This document shows, piece after piece, positions 1-64,000 of a stretch of DNA of 64,000 nt (its first letter is position 1; the number at the start of each line of letters is the position of its first letter). The stretch is taken from the NCBI GenBank assembly GCA_021442155.1, contig CM038221.1, positions 152,573,601 to 152,637,600 on the forward strand, in the 5' to 3' direction. Under the pieces are notes generated by a model that made no database searches, was not told the origin of the DNA, and was given only the letters and a program-made list of their open reading frames with translations. Origin of the DNA: Cymbidium sinense (Eukaryota > Streptophyta > Magnoliopsida > Asparagales > Orchidaceae). The position numbers and the translations under genes are program-made.

Positions 1-1369
1 AGTCTGATGCAAATATTATCAAATTTTATTTGATTTTGACTCTTTATTTTGACACAGGCCATAAGATTTTTTATGCTTAAATGCATGTTGATATAAGTTA
101 TGAGTCAAATCAAGAAAGAAGAGGGAGAAGCCCCGTTAGTAGGAGTTTCTCTCATATGTCAAGCGTTTCTCATATGTACAAGAATGGGGGCCCTCATTTT
201 ACAAGAGTGGTAGAAGATGCATGCATAATATTAGACATACAAAATTTAGCTAAGGGGTTACTAAATCTTTTATTTATCTTGATTTAATGCCTAAGCTTTA
301 TGTGAGGTTATGAGTTATTTTATAAACTTTAATTATGAGTTATGATTAAGGTAAAAAGTTTAATTTTTCCTAAGTGCCTAAACGAATCTAGGCCACACAT
401 TAAATCATCATACATGAAGAAACTATGAAAATACATACCATTTTATTGCACAATGTAGATAAATCATCAAACAAATTATAAAGTCAACATGAAATAATAA
501 TAGGCCGGTCTGTGGTACCTCATACCTAAAAGAAAAATGGGTAGCCGAGCTATACCCTTATATAACCTAGTATATGAAAGAATAATTATAAATTACAAAT
601 GATAAGTATTATGGGGGTCTTCATGTCTTCATGCTCCCTCCATCTCTTTATTTGATTTACTTCATTTGATTTGGTAGGCTTATAGTCATCACATGGCACC
701 CCAAAATTAAACCTTCTCATCAATGTTCATTCTTAACCCCATAATACTTAACCAAATTCCTAATGCATAATTACATTAAAAGAATGGAAAAGTAAATCTA
801 ACTACACCTACAAAATAAGTGTTAGCTAAACACACCATACAACCCAAGCAGTTATATGTAAATTTTGGACTTAACACTCTGCACATGGATAACCAAGTCC
901 ACCTATCCTAATGTAGATCATGCTTAGGGGTTAAGCAACCTGTAAAAGAGAGCATTTATATTTATTTTAAGAGCCCCTTAAGCACAATCTCCTGCATAAA
1001 ATATGATTAGACTAATCACAGCCTAATATCCAGTCTATGAAGTATACACCCTAACATCCAGTCTACAATAATACATCACAAAATAAACATACATCAAACC
1101 ATGCACCGTGTTAACATGAGGCTAGAAGTGGTGACTTAATCAAATGTGTGTGTTAAGGCTTGTGTGGTATGTCCTAGCTAGGCTTTAGAGTTAAGATTTT
1201 CTAAGCATGGAGAGATTTTGTTTTAAAGGAGGGTTTCACTTTAAGTGGTTTAGTTAATTTATGAATTTTACTTGATGTTTTCTTTTGTTTCATCTTAATT
1301 TACACTAAACAACTAAGTGTTATGAAGAGAAAGAAAGAGAGGATCACTCTCTTTTATCCCTACCTAAAA

Positions 1370-1780
1370 ATAATCCTAAAATAAAAACCTAAAACCTAAA
1401 CCTAAAAAAAGTAAAATAAAAACCTAAACCTAAACCTAAAAATAAAAAATAAAAACTAAACTTAAAATATAAAATAAAACTTAAACCTAAAAATAAAATA
1501 AAAATAAAGCTAAAAAAAATAAACGTAAACCTAAACCTAAATCTTAAAAATAAACTAAAATGAAAAATTTAAACGAAAATAAACAAACATAAAATAAATA
1601 AACTAAACTAAAAAAATAAACCAAAATAAAAATATAAAATAAACTAAATAAACCTAAATCTATTAGTTCCTTTAATTTTTTTTTTTTTAAAAAAACCCTA
1701 AACCCTAAACCCTAAACTCTATATCCTAAACCCTAAACTCTAAAACTAACCCTAAATAGTATGCCCTAAACCTGCAAGCC
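1370..1780. repeat. Degenerate telomere-like CCTAAA/CCCTAAA tract
   Basis: About 400 bases consist mostly of 'cctaaa', 'aaataaa' and, at 1690-1720, perfect 'ccctaaa' units, which is the plant telomere repeat. It lies inside module copy A. The equivalent place in copy B (near 10260-10290) and copy C (near 56430-56470) has only a short ordinary linker, so the tract is an expansion or insertion specific to this copy. Confidence 0.8.
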
Positions 1781-2224
1781 TAATCCACATCTAAAGTAAA
1801 TTAATTAATCAATTCCCTTTAGTGAATGGCTTATTACATGTTTTAATTAATCCTAAGTTTAGGCTCACTTTAAATAAACTCATTCAATAAGAAAGGCATC
1901 CTATGATTAATTGGAATGAATTACTATCACATAACACATGTTTGTTCATTTCTTTCCATCATATATATGGCATGCATATGGTTAAGTCCTAAGCATACAT
2001 ATACATGAAATTTGTATCTTAGCACACTGGAATGATGAATGTAAGCAAATATACTTAGAATTGATATTTCATTTGGTTGAATTATTTTTGTTATATTAAT
2101 TTAAAGCTCTATCTAAATTCTTATATAAAAGTGTAAGAAAAGAGCCCTAAATCATATGATTAATTAATTCAACCATTTGAACAAAGTATGAATGCATGTC
2201 TTTTTAATAAAAAAAATGGGGTTT

Positions 2225-2640
2225 TCATTCATTAGCTAAATACACATTCAAATGTATAAATGTTTTAAGCAAGTACGGTGTCATTGTTCTACACCAGGGG
2301 AACGAGATAGGAACCTCCTTAGGGCTACTTAAAGTCGTGCATCCCCGGAATGTCCAGACTAATATACTCTCTATTCTTAAATACATATGGATGTATAAAC
2401 AACTACAAGAATAAAAACTATGCAAAAGTAGTATTTAATTAAATTAATTTATTTGTGTAAATGAATTAAAGCTCAATCTAAATTCCAATGTTAAGATGCA
2501 TAAGAATGAAATCAAATGAGTACGTCATCATTATTCTACACCAGGAGAGTTAGGTAGGAACCTCCTTGGGGCTACTTAAAGATGTGTCTTTGGAATGTCC
2601 AGACTAATATACTCATTAACATTCAAACTTATGCAAATCA
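2225..2640 (-). repeat. Two internal subrepeats of module A
   Basis: Two units (around 2250-2390 and 2510-2640) share a box that reads, on plus, from 'ttctacaccagg' through 'gaacctcctt', 'ggctacttaaag' and 'ggaatgtccagactaatata'. They are reverse complements of the four units at 8960-9860 in copy B and the single unit near 55970 in copy C. Confidence 0.75.
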
Positions 2641-5541
2641 ACACATGAATGTAAGAAAAAGACTTCACTTCATACACTAAGCTTATATTCACATGCATCT
2701 CTTATGTATAATGTATACATAACTAAAGTCACAATATATATTATCGTTCATTAATAAGCTTTTGAAAATATATTTGAGATTTAATAGTGATAATAGTCAC
2801 ACATATTTCTAATTAAGTCAATACATGCTCAAGCAGCATATAACATTTTAGCATGATTGGGAAGAAATAAAGATAGATAAACATGTAATTTCATTCAATC
2901 CAACTAAGTCCTAAGGATAATCATATTAAACAAGCTCATTTAAAATAAGCTAAAGTTTCTTAAAACCATTTTTTATTTTTATGTTTAATTTGATTTAAGG
3001 AATGTGAAAGAGGTTTGCTAATCCTAATCTCATCCTCTATGTGTGAGTTAATTTGGTTTAATGAAGAGCAATTAAGTTGATTTTATGTCTTAATTAGGTT
3101 AAGGTATGAATTAAATTCATTAATTAACCCTTACTTACATCACCTTGAGTTGATTAACTAAATAATGATAAGCCAATATGAGATGCAATCACATGAAAAG
3201 TAAGGTGTCAATGCTCCTAAGAAATGAAAGGGGCCTAATATAATTGGCTCATAATTAATAGTTAATTAAGCTTAAGGAACTCACTTAAATATTTTTATAA
3301 TTTTCTCACACATATGAGCTAACCATAATTTCATTAGCTCTCTCTTTAGGTTATTGAACACCCAAAGAGCTACCCAAGGTAGATTAAATAAAGTTAGGTT
3401 GTGAATGAATGGATTTTAAATTAATTTAATTAAACCTTTAATTAGTTAATTAAATATTTTGATTATATCTTTTAATTAGGATAATGAAATAAAATTAGGG
3501 ATAGAGATCAAAGAAGAGGCCTTAATCCCAATCCCTAAGTCATTTCAAACATCCAATAAGGCTGTGAAATAATTAGATATATTTTCTATTTCTAATTGAT
3601 TAATTAAGTGGTTAACCAATTAATTAAGCTTTAATTAATTTGAAACAAATGAGGGGGCTTAATGAAATAGTTATAAAAAGTGAACCCAAACCACTTCCCT
3701 AAGGCTTCCCATTGTTAACAGAGGACAATAAACTCAAGCAATTAATTAAACCACTATTCATTTACTAAATTATCACTAATTAAGGTTGGAGAGTAACTAA
3801 GGCTTAATCCATTGATTCTCCTAATTAACTATCCAATAAATTTCAAGAAAAATAAGCGAGGTAGAGGTCATCCCCCTAAACATTTTTCAAAATTTTAAAC
3901 TTAATTAGACAACTAATAAAAGAGAAATTAGGCTAATTAAATTTGTAATTAAACCTTAATTAAGTAAAAATTACAATTCAAAATTAATTAATAATAATTT
4001 TAATTGATTCTACTCTGAAATATCTTCAAAATGAGCCCTCATTTGTATTTTTTTGGATTTTTTTAGGATTGGTTATGATTTTAGGAAGATTCAGCCTTAA
4101 AATATAATTAAAATAGCCCTAATTAACCTAATTCCATGACCACATGGTAGTGGCGCACGCTTTCCATGTGGCATGATGGGATAGTATTTAATTTATCATC
4201 GAGGACTTAGATTATAATGCGCTTTCCCATGGACCATCCGATCTAAGATCGGATGGCCATGATCAGACCTGTAGTTTTGAAGGATTAATTAAGGGATATA
4301 CTCGTGATCAAATCAGGACCGTCTGTTTCAATCATACAGAATGGACAGCCCATGATCTGTCTCCTTAGCGAATGGCGAAAGATGGATGCCGTCCATCTTT
4401 CCCCATTTGATCCGAGCTCACCCAAGCTCGGATTGGGATCAAATTGATCTCACACCATCAGGAAGAGGAGATGAGCATATCCAATAGTAAAAAAGGCATG
4501 GCATAAAAATTTCCTTCAAAAAGGACCAACAAATTTTCCCTAAATTGACAGTTTTGAGGAAATACCTCAGTAGAGCTAATGTCCAATGGTAGGATCGATT
4601 GAGGTAGCTTCATTTGGTAGAAATGAAGCCCTGTTGAGCCACACAAGCCTTGATTTGAGGTGGTTTGCTCTATGGACCAAGCTCCTTTGATTTGGCATTC
4701 GATCTTGATCGAAGTCCTATCTCTAGTGGCTTGGAAGCTTGGGAAACAATTTGGTTGGCTTTGATTAGGTGTGGTGAAGGTGTGTGTAAATTTAATTTAG
4801 ATTTGGTTGAGTGGAGGAGTTTGAATCAAAGGAGGGCTCCCCTATTTTGGTTTCGCGTGTAGAGAGCAATGGCCAATCGAGGGAGCTTTGGGATGCTTAG
4901 ACTGAGGAGTTTTGAAATGGCTTAGGGAACTCCCACAGAGTGAATTGTGTTGAATCTCGCTCGAATTGGGGGAGTATACTCTAAAATTGTATTTGATGGA
5001 TGGACAAGATTAATTGTTTCACAACTACCTAGGGCATGAAGAGCCACATCTGACTCCACATGGCTCGACTTGAGTGGAGAATGCATTGGGAGGCTACCCA
5101 AGGGCTAGTGTGTAAAGACCTCTTGGCTTGAATCTATGGGTTTTTGATTTTGGCTTGAGTGAGGAAAAGGTGAACTCCCCTCGGTCCTTGGCCGACCTAT
5201 AATGGGTTAGGTGAGCTAAGTGGGTTAGGTGGAGCGTCACTTGAGTGCTTGGGGGCTTCCATGGTGATGGGGGAGTTGGTTTTGCTTGTTAATGTGAGGA
5301 TCCAATGGAGAGAAGGTTTGTCTAATGGCTCATTGATTGGGTTGGGCCCACTATGGATTTAGACTAGTTTGGGAATGAGTTAGGACTAGTTTGGGTAGGT
5401 TAGGCCATGTCCTAGGGTCCCATGGGTTGGCTTTGGGTGATTTGGCTTTATATGGTCAAAATAGGCTCATTTGGGTTAGGTTGGGTTGGATTAACCAATT
5501 GGTCAAATTGGGTCAAACTAAGATTTGGGTTAGGTTCAAAT

Positions 5542-5647
5542 GATATTTTGAAGAGTTTTGGTTCAAGTGATTTGTGAAGAGTTTTGGTTCAAGTGATTTT
5601 TGAAGAGTTTTGGTTCAAGTGACATTTTGAAGAGTTTTGGTTCAAGT
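5542..5647. repeat. Short tandem repeat, four 26-27 bp units
   Basis: Four consecutive units share the core 'gaagagttttggttcaagt', with small differences just before the core. The array is young compared with the surrounding degraded repeats. Confidence 0.9.
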
Positions 5648-6639
5648 GATTTTGATTAATTTGGCTTAGGTTTGATTTTGTCTCATTTGGATTCAAATAG
5701 GTCAAATGGGCTAAGTTAACCAATTTGACCAAATTAGGTTGGGTTAGGTGTTGGTTCCAATTGGTTAATTGAAAATGATTGTAGGCTTTAGTTTGGTTTG
5801 ATTTTGGTTTAATTTAAATTTTGGTCAATTTTACCTTTTAGGTCAATTTGGGCTAGGTTCGGTCAAGTTGACCAATTGGTCAAATTGAGCTCAATCATGT
5901 CTTTGGTCAAGTTCAATAAATGATTTGGAATGAATCCATTGATTGCAATAAATTTGGATTAAATCATGATTTGACCCATTTTAACTTTTAGGCCAATTTG
6001 GGTCAACGTCAAATGGTTATTTGGTTTGGATTGAGGTTTGGTCATATTCAATCATTGATTATGAGTTAATTTGGATTAAAGGTTTCAATTAATTTGGAAT
6101 ATGGTGGGTTTTGGCTTGTTTAAGTTTCATTTAGGCTAAAGGTTGACTTGGTTTGACCTAATTAAAGGTAGTTGATCACCCTAGGATGATTGTTGATCAT
6201 GATATGAAATTTGGATGGGCTTAGTTCAATCTAATTTGGGTTGGAATAGAACTTAGCTCAAAAAGTTCTTTTAGGTCACCTTGGGTCAAGTGAACTTAAA
6301 TGGGTCAATTGGTTTGGTTTTGGCTTGATTAAAGATTATTTGAACCCACATATGAGCATAGGATTGAAATATAAATCCAATTGCAATTGGTTTGGAGTCA
6401 AATGGATGTTGGTTCATATGGCAATTTCAAGCCAAAAGGGGCCAACATGGGCTTGACTTGAGTTGACTTGGATTTGGTTTTATAATGTAACTTTTGTTTA
6501 TATTAGGAACAATGCTTGAAGGAATGATTGAATCATGAGGAAATCCATGGGTTTTGAGTTGACTTGGATATCATTTAGCCAAGTTCAAGAAATTGGCTAC
6601 AAAGGCTAAAATTAGAAATTTGATTTGATTTGGGTTTGG

Positions 6640-7160
6640 TTTTGGCCATTTTGATTTATATTTCATTTATATTTGTGAATATAAATAAAAATATAAATGA
6701 TTCATGAGAAAATCACTTGGGTTTGGAGTGATTTGGAAGCAAATTTGACCAAAGTTAAGGATGTAGGTCAAAAGGGCTAAAGTAGGGAATTGATTTAATT
6801 TGATTTATTTTTGGTCATTAGAGGGTGTATTTCATTTATATTTGTGAATATAAATGAAATAATAATTGATTTATAAAGAAATCAATTGATCTTGGGTTAA
6901 TTTGGGTTGAGATTTGATTAAGCTTGGAGGTAGGTCCATATGGCTTAAGAAAGGCCTTGATTTGGTTTGATTTAGTTTGATTTTATTTAAATGGTTTGAA
7001 TTTGTATTTCATTTATGTTTGTGAATATAAATGAAGGAATGCTTGATTTATAAAGAAATCCATCGAGTTTGATTTGGTTTAAAGGGAGTTTTGGTTAAGC
7101 ATATGAAGGTGGTTCATATGACTTAGGAAGGAATTTTGGAGTTTGAATTTAATCATGGGT
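6640..7160. repeat. Tandem repeat, three ~170-177 bp units
   Basis: The anchor 'tatttcattta' followed by 'tgtgaatataaat' occurs at 6659, 6828 and 7005, so the spacing is 169 and 177 bp. Each anchor is followed by a similar run of '...aaagaaatc...' and '...ggtttgattt...'. No coding potential is seen. Confidence 0.75.
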
Positions 7161-7255
7161 TTCAATCATTTGGAGTTGGATTTGATTTGGAATTTGAATT
7201 TGATGTTTGGTTTGGAAGTTTGGTTTGAAGGAGGAAGTGAGGATCGGGTTTAAGG

Positions 7256-7452
7256 CTATAGGGTAGGCAAGTCTTCCTAAATCCCTAAGGCATAACCTAT
7301 TCCTATGGGTAACTCTTCTAAGTCTCTAAACTTAGGTTAGGTGTTCACCTACTCACTAGAAGTGTCTTAAGACTAAGGAGCTCTTAGTGTCTACGAGAGC
7401 CCTAGATCTATGATGAGGAAGTTGAGGGCTCACTCCAAAAGTGAGGTCAACA
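7256..7452 (-). repeat. Leader-like segment L, copy 1
   Basis: On minus, the segment starting 'tgttgacctcac' at 7452 aligns with 45718-45920 and, over about 110 bases, with 41014-41125 on plus. Shared words include 'gtcttaagacac', 'gaggttgag'-type boxes and 'ggaataggt'. At 45718 it stands between a primer-binding-like site and the gag region, so it behaves as a retroelement leader. On the plus side it abuts module B directly. Confidence 0.7.
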
Positions 7453-7455
7453 TGC

Positions 7456-10400
7456 TTAATTAGGATAATTTAATTACTTCTTAAGCCTGAAACATCAATA
7501 ATTCATAACTAATTGTAGAAAACTCTAAAAAAATATAAATATGGGCTCATTTTAAAGGTATTTCAGAAGGGAATTTATTAAAATTATCTTTAATTAATTT
7601 TAAATAGTAATTTTGCTTAATTAAGATTTGATTAAAAATTTAATTAACCTAATTACTCCCTAATTAATCATCCAATTGGTTTCAAATTTTCTAAAATTTC
7701 TTAGAGGGATGACCTCTCCCTCCCATATTTTTCTTTGAATTTATTGGTTGATTAATTACGTAAATTAATTGATTAAGGCCTGATTACTTTCTTAACTTAA
7801 TTAAAGATTAATTAAGCATAGGAACAGTAAATTAACTAATTAATTGGGCTCATTCAGTGCTGATTAATAGTGGGGAGGTTTAGAGAATATGATTGGAGAA
7901 TTTTTCCTAATCTTTTCCCTAAATTTCCTTTACTTTCAAGAGAAATTAATTAGGAATTAATTAACTAATTAATTATTTAATTAGCTTAATTAGATTTTAA
8001 AATGGACCTTATTTTTCTTAATTAATTCAGGGGTAGGCCTTTAGGTGTTCAATAGCCTAAAGAGGTTTGATGAAATTATGGTTAGCTCACATGTGTGAGA
8101 AAATCATAAAAGTAATTAAGTAAGTTCCTTAAGCTTAATTAATCAATGATTGTGAGCTAATTGCATTAGACCCCTTTCATTTCATAGGATCATTGCTATT
8201 TACTTTTTAATTCATTTACATATAACATTGTCTCATAATCATTTTATTAATTATCTTAAGGTAACATAGGTAAGGGTTTAATTAACTGATTTAATTCATA
8301 TCTTAACCTAATTAATCCATAAAATCAATATAATTACTTTTCATTAAATCAAACTAACTCACACATAGGGAATGGGATTAGGATTAGCAAACCTCTTCTC
8401 ATATTTTTTAAATCAAATCAAATGTGAAATTAAAAATGACATTAAGAAGCTTTGGTTTATTTTAAATGAGCTTATTTAGTATGATTGTCCTAAAGAATTA
8501 ATTGGGTTAAAGGAAATCATGTGCTTATGTCCCTTTATTTCTATCCAATCATATTAAATGTTGTATGTCACTTGTAATCATGCATACATCTTTTTTTCAA
8601 AAATCAATTAAATGAAATGATTTCCTTTATGTCAAGCTTGCATGTGTTGATTTGAATTAAAATATGCGTGGCTATTCTCATAATTAAATTAAAATTATTT
8701 TCAAAAAGTATATAAATTAATTATAATGTATGGTGTGATGATAATCATAAATATTCATAAGCTTGCATGTGTCTATAGCTTAGAACATGTGATATGGAGT
8801 TCTCTTTCTTTAATCTTCATGGATTTACATAAGGCTTGAACGTTAACAAGTGTATAATTCATTTGAAAAGAACACAATATTTATTTGGATTCATTCCTAT
8901 GTACCTCTATGTTAGAATCTAAATGGAACTTTATCTCACGTGTATAAATAATTCAATTAAATCAAATACAACTTTTGCATGATTTTTCCATTCTTATAGT
9001 TATTTGTACATTCATATGTATTTGAGAGTAGTGGGTATATCAAGTCTAGACATTTCATGAACGCAAGGCTTTAAGTAGCTTTAAGGAGGCCATTACCTTA
9101 CTCCCCTGGTTTAACAATGGTGAAGTATATGCTTAAAACTTTTATACACTTGTATGTGCATTTAGCTAATGAATGAAAATCTTCATTCAATTAAATCAAA
9201 TGCAACTTTTGCATGATTTTTTCATTATTGTAGGTATTTGTACATTCCTGTGTATTTAAGAGTAGTGGGTATATCTAGTCTGGACATTCTGAGGATGCAA
9301 GGCTTTAAGTAGCTCCAAGGAGGTCTTTACTTCACTCCCCTAGTTTAACAATGACGAACTATATGCTTAAAACTTTTATAGACTTGTATGTGCATTTAGC
9401 TAATGAATGAAAATCTTCATTCAATTAAATAAAATACAACTTTTGCATGATTTTTACATTCTTGCAGTTATTTGTACATTCATGTGTATTTAAGAGTAGT
9501 GGGATATTCTAGTCTGGACATTCCGGGGACACAAGGCTTTAAGTAGCCCCAAGGACCTCCTTCCCTGGTTTAACAATGGCGAAGTATCCGCTTAAAACTT
9601 TTATACACTTATATGTGCATTTAGCTAATGAATAAAAATCTCCTTTTTTTTAAAGAAATACATGCATTCATATCTGTTCAAGTGATTAAACTGATTGATC
9701 ATATGGTATAAAGTCTTCTTTATTATGTTCATATGTATAAACTTACATATGTTTGAATGTAATGGGTATATAGTTTGGACATTCCGAGAATATGAGGCTT
9801 TAGCTAGTCCTAAGGAGGTCATTTGATTACCTTACTTCTTTGGTTAACAATGACACGTACCTATCTAATTTTATTCTTATGTATTTTTATATAAGAACTT
9901 GGATAGAGCTTTAAATTAATATGATAAAATAATTCAATCAAATGAAACATCTAAATTTTAAATGTATATGCTTACATCCATCATTTAAGTGTGCTAAGAC
10001 ATATTGTATGTGTAGATATACTTAGGATTTAGTCACATGCATGTTACATATGATGGAAGAAAATGAATGAACACTTAGTTGCATGTTACATATGTGTCAA
10101 GTGATAATAATTCATTCCAATAAATCTTAAGATGCCTCTCTTATTGAATGAGGTTATTTAAAGTGAACCTAAACTTAGGATTAATTTAAAATGTGTAATA
10201 AGCCATTCACTAAAGAGAACTAAATCAAATTAACATCCTTTAGAAAGTGTCTTAGAGTAGCGATGAAAGAGAGCAATTCTCTTTCCTCTCTTTATAATAC
10301 TTAGTTGCTAAGTGTAGGTCACATGAAATTAAATAAAATACAAATTAAAACTTACAAATCAATTAAAGTACTTGAAGTGAAACCACCCTTTAAATTGAAT

Positions 10401-12525
10401 TCCTTTCACATTTATAAAATCATAAGCTTAATGCCTAGTTAGGACATACCACACAAATCTTAATGCACGCACATTAGACTAAGTCACCACTTATAGCTTT
10501 ATGTAAGGATGGTGCATGGTATGATGTATATTTTATTTTATGATGTATTATTTTAGACTGGATGTTATGGTGTATGTTTCGTAAACTAGATGGTAGGTGG
10601 TGATTAGCCTAATCATATTTTTATAGGGGATTATGCTTAAGGGGTGTTTAACAATAAATATAAATGCTCTCTTTATAAGTTGCTTAAACCCCTAAGTATA
10701 ATCCAAGTTAGGATAGGTGGGCTTAGTTACCCATGTGCAGGGTGCTAAGTTCAAACTATATATATAACTGCTTGGGTTGTACGTATGTTTAGCTAACCTC
10801 TATTTTGCAGGTGTAGTTAGATTTACTTTTCTTTTTTTTAATGTAATTTTGCATTAGGAATTAGGATTAGTGTTATGATGGGATAAGGATGACCAGTGAC
10901 TAGAAGGCTTTGTCCTAGGAGGCCCTATTATGCCTTTGAAGCAAGCCCATCTAAATCGAAGAAAGAGGAAGATACATAAAGAAATGAAGACATGAAGAAT
11001 GAAGACCCCCCATAGCATTCATTCATTATAATTGTAATTATTCTTTTGTAATTTTGGGTTGTATAAGGGTAGAACTTGCTACCCATTTCTCTTTTGGGTT
11101 ATGCGTCTTTTCGATTGCAGACCTTTTATTCTTTTGTGTTAGTTATAAAATTGATTGATTTTTTGTTTAAATTATGCAATAGAAATGGCATGTCTTTTCA
11201 TAGTTTCTTTATGAATGATGATTTAATATGTGGCCTGAATCCATTTAGGCTCTTAGGGAAAAATAAATCGTTTACCCAACTACAACTCATAATAAAAAAT
11301 TTCTACAACTAATAACCTCATATTAAAGTCTATGGTATAAATAAGATAATTAAAATATTTAGCAACCCCTTAGCTAAATGTTGTATGTTTAACATCATGC
11401 ATTCATATTGCTTCACTCTTGTTAAGAGAGGGTTTCCATCCTTGCACGATAAGGAAATACTTGACCTTTGAGGGTCTCCTCTGTGGTGGAAAGCACCTCT
11501 TTCCCGCTGATTTATCCCATAATCCATTTTCATCATGCATTTAGGCATAAGAAATCCTAAATCCTTTGTCCAAATAAAGAGTCAAAAAAATAAAATAAAA
11601 TTTAAAAAGATTTCTCATTATACTAAGTCATTATTCATACCACTCATGCGTTAGTCTCTTAGGCAGTGGGTTTAAGGACTTTAGTCTCTTTCTAAATAAA
11701 TAATAACCCAACTATCTTGCAAAATGATATGACTTGATCCCATAGTTTTAAAGGGTAGGAGGAGTTAGTTGGTTGCCACTCCATGCAGTTATAAGTCCAG
11801 CAGTTAGGTGGTTTACTCTCTCTTATGGAGATAAATCATATACCCATCTTCACTTAGATTTAGGTCATGATTTGGCTTATGCCAAAGCTCCCTAGATTTA
11901 AGATCTGAGGTAGCTATTTTCTTTGGGCTTCAAGTATAAATCCTCACCTCTTAGGCATTTCCACAATCTTGTATTATTGGGTTATAAGTCCTAGCTATCT
12001 AATAAAACTCAACTCAAATAAATAATTCTCTTCAATTTTAAAATTATAAAGCCCAACCATAAGATAGATTGGAGTGCTCACTATGCTTCCTAGTATCATG
12101 AGTATTCCTTACTCATCTCCCTTGGCTTCTGATAATAATTCTTCTCATTGATCTTTCCCACTTGATTTTTTAATATAACCAATTTATTGATAGTCTTACC
12201 CTTGAAATCTGTGGAGACAATAATTACCTACTTTAATCGAGAGTATATCTAAGAAACTCACCTTCCTTTAGATGTAATTAACTATGGGGATTTCCCCATA
12301 GGGAACTTCAGAACTCAGTTTAATATAAACCCTACTTTATTCATCCATGTAAAGTAAGAAAAGAATCTATAGTATATTTGAAGACCCGTCATGCCTTAGG
12401 AGTCCTTATTAGGTGATTAGGTCCATTGAAGGGTGATGCCTCTATCTTTCGAGATAGTACATCATACGTCAATGTCGTACATGATCACTTCAATAAGTAT
12501 ACCCTTAGATCTGCGTGGTGTCCCC
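7456..12525 (+). repeat. Large noncoding repeat module, copy B (plus)
   Basis: The copy begins partway into the module, at a point equivalent to about 54366 in copy C, and runs to its end near 12525. Segments matching copy C in order include the block near 8035 ('ttaggtgttcaatagcctaa'), the block near 8095 ('catgtgtgagaaaatcat'), the subrepeat boxes from 8960, the block near 11350 ('agcaaccccttagctaaat') and the terminal block near 12400-12520 ('tatctttcgagatagt'). There is no coding frame. Divergence between copies is high by eye, so the duplication is old. Confidence 0.75.
8960..9860 (+). repeat. Four ~235-bp subrepeats inside module B
   Basis: Boxes reading 'agtctggacattc' then 'aaggctttaagtag' then 'cccctggtttaacaatg' recur with starts near 9030, 9264, 9497 and 9759 (spacing 234, 233 and 262). 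The stretch between them, with 'acttttgcatgattttt', is repeated too. Copy A has two units and copy C has one. Confidence 0.85.
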
Positions 12526-12997
12526 TATATACATATTAAAAAATAAACACCACAATAAGACTACTTTAAAATATTCTAATGATTTAGGTCTCAATGTTCA
12601 GATAAAAGATAGAACTCAAATGATCATAAAAGTGTCTTACTCAAACTTTATATTGAGCCTTAATCAATCTTTATATCAATTTGTACATCAAGCTTCTTAA
12701 TAAACTTATTCAAGAGCTTTAAATAATAGTGTTTATGATCAAAAATGTATCGATCATCAAGTTATTAAAACGTCTTTATTTATAAAACATATATTTATAA
12801 AAGTATTAAAATTTATTTGATTAGTTAATCAAATGAATATGAATGACCAATTATTGAGCCAAGCCATAAGTAGACATATACTCGATACATTTGTATCCCT
12901 AATTATAAAATTTTGGTTCACTATAACCTGATTAAGTCTAATTCTCTTATCTTCTTTATTTTTATGTAGTCTTAAAAGTTATTTCATTCTAAGAAAG
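12526..12997 (+). other. Possible decayed 5' LTR of the first copia element
   Basis: This AT-rich stretch lies between the end of module B and the primer-binding-like site at 12998. Its position suggests the 5' LTR. I could not align it convincingly with the sequence that starts at 19749, so the assignment rests on position only. Confidence 0.35.
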
Positions 12998-13009
12998 TGG
13001 TATCAAAGT
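12998..13009 (+). other. Primer-binding-like site (initiator tRNA-Met type)
   Basis: The site reads 'tggtatcaaagt', two changes from the usual copia site complementary to initiator tRNA-Met (TGGTATCAGAGC). It sits about 100 bases before gag-like codons, as expected for a Ty1/copia element. Confidence 0.65.
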
Positions 13010-13089
13010 GCAAGGATTCCTTTTTATAGTGATAACAAATGATAATATGTTTTTCTTTCCTAATATTGATGACTAAGATAAGTAACTAT

Positions 13090-14110
13090 TACATTTAAAG
13101 TATTAAGATGATGACACTTCTTGGAGTATATGATTTTTATGAGGTTGTGAAAAACACTACGATGAGTCAAATGATAAGCCAACTCTATCCTCAATATAAA
13201 AGATAGCTGAAGAGGTTTTAAAAAAAAGACATAAGGAGTCTTTTTTTCTCATTTATCATATTTTAGATGATGATTTTGAAAATATCTCAAGTGTTATATT
13301 TGCTAAGCAAGTTGAGACAAACTTCAAGGCACAAATAAATGAAAATTATTAAAAAGATATCACTTTAAATATTAAGAGGACAATTTAATGCTTGTCACAT
13401 AAGTAAAATTTAACGAATCTTCAAATTCTTTTCAAGACTCTTACTATTTTCAATTAACTAAATATAAATGGGGAAAAACTAAAATTTGTGCCTATTATTG
13501 AAAAAAAAAATTTATTATTAGATTTGAGATTTACAAGCCATAATAAAATGCAACTCTTTAGTTTATAACAACCCCATAAAGAAAAAAAAAAGATGAATGA
13601 AGAGATCACTAAGTAGCTCCTCAAGATGAATTTCCAACTAATTAAGAAAGAAGAAAGCTTAAAAGTTAACACAAAAGATGTCATGGAGAAGGATGAGGCC
13701 GTGATAACAGTGATGGTGGGGCTTGAACAACACAAAATATAAAAAAAAGAGTGCTCATGAAGAGGACGTGGTTGAGGGCATTCAAGCTTAAGATATGATA
13801 AATCTCCAATTAAGTGCTTTGATGGAAAAAAAAATTTTGACATTATGCTATAGAATGTAAAGCACTAATGAATAGAGTTCATGAAAGAACTAACTATATA
13901 AAAGAAAGGAGAGAACAAGATAACACTACTCTACTAGCATATAAGAATAATAAAAGAGGTGAAGACAAAATTTGATATATAGACACTAGTGCAAGTAAAT
14001 ATATTCGTGTAATTTTTGGAGCTTTATGAATTGTTGAGTGGTAATATAATCTTTTTGGGATGAGTCGAATATAAAAGTACTCCTAAAGATTTCATTTCAA
14101 TTGGAATTTG
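13090..14110 (+). pseudogene. copia 1 gag and protease remnant
   Basis: Translation in shifting frames gives a UBN2-type gag start (MMTLLGVYDFYEVV) and, after several stops, the stretch WYIDT at about 13970-14000, where copia proteases have W-Y-x-D-S/T-G-A. The Gly of the D-S/T-G triad is replaced, so the catalytic motif is lost. The sequence then breaks off at the plastid insertion. Confidence 0.65.
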
Positions 14111-14141
14111 GTTATTCACGATGTACGATGATCCCTGTTAA

Positions 14142-14212
14142 GCATCCATGGCTGAATGGTTAAAGCGTCCAACTCATAATTGGCAAATTGTAGGTTCAAT
14201 TCCTTGGATGCA
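14142..14212 (+). pseudogene. Plastid trnI-CAU copy, decayed
   Basis: The 5' half is nearly intact, from 'gcatccatggctgaatggtt' through the CAU anticodon loop ('actcataat'). The T-arm side has lost a few bases and the copy is 71 nt long against about 74. It is a nuclear copy of plastid tRNA-Ile(CAU), whose anticodon C is modified to lysidine in organelles. The shortened T arm and acceptor pairing make it unlikely to be functional. Confidence 0.85.
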
Positions 14213-14365
14213 CGCCAATGGGAACATTCAATAAGTCTATTGGAATTGGCTCAGTATCAATAGAATCTCATCATCCATACATGAATTGGTATGGTATATT
14301 CATACCATAACATATGAAAGTAATAACTAGAATTCTTATCGATCTGGAACTCGGGAAGAAAATGG

Positions 14366-14628
14366 ATGGATGGAATCAAATATGCGTATTTACGTAAAAA
14401 AAGTATTCGATTATTGAGGAACAATCAATATACTTCTAATGTAATCAAGATCAACTAGGACGAAATAAAGCATTGGGTGAACTCTTCGGTGTCAAGAAGA
14501 GCTATGAATAGTCATCGACTCGGAAAGGGTAAAAGGATGGGACCTATTATGAGACATTTGCATTACATGACATGATCATTACGCAACCGGGTTATTCTAT
14601 TCCACCTCTTATAGAGAAAAGAACTTAA
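14366..14628 (+). pseudogene. Plastid rpl23 copy (ribosomal protein uL23), broken
   Basis: The sequence starts 'atggatggaatcaaatatg' and ends 'agaacttaa', as in plastid rpl23. It is 263 nt long against 282 in a typical intact gene. Several single-base deletions shift the frame. It keeps its native position between trnI-CAU and rpl2 on the same strand. Confidence 0.88.
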
Positions 14629-14649
14629 AGCAAAAAACTTAATAACACA

Positions 14650-15475
14650 CAGAATACATTTATACAAAACTTCTACCCCAAAGCACATTGGAATCAGACA
14701 AATCAAGTGAAATCCAATCCACAAATAATTTGATCTATGGAGATCGTTGTGGTAAAGGTCGTAATGCCGGAGGGATCATTACCGCAGGCATAGGGGAGGT
14801 CATAAGCGCCTATACCATAAAATCGACTTTCGACGGAATGAAAAAGGGATATCTAGAATCGTAACCATAGAATATGACCCTAATCGAAATGCATATATTT
14901 GTCTCATACACTATGAGGATGGTGAGAAGAGATATATTTTACATCCCAAAGGGGCTATAATTAGAGATACCATTATTTCTGGTACAGAAGTTCATATATC
15001 AATGGGAAATGCCCTACCTTTGAGTGCAGTTTGAACTATTGATTTACATAATTGGAAGTAACCAATTAGGTTTATGATGAAACCTAGAAATTGATTACTA
15101 AACCAATTGGAGTACCTCTAAGGGATAGACCTCAACAAAAACTATTGAGTAACTACAAGTGATTGAGTTCGAGTTCCTCATAGAAAATTATTGACTCTAG
15201 AGATATGGTAATATGGAGAAGACAAAATTGTTTGAAGCGCATAAAATCTAAGCCTTATTTCAAAGAGAGAGGATGGGTTATTCACATTTCATTTGATGGT
15301 CGAGGTGAATTGAAAGCTAAGCGGTGGTAATTAGAAAGACCTGGGGAAAAATAGAGATGTCTCCTATGTTACCCGTAATATGTGCAAGTATCGAGTAATT
15401 TTATAGTCATCCGATAATGCTACATGAAGAACATAAGCGATGACTAACGAGGAGACCTGGATGTAGAAGATCAAA
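14650..15475 (+). pseudogene. Plastid rpl2 copy: exon 1 and part of intron
   Basis: Exon 1 (about 14650-15023) is recognisable from 'acatttatacaaaacttcta' to 'gggaaatgccctacctttga'. It is followed by group II intron sequence ('gtgcagtttgaactattgat' onward) up to about 15475. Exon 2 is absent because the insertion switches to ndhB-derived sequence. Indels break the reading frame. Confidence 0.85.
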
Positions 15476-16482
15476 GCAACGACCGGAGTGGGAGAGTCGA
15501 GTTGAAAAGAGGATTCCTCACTTCTTTCTCTCATTCAAAACCGCATGAGACTTTCACCTCGACCCGCTCGAGATAAAAGAAGAGTAGTTCTTCTTTCTTT
15601 TGATTACCTTCCTCGCATATGTATAAGACCAATCTATTCGATTTCTAAAAAGGATTACTAATCCTTAACTTTTGAGAATCCTTCATCGGTTGTGAATGAC
15701 CGACTTTTCAATCCTTTCACCTTGGTTCCGTAGAGCAAGTCGAAAGATTGAGAAATAGAACCATCTCGATTTGATTCGTTCTTCATAGCCATGAGATGAT
15801 CATCTTAGGGTGATCCTTTTGTCAACGGATGTTCCTATTACACTCGTAGTCTTTGAAGGATGAGAACCAACTATGTAGCATCTACATCGATAATTCAAGT
15901 ATTGTATACATCATTAGTCCAACTTTGCGAACTACCCATAATAATGAACTTGCAAAAGGGACTGCTTTTATAATAAAGAGATTCGTTGTTCGACCGCTTC
16001 ACCTAATTGTTATTTGAACAAAAGGATCACAATAAACTTTTGGTCAAAGTTAGTCCAGTGGGGATAGCATTTCTCTTACGCATGTCTATGGAGTTTTGAT
16101 AAATTCAAACATCTTAGAGATAGATATAGAGGTAGGAATTTGTCGAACAACCGCACTCCTTCAGTATACATCGGAGTCCATTGATGAAAAGGGGCCGGGA
16201 AAGCTTGAACCCAATTCTCACGTGATGGATATAAATTGATATTCTTGGGGAGTTATACATTTGTGTATTGATAAGACCATTCGCTATTTCTTGAAGCTCG
16301 ATCTCCCCGGATAGACCATATAGCCAAGATAAACCATGAACCATAATAGAAGAGCTTGCCCCACCCATGAGTAAATATAGTAGCCTCATTACATCTCTCT
16401 GGTATATCCGGATAATAGGTAGAGCATAAATCAAACATTTTGGAGCTACAAAGATAGTTATTAAATCATTAGCACCACATAA
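15476..16482 (-). pseudogene. Plastid ndhB copy: part of exon 1 and intron, inverted
   Basis: On minus, 16482-16057 is the 3' part of ndhB exon 1 (NDH complex subunit 2). It shows [20 protein letters not shown] and [20 protein letters not shown] in two overlapping frames split by frameshifts. The stretch from about 16057 down to 15476 reads as the start of the ndhB group II intron. The orientation relative to rpl2 is opposite to the native plastome. Confidence 0.85.
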
Positions 16483-17650
16483 ATATCAAGGTAACATTCT
16501 TATTCACTTGAAGAATATTTTGCATTAATTTATTTTTAATCTATATTTTATGTCAAATATAATGAGTAACATCTTGAGTTTATGGTAACTTCGAGAGGAA
16601 TAGTAATGATGTTCACTTACAAGAAACCACTCTCTTATTAAAAAATAATATTGACAACTTGATCCCTAAAATGTTAATATCAAAATATAGAATAGTATTA
16701 CTCAACATTTAAATGCTAGGTGTCTAAAAGCTTGTTATAAAGATATTTCTTTTTCTACATCTTTAATTTGGGCATTCAATATTAGAGAAATAAAGTTTTA
16801 TCTAGGGGTTGTTTGGTTGTCTGAAAAAGAAATGCAGTGTAAAAGAAATGTAATGTATTTAAATTATTTTAAGTTGTTTGGTTGAAAACTCTACAAATAC
16901 ATGATTTTATTTTTTATGTTTGATAAAATAAATATAATATAAAGTATTTTGAAGGTTGTGGGCAGCAGTGAGTGACGGGCTAGCTGCAACATTTTATATT
17001 GCTAATGTATTTGAAATTCATGTGGATTTGGGAGAATTTCAAATACACCAAAATATAACCTTCTAGTAAATTTCAAATACATTACATCACTTTGAAATTT
17101 TACTTTGCATCATGCCAAATGCAAAAAAATAAAAAAATAAAAATATATTGAAATCCATACAGTTACTTTACTTTACATCTCAATGTATTCAAAGAAAACA
17201 ACCCCTTGAAGAAGAAGATGGTGAAAAGATCATCTTGCATTAAACACATCAACTATTTATTCAAAACATATCTACTTAAGAAGCTTTTGTAGGAAATTTT
17301 TTTAAAGAGAGTTAAGTTCAAGAGCTCAAAAGCAATTTAACTCTAACACATAGATGTTTGTGGTTTAATAAAGTCAAACTTAATAAAAATAATTATTCTT
17401 TCTTTATAGATGATTTTACAAAAAAAAAAAAAGTATGGGTGCATTTCTAAAAGCCAAAAAAATAGAGGTCTTTAGAGTATTCAAGAAGTTTATGGTAGTT
17501 GTAGAGAAATAAAGTAAAATGAAGATAAAAGTCATGTAGTCTAACGAAGATGGAGAATTCATTTCAAAGGAATTTTAAAAATTTTGTAAAGCTAATATAA
17601 TACATTAACTTTTGATAATTTTGTGATCCCCATAACAAAACAGAGTGACA
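16483..17650 (+). pseudogene. copia 1 pre-integrase and integrase remnant, split by a MITE
   Basis: From 16485 the translation gives [11 protein letters not shown] and NILSL, then CLKACYKDISFSTS, the pre-integrase region of copia pol. The MITE at 16805-17205 follows. The frame resumes with KKKMVKRSSCIKHINYLFK and, near 17350, HIDVCGLIKSNL, which corresponds to the integrase core strand carrying the first catalytic Asp. Stops are frequent. Confidence 0.7.
16805..17205 (+). mobile_element. Harbinger/Tourist-like MITE, copy 1
   Basis: The 401-bp element begins 'ggggttgtttggtt' and ends 'aaagaaaacaacccc', giving imperfect terminal inverted repeats. It has no coding capacity. Flanks read cta/ttg, compatible with a mutated TTA target duplication, because the other two copies are preceded by tta. 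The interior box 'gttgaaaactctacaaatac' is shared with copies at 29371 and 39983. It is inserted in the copia integrase. Confidence 0.8.
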
Positions 17651-18049
17651 AAAAAGAGAAAATAAAATCATCCTTAATATGACAAGGAGCTTGCTTAAGG
17701 GCAAGGTATAGCCAAAGGAATTTTACATGGAAGTGATTGCATAAACAATTTACTTGGCCAACTGATCACCAATAAGAAGTATATGAGGAATGACACAAGA
17801 TGAAGCATAAAATAGAAGAAAGCTTGGCATCTCTCTTCTAAAATATTTGGAAGTATACACCATATATATTCACCTAGTAAGATAAGCAAGATGATAAGAG
17901 CAATAAATTTATTTTCATTAATTATGATATCAACTCAAAACCATAGAAGCTAAATAATCTAAATGTCAGGAAGAAAATTATATGTCATGATATCATATTT
18001 GATGAGAATGGAAAATGGGATTGATTATCACTTGATGAAGGCTAACTTT

Positions 18050-19735
18050 TTTTTTATATTTTGAAGATGAAGATATAAAGCAAACAAGGATGGAGAAAAC
18101 AAGAGGGGAGCCTATCACAACACTAATAAGGCCAACTATAAGTATGCAATAAAACTAATTTTCACTCATTTCAAGTGAGAGTTCGATTAAAAGAGTACCA
18201 AAGCATACAAGATCTTTATGATGCAACTAAAAAGAAACATAATTTTAATTTTTTTTTCTTCTTTTCTTACCATAAGCAATATATTTTTAAGAAGCTAAAT
18301 AAAGCTTAAGTAAAAAAATTCTATGGATGAAGAAATCAAGGACATTGAGAAGAACAATGCATGAGAGCTAGCATCACTTTATAGACTACACAAAACAATT
18401 ACTATGAAGTAGATGTACAAAGTAAAGAAAAATGGTAAAAAGAAGTCAAATGATATAAGACAAGATTAGTGGTAAAAAAAGTTACAATATAAAAGCTAGC
18501 ATCGACTATGATGAGGTATTTACTCTCATTATTTGATTATAAATTAATAAATTAATCAATTTTTTGGCAGCACAAAATAAGTTGAAAATATATTAAATTG
18601 ATATAAAATACATCTATATGAATGAAATCCTCAAACAATAAATCTATATTTACCGATCATTAGGTTATAAAGCCAAATGATAATAAGTCATTATTTTAAT
18701 GTTAAAAAGGTGCCTTATGGATTGAAGTAAGTGATAATGGCATGGAATAGCCAAATAAATATGTAATTGTAAAAGAAATGCTTTATTAAATGTCCTTATA
18801 AGCATGCATTTTGCATCAAGAACAAGAATGAAGATTTTTTTTGATTATTTGTTTGTATGTTGATAGTTTGATCTTCATTAGAAGCTATCCATGCACATTA
18901 AGCAATGACTAAGCAATTTGAGACAATTGATATAAGACTAATGGTGTACTAATTGGGCATTGAAGTCAACTAAACAAAAGTTGAAATTTTATCTCACATG
19001 AAGATTATGCAAGAGATGTATTAAAAAAAATTAAGATGAATAATAGTAAGTAAAAAAAATACTATTATAGCTATTGGAGACAAGCTATCAAAGTCTGCTG
19101 GAAAAAAAAAAAAAGAATTGATCCAACACTTTTTTAAGAGTTTGGTTAAGAGTCTATGATAATTCATATGCATAAGGCTTGATGTTATCTATACCATTAG
19201 ACTTATTAGTCATTATATAGAACCTAACTATTAAGTTGAAGGTTGCTAAGAGAATGTTATATTATATTAATGATATAAATTACTTTGGCTTGATATATTC
19301 ATTATTCAATAGTTAGTACAATGATATTGATTGGGTTGGAGACATTGCTTTCACTTGGATGCCAAAGAAATAACTGATTGTTAGCCTTTATACTTCTAAG
19401 GTAAGAGTATGTGGTCGTAGCCTCATATGTTTACTATGAAAATTAGTTTTAAAACTTATTGATGAAATTAAGCTTACCACCAGGAAAAAAAAAAAGCAAT
19501 CAAGATTTACATTGATAACATGTTTTTAATGGAGCTAGCCAAAAATCTAATTTTTATGCTAAAAACAACCATATGGATACATGCTATCACTACATTGGAG
19601 AATTTATCACATGAAAAAAGTGCAAGTGAATCATGTGATGTCTCAAGACCAAGTTGCAAATATTTTCACCAAGCCACTCATATGTGAAGATTTTATCATG
19701 GTGCAAAATTTACTTAGAAATGCAAAATTAAGTTT
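18050..19735 (+). pseudogene. copia 1 reverse transcriptase and RNase H remnant
   Basis: Fragments in order on plus are MDEEIKDIEKNNA (near 18325, start of the RT region), MYKVKKNGKKKSNDIRQD (near 18410), VPYGLK (near 18710), and the RNase H tail with QDQVANIFTKPLICEDFI (near 19640-19695) and SLRGG just before the polypurine tract. The YVDD box cannot be read. Multiple stops are present in every frame. Confidence 0.7.
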
Positions 19736-19746
19736 AAGAGGGGGCT
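19731..19746 (+). other. Polypurine tract of copia 1
   Basis: The purine-rich run 'agtttaagagggggct' directly follows the RNase H end and precedes a TG (19749) that would open the 3' LTR. It is the usual plus-strand primer site. Confidence 0.65.
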
Positions 19747-19748
19747 TT

Positions 19749-22310
19749 TGAAGTAAAATTTAATTTTAGCTTATTATTATAGTTGGGATTAGAAAGTTAT
19801 TTGTGCTTTGGTTATCTAAATTAGTGTATAGATAGTTTTATACATACAAACTTTCATTGTATATTGAACCTTCCATTTTTTTAAGTTGTTTTCTTTTTTG
19901 AAACTATGAAGTTGCGCACTTAAAAATGTTTGAGTCATATATATATATATAAACTAATTTTTTATATTTATTACTTGTAAAGTAAAACTAATGTTTGAAA
20001 TATGCAACAATGAGCGGCTATGACATGTAGTAGTGATGGTGGCAAGAGTAGGTGGCGTGGCAACTGATATTGGTGGAGTTTGGTGACAATGGTTGGTGGC
20101 AGTAGTTGACGACGGCTAGTAGTGGCCACTGGTAGCAATCAATGGTGATGATCAGTGAGTGGCAACTATGGATAATAGGTGTTGGCAATGAATGTGACAG
20201 TCAAGTCCACATATTTAGAGATCATTTAAATTTAATGAATTTTGGTTTCACCAAAAATGAATTGAAGGTTGAATTCTAAATTCACATATAAAATTAATTA
20301 AACTTATTCTTTCATCCAACCAAATAACTAATTTTTAAAATTACTGCATTTCGTTTACTTTAAAATCAAAAATCTTTTAAACAAACAGCTCCTAGGTGGA
20401 TCATAAAAGCATTCCTAAGTAAAAAATTACACTCACATTTTGATTGATCCAACTAAATAATTAGAATCTTCATGATTTTGTGTGTAACTTTTTAAAGCAG
20501 TATAATAGTACTCTATTTTTAGGATAAAAGCACTATCTCACATGTGAAAGGTGTAGCACACCCAAGAGAGGAGAGGTGAATTTGTGAAAAAAAAAATTAA
20601 CAAACTAAAATTTTTCTATTTTCCTTCCTTTAAAATAAGCAAAGGATGTTCTAAATATACTTTTTAAACTAATCAAAGGCCAATAACAATATATTTCTAA
20701 TATTTTCAAAATGAAATTCTTAATACAATATACTTGAAATGAAAAAGGCCTTATCAAATTTCTTTTAAAATTTAAAATATCATTTTTTTTCAACAATACT
20801 AGTTATTTGAATTACAAGATTACTTAATAACATAAATTTTTTGAATCGAGAGATTAATCTATCAAAATTCTCAAATTATTTGTACAGCGTGCAAGATCAA
20901 ATTTCTTAAGTGGTTTGTAAAGCAAATAAAATCCATGTCACTATTTTCTCCATCTCACAAAGAGATATTAAAAGTAATTAAATAAGTAGTGTGAAAAGTA
21001 AAAGAAGGGTAACTTGATGTTCTTATGGATCAACACCAACAACCTATATTCATATTTTGAGTCCCCTTCACAATATTTTCACTACTCACTTTTTTGGCTA
21101 TTACAAGAAGGTGAAGCTAGTCTCCTTTCAGAGTAATGAAAAAAACCTACGCATTCTATTTTTCTCCCACGAAGTAATACATATTCTAACCCACAAGTTG
21201 GTCAAACTAAGTTTACAAAAGCTTTGAAGATATATGATCTCTTATAAATATAGATCTACTACTCTCAAAATAGCCAAATAATCATTTTTAACTCCATATA
21301 ATTATGTCATTGATTATAAAAACATGTTACATAAATACTATTTCGCCTAGTTTTCTTATGTATGTACACAAAACTCATGTGGCCATAGCACATTTGTTAT
21401 CATCAAAAATGGATTTATATAATAGGCTCAGAGGGTCAATGTAAGTCTTATGGTTCCTTTTTAGCTCTTATATGAAAGTAAAGTAGGATTGAAGTGAAAG
21501 AAATCCCTTTTTCTTGTTATAATATAAGAGAGCTAAAATAATGAATATTTGGGGTGTTGTAGTGTTACTAAGGCAAAAGATTATGGGACTTTGAAGCATG
21601 GCTAAAACCTACAAATTTGGCAAGTTTAATTTGTTTTAAGGATAGTGGACTAAGGTTTAAAGTAGATGTCTTGATGAATGTGGAGAGTTTGATTTAAGCA
21701 AATGTTGAAGTGGCATGCATTCTTGGGGAGATCTTGAAAAGGGATTAGAGTTTGGAAGAGGAATCAAACTTGAGAACTCTTTGTTTTAGTTTTTTTTGGA
21801 TATAAATAGGGGTGAAAATCTTTTAAAGTGATTATAAGATTTAGTGGAGGTGAAGAATACAAAGAAGATGATAATAATGTAAACTAAAATTATTATAATT
21901 TCTTATCAAATAAAAAATTATACCATGGGAATTCACAAAGCCACCATGAAAATTATCCACCGCCAAGAGGAAAATTCTTTGAAAACCAAGCTTCTTTTTT
22001 TATTCAATTCAATAAGTTCATATAGGTTTGTGAATGTTCACAACCTTATGAAAATAAGTAGTCATAAACAAAAGGCCTAAAAATAATAAAAATACAAAAT
22101 TCAAATTCAAAAGAGAGGTGTGCTCTTAACATTGATTTTCATGGAGAATATGCTATGAATTGCGGAAGAGGAAAGAAGCAAGCCTTATTAAGTAGAATAT
22201 ATTTTGACTTCTATATATTGAACTTGAGTTGCTCATTGAAAAAATAAGTATGCTGGATAACTTTGAATTTTGAATGTTTTGAATAGATGGAGATTGTCTA
22301 AGGATGGACA
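19749..22310. other. Gene-free AT-rich region with old repeats
   Basis: The first few hundred bases are probably the decayed 3' LTR of copia 1. A patch at 19995-20180, rich in 'ggtggc' and 'ggcaact' words and ending near 20395 with 'aaacaaacagctcctag', has the look of another MITE interior and end. From 20545 ('cacccaagagaggagaggtg') the sequence resembles a common plant retroelement end, but I cannot classify it. I see no gene. Confidence 0.45.
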
Positions 22311-22313
22311 ACT

Positions 22314-22783
22314 AGGGGTGTGCATTTGGTTGATTTGGATGGATTGGATGATAAATTTTAAAACTAATTGATTTTAAATTCTAAAAATATTGAACCAAAG
22401 CGGGCCAAATAAAATGTAAAACCAAACAAACCGAATAACAATTTGGTTCGATTATTTTGATTTGATTTTAGATAAAAAGTTACTACATTTAAAATTATTT
22501 GCATAATATTTTATTGTATAATGAATAAGCAATAGTAGTTTATATTTATAATTTACTATAAGTTTATAATATATAAATTAATAATATCGCCTATCATATA
22601 ATTATTTTAGTTTATTTAGTTTCATCCAAAATTTTATTTAACAAATCAATCCAAAAATCAAAAACCAAAGTTTCCATTAATTAAAACTAAAATCCAAATT
22701 ACCAAGTTCAAAACCAAACCAAATTACACAAAAACTTTGGTTCAGTTTGATTTTTTGATTAAAATCAAATAATGCACACCCCT
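22314..22783. mobile_element. 470-bp MITE with 10-bp target duplication
   Basis: Terminal inverted repeats 'aggggtgtgcat' and 'atgcacacccct' bound 470 bp of AT-rich noncoding DNA. The flanks 'atggacaact' (22304-22313) and 'atgaacaact' (22784-22793) match at nine of ten positions, so a 9-10 bp target duplication is likely. That length fits Mutator-like elements. An 8-bp hAT duplication inside it cannot be excluded. Confidence 0.85.
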
Positions 22784-22880
22784 ATGAACAACTAACATTA
22801 TTCCAATCAACTTCAAACTATATTTTAATTTCTAACTCTATTTCAATTAACTTGCAATTTTCACATACATGCATATATAC

Positions 22881-22895
22881 ATGTATATATATATA

Positions 22896-22988
<93 letters not shown>

Positions 22989-22998
22989 ATATATATAC
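22881..22998. repeat. (TA)n microsatellite
   Basis: An almost pure TA run has three short interruptions. An apparent open frame through it is only the repeat translated as Tyr-Ile. Confidence 0.95.
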
Positions 22999-23354
22999 TG
23001 TACAATCAGATTATTACATAATCAGGGAACTTATGAAGATTAAAGGCAAATGACTTGATGATAAAGTGAACATGGTCATTGTTAACATTTCCAGCAGTCT
23101 TCTTACACTATTCTGCATCATATATATGTCAACCGGCTTGTGTATAACTTGAGACCGAAGACAGATACAAAGTCCAAAACTATATTACACCAAGCCAATG
23201 TTCTTCCACCTCATTTAATTCCAACCTTTTAACAAAGGTTGAAAGCTGTAATTAACAAAATCGGCATCTAACTTTATTATATATCAAATGCCATAGAAAC
23301 TAGACCCGAGTGTTTGTATCGGAGAAATGGAATCAATAATGAAAAAAAGTTTCT

Positions 23355-23901
23355 CTAACGGTAAGGAGAGGGGGTGGTTAGAACAAGATCCGTGGTGATA
23401 CCGTTCCACCCAAAAGCTTCTTTCTTCCACGGAGAGCCTGCCGCCGCCATGGCGTCATCCTGATGCCCATTCCAACCTCCCACGCACTGCAACACGAGCA
23501 GCAACCACATAATAGCGAGAGGAAAAAATCAACTTTATTTTATATTATTTTAAAATATTTGTTAAATATTTTTTAAAATTTTATATTTAAATTTTAAAGT
23601 AAATAATATTATTTTTAAAAATATTTAAAATGATTTTTATATATTTTGAATATTTTTAAAAATAATTATTATCATCAAAAATTTTTTTAATAAAATAAAA
23701 AAGAATTTATATATATATCATAAAATTTTTAAATATTTATATATCTAATACTTAATCTTTAATATCACTTTAAAAATATCATTATTATTTTTTTTTAAAA
23801 TAAATCAACTTTTTTAAGCATAGAAAATGATTAAAAATTAAATATTTAACTTTTATTATTAGTATTAGTATTATTATTTATTATTATTATTATTATTATT
23901 A

Positions 23902-23955
<54 letters not shown>

Positions 23956-25938
23956 GTGATATATATTTAAATCTTTTTAAAATAAAATTAAAAATTAAAA
24001 ATAAAATTGATCTCATACGGCTACTTAGCCGTGCAGAAAAAGCACGAGAAGATTAGTGGGCGTACGTACGCGTGGGATGATCATGGTGCAGATAAGGTTC
24101 TCCGGAGGCGCGGTGAATCTCTCTGGGAGCAGATGTTGGGGGACCGCCACTACGTCTGAAGCGGGCTCGGGGAGGAGTGGCTGCAGGCCCGGCGATGTCG
24201 GGGCAGGCGCGGGCAGTAGCTGCAGCTTCGGCGTTGATGCTGTCGAACTAGAGGCCGATGGGGGACCACCGCCGGGAAACATCATCATGTGCTGCTTTTC
24301 ATCAGCCGACGCGGCGCTGCTGCAGGCCGTTCTCGGCCACAGGAACGTCCCCTGCGGCTTGCATATCTTGAACCCGCTCGTCCTCTTCTGTTTTTTACCT
24401 CCGGCCGCACAGCCGTTGCTGACCTCATTCTGGATATTGGCGTCGCTGGCCGTACCGTTCAGCTGCTCGTTTCCCTCCGAATGCTCCGTCTCTTTCCTAT
24501 GCTGCTGCTTCAGTAACTGTACATCTTCCTGCATCACGCCAGCCGTTACTCGTTGCTATGACTAAAAAAATATTTGGCTCATTTTTGTTCTCTAATCAAT
24601 GGATTAGGACACTTTCGCAAGGAATTTTAGAGAAACGGCATTCTCTTCTAATCCTTTTTTTTTTCTTAAAGAAGAAAATGATTCCATGCCTTTTTTATAA
24701 ATATAGTATGCAAAATTTATATTCAAGAATAGTTGGAATATAAACTTTTATTAAAAATAAATTCACGCTCCTCAAATAAAAAAAATATTTAAAATATAAT
24801 TTCTAGTTTGTCATCTCACATATTCACACATCATATATATATATATATGCATAATTTTACAATATCTTAAAATATATTGAAGGATTGTAGTAGCATTACT
24901 CTTTATTAAGGCAAAAGATTTCAGAATGACTTAGCTAGCTCAAAAAATATATATTTTTTTCATTCGATTAGTGTTTTACGAAGCACCTTAAGCTCCTGCA
25001 TGCAATCGAGCAAGGCAGCCAATTCTTCCTCTTGCTTCCTTTTCCATTCCAGCAAAATCTGGTATTTCTCCTGTGAAGATGAATTCAAGAACATCAATGT
25101 CCATTGATTTGCTACAATATTTAGTTTCAAAGTCCATAAACCAACACTTTTTTTTTAGAGTGAAACAATATTATATTACTCTTTTATGAAATGTACACCA
25201 TCCTCACGTGTGTATTTACTAATTGAGTTCCAGATACTATTACCTGGCCTTAAATATGTAGTCTGGTTATAATAAGAAGAACTGGAGATGCAGAAAGAAA
25301 GCAACGAAAAAAACAAAACACCTGCCATGCGCCGATTGTTTTCTCCCATTCCGCTTTTATGTTTTGTGTGTGCTTTTCCAGCTTCTTCAGAGAAATCTGC
25401 TGCTCGTCGTATCTAAATAAATAAGACCTGGACTTAGAGCTTTCAGATGAATTCATGCATATGAATATAAAAAACTAAACAACAATAGATGTACCAAAGG
25501 TCAAAAAGCAAGCGAAAAAGCCACGTAAAGGCAACAACAGCATAGAGGGAAGAGAAAATATTACATGCGGCCTGATGTAATTTTTTTTCACGATTTCAAT
25601 CCAGAGGGAGGCGATGTTATTAAGAGAAAATATTATATGCAAAATTCTGATATATCATAATTTTAATAAAAATAAGATACATGATATTAAATAATTTTTT
25701 ATATTAATTTTAATATAAATTAAAGAAATTGAGCTGATTCCAGTAGTCATAAAAAAAACTATATAAAAATAGAAAAAATTATATATATATATATCACATC
25801 ATTTTTATATATTTTAATATTTAATATTTAAAATTAGATATTTATTTATCTAATATTTTTTTATACTTAAAAATATGCATTTCACTTTTAGAAAATAAAT
25901 GATGATGATATTTTTGATATGATATTGAAAATTGAGTG

Positions 25939-26002
<64 letters not shown>

Positions 26003-26195
26003 TGAAATTTAAATATTTGATATATAAATACATCAAAATTGTGTATTATGTATGTAAATCCCCTTAAAAATAAACAAGAGGAATAAAAATTAACCGTTAT
26101 TAACGTAAATGCATCTGCTATAGGCTTTCCCTGTTCAAGGGTAAAGTTTCATCATAATTTTCTTCGTATTGCATTATCTTATGAACTAGTAGTTC

Positions 26196-26255
<60 letters not shown>

Positions 26256-27682
26256 GAAAAAGTTTAATTTGTATGGCTTCTACATGGTGCAATTAACTTA
26301 TGTATTTCTTTTAGGAAAAATTTAACTCCACTGATTAGGAAACTGATAAGAAATCTAGTATATTGTTATTAGCTTGCTTTGAAATTTTGGTTAAAATATT
26401 TCACAAATGATTAATTTGATTTTATTATTAAATATTCTAAAAGAGAGTGCGTAAGGGAGACCTTTTGAACTGCGCGGCGAGCTGTTGTCTGCAGTCAGCG
26501 ATGGCAAGTTTGCAGTCGGAACCGCAGGCGTTAGGGAAGATGGAGTCCCCAAGCTTCCACCCCGGCGGTGGGACCCAGAAGGGGTCAGTAACGCCGGCCT
26601 TGCGGCGGACATCCATGAGGTCCGCTGGTTCGAGCCAGTACTCCATTGCACCCTCGGAATTATGACGGCGCCTAAACCGCTCAGTCCCGTTAGAAACGAT
26701 CTTGCCGGCCATGTGTTTGAGCAAATGATCCAGCAAACCAGTGTCGCCAATGTGCTTCCTTGCCTCCTCCCTTAGTGCTTGCCGTAGTATTGGCCTTCCC
26801 AACTCTGCTTTCTTCAACCTCATGATCTCAAGCAGCCGCTTCTCCGCCGCCTCATACCTCTCCACAGACCAGCGGTCCTTTGCCCCACGCGGATGTTTTC
26901 CTTCCTCCACCTGCTCAAGCCTTAACCTCTTGGTTTCCCTTCCACTAACCTCTTTCTTCTTTTTCTTATTCGTCTTCTTAACTTCCTCCGGATTCTTCTT
27001 CCTCCCATTTCCGCTTTGTTGCTCCTCCATTTCAGCCTCCGTGTTCTCCGCCAACTGATCGAAATGTCGTCCGATGTATTTAATCTTTCTCCTTACCCCC
27101 CATCCAACTTCCCCTGGACGATTGAGGGCTAGGTGGCAAGATCCCATCAATTTCATTGGCTTTGTGACTTCCTGCTCTTCCTCAGGTTCAACAATTGGCA
27201 GCTCGCCAACTGAAGCTGGAGTCAAGAGCCAGAAGCTCTTCAGACACTTTCCCGCCTCCAGCTGCGCTGGGGGTATTCGCCGGGAAAGAATCCGCCCGGC
27301 TTGGTTCGAGCTCATTACGAACCTCTCATCGAGCTCCGGGAAGCAGATTCCAATCTGAGCTGCGACGAAGTAACTTCTTAAAGATAGCGTGCTAGGAAAA
27401 CTCACCGTCACGCCCAGTAACGTCGTTTCACTCACCTGGAAACAGAATGAAAAATAATAATAATCAAATTACCTTAGATAGAAGTACACAGCCAAGAGAT
27501 CCGCAAACACAAAGGAAACTCTGACCATCACTACTCGTATTGCCTTCAGCTGGATCGGAGATTTCGGTGGAAGCTTTTCGTGATCGATCTCGAAGAACGT
27601 GCCCGGTTCGTAACGTCCTAAACTCCAGAAAACGAAATCAATTAACGAAATGAGAAATGATTCTTTTACGTGTAAGACACAT
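23355..27682 (-). CDS. AM1: AMEIOTIC1/SWITCH1 (DYAD) meiotic regulator
   Basis: This is a homologue of maize/rice AM1 and Arabidopsis SWI1/DYAD, a plant-specific nuclear coiled-coil protein needed for meiotic entry, sister-chromatid cohesion and early recombination. Proposed exons on minus are 27682-27670, 27617-27526, 27435-26462, 25412-25322, 25070-24987, 24555-24070 and 23486-23355. Every junction uses GT...AG, phases agree throughout, and the total is 1872 nt (623 residues; Arabidopsis has about 640). Exon 2 gives FFEIDHEKLPPKSP and exon 3 continues VSETTLLGV. The diagnostic core is IGDTGLLDHLLKHMAGK, FRRRHN, GAMEYWLEPADL and WVPPPGWKLGD. Exons 4-5 form a coiled coil. Exon 6 ends in the conserved SGFKICKPQGTFLWP region. 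The five-codon start (MCLT-R) is weak and the true N terminus may lie upstream. Without the last intron, the protein would instead stop at 24025. Confidence 0.9.
23876..23953. repeat. (ATT)n and (TA)n microsatellites in the last AM1 intron
   Basis: A run of 'att' units is followed by a TA run. They lie in the AT-rich intron proposed between 24069 and 23487. Confidence 0.9.
25941..25998. repeat. (TA)n microsatellite in AM1 intron 3
   Basis: A pure TA run lies in the 1049-bp intron between 26461 and 25413. A second run lies at 26201-26252 in the same intron. Confidence 0.95.
26201..26252. repeat. (TA)n microsatellite in AM1 intron 3
   Basis: A pure TA dinucleotide run of about 52 bp lies about 210 bases inside the intron from its donor site. 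Confidence 0.95.
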
Positions 27683-28894
27683 TGTTTTGACTAATTGAAT
27701 AGTTATTGACTGAGATCGAGCAAGAAGCGCAGACACAATCGCTGGGGAGATGGCGAAGAGAAATAACCGGTGCAGGGAAATGCGTTGGCCGAATCGGCAG
27801 TATACAGCATCTTTCTGCTTGAAAAGTGGCTTGTCAGACTCGTTTGGACTGGCTCATTTACTTTCAGGTAATAGTACCTTACCTGCCATCCAGCAAATTA
27901 AAATGAAAAACATAAAAATCATCATAGTGATTAGCGAAAGCCACGCTCACGAGGCGAGGAGCAATAAAATGGGAATGACAAAAGTATCATGTGTAAATGG
28001 ATCGCTGCGATCCCACCGTTCTTTTCCAGGCTGAAAAGAAAAAATAATAAAGAAAACAAAGGTCGGAGAATACCGTCACTCTATACGCAATGGTGTGGAA
28101 AAAGATAATCAAAGAAATCAAGAGAGATTGAAACAACTTTAGTCAGAATGAGAGTAATAGGGAAGCCTTTTTAGGCTAGCTGCATAGCGCAGGCAACGTT
28201 CAGTACCTTTTGTTATAACTTCTTGAAAAAAAAACTTACAAGTTGTGAGCGTATTTTAAATTTCTGATCCCTGCACGAGCATTAGGATTTCCTAGAGAAA
28301 CAGACCACCTCACTCACCATTTTCTTTCTGAAACAGAAAAAGCCAACTATCGTTACTCAGAACAAAGACAACTAGGTGCCCAATTTCAATTCATGAGATC
28401 ACAACTCGAGATAAGAACGGGATATCAGAATGAGTACAGAAAAAAAAAAGATAAACTCGTAAACATGTGAAGCTCTAAAAAACAAGACCAAGATATCAGA
28501 ACAAGATATCAGAACAAACAAGAATCGGTAGCTCTAAAAAATAATAGATCAGAATATGGCGAATTTTCAATCGGCAAAGATCAACGCCAGAATTACCAAT
28601 GAAGCAAAAAGAAGACAGACGGAGACTCCAATAACCAGATTGATATTAGCACTGAAAATCTACCAGTGAAGCGGCATTCAAAACTCCTTCTACTAACTAT
28701 TAAAAACCTGGAAGAAGCATATCCGAAAGCCAAACGGCCGAAAAAGATCATTTCATTTCGCAACGTTCAAAAAATGATCGGCATCAAAAGAATCCGATTA
28801 AATTGAACAAGAAAGAGCTATAATTTTGGAAGAAAAATTAAGACAGGATGGATAATATTTGGATAATCACCGAAAATTCCTCGGAGACGCCTCA

Positions 28895-28897
<3 letters not shown>
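27683..28897 (-). promoter_or_regulatory. Upstream region of AM1, unresolved 5' UTR
   Basis: This is the likely 5' UTR and promoter side of the AM1 homologue. A splice-donor-like 'gtaaaa' follows the short ATG exon at 27670. An open frame without ATG runs from about 27860 down to 27683. A non-AUG or upstream first exon is possible. I found no convincing TATA box tied to a start. Confidence 0.4.

Positions 28898-28945
<48 letters not shown>
28898..28945. repeat. (CT)n microsatellite, (GA)n on the AM1 strand
   Basis: A pure CT run of about 48 bp is followed by 'gtgtaagtgtgtgtg'. It lies about 1.2 kb upstream of the AM1 start. GA/CT runs are common in plant 5' UTRs and core promoters, so it may mark a transcript start for AM1. 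Confidence 0.95.
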
Positions 28946-28950
<5 letters not shown>

Positions 28951-29370
28951 AGTGTGTGTGTTGAGGGAGGAGCTGAGGGATCTTGCTTTCAGAGGGGTGT
29001 GGAGATGGGGAGAGTAGATTAATAGGTGAGAGGTGTTTTGCGCGATCTGGCGGTTGGGTGGTGACTGAGATCCTAACAAACCAAGTGCGAGCGCGAGCCT
29101 AGGTAGGACCAAAGGACAGAGAGAATTTAAAAAAAAAAAATACATAGGGGACTTTATCTACATACATTCTATTAAATTTTTATTACTATTATTTAAATGT
29201 TATATTTATTTTATTATTTTTTAATACTTAAATTAAATCAAAATTAATGAACAAAATATATTTCACTATAAATGATTAATTTTGATATTTTTTATCATTT
29301 AAAGATTGTAGTATATATATAATATGAATTTTATAGTATGCATGTAAAATAAAATCTGTAACTTATTTTA

Positions 29371-29760
29371 GGGGCTATTTAGAAGGAAGTATTTGGGTAT
29401 AACATAAAGTAAATGCAAGAGTTTTAACTTTTTTTTGTGTTTGACATGATGCAATATAAAATTCCAATTTAAATATAATGTATTTAAAATACATTGCAAA
29501 GGTCATTTTTTTATTGAATTCACCAATCTCGACAATTTCAAATATCACCCAGTAAAGTGTTTTGATTTTGATTAAGCTTCGCCTCCGATCGTCGAATCGC
29601 ATGTCAGTTGGTTGGTCACCCATAATCTTAAAAATATTTTACATTATATTTATTTTACCAAACAAAAAAAAAAGAAATTCATATATTTGTAGAGTTTTTA
29701 ACCAAACAAGTTAAAATAATCCAAATGTATTGCATTCTTTTATCTTGTTGTTGCGTGTGA
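29371..29760 (-). mobile_element. Harbinger/Tourist-like MITE, copy 2 (minus)
   Basis: It begins after 'tta' with 'ggggctatttag' and carries, in reverse, the family boxes 'tagagtttttaaccaaacaa' (29692-29711) and 'gtttgacatgatgcaatata'. Its right end is eroded, so the terminal repeat there is not clear. It lies about 1.7 kb upstream of the AM1 start. Confidence 0.7.
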
Positions 29761-29769
29761 AAATTAGTT

Positions 29770-31683
29770 CTAGAATAAAACTTTCTTAATTTGGTTGGAA
29801 ATCCAAAACACATGAGATAGTTGAAAGAGAATAAGAACTATAATTTTACGTAAACCCGAATAGAAGAAAAAATCATGGGGCATAAGAAAATCTTCATTAT
29901 ATATCACTTTAGCGAGTTTAAATCTTCCGTGAATTACTGATTGTATATGAGAAATTCGATAATGAAAATTAGAATCAGTTCTGGGTATCGGCGATATTTG
30001 GGTATGCTTGTTGTTGGCGGTCGGCGACAATCGGCGATCGATGACAGATTCTACGGTCCAACTCTGTAACGTACTGAATTCTTATCAGATACAATCTTGT
30101 AATCTCAGCAAGACTTGTACTCCAAAAATATAATAAGCATTTTACCTAGGAAATTTTTTCCTATTTCAGGTTTTTTCACATAAAGTTCCTCTCTTATCTA
30201 TCTGTAGATTTCCCACGGCTAAGTTTTATTCTACCTAATATTCTCACGCCAATCTTATGGGAAACATTCCCTTTACTTCTTCACAATGGTTGGTAATCTG
30301 ACTTTATGTTCAAAGCAGCAGTATTTGTATGGTGGAGAAAATTTTACTCTGGAGGAACACATTAACTGTATTCTTTTTTCAACCAATCAAACAGCCTCTT
30401 AGTCAAATGGGTTTTTTTAAGTTATATCTAAGACTTTATTTATTACAAGTTTATGAAATTTTATTTTATTTTTGAATTATTTAATTTTAATGAGGTAAAA
30501 AATTTAGTTTTTCTAAAAGCTTAATATTTCCATACTTTTCATCAGAGAGCATATTATAGAAATAAAAATAGAAAAGCGTGCAGTTCTATCGTGGACCTAA
30601 AAATAAATCACTTCAAATTAAATTAATAGAATTTTTTTACCAAAGATTATAATTCAAGGTTAATTTGAGTGAGTTTGCAATTAAATTCGTTCACCGTCTT
30701 AAAAATAAAAGTTTTTATAACAGTTAAATTTTTTTTAATTAATCATACTTTTATGTGAATTTATGCTCACGTAATCTTGCTAATTTCTCAAGTGAAAAAA
30801 AATGAACTTTCATGTGATTAAGAACAAATTTGAATCAAAATAGTAAAACTTAAAGTTTATCAAGATAGTTTTTATGAAAAAAAATGTTTGCATGGGGGAT
30901 CATAATATAGTTTGTAATCATAATTCTGCATCACAAGATAGATTGTTTAGAATAAATACTCAAAATTGGAAGATCTAAATTGAAATGAAGAATAACACTA
31001 TATATTAATTATGAGTATTTGTTATATGATACTCAATGTGGTGTCTTATTATCATGATAAAATTTATATTAGATATTTATATATATTTTTATTTAATGTT
31101 ATAGCCATTGATTTTCTTTAAGATGATAGAAACATAAAATTTATTAATAAAAATTTATATTTTTAAAGCTAATTTAGAATTGTACATTTTATTCTAATTA
31201 ATTTTAGTTAAATTTCCTATAACAATATTCAAAACAGGGATTTATATATATACTAAGGCAAACATAGGTATTTACATATATCGCTCCCCGAAACTTTAAT
31301 TTACCTATCTAACACCTAAAATTTTACTACCACCATAGATATATCATTATGTTCCATCTCTATCTTAGAGTGTATTTGGCATGGCGGTATGGTCAATAGC
31401 ATACATTTTGGGCACCACATTTCACCTGTATTTTGAAGAATTTGCAATGAGAAAGCTGTGTTTTTAAATCTTATCTGGTACCATATAGTTACAGCCAGAA
31501 AGCTGAGGTTTAACATATCGAAAAAAAAATTTATAAGTTTCATCATAATTTACTAAATTGCATATTCTTTCATTGCCTTTTCATCATTATTTTTTTATAT
31601 AACTGCTGCACCTATCTCAAATAGTGCCTATATCATGCGCGAAAACTCCATTACCACTCGTGAACTCAAGTGTGGAAACTCAC
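29770..31683. other. Gene-free AT-rich interval
   Basis: I see no coding gene or RNA. The stretch 30060-30290, with 'tacctaggaaattttttcct' and 'ttcaggttttttcacata', has the look of a copia LTR 3' end, but no partner was found. The rest is AT-rich sequence. Confidence 0.4.
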
Positions 31684-31964
31684 TGATAAGATAAGTCATT
31701 ATATCAGTTTATTATGATAGCAGAATACATTACATCCATTTGCATGTGTTGCCTTGCTCAACTGTTGATCCTCCATCATTGGTTTAATCTCCACGGTTCA
31801 GCTGTAACAAACTCTGGCATACCCTGCTATATATACATCCATTGTTGTAGTTAGTATATACACATTTTTTTGAAATGAATTTACTTTTGTCTTCTCTATT
31901 GGTTCTTTGTAATACTTCAATGTTCATCTCTGCATTTTAGCATATTACAATTAGACTGTTTTTT
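31684..31964 (+). repeat. 5' LTR of copia 2
   Basis: It starts TG after 'actcac'. Similarity to 35968-36078 covers the first ~110 bases, with small indels. The end is set by the primer-binding-like site at 31966, and the CA end is not clear. Confidence 0.8.
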
Positions 31965-31989
31965 ATGGCATCGGAGTTTTGAGCTTTGT

Positions 31990-32930
31990 CGCTACAGGTA
32001 TGAATGATTCTCAAAACTCTGCTGCTAAAATAATTCAACCTTCCTCTCAGTTTAGGATAGGAGAACTTATTATTCCCCCTACTTTGAAGTTTCTAATTTC
32101 AAATCTCAAGAATATTGTCAGTGTTCAATTGACAAAAGAAAATTATCCTATATGGAGATTGCAAATTTTGAGGATGTTTCTGACAAATGGATTTGAAGGT
32201 TACCTTGATGGAACTATCTCTTGTCCATTCAAACAAATGATGCTTCAAACTGGAGAGTTCTCTCACAATCAGGATTACAACTCATGAAAAGTAATTGATC
32301 TAAATCTAGCTGTTGCTATATATTCTACAATTTCTACATCTATTTTACCTTATATTCTGAATTTACATTCATGTTTTGATATTTGGACTACTCTTGAAAG
32401 GCATCTTCAACCTACAAATAGATCACGAGTCATTCAATTAATAAAAGACCTACATAATATTTCTATATAAAGTCAATCAATGATGCAATATTTGTCTTTT
32501 GTTAAGGCCTTAGTAGATAATATTACAGCTGCTGGATCACACATTAACACTGATGATATTATATTATGCATTCTTAATGATTTACCTTCACAATATCATG
32601 CATTCAAAACTGCAATCCGTACCACACTTCAACCTATTTGTCTAGAAGATTTGTATTCCCTCTTAAGCAGTGAAGAAATTAATATAAGTAATGAACAAAT
32701 CAAAGACAATTCAGTTGATAGTCCGTCTCTTGCTCTTGTCTCCAACAAAGGCAGATACACCTATAAAGGAGATAATCCGTATACTTAGAGAGGAGGTCAT
32801 TATTTTAACAAAAGAGGAAAATCATCATCTCTGAGGGGAGGTCGAGCATTTTTTGTGCATCTAACTTGCCAAATCTGTAATAAACAAGGACATTTGGTGT
32901 TGTATTGTTACAACAATAACTACAACAACA
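31990..32930 (+). pseudogene. copia 2 gag with zinc knuckle
   Basis: The first open part includes SVQLTKENYPIWRLQILRM and GFEGYLDGT, the usual N-terminal gag motifs. The second, from 32480, gives QYLSFVKALVDNITAAG and ILNDLPSQYHAFKTAIRTT. A zinc knuckle CQICNKQGHLVLYC (CX2CX4HX4C) lies near 32870-32910. Stops at 32285, 32467 and 32786 interrupt the frame. Confidence 0.85.
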
Positions 32931-33529
32931 TACTCCAAATCATTCTCTTGCCTTTCTAACAAAATCTCAATCATCTAACACTAGTGATTGGTATTTGACA
33001 AGCTACCTCACATATGGCTAAATTTGATCAACTACAACATTTCAATACATATAATGGAACGATGATGTTATTGTAGCAATGGTGCCTCTCTTCCTATAAC
33101 CAATACAAGTCAAGGGATTCTACCCCTAAATGCAAACCATATACTCAAATGTCTTTTACATGTTCCCTCTATTTCTCACAACCTTTTATCCATACATAAA
33201 CTTATTCTTTATAATAATTGTGATCTTTCTTTTGAAAAATATGGCTATATCATCAAGGATCCTTTGACCAATCAAGTTCTTTTAAAGGGCACTAGCTACA
33301 ATAGTCTCTATCTTATTTCAGGTTCATCACCTGAAACAGTTTTGTCTTCCAGCATCTCTAATGCTTTTCTTTGACATAATGGTCATCCACATGCAGCCAT
33401 CCTTTCAGCTATTGCTCAGCAAAATAGCTCTCTATGTATTTCACCTCATAGTGTTTTTTGTTCCGCTTGTAAAATGACAAAAAGCCATAAATTACCCTTT
33501 CCAAAATATATTGAGTATTGTTGTAATCT

Positions 33530-34210
33530 TTTTGAACTAGTTCATACTGATGTTTGGGGTCCTTCCTCAGTTTTATCCATAGATGGTTTTCGATATTATG
33601 TTTTGCTTGTTGATGATTTCTCCCATTATTATTGGTTTTTCCCATGAAATCTAAATCAAACATCTCAATATCAATTTTATTCATATGATTGAGACAAAGT
33701 TTAATGCCAAGCATAAAATTCTTTGATCAGATGGTGGTGCTGAATATAAAATGACACATCTTCATAATTTTCTTACAAAATGTGGTATTCTCCATCAATA
33801 TAGTTCTCCATATACTCCTGAGCAAAATGGCATTGTTGAATGCAAACATTGCCATCTCATTGAAACCACCCACTCTCTTTTACAACAAGCACAACTCTCC
33901 AGCACATTTTGGCTTGTTGCTCTATATATGTCCACCTACCTTATCAACCGTTTACCTTCTCCCACTACTTTAATGAAATCTCCATTTGAACTTTTGTTCA
34001 ACAAACCACCTCTCTATAATCATCTTAAAGTTTTTAGCTTTCTTTGTTATCCATGACTTAAACCTTATTCCTCTAATAAATTCTCTGTAAGGTCTCTTCC
34101 ATGTATCTTCATTGAATATTCTACTCATCACAAAGCTTATCTTTGTTTCAACTTGGACAAACAAAAAATATTTGTCTCTCAGAATGTTATTTTTGATGAA
34201 ACAAGTTTTC
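33530..34210 (+). pseudogene. copia 2 integrase
   Basis: The stretch FELVHTDVWGPSS carries the first catalytic Asp region (near 33530-33570). It is followed by VLLVDDFSHYYWFF and, after a frameshift, LRSDGGAEY with the second Asp region (near 33726). The third acidic region reads YTPEQNGIVECKH, where E of QNGIVE aligns with the catalytic Glu. KSPFELLFNKPP and the end of the integrase follow. At least two breaks make it nonfunctional as written. Confidence 0.85.
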
Positions 34211-34539
34211 CAACTGGCAATTGCTCCTCTCTCTCCTCTCCTCCATCACTTCCTCCATTACTACTACTTCCAAATTCTTCTTCTACCAATCCTTCTCCCA
34301 CCACTTCCAAAATCACTATAGCTTCCCCAGCAGCTCCTCCAATGCTTTTTCCTTCTTCTACTGCACATTCTTCTAATTCAGCTTCTCTATCATTATCTCT
34401 CCCATTCCTCTTCATCCACCCTCTGGTCATCCCATGATTACTCGTTTTAAGACTAGTAAATTGAAATTGAAACATATATTTAATCTCGACAATCTTTTAT
34501 CAACCCTACCACATATCTTCAAGCAAAATCTCGTAATGG

Positions 34540-35967
34540 CAAGTGATGTCTCAAGAATTCTTTGTTTTACAACAACAGGGAACTTGGTCCTTAGTAGCTC
34601 TACCTACGAACACTTCTATTCTTGGTTGCCGATGGGTTTACAAGACCAAACTTAATCCAGATGGTACATTCAATAAATACAAACCACAACTTGTTGCTCA
34701 AGGATTTAATCAACAATTTGGCTTGAATTATTCAGAAACATTCAGTCTAGTGGCTAAAATGCCTACAATTCATGTTTTATTAACTATTGCAACTAATCAT
34801 AATTGGCCACTTCTTCAATTAGATGTTGCCAATGCTTTTCTACATAGATCACTAGATGCTACTATCTTATGCAACAACCACTAGGTTTTCAAGATAGTCA
34901 ACATCATGTTTACAAACTACATAAAGCTATTTATGGACTCAAACAAGCTCCTCGGAGATGGTACCCTACTTTTACTACACATTTACTTCATCAAGATTTT
35001 CAATTCAGCAAATCTGATTCATCCTTGCTTATATTACATCATGGGCAAACACATATATATATTCTCATATATGTTGATGATATCATTATACAATGATTCT
35101 TCCACTCTATATATATATATCTATATGATTTTCATATATTTCAATATGAAGAATTTGGGACCTATCTCATATTTTATTGGGATAGAATTTCACAAAATAG
35201 TTGTTGGATATTTTCTTAGTCAAGCCAAATATGCAGTTAATTTACTTCACAGATCAAGCATGACTTACTACAAGTCTGTTAACTCTCCAATGCCATCCAA
35301 ATATTCTTTAACTTCTACTACATTTGTATCTTTTCATGATCCAACTTATCATCATTAACTCATTGGAAGTTTGCAATACTTGACAATTATTAGATTGAAC
35401 ATCGCCTTTACAATCAACTATCTTTGTCAATTTATGCACCATCCTCTTGAACATCATTTCAAACTATTAAAATAATTATTACATTACATCTCTCTTCGGG
35501 CTTCCTATAACTAAAGAGACATCTCACTACACTCATATTGATTCAGTTGGGTTGTTGATCTACTCAAGATCTACAACGGCCACACTTTTCTTAGTTCAAC
35601 ATCAATCTCTTGGTGTTAAGAAACATTCTATAGTGGCAAAGTCTTCTACGAGAATATTGCTTTTGTGTAACCCTTGACATTGTCTGGCTTCATCATTTGT
35701 TGGCTAACTTTACTATTTTTGTTTCTTTTCCAACTCGCTTTTACTATGATAATACTTCAACAATGGCACTGATAATCCGTCTTCCATGCTCGCACTAAGT
35801 ATATTCAAATCGATTATCACTTCATAAACACATTCAATCAAAAGAAATTGAAGTCCTTCATATAGCTCCCTCAAAATATTCTTATCAAACCACTCACCAT
35901 TACTCATTTCTACGAGCTCGAGAGCAAATTGACCATCCAACCACTGGATGCTCAATTTGAAGGGCAC
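34540..35967 (+). pseudogene. copia 2 reverse transcriptase and RNase H
   Basis: The reading starts GTWSLVALPTNTSILGCRWVYKTK, then LVAQGFNQQFGLNYSETFS and LLQLDVANAFLH. After a frameshift it gives LHKAIYGLKQAPRRWY and the intact catalytic box YVDDI (near 35070). After another shift come LGPISYFIGIEFHK and RSSMTYYKSVNSPMPSK. The RNase H part to 35967 is degraded. Confidence 0.88.
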
Positions 35968-36084
35968 TGATAAGATAAGTCATTATATCAGTTTGTTATG
36001 ATAAGCATACCTTCTGCTTGCATGTCTTTGCCTTGCCGCATTGATCCTCCATCATTGATTTAATCTTCCAATAATGAAGATTAT

Positions 36085-36533
36085 CGTATCAAAATTGTGG
36101 AAATACTTCTTTCAGATTATTCCATAAATGCTGCATGCAAATCTTATGCTCTGTGTTAGGGAAGATATTTTTAATTGCATCCCCCAAACCTTTTTCCATA
36201 TATGATATAAGGCAAGGGGTATATCTCGCTTCCAAATGTTTCATTCAAATTTTCTAAGAACCATTGTCATGTATTCCTTAATTCAATTTCAACCACTACA
36301 AATTAGGCTAAAGTGAATAGTCCATTGTTGTCTTCAAGAGTATTTGGAGATAACAAAACACCAAAAATACTTTGATTTAAGGCGGCGAGCATCAAGCCAG
36401 ATTAGATGTCTGCAATCATCAAGAAAACCATTAATGCAAACTTTAAAGCTGACGTAGAATCTCTCAAATGAATAATCATCATTATCATATGTATATGTAA
36501 TGTGCGAGCCTAGGTTTCTATTAATGAGCTCTA
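36085..36533 (-). mobile_element. MULE transposase remnant, catalytic-core part
   Basis: On minus the translation gives INGFLDDCRHLIWLDARRLKSKYF, where the L-D-x-x-x-L-K pattern matches the first catalytic Asp region of Mutator-like transposases. It is followed by DNNGLFTLA and VVEIELRN, then WFLENL and a stretch resembling LP..I. Frames are broken. The upstream half continues at 38154-38960 beyond the LINE. Confidence 0.75.
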
Positions 36534-36544
36534 CTCTTAATGTA

Positions 36545-38142
36545 GGAGGTATTTTGAATAAAATTTCAATGAAGCATCTGAAAATACAATTGATTTTAGC
36601 AACTTTAATACCCTAAACAAAATTAGAAAATTTATTTTTATCGTCGTATAGTAAATTTGAAGTTGGAGAAGCTTTAAAGAAAATGAAGTGTGGAAAAACA
36701 TTAGAACCTGATGATATTCCAACGGAAGTGTGGAAATGTTTAGAGATCAAAGAATTTCTTGGATTACAAATTTTTTTAATGTTATTTTAAAAGACTAAAA
36801 GATGTCGGATGAGTGGAGAAAGAATTTGTTGGTTACTAATTACAACTCTTTGTTGCATTGTTCTTTGCATTTAAGAATAAAGGGGATGCATAAGAGTGTA
36901 AAATTATAGAGGATTAAGTTAAAGTGTCATACATTAAAATTATGAGAGAGTAATTGAGCATAGGTTACGATGTGATACAAAAGTTTCTCAATAGTTTGGT
37001 TTCATGCTAGGTAGATCTACTATGGATGCTATACATTTGTTAAGAGGTTTGATGGAGAAGTATAGAGAAAGTAAGGAGGATCTACAAATGATATTTATTG
37101 ATTTAGAGAAAGCATATGATAAAATTTCAAGAGATGTTATTTGGAGAGTTCTAGAAAAGAAATGAGTTACTATTGGTTTTATTCAAGTCATTAAGGATAT
37201 GTATACTAGAAGTATTTGTGTCCAAACACAAGGAGGATTAATAAAATATTTTCCTATTTCATTGGATTACATCAAGGATCAACTTTAAGCCCTTATCTTT
37301 TTTGCTTTAGTTATGGATGTTTTTTTAGGCATTTACAAGAAGATGTACCTTGGTGTATATTTTTTTCGATGACATTCTTTTGTTGATAAGACTAGAGAAG
37401 GAGCCCAAGAGAAACTTGAATTATGGAGGTCAACCTTAGAGTCTAAAGGTTTTCATTTAAGTATATCTAAAATTGAATATATGGAGTATAATTTTAGTTG
37501 TAGAAGTTCTAGTGATAGTGTTGTGACATTAGGTGAACAAGTCATATTAAAAAGAGTGAACGATTCAAATATTTAGGCTCTATTGTTCAAAACGATGGTG
37601 AAATAGATGGAGATGTTATAAGTAGAATTCAAGTTGGATGGTTCAAGTGGAGGAATGCATCTGGCCTATTGTGTGATAGAAAAGTACCGCTTAAACTTAA
37701 GTAAAAATTTTATAAGATGGTGGTAAGACCTGCATTGATTTATGATGCAGAATATTGGCCAATAAAAGAGAAGCATAAAACTAACTTAAGTGTTGCATAG
37801 ATGAGAATGCTCAGGTGGATGAGTGGCTTTACTCTCGAGATAAAATGTGAAATGTATGTTGGAAAAAGTTGGAGTAGCTCTGGCGATAAGATTAGAAAGA
37901 GTCACCTTAGATGGTTTGGCCACATAAAGCGTTGCCCATCCATGAGTTAGGAGAGTAGATGCATTAGATTTGACTTATGTTAAGAAAGGCAGTAGACCTA
38001 AAAGACTTGGTTAAGATGTATAAAAAATGACCTTAGTATACTTGAATTAAATGAGAATTTGGCACATAATAAAACACAATGAAGATGAAGGATTCATGTA
38101 GTCAATCCCACTTAGTGGGATAAAGGCTTGTTGTTGTTGTTG
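36545..38142 (+). mobile_element. 5'-truncated RTE-clade LINE
   Basis: Reverse transcriptase fragments on plus in order are [65 protein letters not shown] and IQVIKDMYTRSICVQTQGG. Then come [33 protein letters not shown] and RMLRWMSGF. The catalytic FADD box is degraded near 37350. The 3' end is the typical 'cacttagtgggataaaggct' followed by GTT repeats (38129-38142). Flanks 'ctcttaatgta' (36534-36544) and 'ctcttaatata' (38143-38153) are a target duplication. Confidence 0.92.
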
Positions 38143-38153
38143 CTCTTAATATA

Positions 38154-38960
38154 AGAACACATTTACAGTTGTTCTCTACTACTCCAAATATAAAATTTCA
38201 TGCTACTTTTCTTGAGCACCACAGCTTTATATAAAGTAATAATAACCCATACATTGTCTCTAATTTTACATTAATGTGTTTTAGGGTATGTTTGGATGCT
38301 TCTTCATAATACTTTGTATTTCATAAGCTACTTAAGTAGATGTGGCAAGTTTATTTCAAAAGTGTGATCATCTGCACATAGTGATGCTCATTTTCTCCAA
38401 GGATCTCCTTGATGCGAGCATGTAGCAATAACTCGGGTCATATTACTAGCCTTGATCATGGTTCCAATATTATTTGTATCTATTGTGAATTGCAAGAATT
38501 GCTTGAAACTATTTTCACCACCTTGAGTAATAAGAAACCCATCATTATAACTTTAAGAGACCTTGTTGTTTGTAAAAACAATTAAAACTTGAGTGACATT
38601 GCTCCAAACCTAGTAAGCACATATCGCTTCTTTCTCATCACATGTAACTATCACTTCAACCTAATCACTTCCATTGAACTATTCTATCATTTCTATCATG
38701 TTAACATCACTCATAATAGTCTTATATTCTTTGAGAGAAGTAGCACATACATGATAGTGTAATTAAAAGTCACGACCTCTAAGCCATGGATAGATCTATT
38801 CGAGCTTTTCTCTGAGCACAAAAAAGTCAGTTAAATCCTTCTCAAATTTAATAGTTCTTTGCTTCCACCTCTATATCTTCTTCTACCTTAATTTTTAACT
38901 TCACTCTAATATCCCCAAACTTAAAAGTGATAAGCCATTTACTCACATTCACCATTACAT
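38154..38960 (-). mobile_element. MULE transposase remnant, N-terminal part (probable)
   Basis: The minus strand continues the interrupted MULE. Fragments such as MVNVSKWLITFKFGDIRVKLK and MIEWFN can be read with frameshifts. Apart from continuity across the LINE target duplication, the similarity to MULE N termini is weak. Confidence 0.5.
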
Positions 38961-39030
38961 TCAATTTTAATAATAGTTCAACAAAAATTTATATATGAGA
39001 TAAATAATTGGAAACATGTTAGTAGCATAA

Positions 39031-39154
<124 letters not shown>

Positions 39155-39982
39155 CTTTTATATATTATAATCTCAATTAGTGATTTAAAAAAGTATTTTA
39201 TAAAATCAGTTAATATTCTTCGCTACTATGATCAATTTCTAACACAAAAAATAAATGACTTGTTTTCAACTCAGTCTAAACCATTTTTTTATTTTAAGCT
39301 ATCAGGTTTGGATCAACTCAACTCAACACTATCCTTTCATTCCATAGGTCACATAGGTCAAATGATATCATTTCAAGCAAGATAGCTTATTTCTCGAAAA
39401 AAATATTATCGGATAAGTGAAACTCGTCTTTAATATCTATTTTACACTTTTGATTCATATAATATAAAATAGAATAAAAGGTAGAATGATCACATCATAA
39501 ATATTAAATTATACTTAATATATTTAAAAAAATTAAATACATATTACATAGTTTTTATGTATTTATGATGTTATAAATATTAAGTGTTAGATATTTAAAT
39601 TTATAAGAATTGTGTTGTTATATATATTTTTATTTCATACAAATCACTATAATTTAAGGAACCACTTGGGACAGATTTCAGAAAAAATGATTATTTATTT
39701 ATTAAATAAATGTTAATTCTTTAAAATCAATGAAGCTAATAATTTTAACCATTTCAAAAATTCAATGCCTTATTTTGTATTAAAAAATTAATTAGCTATT
39801 TATGTACGTCGTGAATGCATAGTCTAAAATAATGCTTTAAAAAGCTATTCTAGTTTTTCATTTTGATTCTACTTCAAAATTTTGGGTATCGATAATTTTG
39901 ATTATTTTTAAATTTTAAATATGAATAGATGAAATAAAGTAGATTATATAAATAATTTCTAGATTGTTAAGCATAAAATTTA

Positions 39983-40400
39983 GGGGTTATTTAGATGCAC
40001 AATCTGAAAAGTGAATGTAATGTATTTGGATTACTTTAAAGTTGTTTGGTTGAAAACTCTACAAATACACGAGTTTATTTTTTTTTGGTTAGTATAATAA
40101 ATATAATGTAAAGTATTTTTGGGGTTATGGGCGGCAGTGGCAGCAGAGGGAGGGCAGGGTGTGGCTTGCGGTTGCGGAGGTGGGGAGGTAAAGTGAGCAA
40201 TGGTATGATAACACTACGGATTTGGTATTTGGAATTCACCCAAATCGGATGAATTCCAAATACACTAAAAATGACCCCTTTCAATATATTCTAAATACTT
40301 CACTTTACTTTGAAATTTTACTTTGCACCATGTCAAACACATAAAAAAGTTAAAATTTGTTGCATTTATTTTATTTTACTTTATACTCAAACTATACAGC
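39983..40400 (+). mobile_element. Harbinger/Tourist-like MITE, copy 3
   Basis: It starts 'ggggttatttag' after 'tta', carries 'gttgaaaactctacaaatac' (40048-40067) and has the same interior order as copy 1. The left interior has a GC-rich 'gggcggcagtggcagcagag' segment. The right end is eroded around 'ctttatactcaaactatac'. Confidence 0.75.
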
Positions 40401-41013
40401 TGTGAGCTCCAAAAATTGGACACCGACCTCTCGACAAATATTGAATTGAAGAGCGTATGAGTTACGTGTCGGTGTAATTTTCAGAAGACAGATTGAATAG
40501 TAGATAAGACACTACCCAGAGATTTCGTCCTCATTTGGTGAGAACTTTAGATCTAGTTCTAGGTAACTTATATACGCAAGCCCCTATAGTTAATTACCCC
40601 TCTCAATAAGTGAGAGAGAACTTTTGATTAAAAGTCATTAAATTAGCATAATGTGGAGCATATAGTAACAGCATATGGAGTTTTAGAATTTAAGATTATA
40701 AAATTCATCATTTCAATTTAAAATGGATGGTTGGGGGAATGATGACGTGCTCGATCTAGATCCCATGGTTCCGTCATAGAGTTGTTTGTCCTATCAAGTA
40801 TACCTTGTGATTCACAACTCAAAGGGTAGAGCCATTGTGGAGCATACGGGCTACGGTCGTGATAGTAATATAATAGCTGACCGCCAAATCATCAAGACTC
40901 GTCATCATGCTTCATCATTTGTGGAGCCTCTTGGAAGAGGACACACGCTTCTTGGCAAGAGATTGATTGAAAAGTAGCGAGAATACTTGATTTGACTTTG
41001 ACTCCTTTGTGAG
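40401..41013. other. Unassigned repeat-like interval
   Basis: No gene is seen. A 63-codon open frame at 40786-40977 has no recognisable motif. Given its flanks, the interval is probably part of the Ty3/gypsy mosaic that follows. Confidence 0.4.
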
Positions 41014-41125
41014 TGTGGACCTCATTTTTAGGATGAGCTCTCAACCCCTCCATCTTAGACATAAGACTTCTTCTAGACAATAAAAGTTTCTTAGTCTTAA
41101 GACACATCTAGTGATTAGGTAGACT
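41014..41125 (+). repeat. Leader-like segment L, copy 2 (short)
   Basis: It starts 'tgtggacctcatttttagga' and aligns with 45718-45830 on plus and with 7452-7340 on minus. After about 112 bases the similarity ends. Confidence 0.8.
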
Positions 41126-41229
41126 ATGACGCATTCTTTCTACGATCGTCGACCACAGGTCGAGTTCGATCTTTCACCTAATGGGCTTGTGACTTTTCTT
41201 GAGGTAGTTTGCTAGTGTTCAAATAGTCT

Positions 41230-42030
41230 ATAAATGGTTGACTTCAATCTAGCTTCTCATCCTTTTGACGACAACCTCCCATTCAAGAGAAAGTCTCTGG
41301 TGAGTTCAACATCTATAAGGGACAGGACTTATCTATTTTGGACCCTTATTGAAATGCACTCATCTTCTGGACATGCCAGTTCCTTGGTAAGTTTGGCCAA
41401 AGCATCTGCTACTACGTTCTCTGCTCGGGAAACCTTGTAGATGGTGACTTCGAGAATCTAGGCCAACAGCTTCATGGTATACTTATGGTAATGATGAAGC
41501 TTGGGTTTGAAAATCTTGTAGGATCCGGCAATCTGATTGATGACCAACTAAGAATCCCCAAAGATGTTGATGCTCTTGACACTAATTATGATGACTAACT
41601 CTAGCTCGTTAATTAAAGCCTCATACTTGGCTTCGTTGTTGGTGCAAGGGTTGGATAGATAGTATGAGAATCTCATCACATCAGCTCTAGAAGTTAAAGA
41701 ACTATTCATACCCCTTTCTTAGGAGAATAGATCGTGGTGCTTCATCTTTGTGAAAAGAAGATGCACAATCAAAATACATCTCTCATTTTAGTTATTGGCC
41801 TCCCAAGTTCATGATTTATTCAACAGGAGATCGCGAGAATCGTGAGAAGTGGGTGTGCAGCTAAGAAATTCGCTAGTGCCTATCCTTTTATCGCACGGAG
41901 AGGTATGAATGTGATGTCAAATTGTGAAAGTATCATGGACCAGCGTACCAAACATTTGGATAACATTGGCCGTGTCATGAGATACTGTAGTGGATTTGTT
42001 CTGGAGATCAAGTTCACCTTATGAGAAAGC
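41230..42030 (-). pseudogene. Tat-type RNase H and second RNase H (aRH), inverted fragment
   Basis: The minus strand is a diverged copy of the plus-strand region about 52140-52750. The conserved NNEAEYEAL box of the second, archaeal-like RNase H reads on minus near 41640. The connection from the first RNase H (the counterpart of FLAAHPLP) reads near 41850. Stops and frameshifts are present. Confidence 0.8.
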
Positions 42031-42099
42031 ATATACTATCGTAGCTTTTGGGAGGCGAAGATCAAAGCTAGCCAATGTTTGATCAAAGCTAGGTGAAGA

Positions 42100-42688
42100 T
42101 CAAAGCATATAATACTTTATAATCTACTACCCCAAAGCAAATGGCGAAGCATTCAGAAACTCTCATCCATTTTGAAGAAGACTCTTGATGATAACAAATA
42201 GTGGCATGGCAGTTGAAGCCTTGGGCTCGCACCACATCTGAACTCTAACTCAATATACTCCATTTTTCTTAGTATATGGGTCTAAAGCCATTCTACCTTT
42301 AGAAGTTCAACTCCCATCATTAAGGATTACATTGGGTAGCAAGATCACTTCAGAGCAGAATGCAAAGTTGTAGTTAGAAGAGCTTGAAGGTTTGGAGGAG
42401 AGTCGCCTATGGGCGTGCCAAAACCTCGAGTTGTACAAGGCCAAAATGATTCAAGCTCACAACAAGCTAGTCTGACCTAGGTCTTTACAAGTAGGAGAAC
42501 TTGTGTTAGTCCTAAGGAGACCAATTGTTTTCCATCAAAAGATGGAAGGCAAGTTTGAACCCACTTGGGATGACCCCTATGCTATAGAGAAGGCCTACCA
42601 AGGAGGATCATATCAGCTCATCGATTGTAAACGGGAACACCTGATGCTTCCAATTAATGAGCTTTACTTAAAAAAATATTACCCATGA
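42100..42688 (+). pseudogene. Tat-type Ty3/gypsy integrase, C-terminal part
   Basis: The reading YYPKANGEA (near 42130) is the region after the catalytic core. TLTQYTPFFLVYGSKAILPLEVQLPS, with frame breaks, follows. The last 61 codons are open and end GKFEPTWDDPYAIEKAYQGG, SYQLID and NELYLKKYYP, typical of the C-terminal GPY/F-like module of this lineage. It directly abuts the inverted RNase H fragment, so the 5' part of this pol gene is missing. Confidence 0.85.
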
Positions 42689-42689
42689 A

Positions 42690-45600
42690 ATAAATCATGT
42701 TTGAAAATAATTCTATCAAAAGAACAAAATCTAATTCCATTTCATCAAAATCTTCTCTTCTTTCAAGTGTTTGTTTGTCTTGTGAATCCACCATGATGTA
42801 TTTAAGGTAAGGCCGAGACCCTAGCATTCTATCCCTATTTCACATCACAAACACAACCTCCCAACGCTATTAGAATAGTGTGAGAGGCATCCTATTTCGA
42901 TTAGCACAATTAAGTTAGGTGTAAGAGAACCCGCGACATCATTTCTTAATGAGAATTCCGGTTGTCATCACACACCATTTCATTAAACTCCCATTGTGTT
43001 TAGGATAAGTGTGAGAGAGGCATCATATTCCTATTAACACATACACAAAATAAACATAAATCTTTTGTCTCAAGCTATTTTGATATGGGAGCAAGCCCCA
43101 TGTGACACTCACTCATTATTTGCTCTAGGTTGGGTCTTGCTTGTAGTACTCGGTGATCATTTGTTGGAGAATGTGAATCCTCGTGCTTTCTTTCTAACTT
43201 GATCATTGTAAACCAATGAGCACCTTGTTAGTATGGTAGGCTTCACTGCCCAGCCAGTAAGCTACCTCATGTTGATTTTTTCTTAAGAAGAAGTAAGTCC
43301 CCATGCTTTCTTCTTGAACTAGTCATCATGCACTAACTAGATTGAGTATATTTGAGGTTTAAAGTAAGTCCCCCAGAGGCTCATTTCCTCTTGACTACAT
43401 TTAAGTCGATATAAGTCCCAATGACATTCACTCAGTAGTCGCCCTAGGTCGGATGGCACCTGTCGAGTCGAAGGAAGACTATCCCAGCAATCAGTTCTGC
43501 TATAGGAGGATGTGAATCCCTGAGTTTTCTTCCTAGGTTGATTGTTATAAACTGATGGGCACCTTAGGTTGGTTGATGTTCCCTATGCTGACAGCGACTC
43601 ACATAGTGAGTACACCACTATATGAGTCCGTCCGAAGTTTTCTCCTTGAGTGGGACACCGAATACCTATTGGATATATAACTAGCCATATCATCTCCTCC
43701 AGGGTGTTGGATTAAGCCCTTTAGCGGCCCTATCCCCTGTGGACACTCTATATGGATCACGTCCTTTATGACCCATTTAGACATTACCCAGGTTACTCTT
43801 GGATTGGACAGTCCCCCTTTCCTAGTAGCCACCCATGTGGTTGGAGAATTTGTTGGATATAAATATTCTCCCTTGGTTCATCATCGAGATAGGTCTAGGT
43901 AGTTATAAGCTCCTTCTCAGTTTGATCCCTCTCAAACCAACAGGGTCCACGTTAAAATAAACTAAACAAAATAAATAAAATATTCGATTGTGGATTACGA
44001 ATTCAAGCCCCTAAAGGGTTCTTTTTCTCAAGAAGATATCATATCTTTAGGGCAGTGTTAGCAGAACTCCCTATAAGAATTATCTGACTACCTTAGTTGA
44101 GATAAATCCCCGGGTCGGTACTCACTTCATAGTCACCATTAGGTCGGGTTCAATCTATTTTGTCATAAGTAGGTTACCCCGGCAGTCATTCCACTTTGGA
44201 AGATATAAGACTATGACGCATTCTTTCTAGATGATATGGCCAAATGAGTCGTTCAATTTGTTGCCCAAAGAAACCGACGCCCAATGGTCTTTGGAAGTGA
44301 AATATATGAGTCCTAGAGCTTTCTTCCCTTAAATTGATCATTTCAAATCAAAGGCACTCCTTTGGTGAATAGCTCTCCCATCTGGTGGGAAGCTACTCCC
44401 TTTGGTTTAGTAAATAAAAGGTTAATATAAATTCCTTCCTAGTGTGATCCATCGCAAACCAATGGAATCCACCAAAATAAACTAAAAAAATAAAATTAAT
44501 CTTTGACTATTTTTGAGTTGATTTAAGTCCCCCAACGACATTCACTCAATAGTTAGCCCTAGGTCGGGTTCAATTTATTGCCCAAGTAGTCGATCTCCCC
44601 AATGGTTCCTTATTTTGGAAGATGTGAGTCCCCGTGCTTTTTTCCTAAATTGACCATTGCAAACCGAAAGGCACCCCCTTTTATTGGATAGTCCTACATT
44701 GTGGTTGGTATACTACTCCATTTGTATTAGTGAATCTGAGTTAGGCCTAGGCCTCTGCTCTACTCGGCGTTCATCGCATCGCAAACCAATGGGACTCATC
44801 AAAATAATCTAAAAATAAAACTAATATTTAACTATCTTTGAACTAATTTAAGTCCCCCCGGCATTCACTCAATAGTTAGGTTTGGTGCAATAGTTGTTGC
44901 CAATAGATTACCCCATCAACCTCCCTACTTTGGAGGATGTAAGTCTACTATACTTTCTTCCTAAAATACATGCGCATATTGAAAGGCATCCCTTTGGTTG
45001 GCTAGTCCTACTATGTGTCTAGTAGACTACACTTTTGGATTGATAAATCTGAGTTAGGTCTAGGCCTCCTTGGCTCTTACTCAGTACAATCCATCGCAAA
45101 CCAACATGGTCCATCTCAAAATCCAAAATCTAAAAATCTGAAATAAATTCAACAAAACAAATCAAATGAAACAAAGAAGCAAAATAATTAATCAATCTAA
45201 ATCAAATCTTTTGCTTCTTCTCAATAAGATGCAAATCTTTCTAGTCTCCCAATGGAGCTAGAATTCTAATCCCTCAGCGGATTTCACAACCCCTCCCTTG
45301 TGGATGACTTGAACTTGCCTCCCTAGTTGAGAGTTCACTTTTTTATCCCCCATGGAGTCTGAACAAACACAAATTAAATAAACAACAAATTAAAATAAAT
45401 TCAACTCTCTTCCCTTATGGAACTCATTCAAATATTTTTCTCCTCAATGAGACTCATATCAAATCAAATCTCTCATCCTCTTGTGGATGACTTGAACCTA
45501 CTTCCCTAGTGGAAGGTTCACCTACTCTATCCCTTAGTGGATTCCTCCCTCTCTCTTATGTCTTTGATATAGGTAGAGCCACATTGCACTAAGCTATGGA

Positions 45601-45704
45601 TTCCTTCTACACCTTGGGTTAGGGGTAGATTGTCTCTATTAGTGCATGTCGGTGTTGTTGATCATTTTGGTCAACATCTGATGTTTCTTTGTCACACCAC
45701 ACCT
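42690..45704 (+). repeat. 3' untranslated/LTR-like region with ~320-bp tandem repeats
   Basis: After the integrase stop comes 3 kb without coding potential. From about 43085 to 45130, boxes recur with about 320-bp spacing. 'cactca' plus 'ctaggt(c/t)gg(g/a)t' occurs near 43107, 43425, 44110, 44545 and 44868, each followed by 'ggaggatgtgaatcc' or 'gaagatgtgagtcc' and 'ttcttcctaa'. Tandem arrays between pol and the 3' LTR are known in Tat/Ogre elements. The final 500 bases probably include an LTR end, since a primer-binding-like site follows. Confidence 0.75.
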
Positions 45705-45717
45705 ATTGGGCGCCCTT
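45705..45717 (+). other. Primer-binding-like site of the Tat-type element
   Basis: The sequence 'attgggcgccctt' resembles the 'attggcgccgt' start of the primer-binding site of many plant Ty3/gypsy elements. It lies just upstream of the leader and gag. It is short and imperfect. Confidence 0.5.
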
Positions 45718-45920
45718 TGTTGATCTCATTTTTAGGATGAGCTCTCAACCTCTCCATCTTAGACATAGGTCTTCTCTTAGATACTAAGAGTTCCTTAATC
45801 TTAAGACACATCTAGTGAGTAGGTAGACACTCAACCTATCCATAAAGACTTAGAAGAGTTAGCCATAGGAATAGGTCATGCCTTAGGGGCGTCAGGAAAA
45901 TTTGTCTACCCTTAGCTTGA
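45718..45920 (+). repeat. Leader-like segment L, copy 3
   Basis: The segment starting 'tgttgatctcatttttagga' is shared with 41014-41125 (plus) and 7452-7256 (minus). Here it follows the primer-binding-like site and precedes gag. Confidence 0.75.
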
Positions 45921-46029
45921 ACCACTCCCCAGCCTTTGAGGTTGGGTCTAGTTTTTACTCTACTTATCCTACCCAGACATAGAGGAGAAATAAAAATCGC
46001 ATGATCAAGTGGTATCATACCGATTTTGA

Positions 46030-48130
46030 GATGGAGGCGCGCGCCGGTTGAGAGGAGGTACCTATTATGATCACCCCACTGGTTACAGTGAACCAGTTTC
46101 ATTCTCTCTCTAGGTCAGACAGAGAGGATGCTAGGAGGATCCGTACTTCACCTCCATTAGTGGCTCAGCACCAACCCTTAGTTACTCGGAGCAAGAGATC
46201 ATATGCCGGCCTCCAATCAGTTCTATCGGTACTTCTGGATGTTCGATCCGGAGCTCAATTTGATTTGAGATTTATCATCCCCCGTAGCATGGCAAAATAG
46301 CCCAGGAGAGGGCCGAGGCCCATACATCTGCTCATATCACCAAGAGGGAGAGGTTCGCCAATGGCGCCCGTCAATTTTCCATTTCTACACCACCAACCAT
46401 ACAGATAGCATCCTACTTACTGGGACCAGTCATCACAGAAGGACAGCTCCTATTCATAAAGAGTCGGTGGTGTCTCCACCACACTACTACCCTCCATCCA
46501 TCATCATTTGTTCACGTCACGACATCTCTAGTTCTACCAAAGGCCATGAAGGCCATATTCAAGGAGAAGTGTACCCTGTTGGTGATCCACACTGAGAATC
46601 CTACTCCATCTACACGCACTATGGTGGTAGAGCTCTCCCGACCTTTTGCCTTAATGGTAGTGCGGAGGGAGTGGTGACCCCGAAGCATAGTGGTTGTCCC
46701 TTCACCAACACACCAGTTCAGTAGGACATGAAGATGGCAGCAGCTATTATAGAGGGAGCAAATGACAACCCTGTTGCACCCATGATTATAGAGCCTCCTA
46801 GGAGTGTCACACCTTTCAGAGTCAGTGGTAATCAAGAGTGTGTCTTTTCTAGTGAGCACAGTCCTCATAGGATTGACTCTCCAGCAGTAGGGGAAATCCA
46901 GTGCCTCTTAGTACATGATAGTGATCACACCAATCAGCAAAAGATATTTGTGCCCGTTCAGGTTTATCATTCTCTTGAGGAGATAGTGGCACATTATCTT
47001 TTAGAAAAGAAAGAAATTTTGAGGTATGATTCTGCGATGAGGAGAAGATCATCTTTGATCCCAACAAAGATGATTTGTTGGGAGTCTCATCATGGGTATG
47101 CATGGTAGATACTAGAGGATCCTTTCTCAGAGAGCGAAAGGCTATGGAAGGTGATGATGTCGAGCAGGAAAACACAGCCCACTCGCATCAACACCTCCTA
47201 GTGCAGTTAAAACAGAAAGAAGAAAAGATATATAGGATGGTAAAGCAGCTTAAGGATTTGTTAGCGGTTCAGTACTTCAGAAATAAGCCCCAACATTTCA
47301 TCCTACTACAACTGAGACCATAGGAGTTAATGTCAAAGCAAGGTAGCACTAGCATGTATAGGAAGGTAGTGTAAAGAAACTCCATACAAGAAAAAGACAT
47401 AAAATCCATGGTTGAGCAGCAAATGAAGGAAGCGTTTGCTCAAGCCCGCGGAGGATCATCAGTTCCAAAGGGTAGACCCTACCTAGAGGAATTCAATGCA
47501 ATCCAATATCCCAAGGGTTTCGTGCCACCTTCCTTCAAGAGCTTTGATAATAGTGGAAACCTGATGCGGCATATTGCACACTTCAGGGACAGTTGTTGCA
47601 ACGCCGGTGGTAGCGACGCTTTACTTTTCTACCTCTGTGCTTCTAGCGAGAATAACTTTTGACTAGTATCTTTGAACTTCCCAAGTTCGAAAGATATTTT
47701 TGAGTTGAGCGACTCTTTATCAAGAGGTTTGCTAGAGCTCGATAAAGGGTTCTTGTGATGATCGTTGTAGTACAACAACACCTAGGTGAGTCCCTTATTG
47801 ACTATATTCTCCGATGACATAACCTGCATATGAAATACGAGCCGCAGCTGTCTGAGCAGCATGCCATTGAGATTCTTTTAAAGAATATCCATGGCTCGGT
47901 CTCCTTCATTCTTAAGGGCTTCACTATCAAAATATTTTAGAAACTAATCAACAAGACGTCTAGTCTACAATGAGAGGCCAAATCGTTGCCTTTCCAAGAC
48001 CAGTTGCCCAAAGCAAAGCCGCAGAAGGTCTATGAGAAGAAGTCGAGAGCAGTGACAATAGTAGATAAGGGGAAGAAACTAACTAGAGATCAGTCCGAGA
48101 GACCACGACCTTAGCAGCCTTCGCTTCCAC
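46030..48130 (+). pseudogene. Tat-type gag
   Basis: The recognisable core is PYLEEFNAIQYPKGFVPPSF followed by FRDSCCNAGGSDALLF (47485-47630), matching retrotransposon gag of this lineage. After a frameshift come QHLGESLIDYILR and HAIEILLKNIHGSVSFILKG (near 47780-47920). Upstream, open stretches at 46067-46300, 46728-47108 and 47075-47323 are the poorly conserved N-terminal part. No zinc knuckle is evident. Confidence 0.75.
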
Positions 48131-49509
48131 CTTCTCTACCACCAGAGGCGACCTATAAATATATCCGTAGTCTCATAGACCATGTTGCACATATACCCAT
48201 TAGGTGGTTATGGTCCACCTACTCTTTAAATAAGCTTAATAAGCCTTGTTCATTTAAGAGGAGGTAATCAAGAAGATCTTTAAGAACCTCTTAAAGTCGA
48301 TTTTATTTACAGAGCCTAGAAGATGGAGGAAGTGGGTAAAAGTCATGATCTGCCACTTAGTATGCTGGGTCATATTTTGGAAGATTTTTTACCTTCAAGG
48401 ATTGGCTTGAACATAGCTTCAAGACCGATGCTATAGTTATCTTGAAGGAATACCTTGTTGAACAACCATCTAGTTCCATCAGGATAATCCTTGGGGATAC
48501 TTGCCATCTCTCCAAAACCAAAGAAGGTTGAGATATCGCCTTATCCAAAATCTCTAAAAATATCATTCAGAAGATCAAGAAATTTTTCTTAGTGCAATCA
48601 CTCAAATCAACATCAAGGAATGTTTGCAAGTTGCCTGTCAACTTAAGGAAAGGGGAACTCGGCGGTGCGGTAACCTATGTCGGCCGGGATAGCTAGTAGC
48701 ACAACCATGCAGGTCCGACCTCAGGTCTCATTTCTACCACATGAGACTTCTCCTACTTCAACTAGCTCTTCTTCTTCTACTAGTAAAACTCTTGTATCGA
48801 CGGATAAGAGCACCAAATCCCTTACCTCTCTTTCTTTTACTTGATTTACTTTGTACTTCCTATTCCAAGAAATTAAAGAATAAATCTAGTTTGAATTACA
48901 CCTATGTCACTTCTGATGGGTTATCTACTTCTAGTCCTAATGATAACTCTTCAAGTCAAAATAGCTATAACAATTTTGATCTTCCTCTTTATGATTCTGA
49001 GTTGGACTTTCCTACTCTGAATACTACGGGTTCGCCTCTTGAGATAAACTAAGAATCATCCAATTTCGAGGTTCCCATAGGAGAAGCTGCATGTGAGCTT
49101 GATGTACAGGTAGAATCTTCCATTACCCTGCCACAAGAGATCATCGAAGTCAACCTCCATAGTAGCAAGGTTCTACCTCCTAGGGCAGCACCTCAAGATA
49201 AAGGGAAACAAGTCATTGGTGTAGAGAATCAAGAAGCCCCTCCACAGGATGCTCCACTCTTGGATATGCTTGTGGAGGATGACCCAGGTGACTACAATGT
49301 CTCTCATCTAAGATAGTTATCATCTAGCAAAATATATCGATGCCTCATCTTATCCAAAGAGATGAGGGATCATTAAGGCTCTCATCATGAAATATGTTTA
49401 GCTTCATTGCCGCTATTGGTGAAGATGCACATTATGCAAAGGAAGCCTGGGGATCACTTTCATAGATGAAGACCTTCTTAAGGGGACTTGGAGCATAGCG
49501 TCCCCTACA
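48131..49509 (+). other. gag-protease linker of the Tat-type element
   Basis: No domain is recognised. An open stretch at 48741-49052 gives a Ser/Asn/Asp-rich tail without similarity I can name. The position between gag and protease suggests a linker. Confidence 0.4.
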
Positions 49510-49890
49510 TCATAGTTGACATGCGTAGTGGCGAGTTCTCATTGATCTAGGTGCATCAGTGAACATTATGAGTATAAAGACTCTTATTATTTAGGGATCA
49601 ACATCTCCACACTCCGAGGAGATCGGATGATGTTAAGAGGATTCAATGAACAAGGCGAGAGGGATTTAGGTTCCATAATGTTACCCTTGTAGATAGGTGA
49701 CTGGAAGACTGAAGCCAAGTTCTATATAATTGATTTGAAAACTTCATTTACTACTTTGCTCGGTAGGCCTTGGATACATCAGAACAAGATAATTCTATCC
49801 TCCCTCCATCAGTACATCAAGTTCAAAAAAGATGGGATTGAATACCATGTCAATGGAGATGAAAAACTATTTTCGTTAGAGGGTTGAGAT
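49510..49890 (+). pseudogene. Tat-type aspartic protease with altered active site
   Basis: The active-site region reads LIDLGASVNIM, so the D-S/T-G triad has become D-L-G. GFNEQGERDLGSIMLP, AKFYIIDLKTSFTTLLGRPW and IHQNKIILSSLHQYIKFK follow, typical of this lineage with its GRPWIH signature. Several stops precede the active site. Confidence 0.8.
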
Positions 49891-50286
49891 TTATAAGGAT
49901 GTGAGCTACTATCTTCCTCAACACACCCTTTCCCATGAACTTGGACAAAATTCAAACACAAAAGAAAAAGAAATTGAAGAAAAAGAAAGAGCAAAAGAAA
50001 AAGAAAAGAAAAATGAAAATCCAAGTGAACAAGAAAGGGAAATTAAAGAAGAAATAGAGTTGCATATCACATTTCACTCACAGTCCATTCCATCATATGA
50101 ACATATGGTAGAATGACTCAACCTCCACTAGGCGAGGCGAGGCGTAAATAGAGGCGCTTCTAGAGGTGGAAGACCCCTAGTTGGCCATCAACCAACAGAG
50201 GTTTGTTCCGGGAGTACCTCTACTATTCATATAAACTTGGAATCTAGAGGATGAGTCTAATGTGATTAGTATACCTAACCCCTCTC

Positions 50287-50927
50287 GTGGTTCCATTGGA
50301 GGTGACTTCGATCCAACAAAAGACCACCTCTAGACAAAGCAAAGTATTTGAATTAGGTTTATGTGAAACTATTAGGCAGCAGCTGGGAACCTTAGCTCTA
50401 ACCTCACTTTCATCTCAAAAAATTGAAGGTTTAATAGTTAAAGAAGCCCCTAAGTCTTCTAGTGATATGAAGCTGAAGAGATTCTTTTTGGGATCTTCAT
50501 CCTCAATCCTGAAGTTGATGTAGAACTTGAGGAGAATGCATTTAAAGAATTAATAAAATTACCACTTGACTTTTACTCGCCTTGTGTTCATAATCTTATA
50601 CAGAAATATTTGCTTCCTCATACATGGTCTAGGTACAGGTCAAAGTACTTTGAAAAGCTATGGAATAATACAGGCAGGGAAGCACAATCAAGAGCAGGAC
50701 TAGGATTCGGTACAGTGGGTCTAGTCGATGATGACGATTACTGCTTGGTTATTACTAATCATTTGGAGTCTTATAGATTCTTTTCATACAACACCAACTC
50801 TTATAAGAATGTGTGTTTAGAAATCTTAGATGATCCAGATGATCTTCAGATCAAGGATGCACCCCCAGAATTTGAAGAGGAGATTCATTCAATAATAGAC
50901 AAGCTCAAAGAAATCAACATCGGATAG
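50287..50927 (+). pseudogene. Linker between protease and RT, with a glycine-rich box
   Basis: The open stretches encode an acidic, Ser-rich region. The box GLGFGTVGLVDDDDYCLV lies near 50700-50750, and the end reads APPEFEEEIHSIIDKLKEINIG. A glycine-rich box before RT is common in Tat/Retand-type polyproteins. Its role is unknown. Confidence 0.55.
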
Positions 50928-51129
50928 AAGAAAATCCACCGACATGACATCGTTGTTGAATGAAGAAGAAACCAATGATTTAGTTAGGCAATCGAAGTTT
51001 AAAGACGTTTCACATGGAGTTATGAAGAGATGGGATTATCTCCTAACATAGCAGTCCATAAGCTCGCAATAGATCCTAATAATACCCCTATCAAGCAAGC
51101 TCCTAAACACATGCGATTAAAAATTGAAC

Positions 51130-51800
51130 AATAGGTCATTTCTGAAGTCAAAAAACTGATTGATGCTGGTTTTATCAGAAAAGAAAAATACCCACCGGTT
51201 AGCCGTATTAAGCTAAGAAGAAGAATGACCAAATTTACATTTGCATCAATTTCAGGGACTTAAATAAAGCATATCCTAAGGACGAATTTCCTCTTCATAT
51301 ACTAGAATTAATGGTGGACATTGCCTCATCTCATGCAGTATTTTCTTTCATGGATGGATCATATGGCTACAACCAAATCAAGATGTCTCTTGAAGATGAA
51401 AGAAACACCGCTTTTCGAACCTCGATTAGAATCTTTTGTTATAGGTCATTCCTTTCGCCTTGAAAATGTCGTATATACCAATGAGGTATGAATCGATCTT
51501 CAACAAACTCATCCATCATCGTTGAGTGCTGATGATCTAGTAGTCAAGAGCAGAAAAGGAAGACCATCTCTTTGACTTGAGAGTTTTCAAATGGTTAAGA
51601 CAATATAATCTCAAAATGAATCCTGTGCATTGAATAACTTTAGGAAATTCTTTGGGTTTGTTCATCGGAAATAGAGATAGATCCTAAAAGATCAAAGTTA
51701 TCTTAGAAATGTCACCTTCTAAAAGCTTAACACAACTCGATCTTTCCAAGGACGGTTAACATATCTGAGATGCTTTATCTCCAACCTGTCAGAGAGATGC
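51130..51800 (+). pseudogene. Tat-type reverse transcriptase
   Basis: The readings are IDAGFIRKEKYPP, FRDLNKAYPKDEFPLHILEL, FSFMDGSYGYNQIKMSLEDE and TAFRTS (51160-51430). The frame then breaks. The VDD catalytic box near 51530-51545 is interrupted by stop codons. KMNP and LTYLRCFISNL-like remains follow. The enzyme is inactive as written. Confidence 0.85.
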
Positions 51801-51828
51801 AAGCCATTCTTAGCCCTTATCAAAAAGG

Positions 51829-52446
51829 ATGCCAAGTTCAAGTGGGATGATAAGTGCAAGTATGTCTTTGAAGACATCAAGCAGTATTTTGGTGAAGCCG
51901 CCAGTTTTAGCAGCCCCTATCCCAGGCAGGTCACTCATCCTCTACACTGCTGCATTAGATGACTCTCTCGGTGCTCTGTTGGCCCAAGCCAACGAAAAAG
52001 GGAAAGAGAATGCTCTCTACTATCTCAGTCATCATCTGATCCCTGCTGAAGTGAACTACTCACCTATTGAGAAACATTGCCTAGCTTTGATCTTCTCCCA
52101 AAAGCTACGACATTATATGATTTCTCATGATGAACTTGATCTCCAAAACAAATCCACTGCAGTATCTCATGACACGTCCAATGCTATCTGGACGTTTGGC
52201 ATGCTGGTCCATGATACTTTCAGCTTTGACATTACATTCGCATCTCCGGAAAAAGCACATGCACCAGTGGATTTCTTAGCAGCACACCCACTTCCTACTG
52301 ATTCTCCGCTTAGTGATGATCTCCTTGATGAACAAATCATAAACTTAGGGGAGGCCGACAACTACCGATGGGAGATATATTTTGATGGTGCAGCTTCTTT
52401 TCACAAAGGGCATCACGATATATTCTCCCAGGAAAGTCAGGGGTAG
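51829..52446 (+). pseudogene. Tat-type RNase H and start of second RNase H
   Basis: The open stretch has LILYTAALDDSLGALLAQ, NALYYLSHHLIPAEVNYSPI, EKHCLALIFSQKLRHYM and FLAAHPLP. The second, archaeal-like RNase H then starts with WEIYFDGAASF, whose Asp is the first catalytic residue. A frameshift at about 52430 leads into the next frame. Confidence 0.9.
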
Positions 52447-52826
52447 GAATAGTTCTTCTAACTCAAGACCACGATGTGATGAGATTCTCATACTATCTTT
52501 TCAACCCCTGCACCAACAATGAAGCTGAGTATGAGGCTTTGATTATCATTCTGGAGTTAATCATCATAATCAGTGTCAAGAGCATCAACATCTACGGGGA
52601 ATCTCAGTTGGTCATCAATAAGATTGTCAGGTCCTACAAAGTTTTCAAACCCAAGCTTCGTCATTACCATGAGTATATCTTGAAGCTGTTGGCCCAGATT
52701 CCTGAAGTCACCATCTATAAGGTTCCCCGAGCAGAGAAGACAGTAGCAGATGCTTTGTCCAAACTTGTTAAGGAACTAGCATGTCTAAAAGATGAGTCTA
52801 TTTCAATAAAGGTCCAAAATAGATAA
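52440..52826 (+). pseudogene. Second (archaeal-like) RNase H of the Tat-type element
   Basis: CTNNEAEYEALIIILELI contains the catalytic Glu region, and IYGESQLVINKIV holds the position usually occupied by Asp (GDSQLV), here Glu. IPEVTIYKVPRAEKTVADAL, with the final Asp, and SKLVKELA end the domain. The GDS to GES change would weaken catalysis. Confidence 0.88.
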
Positions 52827-53049
52827 GTCATGTCCCTTATTGATGCTGAACTCATCGAGAGAATTTCTCTTGAAGGGGAGGTTGTCATTGCCAAAAAGGA
52901 TGAGGAACTGGATTGGAGGCAACTGTTTAAAGACTATTTGAACACTGGCAAACTACCTCAAGAAAAGTCACAAAGTCACAAGCCCATCAGGTGAAACAGA
53001 GCTCTCTCCACGCTCCTATACACTATGTACCGCCTTTTGATCAAATGTG

Positions 53050-53530
53050 GTTACTGTTAGTCAAAAATGAAGCCCGTGGCATTGTAATCGAGGTATATTC
53101 AGGTCTATGCAAAGCACATCAATCCGTCCGATGATGAAGATAAAGATTAAGCAACTTGGATACTACCTTCTTGATGATTATGATCGCATGGATGTAATTA
53201 GATGCCACCAGCGTCAGGTACACGGTGTGGTCTTCTACCAACCACCCAACATTTTACACCTTACTTTGGCCTCATGGTCATTTATTGGGGTACCGACATT
53301 GTGGGTTTGATCGATCCTCCTTCTTCCAAGGGTCACCGGTAATTCTAGCGCCACCGACATTTTTCCAAGTGGGCCAATCCCACTCAGAGAGGTCAAAGCT
53401 CAGCATGTGCTTCAATTTTTTAAGAACCATATCGTAAATAAGTTCAGGGGTGCCTTGACGAATTAAATTCGATAATGGTACTGTATTCAAAAGCACCAAA
53501 ATCAACAGCTTCGCTAGAAGACACGGTTTA
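53050..53530 (+). pseudogene. Tat-type integrase, truncated
   Basis: The zinc-finger part reads EVYSGLCKAHQS with the His pair. GYYLLDDYDRMDVIRCHQRQ follows, where the second Cys of CHQC is replaced by Arg. The core continues with GTDIVGLIDPPSSKG, EVKAQHVLQFFKNHIVNKFRG and DNGTVF, the second catalytic Asp. Similarity ends at about 53530, before the catalytic Glu. Confidence 0.88.
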
Positions 53531-53559
53531 GACTGGAGATAATCCCCCTAATTCATTTG

Positions 53560-56500
53560 AATCTTCAGTTCCCCATTGTTGATTGAGTGTGAGAGAGCTA
53601 GAGGAGTCTTTTCCCAGTGATCCCAAGCTCCCTCAAGCACTTGCCGACTTCATCTACTCGATTTTCACAAGGTGAAAATAGGGGAGCTCTATAGGATTTT
53701 GAACTTAGCCAATACTGAATATCAACCAAATTCCCTTAGCAAGCTCCATCAGGATCAAGTCGAGCTTTCCCAAGCTCTTTCCCAAGCTCCAAAGGCAAGG
53801 GAGGATCCAATTCAATCGAAGCCAAGCTCACTTAGAGGAGGAGTTGGTCCATAAAGCCATCCACTCAACCTCAAGAGCTATAACTTTCACCAAAGCTTCT
53901 TCTCAACCAGACGAAGCTTCTCCAAGGGAATCGAGCGCCGGTGAGGTATGCCATTTTCAACCATTAAACTCAATGTGGTGTGGAGCTTTATGAAAGAAAT
54001 TTTGATCCCATAGAATTTTGACCGTTATATGTGCTTGCAATTAGGTTTAGATGGCGTGAGTTGATTTTCAATCCAATCTGGGCTTGATCTAGCTCGAATC
54101 TTCTCTTTGAAAGTGGACGGTCCCTATTTTTCATAGGGAAGAATAGGGAGGATCTCTGGCCGTCCATCTGTGCATTTTGGATGGACGGCCGAGATTTAAA
54201 ACATGCTTTAGATTAATTTTAATCCCTCTGAATGACGGCTTTATTCTCAGTCGTCCGATCCTTGATCGAAAGGCTGAGGGAAAAGAGTGTAGCATCGCTG
54301 CCACACGGTGCTATGATGGGATGTTTAAGTGGCCACAGCAGCGCAAAGGGATGCCACTCACATGCATAGCAGGTAGGGATTAAGGAATTAATTAGGATTT
54401 AAATAATTAATTACCTAAACTTCTAAAATTCATGTCTCAACCTAAAAAAATCAGAAAAATATGAAATAAATTACATTAGAAAGATAATTGAACATGGAAT
54501 ATTCTAAAACTAATTTTGATTAATTTTAAATACTTCTTTTCTCTGAATTTGGGTTTTATTAGAAATCTTAATTTACTAACTACTCTTTAATTAATCCACT
54601 AATTATTCCCAAACTTCTTAAGTATATTTTGGGGGATAACTTCTGCATCCCCTAATTTTCTTGGGATTTTTTGGTGGCTTATTTGGAGAAATTACTAATT
54701 TTTATCCTAATTATCCCCCCTAATATAATTAAGGATAATTAAGGATTTGATTAGTGGTTTAATCCTTTATTGAAGTTGATTAAGGTCTGTTTCAGTGAAT
54801 AGGATATTTAGAGAATAATTTTGGGGCATTTTCCCTAAGCTATTCCTTAAACCCCCTTTTCTTTTTTAATCTTTTATTAATTAAGAGTTAAATCACTAAT
54901 TACCCTCTTAATTAATTTTTTAAAATTCTAAAACTTTTCGGAACTCAATTAATCTACTTGGGGTAGATGCTTAGGTGTGTTCAAGAGAAGTAATTAAGGA
55001 AATCAAGATTCAACTCATATGTGTGAGGGGTGTTTTGAAATTACTTAAGTTAAACCTCTTAGCTTAATTAATCATTAATCATGAGCCAAATTATATTAGA
55101 CCCTTTTCTTCCTAGGTGTATTACAAATTTAAATTCCTTGTGAGATTTTATGTCATCTCATTGGCTCATAATTATTTGATTAACTATGCTAAGGTGGTGT
55201 AGGTAAGAGATAATTAACATGATTAATTTATACCTTAACCTAATCAAAATATAAAATAAATCTAATCATCTAAAAATTGAACAAAAATATCAAACACATG
55301 TAGGAATGGGTTAGGAACAACAAACTCACCTCACATTTTTCAAATTAAATCAAACTCAAACCTAAACAAAAATCACATTAAACAAACTTTGATTTTTTTA
55401 AGCTTTCTTATTTCTTAAGATTATTTTTACGAATTAATTAAAGTGAATGTGTTTGTTTACATGCTTTCATTACTTTAGTTCTTTCCTAACATGCTAAATA
55501 TGTGTGTCATATGATTTCATACATTCATGATTTTAAAAAATAAAATTTGAAATGAAAATATTTCCTTTATGTCAAATTGCATGTTTTGGCTAAAGTAAGA
55601 ATATGAGTGGCTATTATTACTATTAAATCTAAATTATTTTAAAATATATGAATATATAAGCAAAATTAAAAGTGGTTACTTACTTATAAGCTTGCATGTG
55701 AGTAAAATATAAGGATGTGCTTAGTGTAGTTTTCCTTCTTCTCTCTTTGGTATAATTTTGAATAGGATTTGGCAAAGTGTATGGTTCATTTCAAAAGAAA
55801 TCAACACTTGCTTAATTCCATCTTCTATTCATTCCTATGCTATGACTTAAGAAGGACACCTACACTTACACATATAAATTGCATAAATAAAATTAAATCA
55901 ACCAACACAAACTTTTGCATTCTTTCTTTTCCATTCATTTCTTTTATACACATATTTGTATTTAAAGAAAGTTGTATATTGGTCTGGATAACCTCGATTG
56001 TGAGCTTTAAGTAGCCCCAAGTAGGTGTTGTATCTTACACCACTGGTGCTAACAATGGCGCCGTACTCACTTATTCCTTTCATACATTCATGTGTGCATG
56101 TGAAAATTGAATAAGAAATCCCTTTTCTACTTAATGAAAATCATGCATCATAAACATCCAAATATTCTTAAATAAATTACTTAGCATGTATCGTAAAGTG
56201 TGCTAAATATTCTCATTTGCATGTATAGATATACTTAGGGCTCATTCATATGCATGTTATACATGTTGGGAGAGAAATGAAGTGATATATTTTTTTATGA
56301 ATTTAGTTCATTTTAATTAATCTTAAAATGCTTTTCTTTTGAGTGAGTTTATTTAGAGTTCATCTAAACTTAGGATTAATTAAAATATATAATAAAATAA
56401 TCACTAAACAAAATTAAAACATGAATCCACTTTAAAAATTACTTAGTGGAAGGAAAGAGAAGTTCTCTTTCCCTCTCTATAACTTAGTAATTAATTGTAG

Positions 56501-58620
56501 GATTGACTTGAACCTAATCAAAATATAAAATAAAATCAATCTGAAATAATTAAATCACTTAAATGAAACCCTCCTCTAAGTTGAACATTCTTCACACTTA
56601 AAAATTCTAACTTAAAGCCATAGCTAAGCATACCACACAAACCCCTAAAGCACACACATTAGGTTAAGTCACAACTTCTAACTTTAGGTTAGGATGGTGC
56701 ATGATTTGATGTTTGCTTTTATTTTGTGATGCAATATTTTACGACTGTGTGCATGTGCGATGAATGATAGATCTTAGTCAACCATTTTTCTACAAATGAT
56801 TGTGCTTAAGGGCACAATAGTGCTTATACCCCAAGCATAATCCAATATAGGTGGACTTAGTCACCCATGTGTGTTAAGTCCAATATACATGAGTGGGATT
56901 TGTATGATTTGTTTTAGCTAATATCTATTTTACAGGTATTAGTTAAATTTCTATTTTTTTCTTTTTTCAAGTAATTTTTGGCAATTAGGATTTTGGAATG
57001 ATTGTTATGAGGATTAGGATGAGCATTGGTCATAAGATCTCATCTATGAACTATGTGAAGCCTTTGGAGCATCCACCTTTCAACCATCCAAAAGAAGGAA
57101 CCAAAGAAGAAAGGAGAAAATAACAAGAAAGAAGAAAAGAAGAATGAAGAAATGAAGCTTGAAGACCCACATAATAATAAATTCTTTACTTAATTATATT
57201 TAATTCATTTGTAATCCGAGTATAAAGTAGAGCTTACCCAATTTATTTTTGGTTTGTGAGGTGGTACACCACAATGGCTTCTTATTCTTTTGTGATTAGC
57301 TTTATAAATTGATTGAAGTTTATTTAGCTTGTGCATTAAATGGCATCATTTTTCTAGTTTCTTTCTTGCTTTATGTATGGCCTGGATGATGATTAGACTC
57401 TTAGAAAAAAATAAATCTTCTGCCAAATTTAATAATTCAAAATTAAAAATAAAGAACTCATAACCTCACCTAAAGCTTAGGCTTAAAGTAAAGATAAAAG
57501 AATTAGCAACCCCTTAACTGGATGAGTATTTCTTTTATAATATCATGCATAAATACATCTGGTTTCACTCTTGATTGGAGGGCTTCCACCTTCTTGAGAA
57601 ACTTGGACCACAGAGAGCCATGGTGGAAACTAATTTTGGCCAATTATCTTACTTCTCATACATTAGGCATATGAATCTTATTAGAGTCAAAATGATTGTC
57701 TAAAAATAAAAATAAAAATGAAATTTGAATTGCATTAGATTTAGTTTATTTGAAGCATACCATTATATGATCTAGTCTCTTTAGGGAGTGAGTTTAAGGA
57801 CTTAGTCTCTTTCTAAATTAATAACAACCTAATTATTTTGTATAAAGCATATGACTTGCCTACATGAATTTAAAATCGTAGGAGGAGTTAGTTGGCCACC
57901 CAGCATTGTAAGTCCAAACAAATGGTGGTTTGTCCTCTCGAAGGCAAATCAAATACCCATTTTCACATAGATTTAGGTTGTGCTTTTGGCCCTCCAAAAG
58001 TTCCTTAGATTTAGATTCCTTTGTGGGTTATAAACATAAATCCTCACCTCTTAGGAATTTCTATAAACTTGTATTAATTATAAGTCTAACATTCTAATGA
58101 AAATTTCACTCAAACAAATTAAATCAATTTCAAAAATATAAATCCTAATCATAGGATAGTTTGAGGTGCTCGCTAGGTTTCTTAGCATCATGAGCATCTC
58201 CTACTTATTTTCATTTAGCGATAATAACTCTCTTTGATCAACCTCATTTGGTTTTCAAAATGAACTAATCGATTGATAGTCCTTTCATATTAAAATATTT
58301 AGAGACCATTATTTACCTTAATCATGAGTTTTCCTATGGAATCCGTCCTTAGGATGTAATAAACTATGGAGGCTTGCCCCATAGGGAATTTAACAAACCT
58401 AGTTTAAAATAAACCCTGCTTTACTTTTCCATGTAAAGTGGGGGAAGAATCTCTAGTACACCTCAAGACTCAACATCCTTAGAGTCCTTATTTTGGTGAT
58501 TAAGTCCATTGTGGGTGGTGATTTCTATCTTCGAGATAGTGCACCTCTCCTTAATATCGTACCCGATCACCTAATAAGTACATCTGATTTGCATGACATC
58601 CGACCAACTCGATATATATT
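53560..58620 (+). repeat. Large noncoding repeat module, copy C (plus)
   Basis: This is the most complete copy in the window and follows the truncated integrase. It has the same segment order as copies A (reverse) and B. Its start region (53600-53960) matches A near 4600-4900. An inverted-repeat-like block at 54110-54200 ('ggccgtccatc' ... 'gatggacggcc') is shared with A near 4240-4400. One subrepeat lies at 55965-56075. The end near 58500-58600 carries 'tatcttcgagatagtgcacc'. No coding frame is visible. Confidence 0.75.
55965..56075 (+). repeat. Single subrepeat box in module C
   Basis: The box 'ggtctggataacc', 'gagctttaagtagcccca' and 'gctaacaatggcg' corresponds to one of the four units in copy B (8960-9860). 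Confidence 0.8.
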
Positions 58621-60199
58621 CATGTTCTCATTTATCTTCTTCTTTCCACCATAGAAAGGAAAGAGGAATAGATGAGGACTTAGGAATAATAAATTTCTCC
58701 CATAATGAGCTAGAGTTTTCTTAGTTTGTCACCCCCCGACAAATAATTACAGAAGGTAAATAGATTGAGTTTGTTTTAAGCTTTTAAAGATTGAATTCTA
58801 TTTAAGCAATTTTAGATTGCTACTTAATTTAAATTAATTTGATTTGAAAAATTGATTAATTTGAATATATTTAAGAGTTTAGATCATGTCATCTTTATTT
58901 TAGTTCTTAACAGAGGATTAGATTCATTATAGACGTAATCGCCTTCTACATTTCACTAATTTGGACTCATTATAATAGATTTTAGGCTTTGTTAAACTCG
59001 CACCCCTAAAATTAAATCGGAAACAACCCGAAAGATCCTCGACACTTGAATTTAAGCATTCAGCGTAGTATCGGGGACCATGCGGGTGTATTTAAGAATG
59101 CCTTAATTAACGCCTTTTGTTCGCTTGTACAATGCATTGCGAATCCGGTGGCGTAGAAGACATTATAAATTGATCTAATATCTTATTAGATTTTTTAGAT
59201 TAATATTTAATAGATTCCAATTTAGCTCGGCTTTTAGACATTAAACTTTGCACTTTAAAGTCAAAGTACATGCGATTTGTAGCTTAGATAATTTCATTTA
59301 ATTAATGAAGTCATTGACTTTGACAATTAGAATGAAATTTTCTAATTTTTGACTGAAGGAACCCTTATGATTTTTGTAGAATTTGATTTAGTATCGCTGT
59401 CTGCCTGTGTATAAAGAATTGCAGATCTCGTAGCATTGAAGACGTCCTAGACTTATATTGCAATTTGGAATGACATATCACGATTCATATTTGCTTCTTT
59501 AATAGTTGAGCTTACGAGATTCATCTCTATTTCTTATGCTTATTACTAAGCTTTCCAATTTATCACATACTTCTAATGAATTGTTTGACTTATCTCAGTT
59601 AGATTGAAATGAATTGTGAGAAAGTCTATTATTCATTAGGGGACTTGTCGCCTCGATAATAAGTCACGAGGCTATTGTAAGCATTTGTATAGTTCAATCA
59701 TGGATTCAACTAGGCTTATTTCAATTCATTCAATGTATAATATGGTTCAACCATTTATTAGGAGGCAACACTCATGATCTGTGCTTGTTGATGAACCACT
59801 TAATCAACCTCCTTAATTTGTGGATGCACATTTAAGCTTCTTATAGACTTTAGATAGTTAAACTATGTGTTCATACAAAATATTTTATTTATCTCAAAGT
59901 GAATAAGAAAGTAATTATAATGATCAGTGATGACTCTCTTTTATGTTTGTTAATAAGCCATTTAAACCCATTTCTAACCTCCTACAAAACTTTTTCCTCT
60001 CCTTTGAGTCATTTGAAATGAATCATTGTAGAATTTAGTATTTATAAGGTTGACTTGTTCCTATCCAACGATGAGTTATTTGGCTTAATATAAGTTCTCC
60101 TTTCAAATTTAACACGTGCACTTATATTTATTTTATGCCTTTGTAACTTCACATTTGTTATGCTCAAAATTTCGATTTAAGCCTTTTATTTAATTCCAT
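58621..60199. other. Gene-free interval with weak ~285-bp internal similarity
   Basis: No coding region is recognised. Two blocks near 59134 and 59418 share 'attgc(g/a)atc', 'gtagaagac'/'gaagacgtc' and 'tata(a/t)att' words at about 285-bp spacing, suggesting old tandem repeats. The origin is unknown. Confidence 0.35.
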
Positions 60200-60409
60200 T
60201 TAAATTCTTTGATTATTTCTTTTTTTCATTTTATTTTCTAAGTCTAAAAATTGACATTTGCAACCTCCTGAGTCATCCTCACAGAGGTGCATCGAGTGTT
60301 TTTCGACACGCTCTAATGAGTGAGGATGGCCTGACACCACAACCATCTTCGACCACGCTGCTACTCTATGGGGCATTAGCTTGGTCATGAAACCTGCATT
60401 AAGAAACAA
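60200..60409 (-). pseudogene. Short captured exon-like fragment, origin unknown
   Basis: On minus, 'tttcttaatgcag' just above 60400 looks like a splice acceptor. It is followed by an open stretch containing GFMTKLMPHRVAAWSKMVVV and a Cys-containing CEDDSGGCKC. The start partly repeats the sequence at 60461-60480 ('taatgccccata' in both). I do not recognise the protein. It belongs to the captured chimera by position. Confidence 0.4.
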
Positions 60410-60471
60410 TCACAAATGTATATATACTTTCACATTCATACTTCCTCGCACTCGCTACACCTTATGGGGCA

Positions 60472-61011
60472 TTAAGTCTTGGAACCTGGAGTATAGTATT
60501 TTGCAAAGGAATCTATCATTCTCTGTGCCTTAGACCTGTTGTTTTGTGCCTCTTCTACAAGCCTCACCATCTTAGCAACTGCAGAGTGTTCAGCCAAAGC
60601 TGTAGTCTTCACACTAATGTAGCCATCCATATTAAGAGTTCCACCCCAAACTAATGACTGTGGTTGCTTGGATACAAAGAAGGATTCACCAGTAAGGCTC
60701 TTCTCATCAACCTCACTTCTTCCTTCTACCACAATCCCATCAATGGGAATCACTTCACCGGCTTTAGCAGCTAGGATGGTGTCTACCTTCACATCTTTCG
60801 CGTCAATGATTTGGCCTGTTTCAGCCAGAATAGCCTTTTGAGGTGCCAGATTCATCCGCAACGACATCCCTGTAGTTGCCTGGCTTGCCATGGATTCAAG
60901 CCATTCAGCCAGTTTTCGTTTAATGCAGTAACTCAGTAACCTCTTCTTTCTTGTTATTTTCAAAATAGAGGGATATGTTCTAGCATTTGGGAGGCATCCC
61001 CTTTCCTCCAT
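60472..61011 (-). pseudogene. PPR to heavy-metal ATPase chimeric open frame
   Basis: The open frame encodes 179 residues. The first 17 (MEERGCLPNARTYPSIL) are the end of a pentatricopeptide repeat. From about residue 34 it is the actuator domain of a plant P1B-type Zn/Cd ATPase (HMA2/3/4 group): LAEWLESMASQAT, APQKAILAETGQIIDAKDVK, AGEVIPIDGIVVEG and VDEKSLTGES with the conserved TGE loop. GYISVKTTALAEHSAVAKM and the start of the next segment (IDSFAKYYTP) follow. The CPC membrane motif and the DKTGT phosphorylation site are absent, so no transport is possible. It looks like captured gene pieces, still open across the junction. Confidence 0.88.
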
Positions 61012-61020
61012 ATCTCATCT

Positions 61021-61310
61021 AAAAGCTCGTATGCTTTCTCCATCCTTCTTATCTTGAAGAGGTGCTTTATGAGAGAATTATAGGTAGCTACTGGGAAGAC
61101 AACCAGGTTCATTCATCTCATTAAAATTCCAAGAGCTTCTGGTATCCTCTTTTGAAACAGAGAGCATCAATGATGCAATTGCAAATTGTCACGTCCAGAT
61201 TACACCCTTTCTTTCGCATAGCAGCAAAAGCTTTTACCACTGTGCCAAGCCTTCCAGCCTTAGTCAATGAATTGATAAAGATGCGTATGTGAACAGATCT
61301 GGTTTGCACT
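61021..61310 (-). pseudogene. PPR protein fragment
   Basis: On minus, FINSLTKAGRLGTVVKAFAA followed by MRKKGCNLDVTICNCIIDALC is a textbook pentatricopeptide repeat. FNEMNEPGCLPS and a frameshifted continuation lead to the repeat end at 61011. PPR proteins bind organellar RNA. About two and a half repeats remain, with at least two frameshifts. It lies between the IMPL1 fragment and the PPR-ATPase frame, on the same strand. Confidence 0.85.
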
Positions 61311-61585
61311 TTGAAGATATTATGTCATTCCGAAACATTTTAGCTTCACGTGAATTTCCTAAACACACCATCCATTGAGAATTATGTTTTGGCTTCTTAT
61401 AACTAGAGGAAACTCATCTTGCTTTTAAGATAGAGTGCTTCTACCTCTTCAACATGTTTGTACCTGTAGAATGGGTTCAAGAAAATCAAGGAGACACAGC
61501 ACTCGTTCTTGTATATGCAGTTGGTAGGCTCGAGTATTCGAACCTGGGAGAGGTGTGATCAAAGCAACTCTGAGAAATTGAAGGT

Positions 61586-61755
61586 TCACTGTATCTCCGG
61601 TGGCTTGTTAACGACATCCATGACAACCTCGGCTCCAATCTTTGCAGCAAGCTCGACGATCCCAAGGAGATCCGCCGCAAGAACTGAGCCCATCGACTCT
61701 GCTCCGACTCTCAGATACTTCCTCGTGTTCGGAAAATCGATAAGAAGTACCCCGT
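61586..61755 (-). pseudogene. Fragment of IMPL1-type inositol monophosphatase
   Basis: A splice-acceptor-like 'ttgttttcag' precedes 61755 on minus. The exon-like stretch that follows encodes FPNTRKYLRVGAES, ADLLGIVELAAKIGAEVVMD and VVNKPPEIQ, then a stop. This resembles the start of the mature chloroplast inositol-monophosphatase-like protein IMPL1, where a similar ELAAKTGAEVVM stretch leads into the domain. The catalytic metal-binding motifs lie further on in the family and are missing here. The match is short but distinctive. Confidence 0.65.
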
Positions 61756-62000
61756 CTGAAAACAAGGTAAAGGTTTCGCGGAAAAGCACAGATTTGTCAA
61801 TTTTTTTTTTTAGGGAGACTGGAGCGAGAAGGAGCGGAAGGAAACTGAATGAATGGGAGGAGCGTGGTTTATGGTGGTTGAGGAGAAATCGAATTTATAG
61901 GGGGAAGGCGGGAAAGGTTGAGGAAAAAAATTCGATGTATTAGAGTAGCCGGGATGGGCGACTACATGGAATGGCATCCAATGGGAATATTTGGGCAGCA
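61756..62000 (-). promoter_or_regulatory. Promoter-like segment upstream of the captured chimera
   Basis: On minus, 'tataaattc' (61899-61891) lies in 'cccctataaattcgatttct', a good TATA context. It is followed by a pyrimidine-rich leader with 'cgctccttctcgctccagtc' and then the acceptor at 61756. The arrangement TATA, leader, intron end, exon suggests a promoter and 5' end captured together with the IMPL1 piece. Confidence 0.5.
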
Positions 62001-62299
62001 AAAGGGATTGGTTGGCATATATAATCAGATAAGTATATATAGTACATAACCATACCCTATAGATTTATTGAGTAATTTAATCCTTTTTCTATCCCTCTTT
62101 TCTATTTTAAATTTCATTTTTTAACTCATCCGTAATTGACTTTCATGTGATTTCAAAAATCTATATATATATCTTCTAATTTTCACACCTCAAATTTTTT
62201 TGTTGTCACATTGCAATGTATGTCATTACATCAAAATTCACACAGATTCAGATAAATGTCATCATGCAATAATCATATGCAATATGCATATCAATCTTA

Positions 62300-63330
62300 G
62301 ATAATTTTGCTATGTCGGACGCAACGACGCAGTCCGTTTCGTAATCGGAGGCTGTTTGGTTGCTCGGCGTCAAATTAAGTCAATTTAAGCTCAAAATACG
62401 CGTCGTCACTTTCGACCACTCGATTTTTTGTGCAGACTTGTCCGAATTGAGGGCGAACAATCTTACTTGATAGATTTCAATGCTGTTAAACGCAATCAAT
62501 TTTGCAAACGGATGTCGCTTCTCCATCTCGCCGACATGTAGAAGCGTTAATGACTCGATCGTTTGATCGGTTGATCATCAAGTTATGCAATATTTATATT
62601 CTAACAAGCTTCGACATTTTGAATGCGATGGCGAAGTCTGTTCGTCGGTCGGAGGTCATTTGGGTTGATTTTAGATGTTCAATGTACTTTCAACCTCTAT
62701 TTGCACATTATCACTTCTCGATCATTCATTTGCACAAATTTGTTCGAATTGGCGTGAATAATCTCATTTGATATTTTGATATTTTAACACCGCATCAATT
62801 TCAAGAACGGAGGTTGTTCGAACATCGTCGCGGCTTCCTGACTCTGATATGCGCGTCGGCACATTGATAGCTCGATCGCTTGATCTTCAAGTTGTGCAAT
62901 ATTTATATTATGACTAATTTCGACATTTGAATGTGATGGTGAAGTACGTTCATCGATCGGAGGTCATTTGAGTTGATTTTGGTGACGCTCAATGTATTTT
63001 AGCCTCGATTTGCGTGCTGCCACTTCTGATCATTCGACATTTGCAATGCACTCATCCAAATTAAGCGTGAATAGTTATATTTAGTAATTTTCAAGTTTTG
63101 AAGTTAACTGCGTGATCAATTTCATGAACGGTCGTTTGGACATCGCCAGCTTCCGACTCGATATGCAAGCATTAATAGCTCGATCGGTTCTCTTTATTAT
63201 GCAATATTTATATTTTGACCAATCGATGTTCTAAAGGTGATGGAAAATTTTGTTCGTCGATCGGAGGTCATTTCGACTATTTTCGGTGACATCTAGTACA
63301 TTTTGAGCTCACTCTCACCCACTTTCAAAT
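62300..63330. repeat. ~305-bp tandem array, about 3.3 units
   Basis: The box 'cggagg(c/t)(t/c)(g/a)ttt' occurs at 62346, 62650, 62958 and 63262 (spacing 304, 308 and 304). Between boxes, recurring words include 'tgcaatatttatatt', 'aactcgatcg'-type and 'gcgtgaat'. The array is richer in CpG-containing words than its surroundings. The interval 62001-62299 before it holds nothing I recognise. Confidence 0.85.
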
Positions 63331-63399
63331 CCATCGAATTTGACTTGTGGGATTGACTTGACTTATGACATATATATGGAGGTCAACAAATGTTCTGGG

Positions 63400-63996
63400 C
63401 ATAACTCCTTCTTAATTTTGGAGAGTATGAGGAGCAACCTGAGTCGCATTCTGTTGGGTCAAATTTAATAACCCTTCTACTTACGGGGATTGATAATTTG
63501 CTAGCTCTAGAATTCGTCGAGTAAATATCTCAATCATGACATAATCACCATTCATACTTGCTATCTATTTAGCTAATTTTGCTAAGTAATTGTTTGACTA
63601 TTCTCGCATTAAGAGACTTGAGTTAGTGTGATATTTGATATTTGCTTCATAAGCTCGAGAACTTGCTTGTGATAGAAAGCAAACTCAAGTTTGTTGATTT
63701 TATAGATGCCTAATACTTAATTTATAATAAGCTGAGAATCGTCAAAAATATGTAAGTTTTAAATGGCTATGAAATTAACTTCTTCAAGACCTACCACTAA
63801 TGCTTCATATTCAACTTCATTATTATTTTTTGGCTCGGTCAACTTATATGATCGTCTCATTATCTTTCCTTCTGGTGTTATGAAGGCGATGCCAATTGCT
63901 ACTCTTGCCCTTAGAAAATTTGGAGGTTTGACTTGTTTGATCGATGAGGCTCCATCAAAGTACATTTATCAAATTTGTGATTTTTCTCTTTCATGA
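63400..63996 (-). pseudogene. Tat-type second RNase H fragment, window edge
   Basis: On minus the reading starts MYFDGASSIKQVKPPN (63965), then VAIGIAFITPEGKIMRRSYK, LTEPKNNNEVEYEALVVGLE and, after a stop, IFDDSQLIINKLS. It is the archaeal-like RNase H of a Tat-lineage element of a subfamily different from that at 52370-52826, whose motif spacing differs. Stops follow. The upstream part lies beyond the window. Confidence 0.85.
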
Positions 63997-64000
63997 ATGA

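Follow-up and report, generated by a model that had tools for sequence, protein, structure and literature searches.

The window, a stretch of 64,000 nucleotides (C8:152573601-152637600 of a 3.53-Gb assembly), contains four clear host gene pieces at 61.84-60.48 kb, all on the minus strand. In order on that strand they are an IMPL1-like first exon, a UBP14-like first exon, PPR repeats and a segment of an HMA2-type ATPase. They most likely (probability about 0.7) are cargo inside the LTR of a high-copy retrotransposon family, acquired by template switching onto host RNAs followed by recombination of cargo-bearing copies. The family is probably of Ty3 type, and its host is probably an orchid. The same LTR sequence surrounds different cargoes, the copies are modular, and every identified piece has one orientation; the HMA, cyclin and HAD-phosphatase cargoes are of RNA origin. 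The arrangement is not a chance one, as block 60904-61842 is found again on C16, on C11 and, without 61467-61541, on C6. An earlier sequence-only reading had proposed three captured pieces in one orientation; the minus orientation is correct but the count is not, the UBP14-like exon having been missed.

Gene capture by LTR elements is already known, and what is new is its repetition inside the LTR; no description of serial host-gene capture inside plant LTRs was recognised in the literature searched, a scope outside which most subscription papers fell. Arguments for exon shuffling by LTR elements usually rest on single cases. Here one family in one genome provides single-gene, multi-gene and recombinant LTRs as intermediates, with donor-like loci still present, and the order of capture, the switch points, and splicing versus template switching are directly testable in the LTR family of the window. 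With cargo in the LTR, each insertion could carry a promoter and coding fragments jointly to a new site.

The LTR and its cargo have the following parts (window coordinates, strand).

40401-63388 (-): LTR, 5′ TG near 63388, 3′ end ...GAGCTCACA at 40401; ends common to other copies
62316-63390 (-): 5′ part of the LTR, containing tandem repeats of ~305 bp
61839-62172 (-): LTR sequence upstream of the cargo, TATA-like CCCCCTATAAATTCG (about 61892-61899); 84-89% to L042
61625-61798 (-): IMPL1-like exon 1 fragment; 93% to C7:55028911-55029085
61462-61607 (-): UBP14-like exon 1, shortened by a deletion of 12 nt at its end, and 26 nt of intron 1; 86% to C7:9.63 Mb
60906-61466 (-): PPR gene fragment; 89% to C5 locus L019; PF13041, E 2.4e-7
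60904-60911 (-): switch point from IMPL1/UBP14/PPR-type to HMA-type copies; the two match sets overlap
60483-60911 (-): HMA2-type fragment, 30 nt of exon B with exons C and D; introns of 796 and 97 bp absent
60394-60482 (-): LTR unit joined to the end of HMA exon D (CTCCAG/GTTCCAAGAC)
60350-60393 (-): next LTR unit, after a splice-acceptor-like site (TTCTTAATGCAG/GTTTCATGACC); related sites in other copies
58706-60350 (-): 3′ part of the LTR; stretches common to HMA-type and PPR-type copies
41014-58705 (no strand): nested insertion in the LTR; TGAG direct repeat at 41010-41013 and 58706-58709; retroelement-type RNase H ORFs
40401-41013 (-): 3′ end of the LTR past the nested insertion

Host gene fragments and donor-like loci

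Genome searches with each piece, as the sequence-only reading had recommended, lead to four places: C5 for PPR, C7:9.63 Mb for UBP14, C7:55.03 Mb for IMPL1 and C4 for HMA. The pieces therefore match different loci rather than exons of one conserved gene, and the central proposal of that reading, that a mobile element captured unrelated host genes, finds support. Misassembly of unrelated loci is hardly conceivable, since the IMPL1-UBP14-PPR joins are found again in independent loci on C16 and C11 and the PPR-HMA join is present in a duplicate differing at many sites; the little that could be said for it is that, ~4.6 kb beyond the right edge of the window, the self-match of L021 is interrupted for 100 bases (4596-4695), probably by a gap in the assembly.

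The PPR repeats and the heavy-metal ATPase actuator domain had both been correctly recognised, the latter being a P1B ATPase actuator domain at 60483-60911 (-) that matches PF00122 with E 5.5e-31. A 180-aa minus-strand ORF (60472-61014) fuses the PPR tail with this domain. Its nearest protein is HMA2 of the orchid Dendrobium catenatum, which is 86% identical to it over 71% of the query, and none of 81 hits at E<=1e-20 (174 candidates) spans more than 79% of the query.

On C4, the HMA locus that resembles a donor has four exons, A-D, and between them three introns (2544, 796 and 97 bp) bounded by GT-AG. All eight cargo copies compared lack introns at these sites: the window and L009 have part of exon B plus C and D with two introns absent, and L010-L015 have exons A-D with all three absent. 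The HMA cargo therefore passed through RNA. Small indels lie at or near the exon joins in L010, L013, L014 and L015. Exon A of the C4 locus has a frame error, so this locus is possibly not the true donor but a sister of it. The cargo stops at the exon D donor (CTCCAG/GTTAGC), and then passes into LTR sequence that comes after an AG in other copies.

The IMPL1-like fragment lies in a block common to the window and L018 that extends to 61842. The exon seen by the sequence-only reading is real in that it has its 93% match on C7; the gene name, like a reading of IMPL1 exon 2, is our presumption, and the C7:55.03 Mb exon has no Pfam match. The PPR gene at C5:17.08 Mb, the match for the PPR piece, has one frameshift. 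Near 60915 a few nucleotides may, on a weak match, derive from a CCDC22-like piece; the name CCDC22 is in part presumed, its Pfam match being weak (E 0.0012, below cutoff).

The C7:9.63 Mb locus that matches the fourth piece has a PF17807 hit and is presumably UBP14-like. Three loci on C19 (L069, L070, L071) match it uninterrupted through intron 1 (365-381 bp). This cargo retains intron sequence, and its template was thus unspliced RNA or DNA; an unspliced transcript seems the probable template, and DNA-level or pre-mRNA capture is possible for this gene. At the UBP14-to-PPR join CAGGT is common to both sides, and the join falls within the intron, whose sequence runs on in the C19 copies, so that it looks like a later switch within the cargo. 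Two UBP14-bearing C19 copies, on one strand and 14.2 kb apart, are 88% alike over 690 bp and may be the two LTRs of one element, each with cargo. C19:4588838 and C19:4601465 (L069 and L045) were rejected as an LTR pair, as their UBP14 lengths differ. Elsewhere, on C2, C4, C8, C16 and C17, there are UBP14-like copies (L046-L051) with exon 1 fused to exon 2 without the intron.

The carrier LTR

LTRs of the family are about 4-5 kb in length, with common ends TGT(A)TTGACC... and ...GAGCCCA(CA); that of the window is split by the nested insertion of 17.7 kb. The sequence-only reading saw no clear termini, and those found near 63388 and 40401 lie outside the coordinates it covered. With the 377-bp end of the window copy as query there were 5508 first-look candidates, and 40 of the 40 scored matched; with the acceptor region of L020 there were 4053, of which 40 were scored. 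The end motif is present in 11 of the 12 loci L026-L037, the window itself among them.

A PBS-like sequence follows two of 11 LTR 3′ ends (L029 and, imperfectly, L033) and bears a resemblance to that of the Ty3 Tat/Ogre lineage. A G-rich tract immediately precedes the starts of L041 and L042 and is absent before L040. These two signals occur in separate copies and were not seen together in one element, and neither the LTR 3′ end nor a PBS was found in L040-L042. On C10, C11 and C14 the LTR stretch that precedes the cargo is present in two same-strand copies 12.1-14.7 kb from each other; these are candidate LTR pairs. Members of the C14 pair are 79-87% alike, and the window stretch (61839-62172) is about 83% alike over about 70 bp to both. 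Two neighbours on C12, about 80% alike, were rejected as a pair because their structures differ. No same-strand partner was found for the block of the window and no target-site duplication was seen at the ends of the window copy, which may be a solo or truncated LTR; a CAAAA-type duplication, its boundary ambiguous by 2 nt, is present in L014 and related copies. The same LINE lies on both sides of L010, L011 and L014 and on one side only of L012 and L013, and these five copies, all within 0.29 Mb of C8, are probably duplicates of one insertion.

The promoter-like segment of the sequence-only reading lies at about 61839-62016 and consists of LTR sequence that other copies share. Judged by the TATA-like sequence just upstream of the cargo, 61839-62172 could act as a promoter from which the LTR transcribes the cargo; three compared LTR copies read CCCCCTATT at the TATA-like position.

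RT/RNase H remnants at 63.76-65.1 kb are doubtful as the element's own internal region, as the LTR starts at 63388. They have no match in the sequence before the LTR of L042 and may belong to a neighbouring element. The nested insertion contains RT-type RNase H ORFs at 51814-52826 (+) and an inverted 83% repeat (41172-42096 and 52060-52996). Arrays of a ~130-bp tandem repeat lie near LTR copies L017, L022, L025 and L039.

Three routes had been offered for the capture: Pack-MULE, Helitron or retrocopying. The last fits best, because the HMA introns are absent, the identified pieces are sense and the surrounding element shows features of an LTR. A combination of several unrelated fragments, as here, is typical of Pack-MULEs and Helitrons, and DNA-level capture by either would account for the intron retained in the UBP14 cargo. 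It is nevertheless very unlikely given the loss of introns from HMA, cyclin and HAD-phosphatase cargo, the sense orientation of all identified pieces, the TG...CA-type ends and the same-strand pairs. Neither Helitron ends nor MULE inverted repeats are seen at the shared termini: the ends of L010, L012 and L014, inspected by eye, form an inverted repeat over the terminal 2 nt at most, L009-L016 contain no inverted self-match of >=150 bp, and the family's common ends stand in place of the 5′ TC and 3′ CTRR of a Helitron. An inverted copy near C11 (L017/L025) was rejected as a Pack-MULE, since LINE-inserted copies lack long inverted repeats and others are same-strand pairs.

Related LTRs with other cargoes

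On C19, LTR sequence carries UBP14 but none of the other pieces (L045, L069). The block of IMPL1, UBP14 and PPR is present on C16 and C11 and, without 61467-61541, on C6, and a CCDC22-like ORF comes after it; these ORFs were read on C16 and C6 only. HMA is alone in the copies at C8 135.9-136.25 Mb, and on C2 it accompanies a kinase piece (PF00069, E 1.1e-4) that we take to be BSK-like. Among the copies found, PPR and HMA are together only in the window and L009. The latter lies 104 kb away (C8:152.74 versus 152.63 Mb), shares the flanks and at least part of the nested insertion, and is a recent genomic duplicate of the window copy. The two differ by few substitutions and many indels, with higher divergence at 57.9, 58.8-59.5, 60.3 and 62.25-63.15 kb. 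Gene conversion between them was dropped as an explanation; most 150-bp windows differ by 0-3% in gapped local alignment.

Ten further LTRs were sampled by similarity to the L020 acceptor region (ranks 2-12, with one skipped that lay on the chromosome of a chosen one). L052 and L054, 85% alike, contain HAD-phosphatase and cyclin pieces. The L052 cargo matches two loci, one for an HAD-phosphatase (C11:94.41 Mb) and one for a cyclin (C20:10.25 Mb), in four blocks each, and in both cases the inter-block sequence is absent from the cargo; FMN/HAD phosphatase is a name that we assume in whole or part. L061 has a malectin-like piece and L057 a LINE-type RNase H, the L055 and L056 ORFs have no Pfam match and may be RING-protein-like, and no host gene was recognised in L053, L058, L059 or L060.

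Every host piece identified is sense. Among 67 sense ORFs of the ten LTRs (5075 aa) six Pfam families are matched at E<=0.01 (Cyclin_N 3, HAD_2 2, Malectin_like 1, RVT_3 1, Hydrolase 1, Peptidase_A3 1), and among 43 antisense ORFs (3034 aa), the systematic antisense scan being of these ten LTRs, none is matched at that threshold; L052 and L054 are one lineage, and the counts are therefore not of independent events. Two copies considered as cargo-free LTRs were rejected: in L042 part of an ABCC transporter is recognisable (PDB match, E 1.1e-11), and L039 has an ORF that matches no Pfam family. This 105-aa ORF (L039 3455-3772, -) extends into the LTR unit and is perhaps a captured exon.

Ordinary processed pseudogenes might land side by side in a repeat by chance, and the spliced UBP14-like copies elsewhere in the genome are of the kind that this would require. 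Such an origin has scarcely any likelihood: the same block order recurs on different chromosomes together with common LTR 3′ sequence, and different genes occupy the same LTR zone.

Mechanism of capture

The sense, partial and mostly spliced pieces and the short words shared at joins fit switching by reverse transcriptase between RNAs; these words, about 3-8 nt long, may in part be fortuitous. During reverse transcription the enzyme would switch from element RNA to a host transcript and back to element RNA, building sense host gene pieces into the LTR between its promoter-like 5′ part and its 3′ part. Separate LTR lineages would acquire separate genes in this way. A later switch would then join an IMPL1+UBP14+PPR-type copy to an HMA-type copy, giving the window mosaic, which would subsequently be duplicated as genomic DNA. 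Template switching as the enzyme-level step is what we infer from the pieces and their joins in partially read cargo-bearing elements.

Exon trapping, in which a host 5′ splice site is spliced onto an LTR 3′ splice site and the chimeric RNA is retrotransposed, is a possible though doubtful alternative. It agrees with the HMA cargo, which ends at the exon D donor and runs into LTR sequence following AG elsewhere, and with the pyrimidine-rich AG site kept in seven of the 10 sampled LTRs (the same rule is met by 187 of 15810 positions, 1.2%). The cyclin cargo, in contrast, breaks off within an exon, and its junction with the LTR lies upstream of the AG, so that of two cargo-to-LTR joins tested one fits splicing and one does not. 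The HMA join is moreover one ancestral event copied many times, the UBP14 cargo is unspliced in L069-L071, and microhomology is also available at CAG/GT joins. Because the cyclin join misfits splicing and the UBP14-PPR join looks like a later switch, template switching is favoured, with exon trapping left for HMA. It is unlikely that the LTR is a standing host-exon trap whose conserved acceptor repeatedly takes host exons, with retrotransposition of the chimeric RNA and recombination of the copies. If true, the family, possibly thousands of LTRs, would be a reshuffling library of plant exons behind a mobile promoter.

Comparison with known systems

Bs1 of maize is likewise an LTR retroelement with several unrelated host gene segments, from three genes; these are described as within the element, whereas in the family of the window they are in the LTR and differ among high-copy members (PMC13317346). 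The mosaic elements BARE-2 and Veju resemble this family in having been remodelled by inter-RNA switching, BARE-2 in its LTR region, but their donors are other retrotransposons or unknown sequence and those here are host genes (PMC13317346).

Primate SVA_F1 (MAST2) and chimpanzee pt_SVA_D6 (STK40) have, like the HMA-type copies, the 3′ end of a host exon joined to the element. These joins are attributed to splicing and then amplified, and members add exons of other genes (PMC6139936). SVAs are non-LTR elements with first exons at the 5′ end and the window has a plant LTR element; splicing fits only one of the two joins tested here (PMC6139936).

Retrogenes in plant LTR retrotransposons are described from pepper, tomato, potato and rice as intron-less host genes between directly repeated LTRs, in contrast to the short multi-gene fragments inside the LTR of the window (PMC5664825). 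Ty3 elements of the Retand lineage share the presence of tandem repeats. In the survey of that lineage, LTR length is 315-1194 bp and the tandem repeats are placed after pol and ahead of the 3′ LTR, unlike the family of the window, where repeats and cargo are within an LTR of about 4-5 kb (PMC11963269).

Other features of the window

Two minus-strand ORFs of 343 aa (26437-27468) and 176 aa (24025-24555) have no match above the Pfam cutoff; we take them to resemble plant meiotic DYAD/AM1-type proteins. ARAGORN predicts a tRNA-Met (cat) gene at 14141-14213 (+).
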